In this document: positions 1-53,860 of the stretch, piece after piece | Position numbering within the stretch: the first letter of the stretch is position 1 | Layout: each line of letters starts with the position of its first letter | Source of the DNA: Burkholderiales bacterium 67-32 | GTDB lineage: Bacteria; Pseudomonadota; Gammaproteobacteria; Burkholderiales; Burkholderiaceae_B | NCBI GenBank assembly: GCA_001898625.1 | Contig: MKUP01000020.1 | Span: forward strand, 32,541-86,400 | DNA: 53,860 nt | Direction: 5' to 3' | Translations under genes and position numbers: made by a program | The notes under the pieces: model-generated | The model's input: only the letters and a program-made list of their open reading frames with translations | Database searches by the model: none | What the model was told of the DNA's origin: nothing

Positions 1-201
1 TATCGGCTTGGGCCGGACGGCTCTTTAGCACCGTTACATCAATGACGTCCCCATGACACGCGGCTCCCCCTGGGCGCCCGGCCAGTAAAAATCCTCATGT
101 GCGTCATAAGAACATTTCATTTGGCGGGCCCTCCCCCGGTCGGCACAATGCGCCGGACTTGAACAAGCCGGACGCAGATGATCCGGCACAGGGAGACGAA
201 A

Positions 202-1164
202 ATGAAAGCAGCGAAAATGCTGGCGGGCGCCCTGCTCGCCGCCGTCTCGGGCGCGTCCCAGGCACAGGACTATCCGAATCGCCCGATACGCATGGTGGTC
301 CCCTTCGCCGCGGGCGGCGTGGTCGACGTGACCGCCCGCCTGCTGGCACAGAAGCTGACCGAGCGCCTGGGCTGGAACGTCATCGTGGAGAACAAGCCCG
401 GCGGCAACGGTTTCATCGCCGTCACCAACGTGGCGCAGGCGCCCGCCGACGGCTACACGCTGCTGATGGCGCATACCGGGGAATTCTCGGTCAACCCGGC
501 GCTCTTCAAGCACGTGCCCTACGACCTCGAACGCGACTTCAAGCCCATCACCCTGGTCAGCGATACGCCCCTGCTGCTCGTGGCCAACGCCGCCACGCCC
601 TACAAGACCTTCGACGACGTGATCAAGGCCGCCAAGGCCAGGCCCGATTCGCTAGCGTTCTCGTCACCGGGCGCCGGCAGCTACAACCACCTGGGCGGCG
701 AATGGTTCGCACTGGAAGCCGGCGCCAAGCTCATGCACGTTCCCTACAAGGGCGGCGCACCGGCCATGGCGGCTGTGGCTGGCGGCGAAGTGCCGCTGGG
801 CGTGGTGGCCGTGCCGGCCGTGCTGCCGCACGTCAAGACCGGCCGGGTCCACGTGATCGGCCTGCTGACCCGCAAGACCATGGCCGACCATCCCGACTGG
901 AAGACCGCCCAGGGCGCGGGCATACCGCGCGTGGACGCCTCGAACTGGGTCGGCATGTTCGCCCCCAAGGGCACACCCGACGCCATCGTCGAAACCCTGC
1001 ACCGCGAAGTCGCCAAGACCCTGGCCGCCCCCGACGTCATCCAGCGCTTCGCCGACAACGGCGCCACGGTGGGCGGCATGCCTCCCGCCGAATTCAAGCA
1101 ACGCATCGACTTCGATCTGAAGAACGTCCGCGGCGTGATCGAGCGCGCCAGGATCGAACCCTGA
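202..1164 (+). CDS. Bug-family periplasmic solute receptor (TTT system), first gene of operon
   Basis: A 320-residue tripartite-tricarboxylate-type (TctC/Bug) binding protein. Residues 1-21 are a Sec signal peptide ending SQA before QDYPNRPIR. The Bug core follows: a VPFAAGG loop near residue 35, then a VENKPGGNG segment and PADGYTLLM, which shape the ligand pocket in this family. I chose the ATG at 202 because GGGAG lies just upstream and it gives a clean signal peptide; an in-frame ATG at 178 adds eight residues without a good ribosome site. It leads a nine-gene run with UbiD and a molybdenum hydroxylase, so its ligand is probably a small (hetero)aromatic carboxylate; that is inference. No TctA/TctB membrane partners are in the window. 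Confidence 0.93.
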   Translation: MKAAKMLAGALLAAVSGASQAQDYPNRPIRMVVPFAAGGVVDVTARLLAQKLTERLGWNVIVENKPGGNGFIAVTNVAQAPADGYTLLMAHTGEFSVNPALFKHVPYDLERDFKPITLVSDTPLLLVANAATPYKTFDDVIKAAKARPDSLAFSSPGAGSYNHLGGEWFALEAGAKLMHVPYKGGAPAMAAVAGGEVPLGVVAVPAVLPHVKTGRVHVIGLLTRKTMADHPDWKTAQGAGIPRVDASNWVGMFAPKGTPDAIVETLHREVAKTLAAPDVIQRFADNGATVGGMPPAEFKQRIDFDLKNVRGVIERARIEP

Positions 1165-1181
1165 ACACTTACGGAAACGGC

Positions 1182-2642
1182 ATGACGGCGAATACCAAGG
1201 GAAACGGATTGGACTTGCGGCAATGGCTGGCGGACATCGACGCCGGCAGGCAGCTCAAGCAGGTCTCGGGCGCGGACTGGAACCTGGAGCTGGGCGCCAT
1301 CGCCGAGCTCAACGTCAAGAAGGCCGATCCCAAGGCACTGCTTTTCGATGACATTCCCGGCTATCCCGCCGGCCACCGCGTGCTGACATGCACCACCTCG
1401 AACGCGGCGCGGCTGGCCAACATCCTGCGCCTGGGCGAGGTCGGCGGGCACCAGGACCTGGTCGGCAAGCTGCGTGGGCGGCCCAACACCTGGAAGAACC
1501 GCGCCGCCGAATTCGATCCGGTCGAAGTCGCCTCCGGCGCGGTGTTCGAGCACGTGGCCGCGGGCAGCGACGTGGACGTCTCGACCTTTCCCGCTCCGCT
1601 CTGGCACGAGAAAGACGGCGGCCGCTACATCGGCACCGGCTGCATGGTGGTCACCCGGGACCTGGATTCGGACTGGGTCAACGTCGGCACCTATCGCGTC
1701 ATGATCCACGACCGCAACCACGTCGGGCTGGACATGATCCCGGGCAAGCACGGCGCCATCCAGTACGACAAGCACATGGCGGCCGGCAAGCCCTTCCCCG
1801 TGGCCATCGTGTTGGGCTGCGACCCGCTGGGCTACACCATCTCGGGCATCGAAGTGCCTTATGGGATGTGCGAGTACAACTACATCGGCGCCATCCTGGG
1901 CCAGCCGGTGGAGGTCGTACGCGGCCAGGTCACGGGCCTGCCGTTTCCGTCGGCCGCCGAGATCGTGATCGAGGGCTGGGCGCACCCGGGGGACCTCAAG
2001 GAAGAAGGCCCGTTCGGCGAGTTCCACGGCTACTACCCGGGCAAGCAAGGGGTGTCGCCCGTGGTCACCGTCGAACGCGTCTACCACCGTTCGCAGCCCA
2101 TCCTGCTTGGCAGCCCGCCCGCCAAGCCGCCCAACGACTACTCCTACTCCAAGGCCGTGATGCGCTCGGCGTTGCTGATGGACGCGCTGCAGGCGTCGGG
2201 CGTGCCCGACGTGCAGGCGGTGTGGGCGCACGAGATCGGCGGAGCCCGCATGTTCAACGTGGTCTCGATCAAGCAGCGCTATCCGGGCCATGCGCGCCAG
2301 GCCGGCCACCTGCTGCTCAATTGCGGCGTGGGCGCCTACATGTCGCGCTGGGCGGTGGTGGTGGACGAAGACATCGATCCGGCCAATCTGCAGGAAGTGA
2401 TGTGGGCGGTGGCCACGCGCTCGGACCCCGAACGCGACATCGACATCGTGCGCCGCGGCATGGGATCGAAGAACGACCCGCTGTTCGTCACCTTCGGCAC
2501 CGATACGCCCTTCAACTCCAAGGCCGTCATCGACGCGTGCCGGCCCTACGACTACCTGACCCGATTCCCCGAGGTGGCCGAGGCAAGCAGATCCCTGCAA
2601 GCCGCGACCCGCCGCAAATGGGGCCACATCCTCGACGAATGA
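1182..2642 (+). CDS. UbiD-family prenyl-FMN-dependent decarboxylase
   Basis: This 486-residue protein has the usual UbiD length and fold signature. The catalytic triad of the family (Arg-Glu-Glu, R173/E277/E282 in fungal Fdc1) maps to R172 in TYRVMIHDRN and to E275 and E280 in EEGPFGEFHGYY. The family removes a carboxylate from an aromatic, heteroaromatic or acrylic acid (or adds one) using prenylated FMN in the cytoplasm. The gene starts 17 bases after the preceding Bug gene and is followed 22 bases later by another Bug gene, so they are co-transcribed. No UbiX flavin prenyltransferase lies in the window, so the cofactor must be made elsewhere. With a downstream Mo-hydroxylase and a nearby CoA ligase, an HmfF-like furandicarboxylate decarboxylase is a good guess, but substrate cannot be read from sequence alone. 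Confidence 0.93.
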   Translation: MTANTKGNGLDLRQWLADIDAGRQLKQVSGADWNLELGAIAELNVKKADPKALLFDDIPGYPAGHRVLTCTTSNAARLANILRLGEVGGHQDLVGKLRGRPNTWKNRAAEFDPVEVASGAVFEHVAAGSDVDVSTFPAPLWHEKDGGRYIGTGCMVVTRDLDSDWVNVGTYRVMIHDRNHVGLDMIPGKHGAIQYDKHMAAGKPFPVAIVLGCDPLGYTISGIEVPYGMCEYNYIGAILGQPVEVVRGQVTGLPFPSAAEIVIEGWAHPGDLKEEGPFGEFHGYYPGKQGVSPVVTVERVYHRSQPILLGSPPAKPPNDYSYSKAVMRSALLMDALQASGVPDVQAVWAHEIGGARMFNVVSIKQRYPGHARQAGHLLLNCGVGAYMSRWAVVVDEDIDPANLQEVMWAVATRSDPERDIDIVRRGMGSKNDPLFVTFGTDTPFNSKAVIDACRPYDYLTRFPEVAEASRSLQAATRRKWGHILDE

Positions 2643-2664
2643 ACAAGAAGCAGGAGGAGCAGAC

Positions 2665-3627
2665 ATGAACACCTATCTCATCGCCGCGGCCGTCGCCGCC
2701 GCGTTTGCCGCCGGCGGCGCTCAAGCCCAGCAATGGCCCGCCCGCCCCATCACCATGATCGTGCCGTTCTCCCCGGGCGGCGTGACCGACGCCGTCGCGC
2801 GTCCGGTGGCCGAAGCCATGGCACGCAAGCTGGGCCAGCCCGTGATCGTGGAGAACAAGGTCGGCTCCGGCGGAGCGGTGGGCATCGCCCATGTGGCGCG
2901 CGCCAAGCCGGACGGCTACACCATCCTGATGTCGCTGCCGGCGATCTCCAGCATGCCCACGGCCGACAAGCTGATCGGCCGCCAGCCGATGTACCAGGTC
3001 GATCAATTCGCCCCCATCGCCCGCATCACGGCCGACCCCGCCGTGCTTGCCGTCCGCAGCGACAGCGAGTGGAAAACGGCGCAAGAGTTCATCGCCTACG
3101 CCCGCAAAGAGCAGATCACCTATGGTTCGTCGGGGGTCTACGGCACGCTGCACATGTACATGGCCTCTCTGGCCAACACGGCCGGCATGAAGACCCTGCA
3201 CGTGCCTTACGGCGGCGCCGGCCCGGCCATGATGGCGCTGCTGGGCAAGCAGATCCAGGCCCTGGCCGTCTCGCCCGGCTCGGTCAAGCAGCACGTGGAC
3301 AGCGGCGCGGTGCGCCTGCTGGCCCACTGGGGCAGCGAACCCGTCGAGGCTTTTCCCAAGTTGCCCAGTCTGAAATCGCTCGGCTACGACGTCGAGTTCT
3401 ATCAATGGAGCGGCCTGTTCGCCCCGGCCGGCACGCCGCCCTCGGTGCTCGGAAAGCTGGGCGACGCCGTCAAGTTCGCGGTGGACGACGCCCGTGTCCA
3501 GAAAGTCATCGAGGAAGGCGCCGGCCTGCCCATCAAGTATTTGAACACCGCGGACTTCACCAGATTCTGGAACCAGGACGCCGCAGGACAGATCCAGGCC
3601 GTGCAACGCATCGGCAAGGTCGACTAA
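2665..3627 (+). CDS. Bug-family periplasmic solute receptor, second copy in the same operon
   Basis: A 320-residue TctC/Bug receptor with a signal peptide ending AQA at residues 19-21, then QWPARPITMIVPFSPGG, VENKVGSGG and KPDGYTILM, the same landmarks as the first gene of the operon. A strong AGGAGGAG ribosome site sits nine bases before the ATG. The two receptors differ through most of their length, so this is not a recent tandem copy. Having two different receptors around one decarboxylase suggests two related substrates (for example a dicarboxylate and its decarboxylated product) or one periplasmic sensor and one transport receptor. That interpretation is inference. Confidence 0.93.
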   Translation: MNTYLIAAAVAAAFAAGGAQAQQWPARPITMIVPFSPGGVTDAVARPVAEAMARKLGQPVIVENKVGSGGAVGIAHVARAKPDGYTILMSLPAISSMPTADKLIGRQPMYQVDQFAPIARITADPAVLAVRSDSEWKTAQEFIAYARKEQITYGSSGVYGTLHMYMASLANTAGMKTLHVPYGGAGPAMMALLGKQIQALAVSPGSVKQHVDSGAVRLLAHWGSEPVEAFPKLPSLKSLGYDVEFYQWSGLFAPAGTPPSVLGKLGDAVKFAVDDARVQKVIEEGAGLPIKYLNTADFTRFWNQDAAGQIQAVQRIGKVD

Positions 3628-3653
3628 CCCGCGCGCCAAACGAGACACCCGAC

Positions 3654-4454
3654 ATGCAGCTTCAACACACCCTCTGCGCCGACGGCGTGCGCATCGCCTA
3701 CGCCTTGCACGGCAACGCCGATGCGAAGCACCGCTTCGTCCTGATCCACTCGCTGGCCATGGACCACAGCTTCTGGGACCCGGTCGTGGCCGAACTGGGC
3801 GCGGACGCCGCGGTGGCGGCGCTGGACGCGCGCGGCCACGGCCAGTCGGACAAGCCCGCCGGCCCCTATCGCCTCGACACTTTCGCCGACGACGTGGCCC
3901 GCGTGCTCGATGCGATCGGCTGGGAGCGCGCGGTGGTGGGCGGCGCGTCGATGGGCGGCTGCGTCGCCCTGGCGTTCGGCATCCGCCATCCGGCCCGCAC
4001 CGCCGGCCTCGGCCTGTTCGACACCACGGCGTGGTATGGCGCGACCGCGCCGGCCGACTGGGAGGGCCGCGGCCAAAAGGCCGTGCAGGAAGGCCTGGCG
4101 AGCCTGATCGCCTTCCAGGAAACGCGCTGGTTCACCGACGACTTTCGCCGCGACCACCCCGCAATCGTGGAACACAGCAAACGGATTTTCCTCGCCAACG
4201 ACGTGCCCGCCTATCTGGAAACCTGCCGCATGCTGGGCAACACGGACCTGCGCCCGGGCATGTCCGGCATCGTCGCGCCGACCCGGATCCTGGTGGGCGA
4301 AGAGGACTACGCGACGCCCGTGGCCATGGCCCAGGCGCTCGCCGACGCCATCGCCGGCTCGACACTGCGGATCCTGCCCCGGGCCCGGCACCTGTCGCCG
4401 CTCGAATACCCGCGCGAGGTGGCCGAGAACCTGCTGGCGCTGGCCCGGGCCTAG
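3654..4454 (+). CDS. Alpha/beta hydrolase, enol-lactonase-like (PcaD type)
   Basis: A 266-residue cytoplasmic alpha/beta-hydrolase. The nucleophile elbow GASMGG places the catalytic serine at residue 99; the acid is D218 in VGEEDYATP and the base H246 in RARHLSP. The LDARGHGQSDKP strand-turn near residues 57-67 is typical of the 3-oxoadipate enol-lactonase/MhpC branch. It begins 26 bases after the Bug gene and precedes the FAD subunit of the molybdenum hydroxylase by 16 bases. In this setting a lactone or thioester produced after ring hydroxylation is a plausible substrate; a plain esterase cannot be excluded. Confidence 0.88.
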   Translation: MQLQHTLCADGVRIAYALHGNADAKHRFVLIHSLAMDHSFWDPVVAELGADAAVAALDARGHGQSDKPAGPYRLDTFADDVARVLDAIGWERAVVGGASMGGCVALAFGIRHPARTAGLGLFDTTAWYGATAPADWEGRGQKAVQEGLASLIAFQETRWFTDDFRRDHPAIVEHSKRIFLANDVPAYLETCRMLGNTDLRPGMSGIVAPTRILVGEEDYATPVAMAQALADAIAGSTLRILPRARHLSPLEYPREVAENLLALARA

Positions 4455-4470
4455 ACGCGAGGAACACGAC

Positions 4471-5349
4471 ATGTCCCCTTTTGAATTGCTGCAACCGGCC
4501 ACTCTGGACGAAGCGCTGAAGATCATGGCCGCGCCGGATTTTGCCGGCCGCCCGGTCAGCGGCGCGACCGCGATCTCGCTGATGCGGCGCGCGGGCATCC
4601 TGAACGTGGACAGCCTGCTGAGCCTGGAGGGCCTGCGCGAGAGCCTGCGCGACATCCGCGTGGCCGACGACGGCCAGGCCCGCGTCGACGGCCTGGCCAC
4701 CCTGGGCGAAATGGAACGTCACCCCGGCCTGCGCGCCTCGCATCCGCTGCTGTCTCAGGTATTCGCCACCCTGGCCAACCCCCGGGTGCGCAACGTCGCG
4801 ATGATAGGCGGCTACCTCTCGCATGGCGATCCACACATGGATTTGCCGCCAGTACTCAGTACACTGAACGCTAATGTAGTCGCCCAAAGCCTGCGCGGCG
4901 TGCGCGAGATCGCCGTCGACCGGCTCTACCAAGGCTATTACGAAACCGCGCTGGCGGCCGACGAACTGATCACCGGCCTGGCCATACCGCGCCAGCCCGC
5001 CTGCGCCTACTACAAAAAGATCACCACCCGCGCCCGCCACGACTGGCCCACGCTGGGCATCGCCGCCGCGTTCGATCTCGACGGCGGCCGCATCGTCCGG
5101 GCGCGGCTGTTCATCGGTGCCGCCACCGACCGCCCCCTGCGCCTGCAACAGGCCGAGTCCGTGCTCGACGGTCAGGCCTGGTCGGCCGAACTGGGCCGTC
5201 GCGCCGCGCAGGCGGCGGTGGACGAAGCCACGCTGGTGCCCGATAGCCACGGCAGCACGGCATACAAGCAGGCCCTGCTGCTCGCCCATCTACCCGAGGT
5301 CTTCGAGCAAGCCCTGCGAGCTCCCCAACCGGCAGCGAGACAAGCATGA
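4471..5349 (+). CDS. Molybdenum hydroxylase FAD-binding (medium) subunit, CoxM-like
   Basis: A 292-residue medium subunit of a xanthine-dehydrogenase-family hydroxylase. The N-terminal FAD_binding_5 region carries the flavin loop as VSGATAISLMRR near residue 28 and the second flavin motif as MIGGYLSHGDPHMDLPP near residues 110-126, matching the family TIGGNLAHADPASDLPP pattern. The C-terminal CO-dehydrogenase flavoprotein domain follows. Its stop overlaps the next start by four bases (ATGA), implying translational coupling with the large subunit. It passes electrons from the iron-sulfur subunit to an acceptor. Confidence 0.93.
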   Translation: MSPFELLQPATLDEALKIMAAPDFAGRPVSGATAISLMRRAGILNVDSLLSLEGLRESLRDIRVADDGQARVDGLATLGEMERHPGLRASHPLLSQVFATLANPRVRNVAMIGGYLSHGDPHMDLPPVLSTLNANVVAQSLRGVREIAVDRLYQGYYETALAADELITGLAIPRQPACAYYKKITTRARHDWPTLGIAAAFDLDGGRIVRARLFIGAATDRPLRLQQAESVLDGQAWSAELGRRAAQAAVDEATLVPDSHGSTAYKQALLLAHLPEVFEQALRAPQPAARQA

Positions 5350-7631
5350 CGACAGAACGCCCTCCCCTGAACCGGCTCGGCAAGGGCCTGCGCCGCCTCG
5401 AGGCGATCGACAAGGTCACCGGCCGCGTCGACTACACCCACCACGTGACGCTGCCCGGCATGCTGCATGCGAAGATCGTCCGCAGCCACGTGGCCCATGG
5501 CCGCCTCGTCGGCATCGATACCGCCCAGGCGAAAGCGGTGCCAGGCGTTCATGGCGTCTTCACCGGCGCCGACATCCTCAAGATCATCCCGGAACCCTAC
5601 TACGGCCCCGCGTTCCACGACCAGCCCATCCTCGCCATCGACAAGGTGCGCTACGTGGGCGAACCGGTGGCCGTGGTAGTGGCCGAATCGCCCCACGTGG
5701 CCGAGGATGCCGCCGGCCTGGTCCAGGCCGAGATCGACGAGCTGCCGGCCGTGTTCGACGAGATCGAGGCCATGCACGCCGACATCTACGTGCATGACTC
5801 GCTGCGGCCCGCCGGCACCTTCGCCGACCTCAAGCACCTGAACGGCATCCGCGACACCAACGTGGCGCTGACCTTCGGCGTCAAGAAAGGCAACGTCGAG
5901 GAAGCGTTCAAGACCGCGCACCGCGTGTTCAGGAACACGTTCAAGACCCAGCAGGTCATGCACGTGCCGCTGGAACCCATGGTCTCGGTGGCCGACGTGC
6001 GCAACGCGCACGCCACCATCCATACGGCCAGCCAGACGCCTTCGTTCGCCCGGACCGAGATCGCGCGCCTGCTGGGCTGGCGCGAGAACCAGGTCACGGT
6101 CAAGACCGCCTTCCTGGGCGGCGGTTTCGGCTGCAAGCTGTACGTCAAGCTGGAACCTCTGGCCGTGGCCCTGAGCATGCTGTGCCGGCGCCCGGTGCGG
6201 GTTGCGCTGACCATGGCCGAACAGTTCTACACCATCACCCGACACCCGACCACGTTCAACATCGAATCGGCGGTGGACGAGAACGGCCGCATCCTGGCGC
6301 GCCGCTGCGAGGTGATCTGGAACGGCGGCGCCTACGCCGACATCGGCCCGCGCGTCACGCAAAAATCGGGCTTCACCGCCCCCGGCCCCTACGATATCGA
6401 ACACGTGGACGTCACCTCGGTCGCGGTCTATACCAACCGTCCGCCGGCCGGCGCCTTCCGTGGCTTCGGCATCCCGCAACTGGTATGGGCCTACGAAAGC
6501 CAGGCCGACATCATCGCCCGCGAGATGGGCCTGGACCCGGTCGAGTTCCGCCTGCGCAACGTGCTGACGGACGGCAAGCGCCACGCCACCGGCACCGTCA
6601 TGAAGGATGCCGCCATTCCGCTTGTGCTCAACCGCGTGGCCGAGCGCTTCGGCTGGAGCCGGCCCTTCGAGCACGGCGACGGGCGCTACCGGCGCGGCCG
6701 CGGCATAGGCGTGGGCATCAAGGCCTGCGTCTCGCCCACCACCTCGGTGGCGGCCGTCTCGGTCGCCGCCGACGGCAGTTGCAGCGTGCAGTGCAATACC
6801 GTGGACATGGGCCAGGGCTCGGACACGCTGATGGCCATGATCGTGTCCGAGGTCCTGGGCGTGCCCGCCGAATCGGTCTCGGTGGTCAACCCGGACACCG
6901 ATGCCTCCCCCTACGACATGGCCACGCTGGGTTCGCGCTCGACCTTCCATATGGGCCACGCGGTGCGGCTGGCCGCCGAGGACGCGCAGGCCAAGCTCCT
7001 CGCCATGGCCCGGGAAGTCGGCGTGGACCAGGTCGATCCCGCCGACCTCGGCACCTTGTTCGTCCGCAAGTTCGGCATGCAGGCCGGCACGGTCATCGGC
7101 ACCGGGATCTACAAGCCCACCTATCAATCGCCCGACAAGAGCACGGGCCAGTCGGAAGACATCACGCCCAACTGGATGATAGGCGGCACGGCGATCGAGG
7201 TCGAAGTCGACACCGAAACCGGCATGTACACCATCCTGCGGATGGAGAACGTGGTCGATTGCGGCACCGCACTCAATCCGCTGGTGGTGCAGACCCAGAT
7301 CAGCGGCGCGGCCATCATGCAGCTCGGCACGGTCACGCTGGAAGAAATGGAGTTCGACGAACAAGGCCAACTGCGCAACGCCGGCCTGTCGGAATACAAG
7401 ATCCCCGGCATCCAGGACATCCCCCGCTCCATCGGCCGCGAGACGGTGGACGCCTACCAGTCCAACGGCCCTTTCGGCGGCAAGGGCGTGGGCGAGAGCG
7501 CGACCTTCGGCGTCGCCTCGGCCCTGGCCGCCGCCATCGAAGACGCCGTCGGCGTCCGCATCACGCAACTGCCCATCCGTCCCGAAAAGATCTGGGAAGG
7601 AATGCGCGCCCAACAGGAACAGCACGCATGA
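5346..7631 (+). CDS. Molybdenum hydroxylase large (molybdopterin cytosine dinucleotide) subunit, CoxL-like
   Basis: A 761-residue catalytic subunit of the xanthine dehydrogenase family. Visible landmarks are the N-terminal a/b-hammerhead domain, GGGFGCK near residue 258, the Mo-cofactor loop GAFRGFGIPQ near residue 370, the MGQGSDT segment and GGKGVGES, whose E717 is the general base that activates the Mo-bound oxygen. GAFRGFG followed by PQ resembles nicotinate-type and 4-hydroxybenzoyl-CoA-reductase-like enzymes more than the CO dehydrogenase loop (which has a selenyl-modified Cys). The expected reaction is hydroxylation of a heteroaromatic ring or its CoA thioester with water as oxygen source. 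It overlaps both neighbours by a few bases. Confidence 0.94.
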   Translation: MTTERPPLNRLGKGLRRLEAIDKVTGRVDYTHHVTLPGMLHAKIVRSHVAHGRLVGIDTAQAKAVPGVHGVFTGADILKIIPEPYYGPAFHDQPILAIDKVRYVGEPVAVVVAESPHVAEDAAGLVQAEIDELPAVFDEIEAMHADIYVHDSLRPAGTFADLKHLNGIRDTNVALTFGVKKGNVEEAFKTAHRVFRNTFKTQQVMHVPLEPMVSVADVRNAHATIHTASQTPSFARTEIARLLGWRENQVTVKTAFLGGGFGCKLYVKLEPLAVALSMLCRRPVRVALTMAEQFYTITRHPTTFNIESAVDENGRILARRCEVIWNGGAYADIGPRVTQKSGFTAPGPYDIEHVDVTSVAVYTNRPPAGAFRGFGIPQLVWAYESQADIIAREMGLDPVEFRLRNVLTDGKRHATGTVMKDAAIPLVLNRVAERFGWSRPFEHGDGRYRRGRGIGVGIKACVSPTTSVAAVSVAADGSCSVQCNTVDMGQGSDTLMAMIVSEVLGVPAESVSVVNPDTDASPYDMATLGSRSTFHMGHAVRLAAEDAQAKLLAMAREVGVDQVDPADLGTLFVRKFGMQAGTVIGTGIYKPTYQSPDKSTGQSEDITPNWMIGGTAIEVEVDTETGMYTILRMENVVDCGTALNPLVVQTQISGAAIMQLGTVTLEEMEFDEQGQLRNAGLSEYKIPGIQDIPRSIGRETVDAYQSNGPFGGKGVGESATFGVASALAAAIEDAVGVRITQLPIRPEKIWEGMRAQQEQHA

Positions 7632-8104
7632 ACATCGACATCGAGTTCGAACTGAACGGACGCGCCGAGCGCCGCCATGTGGACGTGCGCGACAACGCCA
7701 TCGACATGCTGGGGCGGTGCGGCCTGAAAGCCGCCCGCGAAAGCTGCGGTCAGGGTCTGTGCGGCTGTTGCACCATCTACGTGAACGGCGAACCGGCGTC
7801 GGGATGCCTCTATCCCGCCTGGAAACTGCAGGGCAAGCAGATCGAGACCCTGGAAGCCCTCGACGCCGCGGACGGCGGACTCGACCCCGTCCAGCAGGCC
7901 TTCATCGATTGCGGCGCTTTCCAATGCGGTTTCTGCACACCCGGATTCGTCATGATGACGCGCAGGCTGCTCGACGCCCACCCCGATCCGACGGATGCGC
8001 AGATCGAGCATTACCTGTCCGGCAACCTGTGCCGTTGCGGCGCGTATCCCGAAATCATCGCCGCGGTGCGGCTGGCCGCCCAGCGCGCCGGCGCCCGCGG
8101 TTAA
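7628..8104 (+). CDS. Molybdenum hydroxylase 2Fe-2S (small) subunit, CoxS-like
   Basis: A 158-residue two-cluster ferredoxin subunit. The plant-type N-terminal cluster is held by C40, C45, C48 and C60 (ESCGQGLCGCCTIYVNGE region). The C-terminal four-helix cluster is held by C100 and C103 in CGFCTPG and C135 and C137 in LCRCG. All eight ligands are present. It starts four bases inside the end of the large-subunit gene (ATGA). It relays electrons from the Mo site to the FAD subunit. The subunit order medium-large-small is the same as in cox operons. Confidence 0.95.
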   Translation: MNIDIEFELNGRAERRHVDVRDNAIDMLGRCGLKAARESCGQGLCGCCTIYVNGEPASGCLYPAWKLQGKQIETLEALDAADGGLDPVQQAFIDCGAFQCGFCTPGFVMMTRRLLDAHPDPTDAQIEHYLSGNLCRCGAYPEIIAAVRLAAQRAGARG

Positions 8105-8119
8105 CAAGGAGGACACAGC

Positions 8120-8737
8120 ATGGAAATGGTCGCCGAGCGACTCATCAAGGCCCCGCGCAATGAAGTCTGGCGCTGCCTGAACGACCCCGACGTCCTGAAG
8201 GCCTGCATTCCCGGCTGCGAATCCATCGATGTCGTGGGCCCCGACGGCTACAAGGTCGCCATGGTGGCGGTCGTGGGTTTCATCAAGGCCAGGTTCGTCG
8301 GCGAGCTCACGCTGCAGAACAAGATCGCGGACACGTCATATGACCTGAGCTTCAACGGCACCGGTGGCGCGGCGGGCTTCGGCAAGGGCGCGGCCAGCGT
8401 CGCGCTCCGCGACGCGCCGGACGGTACCACCCTCGTCTACCAGGTCAAGGCGCAGGTCGGCGGCAAGCTGGCGCAGGTCGGGGCGCGCGTGATCGACAGC
8501 GTTGCCAGGAAGATGGCCGACGAATTCTTCCAAAGGCTGGACACGGTCGTCACCGGAGCGGATGCGCAGGCCGCGGCCCGCCCGGCCGAGGCGCCGGCGG
8601 ACGCCGGACCGGGCGCCCCGGATGATGCCAGCGGCTCCGCATCGAGCGCGTCGTCGTCGCGTGCCTGGATCTACGCCGCGGCGGCCGCCACGGTCGCGGT
8701 GGTCGTGGCGTTTGCCTTCGGTGGAGGTGGCGCATGA
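8120..8737 (+). CDS. CoxG-like SRPBCC protein with C-terminal membrane anchor
   Basis: A 205-residue protein. Residues 1-145 match the CoxG (carbon monoxide dehydrogenase subunit G) SRPBCC fold: EMVAERLIKAPRNEVWRCLNDPDVLKACIPGCE at the start is diagnostic. A low-complexity Ala/Pro/Gly/Ser linker follows, then a hydrophobic tail near residues 180-200 that should anchor it to the inner membrane. In carboxydotrophs CoxG recruits the hydroxylase to the membrane and aids electron transfer to quinone. Finding it here suggests this Mo-hydroxylase also feeds the respiratory chain. An AAGGAGG ribosome site sits before the ATG. Confidence 0.9.
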   Translation: MEMVAERLIKAPRNEVWRCLNDPDVLKACIPGCESIDVVGPDGYKVAMVAVVGFIKARFVGELTLQNKIADTSYDLSFNGTGGAAGFGKGAASVALRDAPDGTTLVYQVKAQVGGKLAQVGARVIDSVARKMADEFFQRLDTVVTGADAQAAARPAEAPADAGPGAPDDASGSASSASSSRAWIYAAAAATVAVVVAFAFGGGGA

Positions 8738-9111
8738 CCCCCTGGCCCACACACCGCCTGCCCGCGCCGGCGGGCCACTACGTGCCCGCCATGCAGACAG
8801 GCCAGCTCCTGTACCTGTCGGGCGTCCTGCCCGACCTGGCGCGCGGCGAGGACTTCGCGACCCAGTTCGGCACCTGCTTCGACCGCATCGAAACCATCCT
8901 GGCCGAAGGCGGCCTGGGACTGGCCAGCATCGTGCAGTGCACGGTTTATCTGTCGGATATCGGACGCTGGGACGAGTTCAACCAGCTTTATCGTCACCGC
9001 CTGGGCCAGCACCGCTGTGCACGCACGGTGGTGCCGGTCGGGCCGTTGCACTTCGGTGCGCAGATCGAGGTGCAAGTGGTGGCGGAAGCGACTCGGTCAG
9101 CCTCCGCCTGA
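8734..9111 (+). CDS. RidA/YjgF-family protein, last gene of the Mo-hydroxylase operon
   Basis: A 125-residue RidA-fold protein that overlaps the CoxG-like gene by four bases (ATGA). It has the family glycine-rich SGVLP segment near residue 29 and keeps the catalytic-type arginine (R97 in CARTVVPVG) and the acidic IEVQVV strand (E112). The family hydrolyses reactive enamines/imines or acts as tautomerase/deaminase. In this operon it may handle an unstable enol or keto tautomer formed after ring hydroxylation; that is inference. Its last 134 bases are antisense to the 3' end of the acyl-CoA ligase gene. Confidence 0.88.
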   Translation: MTPWPTHRLPAPAGHYVPAMQTGQLLYLSGVLPDLARGEDFATQFGTCFDRIETILAEGGLGLASIVQCTVYLSDIGRWDEFNQLYRHRLGQHRCARTVVPVGPLHFGAQIEVQVVAEATRSASA

Positions 9112-10498
9112 GTTCGCGGCGCGAAATCTTGCCATTGGCCCCCAGCGGAATGCTGTCCAGCTTCCACCAGTAGACCGGCTGCCACGCGGCCGGCAACTGC
9201 GTCGCCAGGCGTATGGCCAGATCGTCGGCCTGCACGCCGGGCGCGCCCGTGAAGGCACAGCCCACCACCGCGCCATACGTGGCGTCGTCCACGCCGAAGG
9301 CTACCGCTTGCCGCACGCCGGGCTCCCGTTCGACATGGCGTTCGACATCGCCCGGATGGATGTTCACTCCGCCACGCAGGATCATGTCGTCGGCGCGGCC
9401 CGACAGCGCCAACCGGCCCGTCGGATCGAACACGCCCAGATCCTGCGTGTCGACCGCATCGCCGCCTGGGTACAGGAAATCGTCGCCCACCGAACGCGTC
9501 GCCAGGGCCGCATGAGGGCTTCGCACCAGGATGCGGCCGGGTTGCCCCGCCGTGCCCTCGGCGCCCTGCCCAACCGTTACGTGCACCCCGTCGATCGGAA
9601 ATCCGACCCGGCCGACCCGCCGGGCCGCCTCGTCCGAACCGCAGATCCAGCCCAGTTCGGAACTGCCATACAGGTTGATCAGCGGCACGCGCCAGACTGC
9701 CTCCGCGCGCTGCCACAGATCCGCCGCCAGCTCCGACGAACTGCACGAATACCTCGCCAGGGCCGCGGGCAGCGCCGGCGCGACACCCAGCATGATGCGC
9801 ACCATGCTCGGCACCATGGGCATGAAGCGAATCTCGCGCTCGTCCAGCCAGCCGGCCAGCTTCGACGCCGAGAACCCCGGCGCCACATGCAATTGCGTAC
9901 CCGCCGACAAGAACGGCATCAGGCTCAGTATCTGCGCCGAATACCAGTTCAGCCCGCGCACCTCCAGACAGGGTTCGCCTTCGTCCAGCCCCATCAGCCG
10001 CGCGGACACCTCGCCGTTGTGCCGCAGTGCCGCGGCGGACTGGTAGACCAGCTTGGGCATGCCCGTCGTGCCCGAGGTGCAATTGACCAGCACCGTCCCC
10101 GCCGGCATCGCCGCCGCACCGGACGCCTGCGCCAGCGGCAGGCAGTCCGCGCCCGCGGATCCAAGGGCCAGCATGCCCGATGGCCGCGCGGTGGCGAGCA
10201 ACGCGCGCACCGTATCGGCCGGCAGGTAGTCCATGTCGATATTGAGTACCGCCGCGCCCGCCATCCAGGCGCCCAGCCACAGCACCACCTTCTCGACGCC
10301 ATTGGCGGTGGGCAACAGAAAGAGCGGCGGCGCGCCATTCTGCGCAGGCAGCGACCGCGCCACCGCGCGCGCCTGCTCGTACAGGCCGCGGCCGTCCAGC
10401 CGTGCGCCACCGGTATCCGCCAGCGCCAGCCGATCCGGATGGCGGCTCGCCCGCCGCGCCAGACAGGACTCGACGAATTGCGCGAATTCGCTAGCCAT
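8978..10498 (-). CDS. AMP-forming acyl/aryl-CoA ligase
   Basis: A 506-residue ANL-superfamily adenylating enzyme. The P-loop motif A3 is TSGTTGMPK (141-149), the LYGSSELGW motif A5 is near 277-284, SGRADDMILRGGVNIHP (A8) spans 366-382, and the catalytic lysine K457 lies in GANGKISRRE. It would activate an organic acid to its CoA thioester with ATP. The last 44 residues (after K457 and RREL) are Pro/Ala/Arg-rich, lack family similarity and are encoded opposite the end of the RidA-like gene, so they look like a readthrough tail. Its start overlaps the LysR gene stop by eight bases, so the two are co-transcribed. By analogy with HmfD it could supply furoyl-CoA or a related thioester to the Mo-hydroxylase. 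Confidence 0.9.
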   Translation of the reverse strand: MASEFAQFVESCLARRASRHPDRLALADTGGARLDGRGLYEQARAVARSLPAQNGAPPLFLLPTANGVEKVVLWLGAWMAGAAVLNIDMDYLPADTVRALLATARPSGMLALGSAGADCLPLAQASGAAAMPAGTVLVNCTSGTTGMPKLVYQSAAALRHNGEVSARLMGLDEGEPCLEVRGLNWYSAQILSLMPFLSAGTQLHVAPGFSASKLAGWLDEREIRFMPMVPSMVRIMLGVAPALPAALARYSCSSSELAADLWQRAEAVWRVPLINLYGSSELGWICGSDEAARRVGRVGFPIDGVHVTVGQGAEGTAGQPGRILVRSPHAALATRSVGDDFLYPGGDAVDTQDLGVFDPTGRLALSGRADDMILRGGVNIHPGDVERHVEREPGVRQAVAFGVDDATYGAVVGCAFTGAPGVQADDLAIRLATQLPAAWQPVYWWKLDSIPLGANGKISRRELRRRLTESLPPPLAPRSAHRSATARPAPPCVHSGAGPGGDDKAG

Positions 10499-11426
10499 GA
10501 CCGATCAGCGCTTCGGGCTCCAGGCGAAAATGCTCTGCCGCGCGCTCCAGCAACCACGATCGGAAACACGCTACCTTCTGGTGTTCGTAGCGGCTCTCGG
10601 GCGTCGCGAGATAGTAGGCCGACTTGGACCTGAGCCGCGGGCCGAACGGCGAGACCAGCGCGCCCGAACGCAATGCGCGGTTGGCCAGCGGCGTGCGCGC
10701 GATCACCACGCCCAGGCCCTCCACCGCTCCCGCCAACGAGGTCAACTGCATGTGCATGCCCAACTCCATCTGCGGCTGCATCTCGCCCAGTCCGGCGGCG
10801 GCCAGCCATTCCGGCCAGTCATCCTCGTAGAGCGACGTGAAGTACGTCCGCAACCACGTCGTTCCGGCCAGGATCGCCGATACGTCGCCGTCCGGCTTAC
10901 CCTCTAGCAGACGCGGCGACATCGCGGGAAAGAAATACTCGTCGCACAGCCAATCGCACTTCACGCCGTCCCACTTGCCCGAACCATACCGGATCGCGAC
11001 ATCGTAGGCGTTGATCTGGAACGCATCGAAGGCCGAGGTGGTGGAAAGCTGGAGCCGCAATTGCGGAAAAGCCGCGCGGAACTCGGGCAGCAACGGCAGC
11101 AGGCACTCCGTCGCGAACGTGGGCAAGCAACTGATCGAAAGCGTGTGTTCGTTGCCTCCCTGGCTGACCCGATCGGTCGCGGTGGAAAGCTCCACCAGCA
11201 GGCCGCTCACCGCTTCCAGATACTCCGAACCCGGCGTGGTCAGCGAGATCCGGCCCTTGGCGCGCACGAACAGCGCCGTGCCCAGGCGGTCCTCCAGTGA
11301 ACGGATCTGATGGCTGATTGCCGCCTGGGTCAGGTGCAGCTCATTGGCCGCCTTGGTAAAACTCAGGTGCCGGGCGGTCGCCTCGAAAGCAAGCAATGCA
11401 TTCAGCGGCGGAATAAAAGGGGGCAT
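10491..11426 (-). CDS. LysR-family transcriptional regulator, GcvA-like
   Basis: A 311-residue LysR-type regulator. The N-terminal winged helix-turn-helix covers residues 1-65 (ATARHLSFTKAANELHLTQ, then AAISHQIRSLEDRLG), followed by a periplasmic-binding-like effector domain. The start PLNALLAFEATARHLSF is typical of the GcvA/TrpI branch. It is followed by the acyl-CoA ligase with an eight-base overlap. It is the only regulator next to the left-hand catabolic genes, so it may control the 202-9111 operon and its own ligase, with the pathway acid or CoA ester as effector (inference). Confidence 0.92.
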   Translation of the reverse strand: MPPFIPPLNALLAFEATARHLSFTKAANELHLTQAAISHQIRSLEDRLGTALFVRAKGRISLTTPGSEYLEAVSGLLVELSTATDRVSQGGNEHTLSISCLPTFATECLLPLLPEFRAAFPQLRLQLSTTSAFDAFQINAYDVAIRYGSGKWDGVKCDWLCDEYFFPAMSPRLLEGKPDGDVSAILAGTTWLRTYFTSLYEDDWPEWLAAAGLGEMQPQMELGMHMQLTSLAGAVEGLGVVIARTPLANRALRSGALVSPFGPRLRSKSAYYLATPESRYEHQKVACFRSWLLERAAEHFRLEPEALIGHG

Positions 11427-11490
11427 TCACTGCTTCCGTCGTTGGAGAAAGCTGACGAATCCGGATTATATCCGGCCCGTCCTCGGCAGC

Positions 11491-12378
11491 TTACGTATAG
11501 CGCCGCACCAATCCCGCCACGTCGCCCGTGAAAACCTCGGGCGCCTGCGCGCGTACGGACTCATACAGCGTCGAGCAAAAAGCGGACACCGGCGTATCGG
11601 CCTCCAGTTCGGCCGCCATGCGCTGCGAGATGCCGATGTCCTTGGCCATCAGCTCGACCGCCGAGCGCGTCGGCTCGAAGCGGCCGGCGGCCATCCCGGG
11701 CCCGAAGATCTGCAACGGCAGCGAGTCCGCGAAACCGCCCGCCAGCGCCGGCGCCAGGCGCTCCACGTCCACGCCGGCGCGCCGCGCGAGGCCGTAGGTC
11801 TCGGCGATCGTGAGCACGTTCACCGCGACGATCATCTGGTTGCAGATCTTGGTGGTCTGGCCCGCGCCGGCCGGCCCCATGTGGGTCACGCGCGCGGTCA
11901 GCGGCGCCAGGAACGGCCGCGCCGCCTCCAGGTCCGCAGCCTCGCCGCCGACAAAACAGATCAACGTGCCGCCCTCGGCGCCCGGCACGCCGCCCGAGAC
12001 GGGCGCATCCAGCCACGACGCGCCGGTCCGCTCGCGCAGGCGCCGGCCGAGATCCCGCGCCTGCGCGGGCTCGATGGTCGAGAAATCGATCACCAGCTTG
12101 CGCGAGCCCCGCGGGCCTGCGCTGGCCAGCCCGTCCGGACCGAACACCACCGACTCGACCGCCGCCCCGTCCTTGACGCAGATCCCCAGCACGTCCGCCG
12201 CCTCCAGCACCTGGGCCGGCGTGGCGGCCAGCCGCGCGCCGGCCCGGACCAGTTCGGCCGCCTTGCCGGCATTGCGGTTCCACACCGTGAGCGCATGGCC
12301 CGCCGCAAGCAGGCGGCGCGCCATGGGCAGCCCCATGTTGCCGAGTCCGACGAAGCCGAAGTGCCGGGATGTATCCAT
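11491..12378 (-). CDS. 3-hydroxyisobutyrate/6-phosphogluconate dehydrogenase-family oxidoreductase
   Basis: A 295-residue beta-hydroxyacid dehydrogenase. The Rossmann motif GFVGLGNMG is at residues 8-16. NRNAGK at 34-39, after the second strand, is of the kind linked to NADP(H) preference. Substrate-binding DAPVSGG spans 124-130, and the catalytic lysine is K177 in GQTTKICNQ. I chose the ATG at 12378 (MDTSRHFGF), because the longer reading frame upstream adds a basic stretch unlike the family. It lies 64 bases downstream of the LysR start on the same strand but reads toward it, so a shared pathway is unproven. 3-Hydroxyisobutyrate, tartronate semialdehyde or succinic semialdehyde are possible substrates. 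Confidence 0.88.
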   Translation of the reverse strand: MDTSRHFGFVGLGNMGLPMARRLLAAGHALTVWNRNAGKAAELVRAGARLAATPAQVLEAADVLGICVKDGAAVESVVFGPDGLASAGPRGSRKLVIDFSTIEPAQARDLGRRLRERTGASWLDAPVSGGVPGAEGGTLICFVGGEAADLEAARPFLAPLTARVTHMGPAGAGQTTKICNQMIVAVNVLTIAETYGLARRAGVDVERLAPALAGGFADSLPLQIFGPGMAAGRFEPTRSAVELMAKDIGISQRMAAELEADTPVSAFCSTLYESVRAQAPEVFTGDVAGLVRRYT

Positions 12379-12460
12379 GAAACGATGCTCCAGTCCGAGG
12401 CGGCCCGCGCCGCATGCCGGCATGATAGCCCGCCCCACATGGCGGGCACGCTTGACCAAT

Positions 12461-12494
12461 TCATAACCATATGGTTATTATTTATTCATAACCA
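12461..12494. promoter_or_regulatory. Probable ArsR-family operator
   Basis: A perfect 16-base palindrome ATAACCATATGGTTAT (12463-12478) is followed 25 bases downstream of its first half by another copy of the half-site TCATAACCA (12486-12494). The sites end 18 bases before the ATG of the ArsR-type regulator and also lie in the leader region of the divergent dehydrogenase. This fits autoregulation. The regulator-site pairing is inferred from position. Confidence 0.7.
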
Positions 12495-12512
12495 ACCAGC
12501 GATGTATTACCC

Positions 12513-12836
12513 ATGCCCCCGCCTCAAGACCTGCTCTTCAGGACGCTTGCCGATCCCACCCGGCGCGCCCTTTTCGAACACCTGTGCCGTGACGGGGAAC
12601 AGACCGTCGTGGCGCTGACGGCCCAGGCCGGCGTGTCGCAGCCGGCCGTCTCGAAACACCTGCGGCTGCTCAAGCAGGCGGGTCTCGTGCTCGATCGGCA
12701 TGAAGGGCGCCAGACCCACTACAGCGCCCGGCGCCGCGCGCTTGTCCCGCTGCTCGACTGGACCAGCCAGATGGCCGGATTCTGGGAACAGCGGTTCGAT
12801 GATCTTGAAAACCTACTCAACAGGATGGACCAATGA
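12513..12836 (+). CDS. ArsR-family transcriptional regulator
   Basis: A 107-residue winged-helix repressor. Residues 5-80 form the ArsR fold (FRTLADPTRRALFEHLCRDG, then the recognition helix GVSQPAVSKHLRLLKQAGLV). It lacks the CxC metal-binding motif of ArsR/SmtB sensors, so it belongs to the non-metal branch that is usually paired with an SRPBCC (AHSA1) protein, which is exactly its neighbour with a four-base ATGA overlap. Two AT-rich palindromic half-sites precede it. Related pairs can act with a small-molecule ligand; none can be named here. Confidence 0.92.
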   Translation: MPPPQDLLFRTLADPTRRALFEHLCRDGEQTVVALTAQAGVSQPAVSKHLRLLKQAGLVLDRHEGRQTHYSARRRALVPLLDWTSQMAGFWEQRFDDLENLLNRMDQ

Positions 12837-13264
12837 GCGATACCCCGACCGAAACCCGCTCCGTCGTCGTCGAGCGCGAGTTCCCCCACCCGCCGGACAG
12901 GCTCTGGCGCGCGTTGACCCAGCCGCACCTGATCGAGGAATGGCTGATGAAGAATGACTTCCACCCCGCCGTGGGACACCGCTTCAAGCTGCAGGGCGAA
13001 TGGGGCGGCACGCTCGATTGCGAGGTCCTGGTCGTCGAACCGGACAAGGCGCTGTCGTACACCTGGAACTTCACGCACGCCGATCCGGCCTTCGATCTGC
13101 GCAGCGTCGTGACCTTCACGCTCGCGCCCACGGGCACGGGTACCCATCTGCGCATGGAACAGACGGGCTTTCGCCCCGACCAGAAGCAGGCCTACGGCGG
13201 TGCCAAGGCCGGATGGCCGCAGTTCTTCGGGAAGCTGGAACAGGTGCTGGAGAAATTGGCGTGA
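12833..13264 (+). CDS. AHSA1-type SRPBCC domain protein
   Basis: A 143-residue single-domain START/Bet v1-like protein of the activator-of-Hsp90-ATPase-1 family. VVVEREFPHPPDRLWRALTQ at the N-terminus and GWPQFFGKLEQVLEKL at the C-terminus are the usual first strand and last helix lining a hydrophobic pocket. It overlaps the ArsR gene start-to-stop and the next gene by four bases, so the three are translated together. ArsR-AHSA1 pairs are common in proteobacteria; most have no known substrate. Confidence 0.9.
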   Translation: MSDTPTETRSVVVEREFPHPPDRLWRALTQPHLIEEWLMKNDFHPAVGHRFKLQGEWGGTLDCEVLVVEPDKALSYTWNFTHADPAFDLRSVVTFTLAPTGTGTHLRMEQTGFRPDQKQAYGGAKAGWPQFFGKLEQVLEKLA

Positions 13265-13683
13265 AGCCCGCGCAGCGGCCCGGCGAGCCCGTCCTGCTGT
13301 CAGGCGGCAACCCTCAGATTCCGAAGGGAGACGGCAACGCCCCGGTGCAGGCCTACATCGCGGCCATGCCGGGCTGGAAGCGCGACATCGGGCGCCGCAT
13401 GGACGCCCTGATCGAGCACGCCGTGCCCGGCGTGAACAAAGCGGTCAAATGGAACTCGCCTTTCTATGGCGCCGGCGGCGAAGGCTGGTTCCTGAGCTTT
13501 CATTGCTTCACGAAGTACATCAAGGTCACCTTCTTCAGCGGCGCATCGCTGGATCCTCCACCTTCGGGCAAATCCAAGTACGAGCGGATTCGCTACCTGG
13601 ACATCCACGAAGGCCAGTTCGACGAAGCGCAGTTCGCCGACTGGGTCAAGCAGGCCAGCCGGTTGCCGGGGGAGCGGCTGTAA
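13261..13683 (+). CDS. DUF1801 (YdhG-like) domain protein, GTG start
   Basis: A 140-residue protein. Residues 25-135 match the DUF1801 fold (VQAYIAAMPGWKRDIGRRMDALI, then VKWNSPFYG and the terminal DEAQFADWVKQAS). The start is a GTG that overlaps the preceding TGA (GTGA), which is the only start that keeps the operon spacing. DUF1801 proteins often accompany ArsR/AHSA1 genes; function is not established. An intrinsic terminator begins 23 bases after the stop. Confidence 0.85.
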   Translation: MKPAQRPGEPVLLSGGNPQIPKGDGNAPVQAYIAAMPGWKRDIGRRMDALIEHAVPGVNKAVKWNSPFYGAGGEGWFLSFHCFTKYIKVTFFSGASLDPPPSGKSKYERIRYLDIHEGQFDEAQFADWVKQASRLPGERL

Positions 13684-13706
13684 GGCGGCGGACGCTCGAT
13701 GACGAC

Positions 13707-13745
13707 AAAAAACCCGCGACCCAGTAAAGGATGCGCGGGTTTTTT
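13707..13745. terminator. Bidirectional intrinsic terminator between DUF1801 gene and tRNA-Leu
   Basis: A perfect 12-base stem AAAAAACCCGCG / CGCGGGTTTTTT (13707-13718 and 13734-13745) encloses a 15-base loop. The T run is present on both strands, so it can stop the ArsR operon on + and the tpiA-secG-tRNA transcript on -. Confidence 0.9.
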
Positions 13746-13779
13746 ATATGCCAGGGATGGGACGCCCTGGAGAAAATCC

Positions 13780-13864
13780 TGGTGCCGTCGGCGAGACTCG
13801 AACTCGCACAGCTTTCGCCACTACCCCCTCAAGATAGCGTGTCTACCAATTTCACCACGACGGC
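13780..13864 (-). tRNA. tRNA-Leu (anticodon GAG), CCA encoded
   Basis: On the minus strand the acceptor arms GCCGTCG and CGACGGC pair fully, with discriminator A and an encoded CCA (13780-13782). The anticodon stem CTATC/GGTAG holds loop TTGAGGG, giving GAG, which reads CUC/CUU leucine codons. The variable arm is long, as in class II tRNAs, and GTTCGAGTC is the T loop. Total length with CCA is 85. It follows secG by 53 bases. Confidence 0.95.
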
Positions 13865-13868
13865 TTGC

Positions 13869-13910
13869 GTGAGCCCGCTAGTATATAACATTTGCGGGCT
13901 CACTAGCGGG
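13869..13910. repeat. Two mutually exclusive inverted repeats between secG and tRNA-Leu
   Basis: GTGAGCCCGC (13869-13878) pairs perfectly with GCGGGCTCAC (13894-13903). The overlapping CCCGCTAGT (13874-13882) pairs perfectly with ACTAGCGGG (13902-13910). The two hairpins share the CCCGC segment and cannot form together. The spacer of the first contains TATATAA, which on the minus strand gives TATACT as a possible -10 element 15 bases before the tRNA. Confidence 0.75.
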
Positions 13911-13917
13911 ACCCTCT

Positions 13918-14334
13918 TCAGTTTTTCTGCGCGGGAGCCTCGGGCTGAGCCGGAGCGGCCGGAGGCGTGGCGGGCACGGACGGGACCGACGCATCGGGCG
14001 CGGCCGGGGCCGGGGCGGGCGCGCTGCCGGGCACGGCGGGCACGGACAGGTCGCTGGGATGGTTCTCCATGACGCCACCCTGCGAGGCGGCGGGGGCCGG
14101 ACGGCCCAGGTAGGCCAGCGCGGCAGTGGAGACGAAGAAGACGACCGCCGCCCACTTGGTGGTGCGCGACAGGAAGTTGGCCGCGCCAGCGGCGCCGAAC
14201 AGGCTGCCGGCGGAGCCGCCGCCGAAGGCGGAGCCCATGTCGGCGCCCTTGCCCTGTTGCAGGAGGACCAGGACGATAATCGTCAGGGCGGAAACAACCT
14301 GCACGATCAGCAGGACGGTAAGCATTACGGACAT
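13918..14334 (-). CDS. secG: Protein-export membrane subunit SecG
   Basis: A 138-residue SecG. Two transmembrane helices (about residues 3-25 and 61-77) flank the conserved cytoplasmic loop LQQGKGADMGSAFGGGSAG, the family signature. It binds SecYE and aids preprotein translocation. The C-terminal 60 residues are a Pro/Ala-rich tail, longer than in E. coli SecG but common in Burkholderiales. Its ATG follows the tpiA stop directly with no gap, and tRNA-Leu lies downstream. Confidence 0.96.
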   Translation of the reverse strand: MSVMLTVLLIVQVVSALTIIVLVLLQQGKGADMGSAFGGGSAGSLFGAAGAANFLSRTTKWAAVVFFVSTAALAYLGRPAPAASQGGVMENHPSDLSVPAVPGSAPAPAPAAPDASVPSVPATPPAAPAQPEAPAQKN

Positions 14335-15114
14335 TCAAGCACTCCGGGTTGTTGCGCCCGCCTCGGCGATGCGCAGGAAGTCTTCGGCCACCAGCGAGGC
14401 GCCGCCTATCAGGCCGCCGTCGATGTCGGGCATGGCGAACAGTTCGGCGGCGTTGGCCGCCTTGACGCTGCCGCCGTACAGCACGCGCACGCCGGCGCAG
14501 TCGACGCGCTGGAGCGCGGCCCGGATGGCGGCGTGCACTTCCTGGGCCTGTTCGGGGCTGGCGGTCTTGCCGGTGCCGATCGCCCAGACGGGTTCGTAGG
14601 CGATGACCATGGCGGCCACGGCTTCCCGGCCCAGGGCCAGCACGGGTTTGAGCTGTTCGTCGATGACGGCCAGGGTGCGGCCGGCTTCGCGCTCGGCCAG
14701 GGTCTCGCCCACACAGACGACGGGAGTCAGGCCGGCGGCCAGCGCCGCCTTGGCCTTATCGGCCACGAGCTGGCTGGTTTCGCCATGCAGGCTGCGCCGC
14801 TCGGAATGGCCCGCCAATACATAGCGGCAGCCGAAATCGGCCAGCATCGCGCCGGATACCTCGCCAGTGTAGGCGCCCTGCGCATGGACGCTGATGTCCT
14901 GAGCGCCCCAGGCGACGTCGGAATCGGTCAGCGCGGACTCGGCCTGGGCCAGGTACGGAAACGGCACGCAGACGCCGACGTCGCAAGCAGCGGCGCCGGA
15001 GGACTGGTTCCAGGCGCTGCGTATGGCCGAAAGCAGCTGGCCGTTGGTGGCCAGCGCGCCGTGCATCTTCCAGTTGCCCAGCACCAGGCGGCGGATGTTC
15101 TGTTTAGTTGCCAT
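14335..15114 (-). CDS. tpiA: Triosephosphate isomerase
   Basis: A 259-residue TIM barrel that interconverts dihydroxyacetone phosphate and glyceraldehyde 3-phosphate. Catalytic residues are N14 and K16 (LGNWKMHG), H103 (AGHSERR) and E174 ([11 protein letters not shown]). The phosphate loop is [10 protein letters not shown] with the GGASL loop near the end. The start at 15114 gives the normal N-terminus. It abuts secG, as in many beta-proteobacteria. The 5' leader holds a hairpin with a T run only 11 bases before the ATG. Confidence 0.97.
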
Positions 15115-15125
15115 CGACAAGAATC

Positions 15126-15159
15126 GAAAAATGCCCGCGTGGACAAAAATATGCGGGCA
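15126..15159 (-). promoter_or_regulatory. Hairpin with U-run in the tpiA leader (attenuator-like or upstream terminator)
   Basis: On the minus strand TGCCCGC (15159-15153) and GCGGGCA (15138-15132) form a seven-base stem, followed at once by a run of five T. It ends 11 bases before the tpiA ATG. A good -10 element (TACAAT) lies just upstream on the same strand, near 15171-15176, so transcripts from it would carry the hairpin. Confidence 0.55.
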
Positions 15160-15206
15160 AAACCTCGATTGTATCGGCTCCAGCGCACCGCTGCAGCCAA
15201 TGTCGT

Positions 15207-15233
15207 AAAAAATGCTGGGCGCGCGAAGCGCGT
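15207..15233 (-). terminator. Probable intrinsic terminator of the quinone oxidoreductase gene
   Basis: Directly after the stop at 15240, the minus strand forms a GC stem of about six bases (15219-15224 with 15228-15233, loop of three) and, six bases later, a run of six T (15212-15207). The spacer before the T run is longer than ideal. Confidence 0.5.
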
Positions 15234-15239
15234 CGGGGG

Positions 15240-16217
15240 CTAAACCGTCAAGACGATCTTTCCGACGTGCTCGCCCGACTCCATCAGGGCGTGGGCCTTG
15301 TCCGCCTCGCGTAGCGGGAAGGTGGCGTAGACCACGGGCTTCAACCGCCCGGACTCGAACAGCGGCCAGACGTTCTGGCGCAGCGCGGCGGCCACCTCGC
15401 CCTTGAACTGGGCCGAGCGCGGACGCAGGGTGGAACCGGTGATGGTCAGGCGGCGGCTGAGCACCCGGGCGAAGTCGATCTCGCCCTTCGCCCCGCCCAG
15501 CAGCGCGATCAGCACGATGCGGCCGTCTTCGGCCAGGCAGTGGATATCGCGGGCGACGTAGTCGCCGGCCACCATGTCCAGGATCACGTCCACGCCCCGG
15601 CCGTCGGTCAGGCGCTTGATTTCCTGCACGAAATCCTGCGTGCGGTAGTTGATCCCGGCGGTGGCGCCGAGTTTCTCGACGGCGGCGACGCGCTCGTCGT
15701 TGCCCACCGTGGCATACACCGGGTGGCCCAGTGCCTTGGCCAACTGGACGGCCGTGGTACCGATGCCGCTGGCCCCGCCGTGCACCAACAGCGACTCCTG
15801 GCCCGACAGCCGGCCGCGCATGAAGACGTTGCTCCAGACCGTGAAATAGGTTTCGGGCAGGCCCGCGGCCTCGACCATGCTCAGCCCCTTGGGCACGGGC
15901 AGGCACTGGGTGGCGGGCACGGTGCAGTATTCGGCGTAGCCACCGCCGTTGACCAGCGCGCAGACCGCGTCGCCCACCGCGAAGCCGGAGGCGCCCTCGC
16001 CCAGCGCGGCCACGGTGCCGGCCACCTCCAGCCCGGGCAGGTCGGAGGCCCCGGGGGGCGGCGGGTAGGTCCCGCGGCGCTGGGCCACGTCCGGCCGGTT
16101 GACGCCGGCGGCGGCGACCCGGATCAGGACTTCGCCCGCGCCGGGCGCCGGCGTGGGACGCTCGGCGGCCTGCAGGACTTCGGGCCCGCCGGGGCGGGAG
16201 ATTTCGATGGCAATCAT
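15240..16217 (-). CDS. NAD(P)H quinone oxidoreductase, PIG3-like zinc-independent MDR
   Basis: A 325-residue medium-chain reductase of the TP53I3/PIG3 quinone oxidoreductase branch. [40 protein letters not shown] is the family N-terminus; the Rossmann motif is HGGASGIGT near 145-153. The zinc-binding cysteine cluster of alcohol dehydrogenases is missing. It likely reduces quinones or enones with NADPH. I used the ATG at 16217 ([14 protein letters not shown]), dropping an upstream stretch without homology. It is commonly found next to tpiA in Bordetella relatives. Confidence 0.92.
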
Positions 16218-16457
16218 GGCGCGGCTTCCCGTTTTCTGGTCATGAAGGCGGTCATCATATACGGCTATGCCACCCCTGCTCCCATCAGGGTCTTGGGGGT
16301 CGCGAAGGGGCATGCGCCCTTCCTGGCGCCACCATAGCCAAGTTGAATACCGGCAACGGATAAATTCATTCTCTTTTCAAGGGCGGATTGCCTAGACTTG
16401 CATGGGTCAGCATTCCGCCCGCATCCCGTCCGGGCGCATCCCCACAAGAGAGTAGAC

Positions 16458-16874
16458 ATGAGCACACAAGCCAAAGTCGTCGAAGGCAAGGCCACTCCCC
16501 GCGGCAAGTACCCCCACATCAAGCGCGCCGGCGACTTCCTGTTCGTCTCGGGCACCAGCTCGCGCCGCTCCGACAATACGCTGGCCGGCGTGGAAGTGGA
16601 CGCCATGGGCACGACCAAGTTCGACATCCGTGCCCAGACCCGCGCGGTGCTCGAGAACATCCGCGACATCCTGGGTACCGCCGGCGCCTCGCTGTCCGAC
16701 GTCGTCGAGATCGGCACCTTCCTGGTCGACATGAGCGACTTCGGTGGCTACAACGAGGTCTACGGGGAATTCTTCGACTACGACGGCCCGGCCCGCACCA
16801 CGGTGGCCGTGCACCAGTTGCCCCACCCGCACCTGCGCATCGAGATCAAGGCGGTCGCCTACAAGCCCCTCTGA
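16458..16874 (+). CDS. RidA-family deaminase, probable 2-aminomuconate deaminase
   Basis: A 138-residue RidA-fold protein. It has the [11 protein letters not shown] segment near 27-36, the arginine R113 in [14 protein letters not shown], and E129 in the IEIKAVAY strand. The next gene, 34 bases downstream, is an unmistakable ACMS decarboxylase; in the 2-nitrobenzoate/3-hydroxyanthranilate pathway a RidA-fold protein (NbaF/AmnD type) removes ammonia from 2-aminomuconate. That pairing is the basis for the substrate call. It starts at the ATG at 16458 after AGAGAG. The intervening aldehyde dehydrogenase is absent from the window. Confidence 0.85.
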
Positions 16875-16908
16875 TCCCGCCACGACAACACCAGACATCA
16901 AGCCCATC

Positions 16909-17916
16909 ATGAAAATCGACATGCACGCCCACCACTTCCCGCGCATCACGCGGGAAGAAGCCGCCGCCCTGAGCGTCGAGCGCGCGCCCTGGCTGCAGGT
17001 GGCACCAGACGGCAAGACCGGCGACATCATGCGCGCCGACAAGGCCTTCCGCCCCGTCTACGACGCGCTGTGGGATCCGCAAGCGCGCCTGGCCGAGATG
17101 GACGCCCAAGGCGTGGACATCCAGATCACCTGCGCCACGCCCATCATGTTCGGCTACGAGTTCGCGCCCGAGAAGGTCCTGCCCTGGGCCCAGCGCATGA
17201 ACGACCTGGCGCTGGAATTCTGTGCCGCCGCGCCCAAGCGCCTGGTGGCGCTGGCTCAGGTGCCGCTGCAGGACATCGACGCCGCCTGCCGCGAAGCCTC
17301 GCGCGCCAAGGCCACGGGCCACCACGGCGTGCAGATCGGCAACCACCTGGGCGACCGCGACCTCGACGACGAGGGCCTGGTCACCTTCCTGCAGCACTGC
17401 GCAAACGAAGGCATCCCGCTGCTGGTCCACCCGTGGGACATGATGGGCGGCAACCGCATGAAGCAATGGATGCTGCCCTGGCTGGTCGCCATGCCCGCCG
17501 AAACGCAGCTCGGCATCCTGTCGCTGATCCTGTCGGGCGCCTTCGAGCGCATCCCCGAGTCGCTGAAGATCTGCTTCGCCCACGGCGGCGGTTCCTTCGC
17601 CTTCATGCTGGGCCGCGTGGACAACGCCTGGAAACATCGCGACATCATCCGCAAGGACTGCCCGCGCCTGCCCTCGGAATACGTCAAGCGTTTCTACGTC
17701 GACTCCGCCGTGTTCGATCCGGGCGCGCTGCGCCTGCTGGCCGACGTGATGGGCACCGACCGCATCATGCTGGGCTCGGACTATCCCTTCCCGCTGGGCG
17801 AACAGTCCATCGGCAAGCTGGTGGCCGAACAGCCCGGCTTCAGCGACGCCGACAAGCAAGCCATCTACGCCGGCAACGCCGTCGAATTCTTCGGCCTGCA
17901 AGCCCTGGTACGCTGA
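16909..17916 (+). CDS. nbaD: 2-amino-3-carboxymuconate-6-semialdehyde decarboxylase (ACMSD)
   Basis: A 335-residue amidohydrolase-2 family enzyme that matches the Pseudomonas ACMSD nearly throughout. The zinc ligands and catalytic residues map with a constant offset of three: H6 and H8 (DMHAHHFP), H174 ([10 protein letters not shown]), H225 (CFAHGGGS) and D291 ([11 protein letters not shown]). The substrate-binding arginines are R48 (FRPVY) and R236 (LGRVDNAW). It decarboxylates ACMS, from 3-hydroxyanthranilate cleavage, to 2-aminomuconate semialdehyde. This belongs to tryptophan/kynurenine or 2-nitrobenzoate breakdown. The 3-hydroxyanthranilate dioxygenase is not in the window. Confidence 0.95.
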
Positions 17917-17945
17917 CCTCTTTCCACCCCCACAAGGAAATACCC

Positions 17946-18935
17946 ATGACCCTCGCACCCACGCTGCGGCACCTCCCGGCCGCGATGGCGCTCGGCCTGA
18001 CCCTGGCCGGCCTGGCCGCGCACAGCGCCCACGCCGAATACCCCGACCGGCCCATCCGCCTGGTCGTGCCGGCGCCTCCGGGCGACGGCTCCGACCAACT
18101 GGCCCGCAACGTGGGCAAGGCCATGGGCGACGCCCTGGGCCAGACCCTGGTGGTGGAAAACAAGCCCGGCGCTGGCGGCAGCATCGCCTCGGACATCGTC
18201 GCCAAGGCCTCGCCCGACGGCTACACCGTGCTGCTGGGCAACGCCAGCTCGCACGCCGTCACCCCCGGCCTCTACAGCAAGCTGCCCTACAACTCGGCCA
18301 AGGACTTCGCCGCCGTGACCCTGCTGGCCAGCGCCCCCAACGTGCTGGTCATCAACCCGTCGCTGCCGGCCAAGAACATCGCCGAATTCATCGCCTACGC
18401 GCGCGCCAATCCCGGCAAGCTGAACGTGGGCTCAGGTGGCAACGGCAGCCTGTCGCACCTGTCGGCCATCCTGTTCAACTCGATGGCGGGCACCGACATC
18501 CCGCACGTGCCGTACAAGGGCGCGGCCCCGGCCGTGACGGCCGTCATGGGCGGCGAGATCTCGGCGCTGATGATCAACATCCCCACCGTGTCGCAGCAGA
18601 TCCAGGCCGGCAAACTCCGCGCGCTGGCCGTTAGCAGCCAGGAGCGCTCGCCCGTGCTGCCCGACGTGCCCACGCTGAATGAATCGGGCCTGAAGGGCTA
18701 CAACACCGAGGCCTGGTTCGGCCTGTTCGTTCCCGCCAATACGCCCGCCCCGGTCATCGCCAAGCTCCAGGCCGCCGCGGCCACGGCGCTCAAGAATGAA
18801 GCGGTGCTGACCAACATCAGGAACATGGGCGCGGTGCCCAAGGACCTGAACGGCACGGCCTTCGCCGACTTCGTCAAGACCGAAGCCGCCAAGTACGGCG
18901 CCATCATCAAGAAGGCCGACGTCCGCATCGACTAA
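17946..18935 (+). CDS. Bug-family periplasmic solute receptor, ACMSD operon
   Basis: A 329-residue TctC/Bug receptor. The signal peptide ends AHA at residue 30, followed by EYPDRPIRLVVPAPPGDGSDQLAR. The usual glycine-rich VPFxxGG loop is changed to VPAPPGDGS, which may alter the carboxylate pocket. VENKPGAGG, SPDGYTVLL and the HVPYKGAAPAVTAVMGGE segment are standard. It begins 29 bases after the ACMSD stop and shares its strand, so it probably captures the aromatic acid fed to that pathway (inference). Confidence 0.92.
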   Translation: MTLAPTLRHLPAAMALGLTLAGLAAHSAHAEYPDRPIRLVVPAPPGDGSDQLARNVGKAMGDALGQTLVVENKPGAGGSIASDIVAKASPDGYTVLLGNASSHAVTPGLYSKLPYNSAKDFAAVTLLASAPNVLVINPSLPAKNIAEFIAYARANPGKLNVGSGGNGSLSHLSAILFNSMAGTDIPHVPYKGAAPAVTAVMGGEISALMINIPTVSQQIQAGKLRALAVSSQERSPVLPDVPTLNESGLKGYNTEAWFGLFVPANTPAPVIAKLQAAAATALKNEAVLTNIRNMGAVPKDLNGTAFADFVKTEAAKYGAIIKKADVRID

Positions 18936-18948
18936 GGCGACTGAGTCC

Positions 18949-18974
18949 CGCGCACCGGTCAGAACCGGTGCGCG
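18949..18974. terminator. Hairpin between convergent Bug and porin genes
   Basis: A perfect 11-base stem CGCGCACCGGT / ACCGGTGCGCG with loop CAGA straddles the porin stop codon and lies 13 bases past the Bug stop. There is no T run on either strand, so termination is only suggested by the convergent position. Confidence 0.45.
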
Positions 18975-20020
18975 ATCCCCATCGCGATCTGCCTGCGCCA
19001 GGCATCGCCCACCGTCGCTCCCGACGTGGAGAAAAGCCGGAATTCGGTCCGGTTGGCATATACGTACAGCCAGGTCCGCTTGGACAGGTCGTAGACATAG
19101 GCCAGGCCGTAGTTCTCGATCTTCGAACCGGTCGTCCACTGGTATCCCAGCAGTACCCTCCCCGCTCCCACCGGCACCTTCACGCCAACCTGATAGGCAT
19201 GGTCGCGATCGTGCGTTGCGGCGAAATTCGTCGCGCCGTTGGCGCCGGGATCCACCGTCGGGTCGTTCAGCCGGCCGTACCCACCGTAGAGCGTGAACAC
19301 GCCGAAGTCATGGTTCACGCCCACCTGCAGGTTGCTGGGCTTGCCCCGCGCGCCGGCCATGCTGGCGGGCATGACGTACTGGTAGCTGACCGCCACCTTG
19401 AACCGGCCGCCGTCGTACCGCAGGCCCAGGTCCGCCATCCGGTTATTGCGGCTGCCGCCGGCGGCCTCCACATCGGCCGTCTGCAGGCTGTAGCCCAAGC
19501 CCGCCTGTACGCCCGACCAACGGGGCGAAAAATAATAGACGGCGTTGTTCACCCGGGACGTCGTGCCGAAATCTCCCGTGTTGTAAGCCGCCGTGGTGGT
19601 GACGGCCGCTTGCTGGAAGCTGGGCCCGAACGGACTCATCATGCCGGCGGTGAACAGCAGCCCGAGATTGGCCATCCGCCCAAGCTGGATCTGGCCAAGC
19701 TGCCGGCTCGACAGTCCCACGTAACTGGCCCGGCCGAACAGGCGCCCGAAGGCCTGCTGTCCGTTGTCGCCCGTGAAGCCGTTCTCCAGCACGAAATTGG
19801 CCTTCCAGCCGTTGCCCAGGTCCTCGGTGCCGCGCAGCCCCCAGCGCGAGGCCACGCTGAGCGAGGGATTGATCGCATTGATCGTGCCCTTGCCCTGCGT
19901 CTTGTCGGACAGGTAGCCGTTGTCGAGAATCCCGTACATCGTCACGCTGCCCTGCGCGAGCGCGGCCGCGCAGGGAACGAGCGCCAGCGCGACGCCGGCA
20001 AGAGACCGGATCGTGGTCAT
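18959..20020 (-). CDS. Outer-membrane porin (Gram-negative trimeric type)
   Basis: A 353-residue general porin. A signal peptide (residues 1-22, ending ALA) precedes QGSVTMYGILDNGY, the classic first strand of Burkholderia/Bordetella porins. SRWGLRGTEDLGNGWKANFVLENGF follows near residue 57, and the chain ends in a C-terminal Phe (AMGIAHRF) needed for BAM-mediated insertion. It is the third gene of an oxygenase-Bug-porin run, 52 bases after the Bug stop, suggesting it serves uptake of the same substrate. Porin selectivity cannot be read from the sequence. Confidence 0.93.
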   Translation of the reverse strand: MTTIRSLAGVALALVPCAAALAQGSVTMYGILDNGYLSDKTQGKGTINAINPSLSVASRWGLRGTEDLGNGWKANFVLENGFTGDNGQQAFGRLFGRASYVGLSSRQLGQIQLGRMANLGLLFTAGMMSPFGPSFQQAAVTTTAAYNTGDFGTTSRVNNAVYYFSPRWSGVQAGLGYSLQTADVEAAGGSRNNRMADLGLRYDGGRFKVAVSYQYVMPASMAGARGKPSNLQVGVNHDFGVFTLYGGYGRLNDPTVDPGANGATNFAATHDRDHAYQVGVKVPVGAGRVLLGYQWTTGSKIENYGLAYVYDLSKRTWLYVYANRTEFRLFSTSGATVGDAWRRQIAMGIAHRF

Positions 20021-20072
20021 CGATTTCTCCAGTAAGGATGGACGGCGCGGGCCAGCCGCGCCGGGAACGCGG

Positions 20073-21029
20073 CTATTGCGCCTGAAGTCCGGCGATCTCG
20101 ACCAGGCGGCGGACCTTGGCCTTGTCGGCGGCGATGAAAGCCCGGTATTCCTCGGGCGAGCCCTTGTAGAGCTGGGTGCCGTAATCGGCCAGCCTGGCCT
20201 TCAGCTCGGCCGAGGCGACGACCTTCTGCAACGCGCGGCTCAAGGTTTCCTGGATGGCCGCGGGTGTGCCCACCGCCACATACAGCGCGGTCCAGTTACC
20301 CGCTTTCAGGTCTGGCACGCCGAGCTGCGCGGTCGTCGGCACGCCGGGGACCGAGGCCAGCGGCTGGTCGGACATGACGGCCAGCGCGCGCAGCTTGCCC
20401 GCTGCCACTTGCGGGCCGACCACCTGGCTGCTGTCCATCAGCACATCGATCTGGCCGCCCGCGACGGCCGTGACCGACTCGCCGCTCCCCTTGTACGGAA
20501 CCTTGACGATGTCCAGGCCATAGCTCGCCTTCAGCGTTTCCATTCCCAGGTGCAGGGTTCCCGCCGCGCCATAGTTCAGGACCCCGGGCCGGGCCCGCGC
20601 ATAGGCGATCAGTTCATCCAGCGTCCTGACCGGCAGGCTTGCCCTCACCACCAGCACCGACGGCGTGTTGGTGGCCAGGCCCACCGGCGCGAGCTGCTTG
20701 TCCGGATCGTAAGGCAGGTGCTTGTACAGCAGGGTATTGACGATCTGCGTGCCCACGGTGCCCAGCAGCAGCGTATAGCCGTCGGCCGGGTAGCCCAGCA
20801 TTTCCTTGACCCCCAGCACGCCCCCGGCACCTCCGCGGTTCTCGACGACCACCGTCTGGCCCAGCGCGTCGCCCAGGCTCTTGCCGATCTGCCGGGCGGC
20901 GAAATCCGAATTGCCGCCTGCGCCGAAAGGCACGATCAGGCGCAGGGCCCGGTCCGGATACGTCTGTGCCAGCGACGCGCCGGCACAGGAGAACAATACG
21001 ACCATCCACAGCAATCTCGACAAGCGCAC
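20073..21029 (-). CDS. Bug-family periplasmic solute receptor, LysR-oxygenase operon
   Basis: A 318-residue TctC/Bug receptor. The signal peptide ends SLA at residue 21, before QTYPDRALRLIVPFGAGGNSDFAAR. The pocket motifs VENRGGAGG and PADGYTLLL and the KVPYKGSGESVTAVAGGQ segment are present. GAATGT-type variation is absent; it looks a normal family member. It lies between the 2-oxoglutarate-type oxygenase gene and the porin on one strand, with gaps of 54 and 52 bases. Confidence 0.92.
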   Translation of the reverse strand: MRLSRLLWMVVLFSCAGASLAQTYPDRALRLIVPFGAGGNSDFAARQIGKSLGDALGQTVVVENRGGAGGVLGVKEMLGYPADGYTLLLGTVGTQIVNTLLYKHLPYDPDKQLAPVGLATNTPSVLVVRASLPVRTLDELIAYARARPGVLNYGAAGTLHLGMETLKASYGLDIVKVPYKGSGESVTAVAGGQIDVLMDSSQVVGPQVAAGKLRALAVMSDQPLASVPGVPTTAQLGVPDLKAGNWTALYVAVGTPAAIQETLSRALQKVVASAELKARLADYGTQLYKGSPEEYRAFIAADKAKVRRLVEIAGLQAQ

Positions 21030-21083
21030 AGGAATCTCCTTGGCTGACCACGATGACGTGTCTCCTCCCCCGCCCCGGCTGCA

Positions 21084-22124
21084 CTAGTCCGCCATGGCGC
21101 GCTCGGGAGCGGTGGGATTGATGCGCGCGTAGTTGGCCTTCTTGAACTCGCCCCAGACGAAGGGCTTGTCCCGCGGCATGGAGGTATGGAAATCCTCGGG
21201 CGCCACATTGGACGGATCGGGATTGCGGATCTTCGGCGCGATCACTTCGTCGTAGGTGGGAAACATGAAGAATGGCACCGAATAGCGTTCCTTCCCATAG
21301 CGGTTGATGACCCGGTGCGGCGTGGACGAGAAGACCCCATCGGTCCAGACCTTCATGACCTCTCCGATGTTCAGCACGTAGGTGCCGGGAATCGGTGGCA
21401 CGCCTATCCATTCGCCGTCCCGGTTGCGGATCTCCAGCCCGCCGGTCGCGTCCTGGTAGACGAAGGTGAACGCGTCCGTGTCGGTATGGGCACGCGTCCC
21501 CAGGTTGGCGCCGGACTCGTCCACCTGCTGCGGCGGATAGTGGATGATGCGCAGCGCGTTCATGTCCTTGCGGAAATGCTGGCGGATGGCGTCCCTGGGC
21601 AGGTCCAGGCCCAGCTCGAACAATTCGATCATGCTTTCGCCGAAACGGCACATGCGCGCGTGATAGGCCAGCAGTACTTCCTTGAGCGCGGGCAGCTCCC
21701 GGGGCCAGGGAATCGCTCCGGCCAGGCGCGCGCCCGTCCGCAGGTCCGGATCATCGGCATCCAGCGGCCGGCGGAACTGGAAGGCCTCCTGCTTGTTGGC
21801 GGTGATCACGCCGCCGCGCTCGGCATTGCCGGTTCCCTTGGTGAGCATGGGCAGGTAGCCCTGGAAATGATGGTTCCTGGCCATCGACACCGCGTCCTTG
21901 GCCTCCTGCGGCAGCGCGAAGAACGCCTTGACCGCGTCGAACACCCCGTCGATCTGCGCCTGCGGGATCGGATGGTTCTTCAGGTAGAGAAAGCCGACGG
22001 TGGCGCAGGCCTCGGCCAGTTCGTCGGCCAGCCTCTTCCTGGACGCGGGCGTCGCGAATCTCTCGGGCGACATGTCGATGACGGGTACTTCGGAAAAATC
22101 CAGCTTGCGGGTGGTAGGCAGCAT
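21084..22124 (-). CDS. 2-oxoglutarate/Fe(II)-dependent dioxygenase, isopenicillin-N-synthase-like
   Basis: A 346-residue non-haem iron oxygenase. The N-terminal DIOX_N region (VPVIDMSPERF) leads to a double-stranded beta helix. Iron ligands are H213 and D215 (RAHTDTDAFT) and H270 (SSTPHRVIN). The 2-oxoglutarate-type RxS pair is R280 and S282 in ERYSVPFF. I start at the ATG at 22124, which has GGAG six bases before it; an in-frame ATG at 22172 adds 16 residues without a good ribosome site. It is the first gene of an oxygenase-Bug-porin operon, divergent from a LysR regulator. The substrate is unknown; hydroxylation or oxidative cleavage of an imported organic acid is likely. Confidence 0.88.
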   Translation of the reverse strand: MLPTTRKLDFSEVPVIDMSPERFATPASRKRLADELAEACATVGFLYLKNHPIPQAQIDGVFDAVKAFFALPQEAKDAVSMARNHHFQGYLPMLTKGTGNAERGGVITANKQEAFQFRRPLDADDPDLRTGARLAGAIPWPRELPALKEVLLAYHARMCRFGESMIELFELGLDLPRDAIRQHFRKDMNALRIIHYPPQQVDESGANLGTRAHTDTDAFTFVYQDATGGLEIRNRDGEWIGVPPIPGTYVLNIGEVMKVWTDGVFSSTPHRVINRYGKERYSVPFFMFPTYDEVIAPKIRNPDPSNVAPEDFHTSMPRDKPFVWGEFKKANYARINPTAPERAMAD

Positions 22125-22227
22125 GTTCTTCTCCACGGTTTGCGCCCGGGTGGCGCCAGGTTCGATGTCCATGCGAAGAACTTTAAGAGCGTGGAGATAT
22201 ATTTAAAAATTAAAAAATAAGCTTGTC

Positions 22228-22247
22228 CCATAGGTTATCTTCTATGG
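22228..22247. promoter_or_regulatory. Candidate LysR operator in the divergent promoter
   Basis: CCATAGGTTATCTTCTATGG has six-base inverted arms (CCATAG/CTATGG) around eight bases and sits in an AT-rich divergent region, 22 bases before the LysR start. It resembles a LysR-type dyad with T and A spaced by 12. It may serve autoregulation and control of the oxygenase operon. Confidence 0.55.
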
Positions 22248-22268
22248 AAACTCCGCCGGGGCCCAGCG

Positions 22269-23261
22269 ATGTACAAGACCACGACATTCCGCCAGCTCAC
22301 CGCCATCGACGCCGTCGCCCGCCTGGGCGGCGTCTCGCGCGCCGCCCAGGCGCTGCACCTGACCCAGCCCACGGTATCGCTGCAGTTGCGCCTGCTCGAG
22401 GAAGCCGCCGGCGCCGCGCTGGTCCAGCGGTCCGGGCGCGGCCTGCTGCTTACGCCCGCCGGCGAAGTCGTGGCCGGCTACGCGAGCCAGATCCTCGAAC
22501 TCTGGCGCCACGCCTCGGACGAAGTCGCCAGCCTGAAGGGCCAATTGGCCGGCACGCTGCGCGTGGGGGCGCTGATCACGGCCGAATACCTGCTGCCCCC
22601 GCTGCTCGTGGCCTTCAACACCGGCCGGCCCGACGTGAAGGTCAAGCTCAGCGTGGGCAACCGCGAAGAAGTCGTGCGCATGCTGACCCGGCATGAAATC
22701 GACATCGCCATCATGGGCAAGCCGCCCGGCGACGTGCGCACGGAATCGCGTGCTTTCGCCAAGCACCCCATGGCCTTCATCGCCTCGCCCCATCATCCGC
22801 TGATGGCCAGGCGGGACCTGGCATTGCGCGACCTGTCGGGCGAGAACATCCTGGTGCGCGAACACGGCTCGGGGGCCCACAACACGGCCGAGCAATTGTT
22901 CAAGAATGCCGGGCTGCGGTTCTCGCCCGGCTCGGAACTGTCCAGCAACGAAGCCATCAAGCAGATGGTGGCCGCGGGCCTGGGCATAGGCTTCCTGTCC
23001 CTGCACGCCTGCGCCCTGGAATTCCAGGCGGGCCTGATCGGCCTCTTGCCGCTGCCCGGGAATCCGGTCGAACACGATTGGTACGTGCTGCACCTGTCCA
23101 CCGCTCGCCTCCCGCCCGTGGCATCGGCCTTCCAGGACTTCCTGGCCGACCACGGCCAGGCGGAGATACACCGGCAGTTGCAGGCCTTCGACGCGGTGGT
23201 GGACAGGCTGCGCGCGAAAGGGCCACGCCGGCGCGGCGGGAAGGCGCGCCCGGCCACGTGA
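22269..23261 (+). CDS. LysR-family transcriptional regulator, CbbR-like branch
   Basis: A 330-residue LysR-type regulator. The winged HTH covers residues 1-65 (FRQLTAIDAVARLGGVSRAA, then QALHLTQPTVSLQLRLLEE), a sequence style close to CbbR/CysB-like members. The effector domain follows from about residue 90. The last 25 residues are basic (RAKGPRRRGGKARPAT), an extra tail. It is transcribed away from the oxygenase-Bug-porin operon across a 144-base AT-rich gap with a dyad, the standard arrangement of a LysR activator and its target. Confidence 0.92.
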   Translation: MYKTTTFRQLTAIDAVARLGGVSRAAQALHLTQPTVSLQLRLLEEAAGAALVQRSGRGLLLTPAGEVVAGYASQILELWRHASDEVASLKGQLAGTLRVGALITAEYLLPPLLVAFNTGRPDVKVKLSVGNREEVVRMLTRHEIDIAIMGKPPGDVRTESRAFAKHPMAFIASPHHPLMARRDLALRDLSGENILVREHGSGAHNTAEQLFKNAGLRFSPGSELSSNEAIKQMVAAGLGIGFLSLHACALEFQAGLIGLLPLPGNPVEHDWYVLHLSTARLPPVASAFQDFLADHGQAEIHRQLQAFDAVVDRLRAKGPRRRGGKARPAT

Positions 23262-23293
23262 TGAGATCCCCTGCCGCCTGCGGCTTTCCGGCG

Positions 23294-23313
23294 TACAGAT
23301 GGATACAGATGGA
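23294..23313. repeat. Perfect tandem duplication of a 10-base unit upstream of the acetyltransferase gene
   Basis: TACAGATGGA occurs twice head to tail, followed by CTAAGCTAGA. The 10-base phase puts both copies on the same face of the helix. It lies 122 bases upstream of the GNAT start and could be a regulator site. Confidence 0.6.
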
Positions 23314-23435
23314 CTAAGCTAGAGCCTTTGCACCCGCCCAGGCCGCGGTCCCCTTGCCGGCATGACACCACACGCAACGCATCCGCTTCTTCTTCCCCTC
23401 GTTCCCCCGCGGGCATCCACCCCGCGCCAGCCCGC

Positions 23436-23882
23436 ATGACCCGGCCCGGCATCCGCCTCGTCGTCGGCGCCTGGGACGACCTGCGGCACGACGCCTCGTC
23501 CATACGCCAGGCCGTCTTCGTCCACGAACAGTCGGTCCCGCTGGAACTCGAATACGACGATGCCGACGCGGTCTCGCTGCACGCGGTCGCCTATGGCGCC
23601 GACGGCACGCCCCTGGGCACCGGCCGGCTCCTGCCCGATGGGCACATCGGCCGCATGGCGGTCCATCGCCATGGACGCGGTCTGGGCGTGGGTGGCGCCA
23701 TTCTGGACGCCCTGATCGACGAGGCGCGCCGACGCGGGCACGGCCGGCTGCTGCTGCACGCGCAGACACGGGCGCGGGCGTTCTACGAAACACGCGGCTT
23801 CGAGGCCGAAGGCGAGGAATTCATGGAGGCCGGCATCGTGCATGTGCTGATGAGCCGGCACCTGAAGAACACCGCTTCATGA
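23436..23882 (+). CDS. GNAT-family N-acetyltransferase, YjcF-like
   Basis: A 148-residue GNAT enzyme. IRQAVFVHEQSVPLELEYDD is the alpha1-loop of the ElaA/YjcF branch; the acetyl-CoA pyrophosphate loop (R/Q-x-x-G-x-G/A) is HRHGRGLGVGG near residues 75-85. FYETRGFEAEG is the usual beta6-beta7 segment. I used the ATG at 23436; only TTG starts lie further upstream in frame. The stop overlaps the MFS start by four bases (ATGA), so the two are coupled. The acceptor is unknown. Confidence 0.88.
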   Translation: MTRPGIRLVVGAWDDLRHDASSIRQAVFVHEQSVPLELEYDDADAVSLHAVAYGADGTPLGTGRLLPDGHIGRMAVHRHGRGLGVGGAILDALIDEARRRGHGRLLLHAQTRARAFYETRGFEAEGEEFMEAGIVHVLMSRHLKNTAS

Positions 23883-25081
23883 CCACCGAAACCCGGCCCT
23901 CCCTTTCCCGCGCCGTCACGCCCACCATGGCCCTGCTGGGCATCCTGCTGGTGGCGGCGACGCTGCGCGCGCCGTTGACCGGCGTCGGCCCCCTGCTCGG
24001 CCATATCCGCGCCTCCACCGGCCTGGACGCGGGCAGCGCCGGACTGCTCAATACGCTGCCGCTGCTGGCCTTTGGCCTGTTCTCGGTGCTGGCGCCCGCG
24101 CTGGGCCGGCAACTGGGGCTGGAGCGCGCGCTGTTCGCCGCCATGGTGGCTCTGTGCGTCGGCATCGCCGTGCGCTCGATGCCCGGCATCGCGCCGCTGT
24201 TCGTCGGCACGGCCATAGGCGGCATCGCCATCGCCGTCGGCAACGTGATGCTGCCGGCGCTGGTCAAGCGCGAGTTCCCGCAGCGCATCGGCCCGCTTAC
24301 CGGCCTGTATTCCGTGGTGATGACGCTCGTGTCCGGCACGGCGGCGGGCGTGGCGGTGCCGCTGGCCGACAACCTGCCCGGCGGCTGGCGTGCGTCGCTG
24401 GCCTGCGTGCTCGTCATCACGATCCCCGCCGCGCTGGTCTGGCTGGCCCGTTCGCGCAACCAGGCCGCGGCGCCCGCGGCCGCCCGCGCCCACGCCCCCC
24501 AGGCCGCCAATGTCTGGCGCTCGTGGCTGGCCTGGCAGGTCACGCTGTTCACCGGCATCCAGGCCTTCAATTTCTACATTCTCGTGGCCTGGCTGCCCTC
24601 CATGCTGCACGAGACCGGCATGAGTCCCGGCGAGGCCGGCTGGATGGTGTCGCTGATGCAGTTGGCGGCGCTGCTGGGCAATATCGCGACGTCGTGGGTG
24701 TCGGGCCGCGTGCGCGACCAGAAGCTGCTCGGCCTGACCATCTCGCTGCTGTGCGTGGCGGGCTTCGCCGGCATGGCGCTGTTTCCGGCCTGGACCATAT
24801 TCTGGATATGCGTGGCCGGCGCCGGGCTGGGCAGCAGCCTGATGCTGTCGCTGGCCTACATCAGCCTGCGCGCGGCCACCACGCAGCAGGCTGCCTCGCT
24901 GTCGGGCATGGCGCAAAGCCTGGGCTACCTGATAGGCGCGACCGGTCCGGTGGTGTGCGGCGTGCTGCGCGACTGGACCGGCAGTTGGCTGCCGGCGCTG
25001 GGCCTCATGGTGGCGATGGCCGGCGCGCAAGCATGGGTGGCCTACGGCGCCGGCCGCTCGCGCACCGTGGGAGACCACTAG
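23879..25081 (+). CDS. MFS transporter, CynX/NimT family
   Basis: A 400-residue protein with about 12 transmembrane helices. LLVAATLRAPLTGVGPLLGHIRASTGLDAGSAGLLNTLPLLAFG is the characteristic first loop of the CynX/NimT (cyanate/2-nitroimidazole) branch. A central cytoplasmic loop rich in Ala and basic residues lies near 198-212. It starts within the acetyltransferase stop (ATGA). A transporter plus acetyltransferase pair suggests export or detoxification of a small amine or drug-like compound, but this is inference. Confidence 0.9.
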   Translation: MTTETRPSLSRAVTPTMALLGILLVAATLRAPLTGVGPLLGHIRASTGLDAGSAGLLNTLPLLAFGLFSVLAPALGRQLGLERALFAAMVALCVGIAVRSMPGIAPLFVGTAIGGIAIAVGNVMLPALVKREFPQRIGPLTGLYSVVMTLVSGTAAGVAVPLADNLPGGWRASLACVLVITIPAALVWLARSRNQAAAPAAARAHAPQAANVWRSWLAWQVTLFTGIQAFNFYILVAWLPSMLHETGMSPGEAGWMVSLMQLAALLGNIATSWVSGRVRDQKLLGLTISLLCVAGFAGMALFPAWTIFWICVAGAGLGSSLMLSLAYISLRAATTQQAASLSGMAQSLGYLIGATGPVVCGVLRDWTGSWLPALGLMVAMAGAQAWVAYGAGRSRTVGDH

Positions 25082-25084
25082 AGC

Positions 25085-25465
25085 TTAGGGCAGCCGGCGA
25101 GCCGCGGCGATCAGCGACAGCAGCCTGTCGACGTCCACCGGCTTGGTCATGTAGTCGTCAAAGCCGTGCGCGATGGCCTCTTCCTGCCCGAAGGCCGCGC
25201 TGCGGCCCGTCACCGCGATCAGCGTGACCGGCTTCAGGTGCGAGATGTCGCGGATCATGGTGGCCACTTCCAGTCCGTTGGGTGGCGGCATGTCGATGTC
25301 CAGGACCATGACGTCGGGCCGCCAGTCCAGCGCCACCTCCATCGCGGCCGAACCGCCGTCGGCGTACCTGACTTCGTGAAACCGGCCGCAGGCTTCGGCC
25401 AGCGCTTCGGCGGCGCTGACGTAGTTGTCCACGACCAGCACCCGGCAAGGCGTAATCTGTCCCAC
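25085..25465 (-). CDS. Single-domain response regulator (CheY-like receiver), GTG start
   Basis: A 126-residue lone receiver domain. The acidic pocket is D13-N14 (VVDNYVSA, so the usual second acid is Asn), the phosphoacceptor D56 (VMVLDIDMP), T86 (AVTGRS) and K108 (YMTKPVD). There is no output domain. The start is a GTG at 25465 with AGGAGG six bases upstream; no in-frame ATG fits. It ends four bases from the convergent MFS stop. No histidine kinase is nearby, so it probably takes phosphate from a distant kinase. Confidence 0.88.
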   Translation of the reverse strand: MGQITPCRVLVVDNYVSAAEALAEACGRFHEVRYADGGSAAMEVALDWRPDVMVLDIDMPPPNGLEVATMIRDISHLKPVTLIAVTGRSAAFGQEEAIAHGFDDYMTKPVDVDRLLSLIAAARRLP

Positions 25466-25509
25466 TCCGTCCTCCTGACGTACTTGCGGACGGGCGCGCC
25501 GCCGGCCTC

Positions 25510-25869
25510 TTACTCGGCGGCGCTGCCAGCCGGCGGATACTCGCCGGGCTCCTCGTTCTCCAACAGCAGGCACGGCAGATCGGCCTCGCCCTCCTGGATC
25601 GGCGTGGCCGCGGCCGTGCCGAAGAACCGGTGCAGCGACGCATAGGCCAGTTTGGCCGCCACGTCTTGCAAGAGCTTTTCCGAGGTCAGGAACCCCTCGG
25701 CCTGCAGATCGTCCACCTCCAGCCGGTAGCCCAGCACGCCGTCCCGCTCGGACACGGCGCCCAGGCGAACCGCCTTGCCGGCGCCGTCTCGCGCATACAA
25801 ACCGTATCCCGCCGTATAGAGCCGATAGGCATGATGGGGGGCCGAACCGTCGTGGGGAGTGGTAGACAT
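25510..25869 (-). CDS. Hypothetical protein
   Basis: A 119-residue soluble protein I do not recognise. It has an AGGAG ribosome site seven bases before the ATG. The middle reads like a compact alpha/beta domain (RLYTAGYGLYARDGAGKAVR, then LGYRLEVDDLQAEGFLTSEK) and the C-terminus is acidic (LLLENEEPGEYPPAG). It lies 44 bases upstream of the lone receiver gene on the same strand, so the two are probably co-transcribed and may share a signalling role. Confidence 0.7.
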   Translation of the reverse strand: MSTTPHDGSAPHHAYRLYTAGYGLYARDGAGKAVRLGAVSERDGVLGYRLEVDDLQAEGFLTSEKLLQDVAAKLAYASLHRFFGTAAATPIQEGEADLPCLLLENEEPGEYPPAGSAAE

Positions 25870-26032
25870 GCGGTATCTCCTGCCCGGGTGCCTCGCTCAG
25901 CAAGCCGCATACCCGACGCGCGCCCGGGAAACCGCGGCGCCGGCGCTAGCCAGCCCCGCCGAAAGCGTCTATAACGCAGGGAGCATAGCGCATCGTGTCC
26001 AGGCGGTTCGCGGGACCGCAACGTACCCTGTC

Positions 26033-26233
26033 ATGAAAAATATTCTTCAATACATGCGCCAGCTCCGGCAGCGCCGCCTTGCCGTATTCGAACTGCCGCT
26101 GCACGACGCGGCGGACAACGATCCCTTCGACGGCGAACTGCGCCAGTTGCCGCTAAACTACCACGCCACCGAGGTGGACGCCCGGGCGCTGCGGCGCCGG
26201 CTGTCCGAACTCGAGTACGACGACGAGACCTGA
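26033..26233 (+). CDS. Small hypothetical protein
   Basis: A 66-residue ORF with a basic N-terminus (MKNILQYMRQLRQRRLAVFE) and an acidic end (LSELEYDDET), likely helical. The ATG lacks a clear ribosome site. Codon use is like neighbouring genes and the antisense frame shows nothing better. I do not recognise the family, and the call rests on coding character only. Confidence 0.5.
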   Translation: MKNILQYMRQLRQRRLAVFELPLHDAADNDPFDGELRQLPLNYHATEVDARALRRRLSELEYDDET

Positions 26234-26342
26234 CTGGCGCGGCGCCTCGTTCCGCGCGCCTGCGCGTTTGAGTTTGAATACAATCGACGCATTCCCCGCG
26301 ATATGGGTCACGCCCCAGGGGCCTCCAACGGAACAGAACATC

Positions 26343-26627
26343 ATGAACAAGAATCCCGCCGCCCTGCTCTGCGTGCTGGCGCTGACCGCGTGCGCCTCGG
26401 GCACCTCTTCCTGGTACCGGGAAACCTCGTCAGCCGACCAGGCCGAGCGGGACCGCATCCAGTGCGAACGACAGGCGCGCATCAATTCGCCGGGCACCAG
26501 CACGCCCTCGTATCGCGGCATCAACGCCGGCGGCGGATCCGGCGTGAGCGACGGCCTGGCCAATGCCGAACGCCAGTCGGGCATGGCCAACGACTGCATG
26601 CGCGCCAAGGGCTACTCGCTGCGCTGA
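26343..26627 (+). CDS. Small lipoprotein
   Basis: A 94-residue probable lipoprotein. The signal peptide ends in the lipobox LTAC with the lipidated Cys at residue 17 (LLCVLALTACASG). The mature part is polar, with a glycine-rich GINAGGGSGVSDGL stretch and a paired Cys near CERQ and CMRAKGY that could form a disulfide. The CMxxKGY ending is frequent in small Gram-negative lipoproteins of unknown function. Confidence 0.78.
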   Translation: MNKNPAALLCVLALTACASGTSSWYRETSSADQAERDRIQCERQARINSPGTSTPSYRGINAGGGSGVSDGLANAERQSGMANDCMRAKGYSLR

Positions 26628-26726
26628 CGGCCCGCCGGCCAGGCGCCCGCCGGCCGTCTCGAAAATATGGCATGATGGCGCGCATGCCCCGCCAGGGGTG
26701 CTGGAATCCATGTCCGGAGGTACGCC

Positions 26727-26981
26727 ATGCTGTCTCTTCTCGGAAGTCTTCTGGTGGGCTTGGTCGTCGGCCTGCTTGCACGCGCGATCAAGCCGGGCGA
26801 CGACAGCATGGGGTGGCTCATGACCATCGTGCTCGGTATCGCCGGCTCGCTCATCGCCGGGTATGCCGGCCGCGCGATGGGCTGGTACCAGCCAGGCGAA
26901 CCAGCCGGGTGGATCGCCTCGGTGGTCGGCGCCATCGTGCTGCTGCTGATCTACGGCATGATCAGGAAAAAGTCCGCCTGA
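26727..26981 (+). CDS. GlsB/YeaQ/YmgE-family small membrane protein
   Basis: An 84-residue protein with three transmembrane helices. LVGLLARAIKPGDDSMGWLMTIVLGIAGSLIAGYAGRAMGWY is the transglycosylase-associated (YeaQ/YmgE) signature, and IRKKSA is the basic C-terminal end. A CGGAGG ribosome site precedes the ATG. Members are induced in stress and stationary phase in enterobacteria; the molecular role is not known. Confidence 0.92.
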   Translation: MLSLLGSLLVGLVVGLLARAIKPGDDSMGWLMTIVLGIAGSLIAGYAGRAMGWYQPGEPAGWIASVVGAIVLLLIYGMIRKKSA

Positions 26982-27107
26982 GTTCCGCGCCGGCATCGCC
27001 GGCGCTCTCCTTCCGCTCCCGTCCCCGGTAACAAAACGTGTCCGCATGTGACGAATGCGGCTATGCTTGCGCCTCCATAAAAGACATTCTCAAGAATGGG
27101 GGCATAC

Positions 27108-28874
27108 ATGCATATCCACGGCCGATCGGCATGGCGATACGGCGCCGCCGTGTTATTGACCGGTCTCGCCTCCTGCGGCGGTGGTGGAGGTGACACCCCC
27201 GCCCCGGACGACCCGCTGGCCGCCTACAAGTCCCAGACGGTGGCGTGGGCCCCCTGCGATCCGAACGTCCTGGGGCCGAACAGCGCCCTCATCCAGCAAC
27301 TGGGCGACAAGGTGTCGTGCGCAACCATACGCGCGCCGCTGGACTACACGAAAACGGACCGCGGCGACATCCGCGTCGCACTGCTGAAGGTCGCCACCGC
27401 CGACCCCAAGGTCCGCAAGGGCTCCATCGTCTTCAACCCGGGCGGCCCCGGCGGCGACGGACTCGAGATCGCGGCCAACTTCGGCGCGCTGTTCTCCCAG
27501 CCCCCGAGCGACTCGCCCACGCGCGCGGCGCTGCAAGACCTGGCACGGCACTATGACATGGTGGGCTTCTCGCCGCGCGGCACCGGTGCCGGCACCACCC
27601 TCACCTGCACGGCCAACGAATCGTCGCGCGAGGTGAACTTCCCGTCCGACGACCGCAGCCCGGCCAACATCGAGGCCATGCTGTACAACCTGCGGCTGGC
27701 GACCCAGGCCTGCCAGAACAATCCCCTCACGCCCTACATCAACACCGAACAGACGGCTTGGGACCTGGACCTGATCCGTCACCTGATCGGCGACGCCAAG
27801 CTCAACTACATCGGCTATTCGTACGGCACCTGGCTGGGCGCCTGGTACGCCGCCCGCTTCCCCGGGCAGGCTGGACACCTGCTGCTGGACAGCGCCGTCG
27901 ACTTCACCTCCGGCTTCGACGAAGCCATGATCGGCCAGTCCGTCGGCAAGCAGCGCGTGCTGGACGAGGTCATGAGCCCTTATTTCGCCCGCCACCCGGA
28001 CCTGTTCCGGCTCGGCGCCGACGAAAACCGGATCCGCACGCTGTTCGGTACCCTGCCCTCGCCCCTCAAGGCGGCCGTGGGCGCGACGCTGGCGTTCAAC
28101 AGCAGCCGCGGCCTGGTACCGTCGGGTTTCGTCATGCTGGCGGCGGGCATCATCAGGGACCAGTTGGCCGTCGATCCCGACATGAGCGACGCCGACCTGC
28201 GCACCGCGGTGGACACCGCGATCCGCGACCAGGCTCCGTTCAACATCGAAGCGGCCCTGCGCGCGGCGACACGCCTGCTCGACCAGTTCGCCGCGATCCG
28301 CTTCTCCGAACCGCGGTCCCTGCTGATGCCGCCCGGGGAAGCCACCTACGTCGCCGTCGTCTGCAACGATGTGGCGAGCCGGACCGATCCCCAGTACTGG
28401 ATCAAGCTCGGCGACGAGATGGCGATCAGCCATCCGGTGACCGGCGGCTCGATGACCGAGGCGCCCTGCTTGTACTGGGGCGGCCCGACCACCGCCAAGC
28501 CCGCCGTGCAGGACACCGCCAAGGCGGGACCGCTGATGGTCGTGCAAAGCCAGTTCGACGCGCTGACCCTGACCGAGAACGCGCTGCGCTTCGTCGATGC
28601 CCTGCCCACGGCGCGGCTGCTGTATGTGAAGGGGGAGTACTCGCATGGCGTGTTCCCCTATATGAGCCCGTGCGTGGACCACCGGGTGACGGCCTTCTTC
28701 CTTGACGACGCGCTGCCCGCCCGCCGCACCGACTGCGACCAGGTGCCGTTCTACGGCGACGTGGCGGCCCAGGGCAGCCTGAAGCGAATGGCGGCGCCCG
28801 GCCAGGCACGCACCGACGCCTTGCTGGACCGGATCCAGGAAATCCTGGCCGGCGCGGGCAAGAAGGGTTTCTGA
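27108..28874 (+). CDS. Secreted alpha/beta hydrolase lipoprotein, tripeptidyl aminopeptidase (SlpD/TAP)-like
   Basis: A 588-residue exported hydrolase. The signal peptide ends in lipobox LASC with Cys23 followed by a run of glycines, so it is probably anchored in a membrane. The fold is alpha/beta-hydrolase: [12 protein letters not shown] is the oxyanion loop, GYSYGTWLG the nucleophile elbow, and the C-terminal TAP-like domain carries QSQFDALT and the terminal His segment [10 protein letters not shown]. The family includes secreted proline-type aminopeptidases and esterases. I prefer the ATG at 27108, which has a GGGGG site seven bases upstream, over that at 27096. A strong terminator follows. 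Confidence 0.85.
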
Positions 28875-28882
28875 CCCCGAAG

Positions 28883-28923
28883 CATGCATCGTTCCACAAG
28901 AGGAACGATGCATGCCATTTTTG
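28883..28923 (+). terminator. Intrinsic terminator after the TAP-like hydrolase gene
   Basis: A perfect 14-base stem, GCATGCATCGTTCC and GGAACGATGCATGC, with loop ACAAGA (28897-28902), ends at 28916 and is followed by CATTTTT. It starts nine bases after the stop codon. Confidence 0.85.
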
Positions 28924-29010
28924 CCTACTAAAAGTTTTTTGGCATCATGGATATGCTCTTTCCCACGGCCCAAGCATCCGCTGCCCGCCGACCACCAAGG
29001 AGAGAGCACC

Positions 29011-29691
29011 ATGAGCACCCCCGCCAATTTCCAGGGCCAACGTCCCGTCATCGACCCCGCAGACGCCGTCATGCTGCTGATCGATCACCAGAGCGGCCTG
29101 TTCCAGACCGTGGGCGACATGCCCATGCCCGAGCTGCGCGCCCGCGCCGCGGCGCTGGCCAAGATGGCCACCCTGAGCAAGCTGCCCGTCATCACCACCG
29201 CCTCGGTACCCCAGGGCCCCAACGGCCCGCTCATTCCGGAAATCCACGCCAACGCACCGCATGCCCAATACGTGGCGCGCAAGGGCGAAATCAACGCCTG
29301 GGACAATCCGGACTTCGTGGCCGCCGTCAAGGCCACCGGACGCAAGACCCTCATCATCGCCGGCACCATCACCAGCGTGTGCATGGCCTTCCCCTCCATC
29401 AGCGCGGTCGCCGACGGCTACAAGGTATTCGCGGTGGTCGACGCCTCCGGCACCTACAGCAAGATGGCGCAGGAGATCACGCTGGCGCGCGTGGTGCAGG
29501 CGGGCGTGGTGCCCATGGACACGGCGGCGGTGGCCTCCGAACTGCAGAAGACCTGGCACCGCGACGACGCCCAGCAGTGGGCCGAGGTCTATACCAAGAT
29601 CTTCCCCGCCTACCAATTGCTGATCGAAAGCTACACGAAGGCTCAGGAGGTGGTGAAGAACAACGAGACGCTGGACTCGCAGCGCGCCTGA
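29011..29691 (+). CDS. Isochorismatase-family hydrolase, YcaC-like
   Basis: A 226-residue cysteine hydrolase. The catalytic triad is D25 ([11 protein letters not shown]), K91 (ARKGEINAW) and C124 ([10 protein letters not shown]), all in the spacing seen in YcaC. A strong AAGGAGAG ribosome site precedes the ATG at 29011. YcaC-type enzymes act on unidentified amides or similar compounds. Its 3' end converges with the meta-cleavage operon, 21 bases away. Confidence 0.9.
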
Positions 29692-29712
29692 CCGCCGCCC
29701 CTGGCGGCCGCC

Positions 29713-30588
29713 TCAGGCCGCCAGGAAATCCAGCACCATCCGGTTGAACTTCTGCGCGTGCTCCCACTGCGCCCAATGGCCGCAGCGGCTGAATACGTGC
29801 AGCTCGGCGTCCTGCAAGCCGGCCAGCAGGCGCAGTCCGGTGTCCATCGGCACGAAGCGGTCGTCCCGGCCCCAGATGACCAGGGTCCGGGCCGCGACCT
29901 CGCCCAGCCGCGCGCCCACGTCGGGGAACTGGCGGGGATGGGCCTGGCTGCTCTTGACGAAATTCTCCAGGTGGTCGCGGCGCGACAGCATGTTGTCCAG
30001 CCGGGCCTGGAACAATTCCTCGGTCAGGCTGGCGGCGTCGTAGACGAACACGTTCATCATCCGCTTCAGGTTCTCGATGCTCGGATCGCGGTACAGCGCG
30101 CCGATCAGCTTGATGCCTTCGGTGGGCATAGGAACGACCGGGCTGACTCCGCCCGTTCCGCCGCCCATCAGGACCAGCCGTCCCACGCGCGCCGGATGCG
30201 CCAGGGCGAAGGCGACGGCGCTGTGGGCTCCCATGGAGTTGCCGACCAGATGCGCCCGTTCCAGCCCGATCGCATCCATTAGGCCCGCCAGCGCGCGCGC
30301 GTTCAGGTCCGAGCGCGAACCGGCGCAGACGATGGCGTCGCTCTTGCTCCAGCCGGGGAAGTCCAGCAGGATGACCCGGTAGCCAGCATCGGCGAACGGC
30401 TGGACGTTGCGATGGAAATTGGCCCAGCCGCTGGCGCCAGGCCCCGAGCCGTGCAGCATGATCACGGCCTCGCCGCCCGCCCCCGTGTCGTTGTAGTGCA
30501 GGCGCAGCGGCTGGCCGTTCTCGGTGATCTGCACGTAGCGGCTGGTGGCGGTTTCGGTCAGCGGGGGGATCGTTGGTGTCATGGTCAT
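29713..30588 (-). CDS. mhpC: Meta-cleavage product hydrolase (MhpC-like)
   Basis: A 291-residue alpha/beta hydrolase of the C-C bond hydrolase group. The oxyanion [10 protein letters not shown] motif (46-55) is specific to meta-cleavage hydrolases. Ser118 sits in GNSMGA, D243 in WGRDDRFVP and H271 in CGHWAQWEH. It hydrolyses 2-hydroxy-6-oxo-dienoate ring-cleavage products to 2-hydroxypentadienoate and a carboxylic acid. Its ATG overlaps the dioxygenase stop by four bases (ATGA). The lower-pathway genes mhpD, mhpE and mhpF are not in the window. Confidence 0.92.
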
Positions 30589-31580
30589 CTCTCGTTTGTA
30601 GGCAATGCAATGAAAGGGCCCTGCTGCCTCATCAGCATCAGGCCGAAACCGGCGATGTATTCGGGAATGGCCCGGTAGTACCGGAAGACCGGCGCCTCGA
30701 CGCGCCCGGTCAGCGCCGCGCGCGCGACCAGCCAGGTCTTGGACTCGTGCGCCGACGCACCCGCCTCACGGGCGATGGCGTCCTCCGGCCAGGCGCACAA
30801 CTCGTCCAGGCTGCCGGCCGGACCGGCCAGCGCGTCCATCCAGCGCCGGTCCCAGTCCGGCGCCAGGGGCTTGACCGTCCCCTCGCCCGCGGCCAATGCC
30901 TGCCCTGCCGCCATCACGCGCCGGGTCTTGGCCTCGCGTTCTCCCGCCGTGGCCTCGCGGGGCACGGTGATCCGTTCGCGCACCTCGGGATCGGGATGAT
31001 CCAGCGTCGGGACCGGCGGCTCGTGCGACAGTCCGCCTGAGCCGATCAGCAGCACGCGCCGCGGCACGCCGTCCAGGAAATCGCCGATGGCCCGGCCCAA
31101 CTCCCGGCACCGGAACAGGCGCGGAATGCCGGGCGGCGCGACGGCATTGACGAACACCGGCACGACGGGCGGCGTGTCCAGGCCTCCCCACAGCAGTTGC
31201 AGCGGCTGGGCAAAACCGTGGTCCACCTCCATGCGCCGCGAGACGGCCACATCGAACCCCCGGTCCATCAGGGCATCGGCCATCTCCAGCGCCAGCGAGG
31301 CATCCACCCGCAAGAGGCCCGCCGGAGACAGATAGTCGCCCACGGCCCGGGCCTGCGTGCCGATGCAGAACGGCGGCATCAGCCGGTTGAAGAAGCCGTT
31401 GTAGTGGTCGGGCGCTATCAGCACGATCAGGTCCGGCGCATAGGCCAGGACCAGGTCGCGCACTCGCGCGATCGCCGCCTCCAACTCGGCCCCGGCCTGC
31501 GCCGGCACGGGGTTCAGCCCCATCAACGGGGAATGCGACATGCCCAGGAAGGCCCGATCGCCCATGGCATCCGTCCACAT
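30585..31580 (-). CDS. mhpB: Extradiol 2,3-dihydroxyphenylpropionate-type 1,2-dioxygenase (MhpB/LigB family)
   Basis: A 331-residue class III (LigB-type) extradiol dioxygenase. Conserved stretches are [11 protein letters not shown] (His16), [32 protein letters not shown] (H121, general acid type) and [13 protein letters not shown] (H186), and the end [13 protein letters not shown]. These match E. coli MhpB across the length. It opens a catechol-type ring next to a hydroxyl using Fe(II) and oxygen. The ATG (31580) overlaps the hydroxylase stop by one base. Ring-substituent specificity is not certain. Confidence 0.93.
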
Positions 31581-33337
31581 CACCGCGCGCGGTCCAGGAG
31601 GCTCGCCAGGGCCGTGTCGAGAACGGCGCCCGCACTCGCGACATCCAGCCCTTCCCCGCTGTGCCGGCGCCACGCCACGATGCCGTCCGGGCGCACCAGC
31701 AGCGCCCCGGACTCTTCGATCTCGCGCAGCGCCTGCCACGCGCAGTAGGAATCGAGCGCGCCCGGCTCGCCGATCACGACCGTTCGCAGGAAAGGCAGGT
31801 CCATCGCGGCCGCCGCTGCTTTCCACGCCTGGCCCGCAAGACCGGTGACCAGGGTGAACCGGCCCCGGCCCACGACATCCAGCGTCGATACCCGGCGTCC
31901 GTCGCCCCCCACCAGCCAGGCATGGGGCAGCTTGGCGCCGGGGCGCGTGCTCGCCTGCGCATGCAGTTGCGGATCGCGCGCCCAGGTTTCCAGGTCCGCG
32001 TCCCGATCGGCAATGACCGCCGCCGACGCATAGCGCTGGTTCAGCTCCACGCCCTGCGCGTTGAACTCGTAGTTCTTGAGCCTGAGCGCCTCGGCCAGGG
32101 CCGCGCGCCGCGCCACGCCCTCGGCATCGGGCGACGCCAGCCGCGCCAGACCCGCCGCGACCGGATCGGCGGCGCCAGGTTCGCGCAAGCACTGGTTCAG
32201 CGGACCGTAGTCCAGCCTGGACTGGTTCGCCCGGGCAACGATCTGCGCCCCCACCGGCGCGCGTTCCAGCGAATAGGAATCCAGCAAGCCCGTTCCGGCG
32301 TGGCCGCGCAGCACGAATGCGAGTTTCCAGGCGAGGTTGAAGGCGTCCTGCATGCAGGTGTTGGATCCCAGCCCGCTGGAGGGCGGATGGCGATGCACCG
32401 CATCCCCGCCGCAGAAAACCCGCCCCTTCGAATAGACCGGCGCGTGCGCCTGGTTCACGTACCAGACCGAGGCATTGTCGATCTCGATCTCCAGGTCCGG
32501 ATCGCCCACCAGGATGCGGACCTTCCGGCGGATTTCCTCGGGCGAGAAATCGGGCTCTCCCTTCTCCATGTCGAAGCCCCAGCCGGCTATCCACTGGTTC
32601 CAAGGTTCGATCGCGCGCAGCAGGCCCAGGCCGATCTCGCCGAATGCCGCGTTGGACGTGGCGATCCAGTACAGGATGCTGGGCCGGTGGGCCGCGTAGC
32701 GGGACAGGTCGGCCCGGAACAGCACGTAGGCGGTGGCCGCCCGGGCCAGCTGTCCCCGCAGTTCCAGCCCGGCATCGTCCATGACCTTGGAGCGGGCGCC
32801 ATCCGCGCCCACCAGGTACCGTGCGCGAACAGCATATTCCCGCCCCGAGAGCACATCCCGCAGGCTGACCGTTACGCCGTCCCCGTCCTGCTCGTGGCCC
32901 AGGTACTCGGTATTGAACGAGAAGACGGCGCCGCGCGCGGCGGCATGCCTGACCAGCATGGGCTCCATCTTGTTCTGCGGCAGGTCCAGCATCGGGCAGG
33001 GGCTGGCCTGCAGATAGTCGCCGATGCGCGCGTCGCCGGTCCCCCAGGTGCGCAGCCGCGCAATCTCGGGGCCGGCCAGGCTGGTGGTGAACAAGGTATC
33101 GCCCATCCATTCCCAGGGCGTGGCCTGGCGGCGAGCGTCATCCTCCAGGCCCAGGTCGCGCAGCACTTCCATCGCGCGCTGGTTGGTGATGTGCGCGCGA
33201 GGCGTGTTGGCGGTCCAGTTGTATCGGTTCACCACCTGGACGCGCACGCCGTAGGTGGCCAGCGCCAGCGCTGTGGTGGCGCCCATGGGGCCGGAGCCGA
33301 CCACCAGCACGTCGGTCTGAAATGCTTCCTGCTTCAC
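31580..33337 (-). CDS. FAD-dependent phenol hydroxylase, TfdB-like, GTG start
   Basis: A 585-residue class A flavin monooxygenase. The GSGPMGATTAL dinucleotide motif is at residues 14-24, DG at GADGA, and the second FAD motif is VFCGGDAVHRHPP. VQVVNRYNWTANTPRAHITNQR and the ELNQRYAS region resemble 2,4-dichlorophenol 6-monooxygenase (TfdB) and related phenol hydroxylases far more than E. coli MhpA, which begins quite differently. It would make a catechol for the downstream MhpB-type dioxygenase. It starts at a GTG with AGGAAGGG upstream and lies 18 bases after the Bug gene. Substrates could be phenol-type rather than 3-hydroxyphenylpropionate. Confidence 0.9.
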   Translation of the reverse strand: MKQEAFQTDVLVVGSGPMGATTALALATYGVRVQVVNRYNWTANTPRAHITNQRAMEVLRDLGLEDDARRQATPWEWMGDTLFTTSLAGPEIARLRTWGTGDARIGDYLQASPCPMLDLPQNKMEPMLVRHAAARGAVFSFNTEYLGHEQDGDGVTVSLRDVLSGREYAVRARYLVGADGARSKVMDDAGLELRGQLARAATAYVLFRADLSRYAAHRPSILYWIATSNAAFGEIGLGLLRAIEPWNQWIAGWGFDMEKGEPDFSPEEIRRKVRILVGDPDLEIEIDNASVWYVNQAHAPVYSKGRVFCGGDAVHRHPPSSGLGSNTCMQDAFNLAWKLAFVLRGHAGTGLLDSYSLERAPVGAQIVARANQSRLDYGPLNQCLREPGAADPVAAGLARLASPDAEGVARRAALAEALRLKNYEFNAQGVELNQRYASAAVIADRDADLETWARDPQLHAQASTRPGAKLPHAWLVGGDGRRVSTLDVVGRGRFTLVTGLAGQAWKAAAAAMDLPFLRTVVIGEPGALDSYCAWQALREIEESGALLVRPDGIVAWRRHSGEGLDVASAGAVLDTALASLLDRAR

Positions 33338-33355
33338 TGTCGTTTCCCTTCCTGG

Positions 33356-34342
33356 CTATTTGAGGGTGGCCTGCAGCACGTCGCCATAGGCCTTGATGTC
33401 GTGGCGCAGACGGGCCGCGAGTTCGGCCGGTTCCGCGGGATAGGGGTCGCCGGTCAGCGCGAACTTCTCCTTCATCGCCGGCTGGCGCAGCGCCGCGTTG
33501 AACTCGCGGGTCAGCCGGTCGACCACGGGCTGCGGCGTCCCCGCCGGCACGACGAACATGAAGTAGTTGGTGATCTCCAGGCCGGGATAGCCGCTCTCGG
33601 CCAGCGTGGGCACGTCCGGCAACAGCGGATGGCGCTTGCCGCCCAGCGTCGCCAGCGGCACCAGCTTGCCGGCCTTGATGTAGGGCTGGGCGAAATGCAC
33701 GGGCATCAGCATGGTCTGGATCTGCCCCGCCAGCAGGTCCGTGTTCGCCGGCGCGAGTCCCTTGTAGGGCACGTCCACGAAGTCCGCGCCAGTCAGCTTG
33801 CGCAACTGGTGCAGATGCACGAACCAGGGGCTGCCCGGCCCCATGGTGCCGAAATCGACGCCCTTGCCCGTGGTCGAGAGCCGTACCAGTTCCTTGACCG
33901 ACCGCGCCGGCACCTTCGGATGGACCACCAGCACCAGCGGCACCAGCGCCACGCCCGACACCGGCATGAAATCCTTCACCGCGTCATACGGTACCTTGGC
34001 GCCCAGCACCTCGTTGGCATGCGGCAGATGGGCCATGGCCTCGTTGATGGCATGCGAATCGGTGACCAGGCCGATGGTGTAGCCGTCGGCCGGCGCGCGG
34101 GCGACGGCATCCGTCCCGATGATCGTCGAGGCACCGGGACGGTTATCGACGATCACCGTCTGCTTGAGGCTGGCCGACACTACCTCGGCCAGCGCCCGCG
34201 CCGCCGAATCCGCGTTGCCGCCCGCCGGATACGGCACCACGATGCGGATCGGCCTGGCCGGCCATTCCTGCGCGAACGCGGGCGTGAGGGTCGCGGCGGC
34301 CAGCGCCGCCATCGTGCAGAACACACGTCGAATGGCATTCAT
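33356..34342 (-). CDS. Bug-family periplasmic solute receptor, meta-cleavage operon
   Basis: A 328-residue TctC/Bug receptor with a signal peptide ending AFA at residue 24, then QEWPARPIRIVVPYPAGGNADSAAR. DNRPGASTIIG replaces the usual VENKxGAGG at the second loop. Start at 34342 follows AAGGAG; the reading frame runs on upstream but without homology. It is the first gene of the hydroxylase-dioxygenase-hydrolase operon and divergent from an IclR regulator, so the imported compound is presumably the phenolic substrate. Confidence 0.92.
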   Translation of the reverse strand: MNAIRRVFCTMAALAAATLTPAFAQEWPARPIRIVVPYPAGGNADSAARALAEVVSASLKQTVIVDNRPGASTIIGTDAVARAPADGYTIGLVTDSHAINEAMAHLPHANEVLGAKVPYDAVKDFMPVSGVALVPLVLVVHPKVPARSVKELVRLSTTGKGVDFGTMGPGSPWFVHLHQLRKLTGADFVDVPYKGLAPANTDLLAGQIQTMLMPVHFAQPYIKAGKLVPLATLGGKRHPLLPDVPTLAESGYPGLEITNYFMFVVPAGTPQPVVDRLTREFNAALRQPAMKEKFALTGDPYPAEPAELAARLRHDIKAYGDVLQATLK

Positions 34343-34425
34343 GTCGTCTCCTTGGTTCTCGCCGGCGATGCCGCCGCGTCGAATGCGGGAGGAAGTCTGA
34401 TGCCACCCCATACCCCTGTATAGTA

Positions 34426-34442
34426 GGTGCACCTGGTGCACC
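34426..34442. promoter_or_regulatory. MhpR/IclR-type operator between Bug and regulator genes
   Basis: Two copies of the self-complementary octamer GGTGCACC are separated by one T (34426-34433, 34435-34442). From memory this nearly equals the E. coli MhpR operator (GGTGCACCTGGTGCACA). It lies in the 115-base divergent gap, 16 bases before the IclR ATG. Confidence 0.8.
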
Positions 34443-34457
34443 ACCAAACAGAAAACC

Positions 34458-35285
34458 ATGTATCTGCTTACGGAAAAACCCGAGGATTCGGCCTACAAGG
34501 AAGTCCGTGGACTGAGCCGGGGGCTGGCGGTATTGCGGGCACTGAACGGCATGCCGGGAGGCATGGGCGGCGTGGTCGAGCTGGCCCGGCTGACCGGCCT
34601 GCATCGCACGACCGTCAAGCGCCTGCTGGAAACCCTCAGGCAGGAAGGCCTGGTCCACCACAAGGATGACGGCGCGCTGTACGTGCTCAGCTTCGAGGTG
34701 CGGCGGCTGGCCGAGGGCTACGTCGGCGCGGACTGGATCGACCGGGTCGCCTCGCCCGCCATGGGCGCGCACCTCAGCGCCCTGTCCTGGCCCAGCGACC
34801 TCGCCACGCCCGACGGCGGCTTCATGATCGTGCGGGAATCGACGCACCGCGCCAGCCTGCTATCCCAGCACCGGGCCACCATCGGCACCCGCATCGCGAT
34901 GCTGACCTCGGCCATCGGCCGTGCCTGGCTGGCCTATTGCTCGGACGAGGAACGGGAAGCGACCCTGTCGCTGCTGCGCGAACGCGGCGACGCCATCGGC
35001 GCCGTCGCCCGCGACAAGGCATATGTCGGACGCGTGCTGCGCGAGACCCGGCGGCGCGGCCATGCGGTCAACAAAGGAGAACTGGTGAACGAGGAAAGCG
35101 TCGCCGCGATCGCCTTCCCCATACGCCTGCGCGGCCATGCCATCGGCGCCATCAATCTCGTCCTGCAGCGCAACGTCGTCCCGGACCGGGAAATCTCGGC
35201 CCGCTACGTGCCGCTGCTGCGCATCCTGGCCGAAGAAATCTCAGTCGGCGCGACGCGGCTGTCCCAGCGCGGCGATCCGCCTTAA
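34458..35285 (+). CDS. IclR-family transcriptional regulator, MhpR-like
   Basis: A 275-residue IclR-type regulator. An N-terminal winged HTH (residues 18-75, GLSRGLAVLRALNG then LTGLHRTTVKRLLETL) leads to an IclR effector domain (TSAIGRAWLA, VAAIAFPIRLRGHAIGAINLVL). It is divergent from the meta-cleavage operon across a doubled GGTGCACC operator that fits MhpR. The effector would be a phenolic substrate. Its last 45 bases overlap the convergent c-di-GMP gene. Confidence 0.9.
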   Translation: MYLLTEKPEDSAYKEVRGLSRGLAVLRALNGMPGGMGGVVELARLTGLHRTTVKRLLETLRQEGLVHHKDDGALYVLSFEVRRLAEGYVGADWIDRVASPAMGAHLSALSWPSDLATPDGGFMIVRESTHRASLLSQHRATIGTRIAMLTSAIGRAWLAYCSDEEREATLSLLRERGDAIGAVARDKAYVGRVLRETRRRGHAVNKGELVNEESVAAIAFPIRLRGHAIGAINLVLQRNVVPDREISARYVPLLRILAEEISVGATRLSQRGDPP

Positions 35286-37346
35286 CGCGAACGAGGCCAT
35301 CGGCTGCAACAGATTGCGGAAGGCCTCTTCGGACAGCGGATGCGACAACAGGAAGCCCTGCGCCTCGTCGCATCCCAGTTCGGTCAGGAAGCGCATCTGC
35401 GTTTCGCTCTCCACGCCCTCGGCCACCACTTCCATGTGCAGCGCGTGCGACAGCGTCACGATGGCCGACAGCAGCGCCCGGGCCTCGGCCTCGTTCCGGT
35501 CCAGCTCCGAGGTGAACAGCCGGTCGACCTTGATCTGCTTGACCTTGAACCGGTGCAGATAGGCCAGGCTCGAATAGCCCGCGCCGAAATCGTCGATCGC
35601 GATCTCGAAGCCGCGGGCGCGAAAGCGGTTCACGATCTCGGCCGTGCGTCCCGCGTTCAGCATGGCCACGGTCTCGGTGATCTCGAACATCACGAGGCGG
35701 GGCGGCACCTCCTGCTCGTCCAGGATGTCCTCGACACGCCCGATCAGGTCGGGCACGTTGAACTGGATGGGCGACAGGTTGATCGAGATCTGGACCGGCT
35801 CCAGCCCGCGCCGCCGCCAGTTGTCGATACAGCGGCACACTTCGCGTATCACCCAGTCGCCGATCTGGACGATCTGCCCGGAGCGCTCGGCAATGGTGAT
35901 GAACTCCATGGGTGCCACGTTGCCGAAGGTCGGATGGTGCCACCGTATCAGCGCTTCCGCGCCGCAGATCGCGCGCGTAGCCACGCTGAACTTGGGCTGG
36001 AACACCAGGCTGAACTGCCCGCCTTCCAGCGCCGCCTCCAGATCCTGTTGCAGCATCAGCGTCCGCGCCGCGTTGGCATGCATGCCCGGCTCGAAGAAGC
36101 AGTAGGTGTTACGGCCCGACTGCTTCGCGCTGTACATGGCGGCATCGGCGCAGTCCAGCAGTGCTTCGCTGTCGCGGGCGTCGCCCGGATGCATGGCGAT
36201 CCCCATGCTCGCGCTGATCCGCAGGCGCGCCTGACAGCCGACCATGTCGTCCCGCAGCACCCGCAGCAGCTTCTTGGCCACGGATGCCGCGTCTCCCGGC
36301 GCCGATATGCCCCGCAGCAGCATGACGAACTCGTCGCCGCCTATGCGCGCGACCAGGTCGTCCTTGCGCACATGCGACGACAGCAACTGGGCGCAGCCCT
36401 TGAGCAGGTCGTCTCCCACCGCATGCCCAAGCGAATCGTTCACCGTCTTGAACCCGTCCAGATCCAGGAAAAAGACCGCGAATGCCGTCTTGTCGCGCCC
36501 CGCGGCCTGGATCGCCTGGTTCATCTGCTCGACCAGCATCAACCGGTTCGGCAGCCCGGTCAGCGCATCGTGCATGCTGAGGTATTGCAGTTGCCGGTTG
36601 GCCCGCCGCAGCGAGTCGGCCAGGCTGTTGGCGCGCCAGCCCAGCACCAGCAGAGTCCCCAGCAGCACCGCCAGCGACGAGCCGGACACCATCATCGCCA
36701 GCCAGTTGGGATCGATCTGGCTGGCCGACAGGCAGACGCTGCCGGGCGCGAACTGCGCCGCGCTCATGCCGGTGTAGTGCATGCCGGTGATGGCGATGCC
36801 CATTACCAGCGCCGCACCCAGGCGCTTGAAGACGATGTAGGGCTCGTCCGAGCCGCGCAGCGTGCCCCCCAGCCACAGCGCCACGACCGAGGCCACGATG
36901 GCCAGGCCAACGGAGGCCAGCACGATCCACGGCACATAACTGACCGCCGGCGCCATATCCAGCGCCTCCATCCCCGTGTAGTGCATGCCCGCGATGCCCA
37001 GTCCCATGGCCACCCCGCCCGCCACGCAGCGGCGAAACCGGAAGCGGCCGCTGGCCGAGACGGCCAGCGCGAAGCCGGACACCAGGATCGCGATCAACAG
37101 GGACAGCATCGTCGGCCAAAGCGCGTATCCCAGCGGAATGGGCAGGGAAAAGGCCATCATCCCGATGAAGTGCATCGACCAGATGCCCACCCCCATGGCG
37201 ATGGCACCGCCCACCAGCCAGGGCAGCCGGCGCCTCCACCCTGGCAGGGACGCGATCCGGCCGGTCAGCTCCAGCGCCGTATAGGCGGCCAGCGAAGCGA
37301 CTGCCAGGGAAAGAAATACCAACAGGGGGTTATAGACACCGTGCAT
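35241..37346 (-). CDS. MHYT-GGDEF-EAL cyclic-di-GMP enzyme
   Basis: A 701-residue inner-membrane protein. Seven transmembrane helices in residues 5-240 carry three MHYT motifs (MHFIGM 58, MHYTGM 121 and 189), a proposed copper/redox or gas sensor. The GGDEF motif is at 336-340, preceded by the inhibitory I-site RKDD (327-330), so product feedback is possible. The EAL domain has EAL at 464-466, SINLSP, EITE, IDDFGAGYSS (about 584-593) and AEGVES, all intact. Both synthesis and hydrolysis of c-di-GMP are therefore possible. I start at the ATG at 37346 directly before the first helix. Confidence 0.92.
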   Translation of the reverse strand: MHGVYNPLLVFLSLAVASLAAYTALELTGRIASLPGWRRRLPWLVGGAIAMGVGIWSMHFIGMMAFSLPIPLGYALWPTMLSLLIAILVSGFALAVSASGRFRFRRCVAGGVAMGLGIAGMHYTGMEALDMAPAVSYVPWIVLASVGLAIVASVVALWLGGTLRGSDEPYIVFKRLGAALVMGIAITGMHYTGMSAAQFAPGSVCLSASQIDPNWLAMMVSGSSLAVLLGTLLVLGWRANSLADSLRRANRQLQYLSMHDALTGLPNRLMLVEQMNQAIQAAGRDKTAFAVFFLDLDGFKTVNDSLGHAVGDDLLKGCAQLLSSHVRKDDLVARIGGDEFVMLLRGISAPGDAASVAKKLLRVLRDDMVGCQARLRISASMGIAMHPGDARDSEALLDCADAAMYSAKQSGRNTYCFFEPGMHANAARTLMLQQDLEAALEGGQFSLVFQPKFSVATRAICGAEALIRWHHPTFGNVAPMEFITIAERSGQIVQIGDWVIREVCRCIDNWRRRGLEPVQISINLSPIQFNVPDLIGRVEDILDEQEVPPRLVMFEITETVAMLNAGRTAEIVNRFRARGFEIAIDDFGAGYSSLAYLHRFKVKQIKVDRLFTSELDRNEAEARALLSAIVTLSHALHMEVVAEGVESETQMRFLTELGCDEAQGFLLSHPLSEEAFRNLLQPMASFALRRIAALGQPRRAD

Positions 37347-37455
37347 GACCGCCGTCCCGGATGCGTATCTATCGTTGTTGTCTGGGAAGCCTGGAGAACC
37401 CGCCCTTCTTATAGCAAAACATCCCGCCACCAGTCACGCGTTTACCCCAAGAAGC

Positions 37456-38619
37456 TCAGGCTCCCGAACTGCGCCGGACGGCCCAGCCGGGTTCCTTCCC
37501 CACCACCCGATTCCGGCCCAGGCGCTTGGCCCGGGCCAGGCGCTCATCCACGGCCGCGTAGGCCTGCTCGAACGAGACGGCGGGCTCGAAGCTGCCCACG
37601 CCCAGGCTCACGGTGCATTGCAGCTCCGGCGCGATGTCCGAAAAATCCTGGGCCGCCGCCGCGGCGCGCAGCCGCTCGGCCACCCGCTTCGTCTCGTCTT
37701 CCGAGGCCTCGGGCAGCACAACCATGAATTCCTCGCCGCCGAACCTGCCCACCGCGTCGCCCGTGCGTATGCCCTGCTCCATGACCGCCGCCAGCCGCTT
37801 GAGCACCGCGTCCCCCACCGGGTGGCCGTAGCGGTCGTTGATCCGCTTGAAATGGTCCACGTCCACCATGATCAGGCCGTAGCTGCCGCACAGGGGCAGG
37901 CGCGCCGCCAGGAACTCGCCCAGCCCCGACCGGTTGTTCATCCCCGTCAACGGATCGCGGCGGCTGGCCTGGCTCAGGCTGGCGATGGTGCGCACCGACG
38001 TCAGGCCCAGCATCAGGAATGCCACGCCTATCCCGAAGAAATAGAAGCTGGTCTGCGTGACCTCCCAATAAAGCGAGTGTTCGTAGCCGTACCGGTCGGC
38101 CGGCTGCGTGGCCAGCATGGCCCGGGGGAACAGGCTGAGCGAGCAGGCGGCCACGCACCAGAACAACAGTCGCTCCAGGGCGGTTCCCCGCGCCATGTGG
38201 CGGACCTGCCACAGCGCCAGCAGGAACACCAGGGCGGCGGCGATGTGCGTCGTGGCCACCCGTAGCCGGAACAGCGCCTCGTCGTGCGCGCTGGCCATGC
38301 GGATGACCAGCATGGCTGCCAGCACGAGCACGGCCGGCAGCCAGGGCAACCGCCTGTCCTCCAGCGCCGTCAGGCCCCGCGCGAAGCAGAAGATCGCGCT
38401 GGCGAAGGCCACGCCCGTCAACGCGATATTGGCCAGCAGCCAAGGCGGCCACAGCAGGATCTGCATGCAGACGCCGCTCGCGTAGCAGGCGAAGCCCGCG
38501 GCGAAGTACAGGAATTGCGGCTGGCGATGCGCGTAGCGCCACGCGCCATAGAACATGGCCGCCAGCAGAAGCGCGATCAGGGGATGGGCGAGCGCAAGCA
38601 AGGTGTCGTTGTTGTTCAT
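37456..38619 (-). CDS. Membrane diguanylate cyclase (GGEEF)
   Basis: A 387-residue cyclase. About six or seven transmembrane helices span residues 10-210. The GGDEF domain starts near 215 (RRDPLTGMNNRSGL), with the active motif GGEEF at 294-298 and an I-site RTGD at 285-288. It should make c-di-GMP from GTP. I start at the ATG at 38619 (MNNNDTLLAL); longer starts at 38670 and beyond lack ribosome sites. It sits 109 bases upstream of the MHYT gene on the same strand. Confidence 0.9.
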   Translation of the reverse strand: MNNNDTLLALAHPLIALLLAAMFYGAWRYAHRQPQFLYFAAGFACYASGVCMQILLWPPWLLANIALTGVAFASAIFCFARGLTALEDRRLPWLPAVLVLAAMLVIRMASAHDEALFRLRVATTHIAAALVFLLALWQVRHMARGTALERLLFWCVAACSLSLFPRAMLATQPADRYGYEHSLYWEVTQTSFYFFGIGVAFLMLGLTSVRTIASLSQASRRDPLTGMNNRSGLGEFLAARLPLCGSYGLIMVDVDHFKRINDRYGHPVGDAVLKRLAAVMEQGIRTGDAVGRFGGEEFMVVLPEASEDETKRVAERLRAAAAAQDFSDIAPELQCTVSLGVGSFEPAVSFEQAYAAVDERLARAKRLGRNRVVGKEPGWAVRRSSGA

Positions 38620-38778
38620 GATGCCGCACTCGGTATGGGACGGCTGCCGACCGGCCTCCCCGGAAGACATGATAGCGACACCGGACGGGCCGCGGTTCAG
38701 CCAGTACCCCCGGCGCAACACCGGGGAAACTACGGGTAGAACAGGAAGCACGGCCGCTCAGGCCATGCCTGGGCGTGC

Positions 38779-38994
38779 CTACCGCGCCGTCTTGTGCAAC
38801 GCCGATCCCTTATGCGCCGCGACATGGCGGGTCTTGTCGCTCTGGATCTCGTACTGCGGGTCGTCCTTGCTGGCGTGGTGCGTGTGCCCCTTGTAGTCGA
38901 AGTCCTTCGTGTGCACGCGGATGATGGTGCCGCTGACGATGCCCGCCTCGGAATTCCAGCTTACGTGGTCGCCCACCTTGAATCGGTCCGCCAT
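38779..38994 (-). CDS. Small TUDOR-type protein (DUF2945, HVA1 family)
   Basis: A 71-residue basic protein. RFKVGDHVSWNSEAGIVSGTIIRVHTKDFDYKGHTHHASKDDPQYEI is the DUF2945 (hypervirulence-associated TUDOR) pattern; a short basic tail follows. A CAGGAG ribosome site precedes the ATG. Members occur in many soil bacteria and fungi; the role is not established. It overlaps neither neighbour. Confidence 0.88.
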   Translation of the reverse strand: MADRFKVGDHVSWNSEAGIVSGTIIRVHTKDFDYKGHTHHASKDDPQYEIQSDKTRHVAAHKGSALHKTAR

Positions 38995-39026
38995 GGCGGT
39001 TTCTCCTGTCTGCGCGCGCCGGCGGC

Positions 39027-39560
39027 TCAGGCGTCCGGCGCGTACGTCAATGCGCCGTCCCGGATCCGCGCCGCCGGCGTGTAGGGATGGACTTCGCTCT
39101 TCCCGGTACCCAGGATGTGCCTCACGCAGACACCCCGTACTTTCAGGTAGTCGGCGATCAGCGACCGGTGGCATCGCCACCACACGGCTTCCGCGCACAT
39201 GATGGCGGTCCGCCGGCGGCGAGCCAATGCCAGCAGGCGCTCGATGCCTTCGCGAAAGGCATCGGTCTCCATGTAGTCCGCGTAGCCGCGGAACGACGGA
39301 TTGCGCCAGACGGTGTTATGGGAGTCCGCAAGGGGCGGACGGCGGCCGCCCAGTTCCGGCAGCGGCACGTATTCCACCCCGGCTTGCGCGAGCGCATGGC
39401 GCAGCGCATCCGGATTGAAATGGGGATACTTGCGTGACCCCGCATGCCGCCGCACGTCGGCGATGGCCTCGATGTCATGGGCGGCCAGCATCGCCAGGAA
39501 CGCTTCCAGGGAGTGCGTGGAATGCCCCACCGTCCACACTTGCAGCCCTGCCGTCTCCAT
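39027..39560 (-). CDS. DUF488 family protein
   Basis: A 177-residue protein. VWTVGHSTHSLEAFLAMLAAHDIEAIADVRR and CAEAVWWRCHRSLIADYL are the hallmark segments of DUF488, including the CAE..CHR motif (reactive-looking Cys/His). Function is not known. I used the ATG at 39560, which has GGAGG nine bases upstream. It lies between the small TUDOR-type gene and a GGDEF gene on the same strand. Confidence 0.9.
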   Translation of the reverse strand: METAGLQVWTVGHSTHSLEAFLAMLAAHDIEAIADVRRHAGSRKYPHFNPDALRHALAQAGVEYVPLPELGGRRPPLADSHNTVWRNPSFRGYADYMETDAFREGIERLLALARRRRTAIMCAEAVWWRCHRSLIADYLKVRGVCVRHILGTGKSEVHPYTPAARIRDGALTYAPDA

Positions 39561-39589
39561 CGCCGCCCCCCTCCGTTCAATCATCCCCG

Positions 39590-40501
39590 CTACAAAACCG
39601 CGCGCCGCAAGGTGTTGCGCCCCTCGGCCTTGGCCTGATAGAGCGCAGCATCCACCTCGTCGAAGATCTCGGCGGTGCGGCGTTCTCCGCGAAAGATGCC
39701 GAACCCCATCGACGCGGTCACGACGCCGTGCGGCGGATTGCCCCGATGGGCAATCGCCATGCCCGCGATGGCCACGCGGATCTCGTCGCAGAAACACGCG
39801 CCCTCGGCGTCCTCCCGCAGACGGCAGGCCAGCAGGAACTCTTCGCCGCCTATCCGGAAGACCCGGTCGTCGGACCGGCCCAGCATGCCGCGTAGCAAGT
39901 CGCCCACGCGCTTCAACACCCGATCGCCCGCGGCATGGCCGTAATGGTCGTTGTAGGCCTTGAAGTGGTCGACGTCGAGAATGGCCACGCACTTCAGCAG
40001 CCCGTCGTCGGGCGCCTCGACGAAAGCGGGAAACTCCTGCGTATAGGCCCGGCGGTTGTGCACGCCCGACAACGGATCCAGCAGTGAAAACCGGGCCTCG
40101 GTGATGTCGGTGAAGATCCAGATCCGCGCGCGGAAGGATCCGTCCGCCGCGAAGGGCACGCTGCGGCGGGCGAAGACGCGTCCATCCTTCAAATGCAGTT
40201 CGTCGCGGTAGGCCTCGTCCGTGAGATGAAGAACCTCCACGTGTTCCAGGAAGCGGTCGGGATCGACAAGCTGGGCGCTGGCGTGGGCCAGCATCCGGCT
40301 CTCGCTCCAGCCTTCCCATGCTTCCTCGGGAAACCGCCATTGCTCCATGAAGGCCTTGTTCGCATAGACCACCTGCCTGTCGGCATCCACCAGCAGGACG
40401 CCGTCGGGCAGCGCATCCAGCGCAAACCTGAAGACCCCCGCCGGCACGGGTGGCCTGGGCAGTTCCCCGGCCATGGCGGGTTTTCTTGTTGTCAGGCTCA
40501 T
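39590..40501 (-). CDS. PAS-GGDEF diguanylate cyclase, soluble
   Basis: A 303-residue cytoplasmic protein without membrane helices. A PAS domain covers residues 25-135 (FALDALPDGVLLVDADRQVVYANKAF), and the GGDEF domain starts near 140. The active motif is GGEEF at 218-222 with an I-site RSDD at 209-212. A sensory diguanylate cyclase is the clear reading. The ATG at 40501 was chosen; the ribosome site is weak and 40474 is an alternative. It is the third c-di-GMP gene in a row on this strand. Confidence 0.9.
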   Translation of the reverse strand: MSLTTRKPAMAGELPRPPVPAGVFRFALDALPDGVLLVDADRQVVYANKAFMEQWRFPEEAWEGWSESRMLAHASAQLVDPDRFLEHVEVLHLTDEAYRDELHLKDGRVFARRSVPFAADGSFRARIWIFTDITEARFSLLDPLSGVHNRRAYTQEFPAFVEAPDDGLLKCVAILDVDHFKAYNDHYGHAAGDRVLKRVGDLLRGMLGRSDDRVFRIGGEEFLLACRLREDAEGACFCDEIRVAIAGMAIAHRGNPPHGVVTASMGFGIFRGERRTAEIFDEVDAALYQAKAEGRNTLRRAVL

Positions 40502-40575
40502 ACGCGGCACGCCGTCGACGGACAGGATCCAAAGATAGCGCACTCGCCGCGCCGGCGCATGCCGGCCCGGTCCCG

Positions 40576-41538
40576 TCACTGGATCCGGATGTTCCGCTTG
40601 TGAACGATCTCGCCCAGCTCGGCCTGGCTACGCAGGAAGAATGCCCGGAACTGCTCGGGCGTGCCAGGATCAGGAATGAAGCCCCGGTCACGCAGTTCCT
40701 GGTTCACGTCGGGTTGTTGCAGCGTGTCGCGTATGGCCGCCGCCAGGGTATCCCGCACCTGCGGCGGCATGCCCTTGGGTGCCAGCACGCCCTGCCAGCT
40801 GTACATGTCGAACCCCGGATAGCCGCTTTCGTCCACGGTGGGCACGTCGGGCAGGTACGGCAGGCGCTCCCGGGTGGACACCAGCAGGACCTTCAGCTTG
40901 CCCGTGCGCAAATAGGGCAGCGCCGTGGCCGGGTCGGAGAAATACAGGTCGATCTGGCCGCCGAGCAGGTCGCGTATCGCCGGCGCGGCCCCCGGAAACG
41001 GCACATGGGTGGGATGCACACCCACCCGCGCGGCCAAGGCCTCCATGGTCAGATGATTCATCCCGCCCTGCCCCCAGCTTCCATAGGTGACCCGGTCCCC
41101 TCGCTCCTTCATGTAGGCCAGGAGTCCCGCCGCGTCCGAAACCGGCAGGTCGCGGCGCGCCAGCAACAGCAGCGGCGTGCGCACCAGCGGTGCCACGAAG
41201 TCCAGGTCGCGCTCGGCCGAGTATTTCAGATCGGGATACAGCGCGGCGTTCACCGCCACCTGCTCGGCCGTGTTCATCACGGTATAGCCGTCGCGGGCGG
41301 CCGACAACAGCGCCTGCGTGCCGATGATGGTGTTGCCGCCCGGCCGGTTGTCCACCACGATTGCCTGCCCCAGCTTCTGCGACAGGCGCTGCGTGACGAC
41401 CCGCGCCACGTTGTCCGCGCCGCCGCCGGCCGGATAGGGAACCAGCCACCGGATGGGATGCGCCGGATAGGCCTGGGCCACGGCCGCGCCGGCGGCCAGA
41501 CACGAAAACAATGCGAACACCGCTGGGATAAGCCGCAT
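40576..41538 (-). CDS. Bug-family periplasmic solute receptor with palindrome-rich promoter
   Basis: A 320-residue TctC/Bug receptor. The signal peptide ends AQA at residue 23, then YPAHPIRWLVPYPAGGGADNVAR. VDNRPGGNTIIG, AARDGYTVM and THVPFPGAAPAIRDLLGGQ are typical. It has an AAAGGAGG ribosome site. It is monocistronic: the preceding gene on the strand (VOC protein) ends 121 bases upstream, and that gap holds several palindromes, so it looks individually regulated. Confidence 0.92.
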   Translation of the reverse strand: MRLIPAVFALFSCLAAGAAVAQAYPAHPIRWLVPYPAGGGADNVARVVTQRLSQKLGQAIVVDNRPGGNTIIGTQALLSAARDGYTVMNTAEQVAVNAALYPDLKYSAERDLDFVAPLVRTPLLLLARRDLPVSDAAGLLAYMKERGDRVTYGSWGQGGMNHLTMEALAARVGVHPTHVPFPGAAPAIRDLLGGQIDLYFSDPATALPYLRTGKLKVLLVSTRERLPYLPDVPTVDESGYPGFDMYSWQGVLAPKGMPPQVRDTLAAAIRDTLQQPDVNQELRDRGFIPDPGTPEQFRAFFLRSQAELGEIVHKRNIRIQ

Positions 41539-41554
41539 GGCGCCTCCTTTTATA

Positions 41555-41625
41555 AAACGATCGTTTAATTTTGTTCAATATATCCCAAATATTGGGATAC
41601 GAACGATAATTTTTAATACGATCGT
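41555..41625. promoter_or_regulatory. Cluster of palindromes upstream of the Bug gene
   Basis: AAACGATCGTTT (41555-41566) and ACGATCGT (41618-41625) repeat one palindrome 59 bases apart. Between them is TATCCCAAATATTGGGATA (41581-41599), with TATCCCAA/TTGGGATA arms, and a half-site AACGAT (41602-41607). ACGATCGT-type palindromes fit a TetR-family operator, but no TetR gene is in the window. Confidence 0.7.
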
Positions 41626-41659
41626 TTCATAAAGGCGGGCACATCGCTCGACACGCTTC

Positions 41660-42079
41660 TTACTCGGGCATCCAGGCCGGGTTGTGGACGGCTTCCCAGA
41701 GATGGCCGTCAGGGTCCTGGAAATAGCCGGCGTACCCACCCCAGAAGGTCGGCTGCGCCGGCTTCACCACGTGCGCCCCCGCCGCGGCGGCGCGGGCCAT
41801 CACCGCGTCGACCTCTTCGCGCGACGCGACGTTGTGGCCCAGCGTGAACTCGGTCGGACTGCGCCCGCTTCGTTCGATCCCGGCGTCGTGCGCGATGTCC
41901 GCCCGCGCGAACAGCGCCAGCCTGAGCCCCGCCTGGAGCTCGAAGAAGGCCACCGCGCCATGCTCGAACTCCCTGCCTATGATGCCCTCGGTCGGCAGTC
42001 CCATGCCGTCGCGGTAGAACGCCACCGAGGCCTCCAGATCGTCCACGCCGATCGTGATCACGCTGATGCGCGGCTTCAT
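41660..42079 (-). CDS. VOC (glyoxalase/bleomycin-resistance) family protein
   Basis: A 139-residue protein of two vicinal-oxygen-chelate modules. ISVITIGVDDLEASVAFYRDGMGLP opens the first module; GYAGYFQDPDGHLWEAVHNP closes the second and includes the conserved PDGH and E metal-binding positions. The family covers lactoylglutathione lyases, epimerases and resistance proteins, and the substrate here is unknown. A GGGAGAG site precedes the ATG. It is divergent from the Crp/Fnr gene. Confidence 0.88.
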   Translation of the reverse strand: MKPRISVITIGVDDLEASVAFYRDGMGLPTEGIIGREFEHGAVAFFELQAGLRLALFARADIAHDAGIERSGRSPTEFTLGHNVASREEVDAVMARAAAAGAHVVKPAQPTFWGGYAGYFQDPDGHLWEAVHNPAWMPE

Positions 42080-42239
42080 GCCTGCTCTCCCTTCTTTCCT
42101 TTCAATCCACCATCATGCCGCAACGGATGCCGGGCCGGACTGCCGTACCAGGAAAACGCAGCATCTGGATCAGCTAGTGGGCGAACCCATCGTGCTAGGA
42201 TGGCCGCATCCCATTTTCGATCGGCCGCCGAAGCGAACA

Positions 42240-42938
42240 ATGACCTCCACGCTGGCGCGAGTCGCCATCTCGCAATCCGAGTTGTTCCGGGAATGGGCCG
42301 ACGGCGACATCGCCCGGCTGGTCGAAGTCTCGGAGGTCCTGCGGCTCGAATCCGGCACCCTGCTCCATGGGCCGGGAGAAACCGTTCCCTTCCTGTACCT
42401 GATCGCATCCGGCTCGCTGCGCATGTCCCTGCGCACGGGGTCCAATCGCGAGTTCGCCTTCCGCCTGCGCTTTGCCGGCGACTTCCTGGGCCTGGGGCCG
42501 CTGCTGTCCGGAGAACCCTTCGTCTATACCGTCACCTGCCGCGGCCAGACCCATCTGGTCAGGATACCCGGCCCCTTTCTGAAAGACATGCTGGTGCGCA
42601 ACGGCCGCCTGGCCGTCGCCATGTTCGCGGGATTCAACCGGCGGCACAGAAACATGATTGCCCTGTATGCCGACGCCTCCACGGGTTCCCTACGCGCGCG
42701 GCTCGCCTCGCTGCTCGGTCTCATCGCCAACGCGTCGGGGCATGCCACGAACGAAGTGGAAGTCCTGCAGGACGAGCTGGCCGAATTGCTCGGCACCCGC
42801 AGGCAAGGGGTCAACCGCGAACTGCGGGCACTGGAGAAACTCGGCGTGCTCGCCCTGGAATACGGCCGCATCGTGATCGCCGACAAAGCCGCCTTGCAGG
42901 AGTTGGCGATACTGCCAACCCCCGCCCCGCTCCCCTAG
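42240..42938 (+). CDS. Crp/Fnr-family transcriptional regulator
   Basis: A 232-residue regulator. An N-terminal cyclic-nucleotide-binding-like barrel (residues 15-130, e.g. LLHGPGETVPFLYLIASGSLRMS) lacks the Fnr-type four-cysteine cluster. The C-terminal HTH_Crp domain has QDELAELLGTRRQGVNRELRALEKLGVLAL near 175-205. The ligand is unknown. I start at the ATG at 42240; in-frame ATGs further up lie in non-homologous sequence. Its 3' end overlaps the convergent porin by four bases. Confidence 0.88.
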   Translation: MTSTLARVAISQSELFREWADGDIARLVEVSEVLRLESGTLLHGPGETVPFLYLIASGSLRMSLRTGSNREFAFRLRFAGDFLGLGPLLSGEPFVYTVTCRGQTHLVRIPGPFLKDMLVRNGRLAVAMFAGFNRRHRNMIALYADASTGSLRARLASLLGLIANASGHATNEVEVLQDELAELLGTRRQGVNRELRALEKLGVLALEYGRIVIADKAALQELAILPTPAPLP

Positions 42939-43972
42939 AAACGGTGCCTGATGCCGACGTCGAAGCCCTTCTGGCCATAGACCGGCGTCGTCGCATCGCC
43001 TATCGCGTACGCCGCGCCCGAGCGATTGCGGAACATGCCGAACGAGGTGTACAGGTTCGTTCGCTTGGACAAGGCATAGGTATAGCCCACCGCATACAAC
43101 GTCGCCTTGGCACCGGTGGCCCCGATCCGGCGCTGGTCGCGCGCATGGGTGATGCCGCCGAGCACCGTATGCGGCCCTCGCGACCATTGCAGGCCGGCCA
43201 TGTAGATGTTGACGTTCGTATCCGCGACCGTCGCCCCCGGCACGCCGTTCAAGGTGGACCGAACGGCCTGGAACGCCGAATACACCGTGACCGCTCCGGC
43301 GCGGTAGCTTCCCGTCAGCGCGACGGAGTGGCTGGTGGCCGTATCAGCGGCATTGCGTTGGTTGTAGTAGCCCAGCGCCACGCGGGCAGGACCGTCCTGG
43401 TAGCTCAACGCGCCGTTGTAGGAACGCGCGGCCGAGCTGTTTCCCGCAACCTCGCCAAAGCCATACAGGAAGCCCGCAGCCCATCCCCGCCACCTCGGGG
43501 TCGAGTAGGACACCGAATTGTTGATACGGGAATTCGTGCTGAAGACGTTGTTCATCCTCCCCATCAACCCCATGCCGAACGGATCCGCGGGCAAGATCGC
43601 ATCGAGGTAGAACGGGCTGTACTGCCTGCCCAGCTTGACGTTCCCCAGCGGCGTATCCAGCCCCACATGGGCCTTGCGTCCGAACAGCGCGCCCAGCGTC
43701 GACGTGCCGGTGTCCGTATTGATCCCTGCCTCCAGGTCGAACGTGGCTTTCAACCCGTTGCCCAGGTCCTCCACGCCCCGCAGCCCGAAGCGCGACCCGG
43801 ACTGTCCTCCTCCCGTCAGCGACGACACGTTTCCCTGCTTGGGTGCGATCGCGTCGGACTGATGGACGAAACCGGAATCCACGATCCCGTAGATCGTCAC
43901 CTGGGCCTGTGCAACGGCGCAGTTCCCCGCCCCCAGGCAAAGCACTCCCCCGACGATGGTAGTCGTCTTCAT
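42935..43972 (-). CDS. Outer-membrane porin, Rieske operon
   Basis: A 345-residue porin with a signal peptide ending AQA (residues 21-23), then QVTIYGIVDSGFV, SRFGLRGVEDLGNGLKATFDLE and a C-terminal Phe (FDVGIRHRF). This is the Burkholderiales porin pattern. The start at 43972 has GGAGGGGAA just upstream, and an in-frame ATG at 43990 is less likely. It is the last gene of the Rieske-hydrolase-reductase-Bug-porin run and probably passes the same substrate. Confidence 0.93.
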   Translation of the reverse strand: MKTTTIVGGVLCLGAGNCAVAQAQVTIYGIVDSGFVHQSDAIAPKQGNVSSLTGGGQSGSRFGLRGVEDLGNGLKATFDLEAGINTDTGTSTLGALFGRKAHVGLDTPLGNVKLGRQYSPFYLDAILPADPFGMGLMGRMNNVFSTNSRINNSVSYSTPRWRGWAAGFLYGFGEVAGNSSAARSYNGALSYQDGPARVALGYYNQRNAADTATSHSVALTGSYRAGAVTVYSAFQAVRSTLNGVPGATVADTNVNIYMAGLQWSRGPHTVLGGITHARDQRRIGATGAKATLYAVGYTYALSKRTNLYTSFGMFRNRSGAAYAIGDATTPVYGQKGFDVGIRHRF

Positions 43973-44021
43973 TTCCCCTCCATTGATCATGATTCGATAA
44001 AGCGACAGCCCGGCGGCTGTG

Positions 44022-45023
44022 CTATTGCGACTTGACGTTTGCCTGCTTCACGATGGCCTGCCAGCGCTCGATCTCCCCGGCCAGTTGCGTCCTGGTCCGG
44101 GCCGCGGAATACGGCTCGGGAATGCCCGAACCTCGCGAACGGGAAGCCTGCTGCAAGTCGGGCTGGGCCAGGGCGCGCAGGATCTCCGTATTCAAGGTAT
44201 TCACGATATTCGCGGGTGTGCCGGCCGGCGCGACCACGAAGGTGGACGTCGTCACATCGCTCCCCGGCAAACCCACATCCTTCATCGTGGGAACGCCCTT
44301 CATGCCGGGCAGGTCCTGCAACTGGTTGGTTCCGCTGACGGCCAGCGCCCGCGCCTCGCCGTCGCGCAGCGAGCCGACAATACCGGGCACCAGTTCGAAG
44401 GCCGCGTCGACTTCCCCCGCCCTCACCGCGGTCGTCAGCTTGGCCGCCGTGCCATAGGGAACGATGACGAAATCCCCCTTGAGCTCCTCGCGCACCAGGG
44501 CCGCGCCCAGGTACTGGATCCCTCCGGCCACGTCGCCCGTGGCCACCGTGATCCGCCCCGGCTTCGCCTTGATCTCCCGGATCAGGTCGTCCATGGTCTT
44601 GAGCGGCGAATCGCGCTTGACGACCACGGCGAGCTGGCCCGTGCTGACCTGCGCGACGGGCTCGAAGTCGCGCAGCACGTCGATGTTCTTGGCGGCGAAG
44701 ATCGCATCGCCGATCGCGGCCTTCGTGCCCACGATCATCAGCGTGTAGCCGTCCGGTTCGGCGCGCTTGACCCGCTGCATGGCGACGATGCCCCCGGCCG
44801 ACGGCTCGTTGATGACCACGACCTGCGTATTCATGGCCACGGAAAGTTTCTGGGCCAGCACCCGTGCGGTAATGTCGGACGAACCGCCCGGTGCCGCCTG
44901 GACGATGAGCGATATCGGGCGGGACGGATAGCCATCCGCGGCCGATGCCGCCGCATGGACGATCAGTGCCAGACAGGCCGCCCCTTGCAGCACGACCCGG
45001 AAGTTTCTCGATCTGCTTTTCAT
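44022..45023 (-). CDS. Bug-family periplasmic solute receptor, Rieske operon
   Basis: A 333-residue TctC/Bug receptor with a signal peptide ending ASA near residue 28, then DGYPSRPISLIVQAAPGGSSDITAR. The first loop is VQAAPGGS rather than VPFxxGG and the second is INEPSAGG, both unusual, so the pocket may be altered. PDGYTLMIV and the VPYGTAAKLTTAVRAGE segment are present. It begins 47 bases after the quinone reductase stop with AGGAG before its ATG. Confidence 0.9.
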   Translation of the reverse strand: MKSRSRNFRVVLQGAACLALIVHAAASAADGYPSRPISLIVQAAPGGSSDITARVLAQKLSVAMNTQVVVINEPSAGGIVAMQRVKRAEPDGYTLMIVGTKAAIGDAIFAAKNIDVLRDFEPVAQVSTGQLAVVVKRDSPLKTMDDLIREIKAKPGRITVATGDVAGGIQYLGAALVREELKGDFVIVPYGTAAKLTTAVRAGEVDAAFELVPGIVGSLRDGEARALAVSGTNQLQDLPGMKGVPTMKDVGLPGSDVTTSTFVVAPAGTPANIVNTLNTEILRALAQPDLQQASRSRGSGIPEPYSAARTRTQLAGEIERWQAIVKQANVKSQ

Positions 45024-45070
45024 GATGTCTCCTGTTGTTATAGCCAACGCCCGGGCCGCTTGCCCGGGCG

Positions 45071-46048
45071 CTAAGGCACGAGCACCGAAACTCCCACCGA
45101 ACCGCCCGACTCCAGCGCCCGGTGGGCTTGTGCGCAATCGGCCAACGCCAGCCTCTGGTTCACGTGGACGCGTATCACGCCCGACTCGACAAGCTGGAAG
45201 AATTCGCCCGCCAGCTCCACGCGCTCCTTCCTCGTCGATGCATAGTCGGCCAATGCGGGCCGGGTAAAGAATGGCGACCCTCTGCGCCCCAGCTCGATGG
45301 CGTCGATGGGGGGCACAGGGCCGGACGACGCGCCGAAGCTGACGAACAGCCCCCGCCTGGACAGGACCCTCAGCGAAGCATCGAAGGTGCTCCGGCCCAC
45401 GCCATCGAGCACCACGGGCACGCCACGCCCGCCGGTCAGCGCCATCACCTTCTCGACGACCTCGCCGGTGGTCCCGCGCACGATCACGTGCTCACAGCCA
45501 TGGTCCAGCGCGATCCCGGCCTTCTCGGGACTCGACACGGTTCCGATCACGCGCAGCCCCAGATGCCGCGCCCACTGGCTGACGATCAAACCGACACCCC
45601 CGGCCGCCGCGTGCAGCACCAGGGAATCTCCCGCCCGCCACGGATGGATGCGCCGCATCAGGTAGGCCGCGGTCATGCCACGCATGGTGCTGGCCGCGGC
45701 CACGTCCAGCCCGACCCCGTCGGGTACCGGAACGAGATACCGCGTATCGACGATGCGCTCGCTGCTGTATGCGCCCAACGGACTGCTGGCATAGGCCACG
45801 CGGTCGCCCACCCGGACGTCCGCCACGCCGGCTCCCAGTTCCTCGACGATGCCGGCGGCGGACCGTCCGAGCGGCGACGGCAGTGCGACGGGATACAGCC
45901 CCGAACGGAAATAGATGTCGTTGAAATTGACGCCCACCGCGGCGTGCCGAATTCTTACTTCGCCGTAGCCCGGCGGCGCGACGTCGTACTCCTCGCACCT
46001 CAGGACTGCGGGTCCCCCCGTCCGGTGGAACCTGATCACGCTTGCCAT
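45071..46048 (-). CDS. NADPH:quinone oxidoreductase, zeta-crystallin-like
   Basis: A 325-residue medium-chain reductase of the quinone oxidoreductase/zeta-crystallin branch. VRIRHAAVGVNFNDIYFRSGLYP is the family N-terminus, and HAAAGGVGLIVSQWA the Rossmann loop near 145-158. No structural zinc cysteines. GAGGAG precedes the ATG. It follows the fumarylacetoacetase-like gene by 23 bases. It may reduce a quinone or enone made in the pathway; it is not a Rieske reductase (no ferredoxin or flavin domain). Confidence 0.9.
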   Translation of the reverse strand: MASVIRFHRTGGPAVLRCEEYDVAPPGYGEVRIRHAAVGVNFNDIYFRSGLYPVALPSPLGRSAAGIVEELGAGVADVRVGDRVAYASSPLGAYSSERIVDTRYLVPVPDGVGLDVAAASTMRGMTAAYLMRRIHPWRAGDSLVLHAAAGGVGLIVSQWARHLGLRVIGTVSSPEKAGIALDHGCEHVIVRGTTGEVVEKVMALTGGRGVPVVLDGVGRSTFDASLRVLSRRGLFVSFGASSGPVPPIDAIELGRRGSPFFTRPALADYASTRKERVELAGEFFQLVESGVIRVHVNQRLALADCAQAHRALESGGSVGVSVLVP

Positions 46049-46071
46049 CGCTGCTCCTCGTCCTGGACGGC

Positions 46072-47424
46072 TCAGGCTTGCGGCCGGGCGGGCAGGACCG
46101 TGGCGACCGCGTCCCCGAACCCCAGCCTCGGCCATCCTGCCTTCTGGCAATGGGCCCGCACGATCACCGTGTCCCCATCCTGCACGAACGCCCGCTCCTC
46201 GCCGTTGGGCAAGTGGAACGGCTGGCGCCCGCCTCGGGTGAGTTCGAACATGCAGCCGCAGGCATCGTCGCCCGGCCCGGAGATCGTGCCCGTACCGATC
46301 AGGTCCCCCGTCTCCAGGATGCAGCCATTGAGCGTGTGATGGGCCACCATCTGCCCAGGCGTCCAATAGGCGTCCGTCAGGCGGCTGACACCCAACGACA
46401 CCGGCCCCTCTCCCGCCGCGGCCAGTTGCTCGGTCAGCAGCAGCACCTCCATGCGCACGTCCAGCATGCCCCGCGCGCGATTTCCGTCCGAATCCAGGCA
46501 GGCAGGCGCGGCCGGCTGGCCATCCGGCCTCGACATCGCCACCCGGTAGGGTGCCAGGGCTTCGGCTGTCACCACCCAGGGCGAGACCGTCGTCGTGAAA
46601 CTCTTGGACAGGAACGGCCCCAACGGCTGGGACTCCCACCCCTGCATGTCCCGCGCCGTCCAGTCATTCAGCGCCGAATAGCCGAAGATCGCCGCGTCCG
46701 CGGCATCCACGTCCAGCTGGTCGCCCTGCGCGTTGGAGGTACCCACGTAGATGCCGAGCTCGACTTCGTAGTCCAGCATCCGCGTCGGGTCCGTCAGGGG
46801 CCGGTCGTTCTCGAACCGCCCCGCCTGCCCCCGGGGACGGGCAAAACTGTATCCGCTGGCCCGGACCGTCGATACCCTGCTGTGATAGGCGATCGGGCTC
46901 CAGACGAAACTCTGGGGAAGCTCGGGATGATCGGGACGCTTGACCCGGATCACCTTGGAGATGTGATGCATCGAGGCCAGGTAATCCGAAAAATTGCCGA
47001 TCTTCAGGGGGAGCAGGAACTCGGCATCGGCGATGGGATGCAGATGTTGCTCGGCTTCCCGCCGGCATGGCGACCCCTCCCGCAACAGCCGCGACAATCC
47101 CAGCCGCAGGCGCGCCCAATGCACCGGCCCCAGTTCCATCAGCGCCTTCATCGACGCGCCGCGACAGGCCTGGACCGCCGGCCCGCACTCGGCGGCCAGG
47201 CTGGCCCCCATCTCGCCGATGTCCAGGACCAGGTCGCCGATGCCCGCGCCGACGCGGAAATCACCCCCTTGGTGCCCCGACCTGAAGACCGCCAGCGGCA
47301 GGTTCTGAATGGGAAAACCGGCATCGGCACGGTTGGCCGAGACCACGAACGAACGCAGCGCCGGATCATGGGTCTCGTTCAAATGCGCCGAACCCGACCC
47401 CGTGGAGAAGGAAGCATCACGCAT
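46072..47424 (-). CDS. Fumarylacetoacetase-family hydrolase
   Basis: A 450-residue protein with the full fumarylacetoacetase architecture: an N-terminal SH3-like domain (residues 20-130) and the C-terminal FAH catalytic domain. LDYEVELGIYVG carries the metal ligand glutamates, LNDWTARDMQGWE and PLGPFLSKSFTTTVSPWVV are typical of true FahA enzymes, and the HHTLNGCILETGDLIGTGTISG segment follows. It cleaves fumarylacetoacetate or a close 1,3-diketone to fumarate plus acetoacetate. It overlaps the Rieske gene by eight bases. A CoA-transferase pair that can use acetoacetate lies upstream. Confidence 0.93.
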   Translation of the reverse strand: MRDASFSTGSGSAHLNETHDPALRSFVVSANRADAGFPIQNLPLAVFRSGHQGGDFRVGAGIGDLVLDIGEMGASLAAECGPAVQACRGASMKALMELGPVHWARLRLGLSRLLREGSPCRREAEQHLHPIADAEFLLPLKIGNFSDYLASMHHISKVIRVKRPDHPELPQSFVWSPIAYHSRVSTVRASGYSFARPRGQAGRFENDRPLTDPTRMLDYEVELGIYVGTSNAQGDQLDVDAADAAIFGYSALNDWTARDMQGWESQPLGPFLSKSFTTTVSPWVVTAEALAPYRVAMSRPDGQPAAPACLDSDGNRARGMLDVRMEVLLLTEQLAAAGEGPVSLGVSRLTDAYWTPGQMVAHHTLNGCILETGDLIGTGTISGPGDDACGCMFELTRGGRQPFHLPNGEERAFVQDGDTVIVRAHCQKAGWPRLGFGDAVATVLPARPQA

Positions 47425-48748
47425 GTTGCCGCTCCTTGGTCGCCACGCCCGCCCCTTGCGCCTCCAGGAACGCCGTGCGCAATGCCTTGCGCTCCTCGCG
47501 CAGCTCGACGTTGTGGTATGCGAGCTGATCGACTGCGGGTGCGATCACCTCCGACGTTCCGCGCAGATCGGTATAGGCAATACCGCTGCCATCGCCGTTG
47601 GGCCCCAGTCCCAGCGGCCTTCCTCCCCGCTCAAACTCGTCCAGCCCCTGGAAGAAGCGCTGTCGCATCTTGGCGATGACCAGATCGCTGGCGCCCAGAT
47701 GTTCCTTCGTGCGGTCCACGATGGGCACGCTTTCGGCCACGGCGGCATCCTCGGCGCGCAGGTCCTTGAAGCCCGACCAATGCCCGAGCTTCATCGCCTC
47801 GCGGTTCTGGCCGAAGTCCTCCCGGCCGCGATCCAGCGAGTTCCGCAGGAAATCGTCATGGTCGACGAACTTCAAGCCCAGCGCGCCCCGCTCGATCGAC
47901 TGCTTCTTCCACCACTCCTGGGTGTGGACCATGTCCCACTCGAAGCGCCAGAAAGCGGTCCGCCGGTTGTTGATCGGGATCATGAACAGCACGCGCCCTT
48001 CATCGGTGCGCATGCTGCCGTTCAAGACCGTGAACGGCGCCAGGTACTCCGTCACGCGCAGATAGACCTGGCCGTCCTCCCGCTCCCGCCGCGAGTAGGC
48101 CTGGAACCCGTAAGGCGTATCCACGACCGACAGCTTGGGCGCATGCACGCCCTTGATCGCGACGACGCTTTCGTTGATCTCCGCCTTGACCGGCTGGGCA
48201 TGCAGGAGCCCGATGTGGGCGGAATCCAGCAGCGTTTCCAGGTTCTGCGTCCAGTTCGAATCCGTATATCCGACCCGGGCGCGGCGATGCTCGGCCGGCA
48301 GGAGGCAGAACTCCCACTCGGGGAAGACCGGCGGCTCACCCGGCCCCAGATACACCCACAGCGCGCCGCCCGCCTCCCGGACGGGAAAAGCGGGAACCTT
48401 GATGGTCGAACAGAAGCGGGGATTGGATTCCGACGGTGTGGCGATGCACGTGCCCGACACGTCGAACTTCCAGCCGTGGAAGATGCACGTCAGCGCATTG
48501 TCACCGGTTCGGCCCAGGGCCAGGGACGCCCCGCGGTGCGGGCACTGCTCCTCGAAGAACCCGACCTTTCCGCTGCCGTCGCGAAAGGACACGAACTTCT
48601 CGCCCAGCAGCTCGACCTTCCTGGGCGGACCATTGGGGTCGAGCGCCTCGGATCTCAGGTAAGGGAGCCAATAGCGGCGGGCCATGTCGTGCAGGATGGA
48701 ACCCGGCTCGACATCGTTGTAGCGGTCATTGTCTGCTGCGGACAGCAT
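47417..48748 (-). CDS. Rieske non-haem iron aromatic oxygenase, phthalate-dioxygenase-like
   Basis: A 443-residue oxygenase alpha subunit. The Rieske 2Fe-2S ligands are C69 and H71 (QCPHRG) and C88 and H91 (CIFHGWKFD). The mononuclear iron site holds bridging D175, H178 and H183 (ETLLDSAHIGLLH). Size and sequence place it with phthalate 4,5-dioxygenase-type, alpha-only oxygenases. No reductase component is near, so electrons must come from another locus. It is first in the operon leading to a hydrolase, reductase, Bug and porin, implying initial attack on the imported aromatic acid. Confidence 0.92.
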   Translation of the reverse strand: MLSAADNDRYNDVEPGSILHDMARRYWLPYLRSEALDPNGPPRKVELLGEKFVSFRDGSGKVGFFEEQCPHRGASLALGRTGDNALTCIFHGWKFDVSGTCIATPSESNPRFCSTIKVPAFPVREAGGALWVYLGPGEPPVFPEWEFCLLPAEHRRARVGYTDSNWTQNLETLLDSAHIGLLHAQPVKAEINESVVAIKGVHAPKLSVVDTPYGFQAYSRREREDGQVYLRVTEYLAPFTVLNGSMRTDEGRVLFMIPINNRRTAFWRFEWDMVHTQEWWKKQSIERGALGLKFVDHDDFLRNSLDRGREDFGQNREAMKLGHWSGFKDLRAEDAAVAESVPIVDRTKEHLGASDLVIAKMRQRFFQGLDEFERGGRPLGLGPNGDGSGIAYTDLRGTSEVIAPAVDQLAYHNVELREERKALRTAFLEAQGAGVATKERQHA

Positions 48749-48779
48749 GGGGCATTCTCCAGGATCGTTCCGTCTCCGC

Positions 48780-48808
48780 GTTCCCCGGCGCCTGATGGAC
48801 CGGGGAAC
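48780..48808. promoter_or_regulatory. Inverted repeat upstream of the Rieske operon
   Basis: GTTCCCCGG (48780-48788) and CCGGGGAAC (48800-48808) are perfect nine-base arms around 11 bases, 32 bases before the Rieske ATG. Flanking CGTTCC (48766-48771) and GGAACG (48814-48819) add a nested second pair. A regulator-binding or leader hairpin site is likely; no binder is known. Confidence 0.5.
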
Positions 48809-48935
48809 ACCTTGGAACGGATTCTGGCGTGCCGCTCGCGGTTTGTTGACCGCCGCACCATCGAGAATGTCCGCTTTGTTTCAAACCCGGGGCCACGAAA
48901 GATCGTTCCCACCCCGGAAGCCCGCCAGTACCGCC

Positions 48936-49580
48936 CTACACCCCCTTCAACGGCACGCCGGTCTTGGCCTGGATCTCATCGGCGCTGACGCCTTCGGCCA
49001 ACTCCACCAGCACCAGTCCGTCTGCCGTCACATCGATCACGCCCAGGTCGGTGATGATGCGATCCACGACGCCCACGCCCGTCAGCGGCAGCGTGCACTC
49101 GGGCAGTATCTTCAGCTCGTGGCCACCATCCTTCTTCCTGGCCACGTGCTCCATCAGGATCACCACCCGCTCGACGCCGGCCACGAGGTCCATCGCACCC
49201 CCCATGCCCTTGACCATCTTGCCGGGAATCATCCAGTTGGCCAGGTCGCCCTTCCCGCTCACCTGCATGGCGCCCAGGATGGACAGGTTGATCTTGCCGC
49301 CGCGGATCATCGCGAAGCTCTGGTCGCTGCCGAAGATCGACGATCCCGGCAGCGTGGTCACGGTCTGCTTGCCCGCGTTGATGAGGTCCGCATCCACCTG
49401 GTCGTCGGTCGGGAACGGGCCGATGCCCAACATGCCGTTCTCGGACTGCAGCCAGACCTCGATATCGCCCGGCACGTGGTTGGCCACCAGGGTCGGGATG
49501 CCGATCCCGAGATTCACATAGAAACCGTCACGCAGTTCCCGGGCAGCCCGCGCCGCCATCTGATCCTTGCTCCATGCCAT
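48936..49580 (-). CDS. scoB: 3-oxoacid CoA-transferase subunit B
   Basis: A 214-residue beta subunit of the SCOT/CatJ-type CoA transferase. The catalytic glutamate is E47 in [11 protein letters not shown], and GGAMDLVAG and [17 protein letters not shown] are standard. It moves CoA from succinyl-CoA to acetoacetate or 3-oxoadipate. The gene lies immediately after subunit A (one base between stop and start) on the same strand. Succinyl-CoA:acetoacetate transferase is my first choice given the nearby fumarylacetoacetase; a 3-oxoadipate role is possible. Confidence 0.93.
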
Positions 49581-49581
49581 C

Positions 49582-50286
49582 TCAGTTCTCCGCCTTGGTC
49601 GTCGTGCGCTGCTCGATCCGCTTCTCCGGGTTGCGGTTCTGGACGATGCGATGGATGTAGATGCCCGGCAGGTGGATATCGTCGGGCGCCAGTTCGCCGA
49701 CCTCGACGATTTCCTCGACCTCGGCGATGGTGATCTTCCCCGCCGTCGCCGCCGCCGGATTGAAGTTGCGGGCCGTATAGCGGAAGCGCAGATTGCCGGC
49801 CCGGTCGGCGACGTGCGCCTTGATCAGGGCCACATCCGGCACCAGGGCGCGCTCCATGACATAGGTTTCCCCGTCGAACTCCCGCAGCTCCTTGCCTTCG
49901 GCGACCAGGGTCCCGACGCCCGTCTTGGTGAAAAAGGCCGGGATACCGGCCCCGCCGGCGCGCAGCTTCTCGGCCAGCGTTCCCTGCGGCGTGAACTCCA
50001 GCTCCAGCTCTCCGCTCAGATACTGCCGCTCGAATTCCTTGTTCTCGCCCACGTAGGACGAAATCATCTTCCGGATCTGCCGGCTTTCCAGCAGCTTGCC
50101 GAGCCCGAAGCCGTCCACGCCGGCGTTGTTTGAAATCACGGTAAGACGCTTGGCGTCCGACACGCGCAGCGCCTCGATCAGCGCCTCCGGGATGCCACAC
50201 AGGCCGAAGCCCCCGACCGCGATCATCTGGTCGTCTTTCACGACGCCCGCCATCGCATCGAGAGCGGATGGATAAATCTTGTTCAC
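49582..50286 (-). CDS. scoA: 3-oxoacid CoA-transferase subunit A
   Basis: A 234-residue alpha subunit. [20 protein letters not shown] is the CoA-binding glycine loop, and [51 protein letters not shown] and the [13 protein letters not shown] segments are typical of ScoA. It forms a heterotetramer with subunit B. It is divergent from the PAS-LuxR regulator across a 117-base gap that holds an inverted repeat. Confidence 0.93.
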
Positions 50287-50363
50287 GACACCTCCTCCAG
50301 GGAACGGGACCCACCGCCACGCCCCGCCGCCAGGACCTGGCGGACGGCGTGCGTTTGAAAGAT

Positions 50364-50385
50364 ACTACGTACCCGTCTACGTAGT
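50364..50385. promoter_or_regulatory. Candidate operator between ScoA and the PAS-LuxR regulator
   Basis: ACTACGTA (50364-50371) and TACGTAGT (50378-50385) are perfect eight-base arms around CCCGTC. The site is 19 bases before the luxR-type ATG and 78 bases before the scoA ATG. It suits a dimeric regulator controlling both genes; binding by the neighbouring LuxR protein is inferred. Confidence 0.65.
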
Positions 50386-50403
50386 TTTGCTTAGGAGCCA
50401 CCG

Positions 50404-50955
50404 ATGTCGACCGACGCGGACTATCGCCTTGCCTTCGAAATGGCGCCCATCGGCCTCGTGCTGTCGAAGGACCGGATCATTGTCGATTGCAACAGCTATG
50501 TATGCGACGTCTTCCACGCATCCCGCGAAATCCTGCTGGGCGCATCGTTCCGCGAGCTATACCCGACAACCGAGGAATTCGAGCGCCTGGGCAAGCGCAT
50601 CGCGCCCATCCTGAACAAGCATGGCCGGTATGCCGACACACGCATCATGAAACGCGCCACGGGACAGCATTTCTGGTGCCGGGTAACCGGCCGGGCCTTC
50701 AACCGCGAACGGCCGCACGAAGCCGGAATCTGGACCTTCGAGGACGTCAGCGCCGAGCGGCCCCGGACCTCCGAGGCCCTGACGCCGCGCGAACGGGAGG
50801 TCGCGTCCCGGCTTCTGGACGGCAAGACCTCGAAGGTGATCGCCAAGGAACTGGATATCAGCCCGCGCACCGTGGAGGTGTTCCGGGCGAGTTTGATGAA
50901 GAAATTTTCCGCTGCAAATACCGCGGATCTGATTCATCGGATGCTGTCGGCATGA
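50404..50955 (+). CDS. PAS-LuxR transcriptional regulator
   Basis: A 183-residue regulator. A PAS domain covers residues 8-115 (MAPIGLVLSKDRIIVDCNSYV), followed by a LuxR-type HTH in 120-183 (ALTPREREVASRLLDGKTSKVIAKELDISPRTVEVFRASLM). There is no receiver domain, so the PAS ligand is probably the signal. An AGGAG site is just before the ATG. It is divergent from the CoA-transferase genes, which it may activate. Confidence 0.9.
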   Translation: MSTDADYRLAFEMAPIGLVLSKDRIIVDCNSYVCDVFHASREILLGASFRELYPTTEEFERLGKRIAPILNKHGRYADTRIMKRATGQHFWCRVTGRAFNRERPHEAGIWTFEDVSAERPRTSEALTPREREVASRLLDGKTSKVIAKELDISPRTVEVFRASLMKKFSAANTADLIHRMLSA

Positions 50956-50991
50956 AAGAAAAATACCCCCTTGATGTCGTCAAGGGGGTAT
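50955..50991 (-). terminator. Intrinsic terminator of the tannase-like gene
   Basis: A perfect 11-base stem (50963-50973 and 50981-50991, ATACCCCCTTG/CAAGGGGGTAT) with a seven-base loop is followed on the minus strand by a run of T (revcomp of GAAAAAT). It lies 19 bases past the tannase stop and may also catch the LuxR transcript weakly. Confidence 0.85.
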
Positions 50992-51009
50992 CGCCACGCC
51001 AGCTTGGCC

Positions 51010-52665
51010 TTAGTCGGCGGCAACGCAGCTGAAGTTCGCCGCGTCGTCGGTGCTGCCGGTTCCCTTGTACCGCGCGACTTGCGGGTACTGGCAAAGCGGC
51101 CGGGTGCGTGCCACCTTGTTGTCGACCAGCTTGGTCGCGACGATCGCGCCAGGCTTGGTGTCCTTCTCCGACCAATTCATCAGCGCGCGGAAGATGTCGT
51201 GCTGAGGGTCCTTCGCCACCGTGCCGCTGCTGCCCTGCCCGAACTGGTTGGGACCGTCGCCACTTCCGCAATGGCCCATTCCCGGCACCATGTAGAGCGT
51301 TGCGAATTCGTCGACGGCAGTCGTACCCATTTTTTCCTTGACCGCGTCGTAATAACGGACGGTGCCCTGCGGCATGATGAGATTGTCGCTCCAGCCGTGA
51401 TACATGATCAGCTTGCCGCCGCGTGCCTTGAACGCGGACAGGTCCGGGTTGTCCGTCCCGATCACGGGATTGACCATGCGGACCGTATCGGCGAAGAACT
51501 GGCCGTAGTTGGCGTAGGTCAGCGTCTTCCAGTCCCAGTTGGGGTCGAGATAGACCCAGTATCTAGGCTGCTCGACCGCGATACTGAAGGGCGCGGCACC
51601 CGCCAGGGAAGTAAGATTGGCGCCGCGCTCCACACCCGGCCACAAAAGATTGCCGGACAGATCGCGCGCGCCGTCCCATATCTTCTTGATGGCTATCGCC
51701 TCGGCCGGCGTCAGGCACGAACCATCCGCACAATCGGCACGCGTAATATTGTTGTCCGTGGATGGATCGTAGCGGCATGAACGCGGATCGTCGATCACGC
51801 CATCGGTAACGCCGTCGGCGGCATCGCAGCTCGCGACCGCCCTTGACGTGGCAAGGCCGAGCTTGTCGCGGCTGATCGCGGCTCCCAGGTCGTTGTTCAT
51901 CACCACCTGAGGCCATATCTGATACGCCTGGAAGCGGTCCCAGTGAATCGCAGGCGCGCCCGCCACGATGGCGTCGTAGTCGCCGGGATAGCGCTGCGCC
52001 ATCATCAGCCCCTGGCGACCGCCCGTCGAGCACCCGTACCAGTACGAACGCACCGGATCCTGCCCGTAATAGCTCTTGGTCAGTTGCTTGCCTATGACGG
52101 ACATCAGATGCTCGCTGCGGAATGCGAAATCCTCTTGCAGCTGAGTGTTGGGAACGCCCGGAGACAACATGCCGAACGAGCCGCCCACCGACGATTTGTG
52201 GCCGGTATCCGTCTGTACTCCGACGAACCCCTGCTTGATGGAATCCGTGGCGACGCTCACCGATCCCGCGTAGCCACCCCCGCCCTCGGAGCGGAATCGG
52301 CCGTTCCACGTACCGTCCGAGGGCATGGCGACCCAGATATTCACTTCCGGGTCCACCTTGACCTTCACCAGGCAGTACTGCTTGGTCGGGTCTCCATCGA
52401 CGGTGTTGGAACTGACATCCAGGATCGTTGCCTTGAAGCCCTTGGCGGGAGCGTCGTCGGTCGTGAGTACGACTTTGCCGATCCCTTCCGGCGAACAATT
52501 CATCACCGGGGCGATCGCCAGATCCCCTATCCCCGGATTCCCCCCGGAAGGCGGCGGCGCGGGGTTGTCCGTTCCCCCATCACCGCCACCGCACGCCGCA
52601 AGCGCGGCCAATGCCATCGTGGTCATTCCCCAGCGCATGGCGCCGGCTCTTCTACGCAGTTCCAT
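51010..52665 (-). CDS. Tannase/feruloyl-esterase-family lipoprotein
   Basis: A 551-residue exported hydrolase. The lipobox LAAC puts the lipidated Cys at residue 25, followed by a Gly/Pro-rich linker. The tannase-fold nucleophile is the serine in GCSTGGRQG; the conserved CDAADGVTDGVIDDP binds calcium in relatives; the acid is Asp in YHGWSDNLI and the base His in VPGMGHCGS. The Cys beside Ser and the Cys after His form the CS-D-HC disulfide of this family. I start at 52665, six bases after GAGGAG. The substrate is likely a hydroxyaryl ester (gallate, ferulate or a mono-aryl ester), so it may feed aromatic acids to the catabolic genes. Confidence 0.9.
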   Translation of the reverse strand: MELRRRAGAMRWGMTTMALAALAACGGGDGGTDNPAPPPSGGNPGIGDLAIAPVMNCSPEGIGKVVLTTDDAPAKGFKATILDVSSNTVDGDPTKQYCLVKVKVDPEVNIWVAMPSDGTWNGRFRSEGGGGYAGSVSVATDSIKQGFVGVQTDTGHKSSVGGSFGMLSPGVPNTQLQEDFAFRSEHLMSVIGKQLTKSYYGQDPVRSYWYGCSTGGRQGLMMAQRYPGDYDAIVAGAPAIHWDRFQAYQIWPQVVMNNDLGAAISRDKLGLATSRAVASCDAADGVTDGVIDDPRSCRYDPSTDNNITRADCADGSCLTPAEAIAIKKIWDGARDLSGNLLWPGVERGANLTSLAGAAPFSIAVEQPRYWVYLDPNWDWKTLTYANYGQFFADTVRMVNPVIGTDNPDLSAFKARGGKLIMYHGWSDNLIMPQGTVRYYDAVKEKMGTTAVDEFATLYMVPGMGHCGSGDGPNQFGQGSSGTVAKDPQHDIFRALMNWSEKDTKPGAIVATKLVDNKVARTRPLCQYPQVARYKGTGSTDDAANFSCVAAD

Positions 52666-52762
52666 CATGGTCTCCTCATTGCCCATCGCGGCCGTCCTTC
52701 ACCGACAGCATGCGTGAGCGACTTTTCCCACTCGGGTGCAGCCTTTTTGAAATTGGATTCAT

Positions 52763-53716
52763 TCACACAGGTTTCGTTTCTCCATGAACCTCCTCATCAT
52801 TGATCTCCTGCCTTGACTTGCCCTGCACACTGGACAGATATCGCTTGGGGGGCATCCCCATGTACTTGGCGAACACCGCCGAGAAATGGCTCTGGCTGGA
52901 AAATCCGGCCTTCCGGGCCACGCTCGCCAGCGGATGCCCCTGCTTCACGAGAACAGCCGCGGCCTCGACACGAGCCCGCAGCACGTATTGATATGGCGAC
53001 GTGCCGGTCGTCATGCGGAAGAGCTTCATGAAGTGCGGTTTGCTCAAACCGATCAACCCGGCCAGGGCATCGACGTTCATGTCGGTCCCGATCGACTCCT
53101 TGATGTATTCGTCGATTGCCCGCAGTTGCGGCGAAGTAAGACGGCCCCTGTCGAAAGTCCGGGTCAGCGGGCGGGAAGAGAATCTCCGCCTGAGATACAA
53201 CGCCAGGCCCAGGCACAGAGATTGCGCATACAACGGTCCATTCGGACACCCATGCTGGACTTCCCGGGCAATCGCGAGCATGGTCTGCAGCAATGACGGA
53301 TCGTAGAACTGCAGGTCCAGGTCCAACGGGACATCGAGAATTTCGTCATCCAGCTTCATGGCCGGATTCAATTCGGACATGTCCAGCTCTATGACCACGC
53401 GTTCGGCGTTCAGGGAATGCCACCAGCATCGTTCGATCTCCGTATGCGGAGCAAAGAGCCCGATCGATCCTGGATCCGTTTTCAGCTGAAACGGCTTGCC
53501 GTTGCACAACATGGTGGCCTCGGCATGGCCGGATGCGATGCAGGCCAGGCTCGGATGCGCGCGATAGCGGGCCGGGTTGTGCAGAGGTCCATCCGCGAAG
53601 TTGTATCCCAGCGGAAATCCTGCCCACCGCTCCAAGGCTTCCCGTGTCAGAAAGCTGCGCTCGTTGTAGAGCGTCGGCTCGGCGTCTACGTCATACGGAT
53701 AAGCGTGCCTGCCCAT
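52763..53716 (-). CDS. AraC-family transcriptional regulator
   Basis: A 317-residue AraC/XylS regulator. A poorly conserved N-terminal sensor domain (residues 1-190) precedes the C-terminal two-helix-turn-helix DNA-binding domain (about 205-300: NVDALAGLIGLSKPHFMKLFRMTTG, then VEAAAVLVKQGHPLASVARKAGFSSQSHFSAVFAKYMGMPPKRYL). A very good GAGGAGG ribosome site precedes the ATG. It lies upstream of and on the same strand as the tannase-like gene; it may control it. Confidence 0.92.
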   Translation of the reverse strand: MGRHAYPYDVDAEPTLYNERSFLTREALERWAGFPLGYNFADGPLHNPARYRAHPSLACIASGHAEATMLCNGKPFQLKTDPGSIGLFAPHTEIERCWWHSLNAERVVIELDMSELNPAMKLDDEILDVPLDLDLQFYDPSLLQTMLAIAREVQHGCPNGPLYAQSLCLGLALYLRRRFSSRPLTRTFDRGRLTSPQLRAIDEYIKESIGTDMNVDALAGLIGLSKPHFMKLFRMTTGTSPYQYVLRARVEAAAVLVKQGHPLASVARKAGFSSQSHFSAVFAKYMGMPPKRYLSSVQGKSRQEINDEEVHGETKPV

Positions 53717-53744
53717 GTCACCTCCTCGCGCCAGCGGATATGCG

Positions 53745-53860
53745 CTATCGCTTTCCGACTCCCAACAACTTGTCCAGCCGTTCCGTGTCGGCGGCCAGCT
53801 CGGCGCTGGCGCCGGCATGGGCCACCACCCCGCGCTCGAGCACGATGGCATGTTGCGACA
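53745..53860 (-). CDS. C-terminal end of an ABC transporter ATP-binding protein (LivF-like), partial
   Basis: The last 37 codons of a gene that runs out of the window. The ending AIVLERGVVAHAGASAELAADTERLDKLLGV is the usual C-terminus of LivF-type branched-chain amino acid/organic-acid ABC ATPases (YVLERGxVVxxGxAAEL). The rest lies beyond the right edge. It reads toward the AraC gene 28 bases away. Confidence 0.75.
   Translation of the reverse strand, partial: SQHAIVLERGVVAHAGASAELAADTERLDKLLGVGKR

Follow-up and report, generated by a model that had tools for sequence, protein, structure and literature searches.

A UbiD decarboxylase and molybdenum hydroxylase gene set conserved across phyla and present in Pigmentiphaga, with a possible role in heteroaromatic acid catabolism

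The described systems closest to the gene set analysed here contain UbiD decarboxylases, molybdenum (Mo) hydroxylases or both. PMC13040415 describes PhdA-PhdB-PhdC as the phenazine-1-carboxylate decarboxylase system of Mycolicibacterium fortuitum. HudA (PA0254), a pyrrole-2-carboxylate decarboxylase, is a UbiD enzyme for a five-membered N-heteroaromatic acid, and PMC7976604 is the source for the role of its residue Asn318. The Hmf pathway for 2,5-furandicarboxylate (FDCA) and 2-furoate, which comprises HmfF-HmfG-HmfABC-HmfD-HmfE, has in common with our gene set a UbiD decarboxylase, a three-subunit Mo-hydroxylase, a CoxG-like domain, an AMP-forming ligase and a nearby LysR gene. XO-family enzymes, such as 4-hydroxybenzoyl-CoA reductase (HBCR), nicotinate dehydrogenase and quinoline 2-oxidoreductase, resemble the hydroxylase encoded here in having three subunits, a catalytic Glu and a 2Fe-2S subunit.

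We analysed a stretch of 53,860 nucleotides (the window) from a Pigmentiphaga genome. Every gene that the original prediction had named is present there with an open frame, in the order bug–ubiD–bug–hydrolase–coxM–coxL–coxS–coxG–ridA on the plus strand (202-9111), and the predicted lysR–ligase pair indeed adjoins this operon on the opposite strand (8978-11426; Table 1). Intergenic gaps between the plus-strand genes range from -4 to 26 nt, ridA and the ligase gene overlap tail to tail by 134 nt, and lysR and the ligase gene overlap by 8 nt. Ten of the 11 proteins of the block were scanned with Pfam and all ten matched, while LysR was scanned with NCBIfam only. Promoter, terminator and tandem-repeat scans gave nothing useful.

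Table 1. Genes of the block and the matches on which their assignments are based
Feature	Position	Strand	Basis
bug1, TctC/Bug periplasmic solute receptor	202..1164	+	PF03401 215 bits
ubiD, prFMN-dependent decarboxylase, 486 aa	1182..2642	+	PF01977/PF20696/PF20695, trees, PDB matches
bug2, second TctC/Bug receptor	2665..3627	+	PF03401 210 bits
Alpha/beta hydrolase, 3-oxoadipate enol-lactonase (PcaD)-like	3654..4454	+	TIGR02427, PDB 2xua, motif
coxM-like FAD subunit of Mo-hydroxylase	4471..5349	+	PF00941, PF03450
coxL-like molybdopterin (Mo) subunit	5346..7631	+	PF02738/PF20256/PF01315
coxS-like 2Fe-2S subunit	7628..8104	+	PF01799 103.8 bits; PF13085 25.4 bits (below cut-off 27)
coxG-like SRPBCC protein, hydrophobic C-terminal tail	8120..8737	+	PF06240 115 bits
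RidA/Rid-family protein	8734..9111	+	PF01042 75.7 bits; TIGR00004 70.4 bits (below cut-off 106)
AMP-forming acyl-CoA ligase	8978..10498	-	PF00501 121 bits; PF13193 20.9 bits (below cut-off 24.5)
LysR-type regulator	10491..11426	-	NCBIfam GcvA-like 284.2 bits (just below cut-off 288)

The block had been described as an island that lacks UbiX. The island label is right in part: in four Pigmentiphaga genomes, the operon lies between tpiA-secG-tRNA-Leu and the nuo operon, in an interval whose length varies. A foreign composition was considered and rejected: the 4-mer correlation of the operon with the rest of the window is 0.949, and 20 stretches of the same size there give 0.925-0.971. No ubiX lies within 202-11426, but the genome encodes a single UbiX on another contig (G000:C23:352634-353128), with 53.8% identity to the UbiX of a cluster in another genome (L037), so a source of prFMN is present within the same cell.

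The gene set is real and widely conserved, and it occurs here in a soil bacterium. Among 399 Burkholderiales genomes, including that of the window, 13 encode this UbiD, 16 encode CoxL and 13 encode both, where 0.52 would be expected to have both. The association goes beyond chance, with the proviso that the genomes are related and the counts are therefore not independent. The pair lies on one contig within 3 kb in 12 of the 13 UbiD-positive genomes, and in the remaining one (G364) a contig break within coxS separates the two genes. A search of genomes for the conserved set, which the original prediction had proposed, finds UbiD and CoxL as neighbours in all 13. We also surveyed 80 loci from other genomes, counting coxL at a minimum of 44% identity and 50% length. 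By this measure coxL is present in 56 loci, and in 34 of the 38 loci that have at least 9 kb on both sides; coxS lies at most 200 bp from ubiD in 40 of the 80. The pair is retained in Bacillota and Acidobacteriota. The partnership is strong, but it is not absolute. No such CoxL was found in 24 of the 80 loci, about 14 of which are not plainly explained by a contig end, 3 of the 16 CoxL-positive genomes lack this UbiD, and one genome (G320) has a second copy of CoxL.

UbiD belongs to a tight subfamily, with at least 65% identity across Pseudomonadota, Acidobacteriota and Bacillota, followed by a drop to 46%. This degree of conservation across three phyla, together with a partner that adjoins it in all 13 UbiD-positive genomes, indicates a single, defined natural substrate that is common. 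What is new is that a tight UbiD subfamily is usually accompanied by one type of Mo-hydroxylase. A literature search for pathways with UbiD, a Mo-hydroxylase and Bug or RidA proteins yielded no system of matching make-up, and a search on the catabolism of quinolinate, pyrrole-2-carboxylate and phenazine-1-carboxylate yielded no matching system, both as judged from the listings.

UbiD matches PF01977 with 212 bits, and its R-E-E triad (R172, E275 and E280) is invariant in all 19 rows of an alignment. In the tree it branches with PhdA, to which it is 39% identical, in a joint group of 36 rows (support 96/93) that leaves HmfF outside. PhdA is also its closest solved relative (7PDA, 327 bits), followed by HudA (181-183 bits); an AlphaFold model of UbiD (mean pLDDT 70), which was used only to name the nearest structures, likewise has 7PDA among them. 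The pocket motif, PPNDYSYSKAVMRSA, starts at residue 316 and is unlike the motifs of both PhdA and HmfF in alignments; Lys324 and Arg328 of the pocket are near-invariant. The alignment also maps Asn318 of HudA to Tyr320 of our UbiD. A further difference from PhdA is the linkage to a Mo-hydroxylase, and neither a UbiX nor a flavin-reductase family, as sought for a PhdA-PhdB-PhdC-type operon, was detected among the 11 block genes with Pfam and NCBIfam, a scan in which PhdC was not a query. An identity of 39% to PhdA does not fix the substrate.

The original prediction assigned the operon to the Hmf route, in which UbiD would be the FDCA decarboxylase, the ligase furoyl-CoA synthetase and CoxMLS furoyl-CoA dehydrogenase. 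The enzyme classes match, HmfF has an Arg at the position aligned with Arg328, and a CoxG-like stretch occurs within the HmfA large subunit in the hmf cluster; CoxG, which has a gene of its own in our operon, is 33% identical to HmfA over 132 aa. However, we regard this assignment as very improbable. The parts in common are just 26-40% identical: compared with a plasmid-borne hmf cluster (L113), UbiD reaches 31.5%, CoxM 26% and CoxS 40%, and the ligase is 26% identical to HmfD over 365 aa. Judged by identities and bit scores, the large subunit CoxL would also fall outside the Hmf group, at 28-30% identity to HmfA. HmfF forms a separate clade (100/100), and a joint clade with UbiD receives an AU test p of 0.015. 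The His that gives HmfF its furan specificity is replaced by Tyr320. None of the 11 cluster proteins matches HmfE (enoyl-CoA hydratase-like) or HmfG (UbiX) of the hmf cluster at E <= 1e-3, and no GMC-oxidase (HmfH) domain was found in the ten proteins scanned with Pfam. Our operon, in turn, adds a hydrolase, RidA and Bug receptors. The original prediction had itself named a placement of UbiD and the large subunit outside the known groups as counting against it; for UbiD this placement comes from the trees, and for CoxL from low identity. By sequence comparison, the set resembles the furan-acid pathway in logic, yet appears to be a different one.

The Mo-hydroxylase has the three-subunit architecture of the XO family and a 2Fe-2S binding domain. 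Glu717 of CoxL, within a GVGE motif, is invariant in all 8 rows of an alignment and is the catalytic residue of the family. CoxL matches 13 NCBIfam models, every one below its cut-off, and its best matches are split among HBCR, quinoline, CO and nicotinate enzymes, none close enough to name a substrate. Its best single-chain profile, and its best match among solved members of the family, is the HBCR alpha subunit (447 bits); the nicotinate dehydrogenase profile scores 308 and 217 bits over two chains. HBCR acts on a homocyclic CoA ester, an observation that counts against a heteroaromatic substrate.

The HBCR match would suit a route through CoA esters, in which an aroyl-CoA formed by the ligase would be the substrate of both the Mo-enzyme and UbiD, and a thioesterase would free the product. 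Burkholderia and Paraburkholderia clusters do contain the ligase together with a 4HBT-type thioesterase, and ligase, lysR and ridA occur together in 13 of the 80 loci. We consider this route unlikely, however. The ligase is present in those 13 loci only, compared with 56 for CoxL, which excludes CoA activation by this ligase from the core, and a phthaloyl-CoA decarboxylase scores just 57 bits against UbiD. The ligase has the motifs TSGTTGMPK and NGK, and it is 31% identical to its positional counterpart in Paraburkholderia. Its original description as an aryl-CoA ligase finds no support, as oxalate-CoA ligases are the solved enzymes nearest to it (86 bits) and also to the Paraburkholderia counterpart (141 bits). 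Counterparts of LysR (48-51% identity) occur in Paraburkholderia and Burkholderia loci and in P. litoralis.

RidA and the hydrolase were likewise detected in fewer than half of the 80 loci (17 and 11, respectively), which, with the ligase count, leaves UbiD and the Mo-hydroxylase as the only core. Sub-lineages add RidA, a LysR–ligase pair and various hydrolases to this core. Three of the 17 RidA-bearing loci are from Bacillota, and at one locus (L122) RidA adjoins coxG-M-L-S genes, and the 15 kb examined there contain no UbiD. The RidA of the window has the conserved Arg (in ARTVVPV); RidA proteins are often general detoxifiers. The hydrolase has a nucleophile elbow, GASMG, at residue 97, and scores 202.8 bits against TIGR02427, which does not reach the curated PcaD threshold of 255.85. 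Bacillota loci have an arylformamidase-like cyclase as the hydrolase, one locus has an amidase beside RidA (L091), and another has hydantoinase/oxoprolinase A and B (L088). We read these lineage-varying hydrolases of lactam, lactone or amide type as putative equivalents. An orthologue of bug1 (88-96% identity) adjoins ubiD in five Pigmentiphaga-type loci (L032-L036), and many betaproteobacterial loci have a more distant relative (45-56%) immediately after ubiD. TypA and a DEAD-box helicase, which recur in 22 and 19 loci, were rejected as pathway members; both have the look of housekeeping genes, marking a chromosomal position that is shared within a betaproteobacterial group.

Some matches of UbiD lead to enzymes for homocyclic aromatic or phenolic acids of the vanillate, phthalate or phenylphosphate type, and the operon might serve the catabolism of such an acid. 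The top NCBIfam model for UbiD is phenylphosphate carboxylase beta (274 bits, below the cut-off of 469), the VdcC model scores 255 bits (below 650), and a relative with 44% identity, on a plasmid of Aromatoleum aromaticum EbN1, is flanked by a UbiX/UbiD pair on either side and has CoA transferases nearby. Against this, VdcC itself is more distant from UbiD than PhdA is (167 versus 327 bits), and a Mo-hydroxylase is, to our knowledge, not a usual step for these acids. Also, the annotated recurrent families include no oxygenase that cleaves rings; this set leaves out F10, F12, F16, F18, F24, F28 and F29 (5-14 loci each) and single-locus ORFs. On balance, a homocyclic substrate seems improbable. 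Enzymes that cleave the ring might have their genes elsewhere.

A second UbiD type, about 28-29% identical to the UbiD of the window and 48-53% among its own copies, accompanies the first in three loci (L073, L076 and L108), and in one genome (G442) it lies beside coxMLS with the first type absent. These cases would be consistent with UbiD and the Mo-hydroxylase serving successive decarboxylations of a single ring that bears several carboxylates, with the second, unrelated UbiD taking part in some lineages. Given that the second type, as clustered, is limited to 3 of the 80 loci and that one genome, and is absent from the operon of the window, we find this quite unlikely.

With moderate confidence, we favour an operon dedicated to the aerobic catabolism of a carboxylated heteroaromatic acid, one that contains N being likelier than a furan. 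The general idea of the original prediction, a catabolic set for heteroaromatic acids that brings its own receptors, survives, apart from the specific Hmf assignment. It is strengthened by the linkage of UbiD and the Mo-hydroxylase across phyla, and by the fact that the closest characterised UbiD proteins, PhdA and HudA, act on N-heteroaromatic acids. We infer the following order of steps, including the direction of the UbiD reaction. The Bug receptors would capture the acid, and the PhdA-branch UbiD, with prFMN from the UbiX encoded elsewhere in the genome, would remove a ring carboxylate. The three-subunit Mo-hydroxylase, with CoxG as an accessory, would then add a water-derived OH to the ring, and the PcaD-like hydrolase could open the resulting lactam or lactone tautomer. 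RidA may hydrolyse a leftover enamine or imine, and the LysR-linked acyl-CoA ligase would be an addition in Pigmentiphaga and Paraburkholderia.

A bolder version of this heteroaromatic-acid operon, which we put forward tentatively and think rather doubtful, is a previously unrecognised, horizontally spread and oxygenase-free module that mineralises an N-heteroaromatic carboxylate of pyrrole, imidazole or pyridine type. Here, the PhdA-branch UbiD, with its Lys324/Arg328 pocket, and its cognate Mo-hydroxylase would turn the ring into a lactam. Interchangeable lactam or amide hydrolases and a RidA deaminase would open and deaminate that lactam, so that a ring-cleaving dioxygenase would not be needed.

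Thanks to the conserved pocket motif, the substrate can be sought directly with one purified enzyme. Its identification would bring a further UbiD specificity, of use in CO2-fixation chemistry, and would probably add a soil route for a heteroaromatic acid.

The original observation is sound. All its genes were located, with reading frames open throughout. Because the frames are open and the spacings on the forward strand range from -4 to 26 nt, positions 202-9111 would fit a single transcript. The UbiD protein aligns with R172, E275 and E280 present, the molybdenum subunit has Glu717 in 8 of 8 aligned rows, and the hydrolase (GASMG), the ligase (TSGTTGMPK and NGK) and RidA (the Rid-family Arg) carry residues that, like the former, we take to be catalytic. 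The genome (6.66 Mb in 34 contigs; the window is G000:C20:32541-86400) has its closest named records in Pigmentiphaga.

Genes of the block and other features in the window
Feature	Positions	Strand
bug1	202-1164	+
ubiD	1182-2642	+
bug2	2665-3627	+
alpha/beta hydrolase	3654-4454	+
coxM	4471-5349	+
coxL	5346-7631	+
coxS	7628-8104	+
coxG	8120-8737	+
ridA	8734-9111	+
AMP-forming ligase	8978-10498	-
LysR regulator	10491-11426	-
Window part of variable-length site	13780-15114	
Second RidA, amidohydrolase-like ORF, further Bug-like receptor	16458-18935	
YcaC-like cysteine hydrolase, BphD-like hydrolase, 3-carboxyethylcatechol 2,3-dioxygenase-like protein, FAD monooxygenase	29011-33337	
Fumarylacetoacetase-like protein, weakly Rieske-oxygenase-like protein, 3-oxoacid CoA-transferase subunit B	46072-49559	

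Other gene groups lie elsewhere in the window. The separate small group with the second RidA resembles an aminomuconate/ACMSD-type set by the look of its sequence; its amidohydrolase-like ORF, read over its first residues only, had no NCBIfam match. The group with the dioxygenase-like protein, which passed its cut-off (362 bits against 291), is a probable meta-cleavage set. In the remaining cluster, the CoA-transferase subunit exceeds its cut-off (305.5 bits), the fumarylacetoacetase-like protein scores 371.5 bits against a cut-off of 375.3, and the Rieske-oxygenase matches are weak (best 55.5 bits).

The block had been read as following the logic of the HmfF/HmfD/HmfABC furan pathway; assigning it to that pathway is wrong on present evidence. 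Our yardstick was a plasmid cluster (L113) of Paraburkholderia aromaticivorans BN5, with the order UbiD, UbiX, long Mo subunit, FAD and 2Fe-2S subunits, AMP ligase, enoyl-CoA hydratase and GMC oxidase. The match of its UbiD to solved HmfF (6H6V, 445 bits) and this gene order mark it as a predicted hmf cluster; Hmf protein roles follow the tabulated part of PMC12064950. The window UbiD is 31.5% identical to that of L113, and identities are 28% for CoxL, 26% for CoxM, 40% for CoxS and 26% over 365 aa for the ligase. HmfE and HmfG of L113 have no match among the window cluster proteins, and the ten block proteins scanned with Pfam lack a GMC domain, the type found in HmfH. A 43-row UbiD tree puts the window protein together with its 25 orthologues (100/99) and sets the HmfF rows apart in a group of their own (100/100); a clade joining the two is disfavoured (AU p 0.0151, with a warning from the tool about long branches). 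At the specificity site described in PMC7976604 (His297 in HmfF, Asn318 in HudA), the window UbiD has Tyr320. Of the 26 subfamily rows, 25 share this Tyr and all have Lys324 and Arg328. Two likenesses speak for the Hmf reading: HmfF and PpcB have an Arg aligned with Arg328, and the hmf-cluster large subunit includes a CoxG-like stretch, 33% identical over 132 aa to the window CoxG.

The top solved relative of the window UbiD is 7PDA (327 bits), named in the structure search as phenazine-1-carboxylic acid decarboxylase (PhdA) of Mycobacterium fortuitum, followed by HudA (181-183 bits) and HmfF (144-145 bits). When the printed stretch of the 7PDA sequence was added to the tree, the window protein, its paralogues and PhdA formed a 36-row group (96/93), with HmfF outside. 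The protein matches seven NCBIfam models but exceeds the cut-off of just one, TIGR00148 for the broad UbiD subfamily (267.7 against 244.85). Identity to the window UbiD is 67-75% in the 25 sampled orthologues, with 65% the lowest among the 80 loci described below, and drops to 46% and below outside the subfamily. The same gap (73% to 47%) occurs in Alcaligenaceae, where 8 of the 11 Pigmentiphaga genomes carry an orthologue and the 257 other genomes carry none.

A second, unrelated UbiD type, 28-29% identical to the window UbiD and 48-53% between its copies, has HmfF as its nearest solved structure (145 bits). It accompanies the first type in two loci (L073:715-2361 and L108:10111-11889), and adjoins coxMLS in the absence of the first in a third (L120:12411-14216, genome G442). 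Plasmid 2 of Aromatoleum aromaticum EbN1 (L116) has three UbiD and two UbiX genes adjoining two CoA transferases; two of the UbiDs are nearly identical and the middle one is 44% identical to the window UbiD.

The general idea of heteroaromatic-acid catabolism is plausible. Bug receptors would take up the acid, UbiD would decarboxylate it, the Mo-hydroxylase would hydroxylate it with oxygen derived from water, a PcaD-like enzyme would open the ring hydrolytically, and RidA would clear an enamine or imine. Genes, motifs and linkage are established; the substrate class, the order and activities of the steps and the joint transcription are proposed. The ligase appears to be optional, judging by its distribution across loci. 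The best profile matches of the large subunit are 4-hydroxybenzoyl-CoA reductase (447 bits) and, with its two chains added up, nicotinate dehydrogenase (308 + 217 bits), which makes a CoA-ester route possible. Recurring hydrolases and RidA may hint at lactam or amide intermediates. No ring-cleaving oxygenase was found among the annotated recurrent families, a set that leaves out F10, F12, F16, F18, F24, F28 and F29 (5-14 loci each) and single-locus ORFs.

The full gene set is real. Of the 80 loci described below, 17 have RidA at the thresholds used, 14 a lysR counterpart, 13 the ligase and 11 a counterpart of the hydrolase. Every part is present in nine, all of them Pigmentiphaga-type (L032, L033, L035, L036, L064) or Paraburkholderia (L038, titled Burkholderia sp., L041, L042, L104), so the set is characteristic of these two groups. 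A 4HBT-type thioesterase and MFS transporters are further components of the Burkholderia/Paraburkholderia loci. Bacillota clusters have IclR, arylformamidase-like cyclase, aromatic-acid-type MFS transporter, XdhC, MocA and RraA-type proteins, some with UbiX nearby (7 of 80 loci overall). In L091, RidA is followed by an amidase. L088 has hydantoinase/oxoprolinase A and B subunits 5′ of ubiD (5804-9779), and no Mo-hydroxylase was found in its available stretch.

Downstream of the block are tRNA-Leu, secG and tpiA, and upstream is the nuo operon (secG, tpiA and nuo genes named by sequence look). The variable-length site between them also includes sequence of G000:C20 upstream of the window. The tpiA-nuoD interval spans 8 to 79 kb in nine Pigmentiphaga genomes carrying both on one contig. 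It contains the UbiD operon in G000, G192, G197 and G191; G190, G196 and G189 have no UbiD orthologue, and in G193 and G194 (UbiD 73-74%) the operon lies ~0.9 Mb away. The operon's composition is native to the window. Twelve N directly before the window start (L003:12530-12541) are a scaffold join, so the upstream link in its own genome spans that join; records matching G192 and G197 (L032, L033) have the same upstream gene families as G000.

A scan of genome contigs with peptide patterns of the window UbiD, which samples close UbiD relatives only, gave 90 relatives, of which the best 80 were kept. Window-type CoxL (at least 44% identity over at least 50% of the length) is present in 56 of these 80 loci, and in 34 of the 38 having at least 9 kb on both sides. 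In 40 of the 80, no more than 200 bp separate coxS from ubiD; CoxG was found in 28, at thresholds that will miss divergent CoxG. Among the 24 loci without window-type CoxL, the contig or stretch of about 10 stops close to where the gene would be expected (L034, L037, L040, L047, L051, L052, L057, L059, L061, L069). The other 14 have none in their available stretches, several of which offer little flanking sequence to one side (L078, L080, L085, L087, L088, L090, L093, L096, L098, L099, L100, L108, L110, L111), so the UbiD subfamily can occur without the Mo-hydroxylase.

In many betaproteobacterial MAGs, coxMLS-ubiD occupies one chromosomal position beside typA and a DEAD-box helicase gene (L046, L053, L070-L072, L074, L081, L082, L086, L089, L103 and others), which suggests vertical inheritance of the unit there. 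Eight MAG contigs with UbiD of this subfamily (L047, L049, L058, L060, L067, L083, L084, L092) are titled Bordetella parapertussis, a label that looks doubtful for MAGs named in this way, judged by titles only.

A further 399 Burkholderiales genomes, among them that of the window, were drawn separately. In this set UbiD (E <= 1e-200) occurs in 13, CoxL (E <= 1e-250) in 16 and both in 13, against 0.52 expected (Fisher 6.5e-22, a p too small owing to the relatedness of the genomes). The two genes are at most 3 kb apart on one contig in 12 of the 13; in the other (G364), the contig breaks off within coxS. The three CoxL-only genomes have a different UbiD adjoining coxMLS (G442), coxMLS with Bug (G443), and coxG-M-L-S with RidA and aldehyde dehydrogenase (G552), and G320 has a second CoxL with no window-type UbiD on the 20 kb taken. 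The new and useful fact of this study is a tight UbiD/Mo-hydroxylase partnership that crosses phyla.
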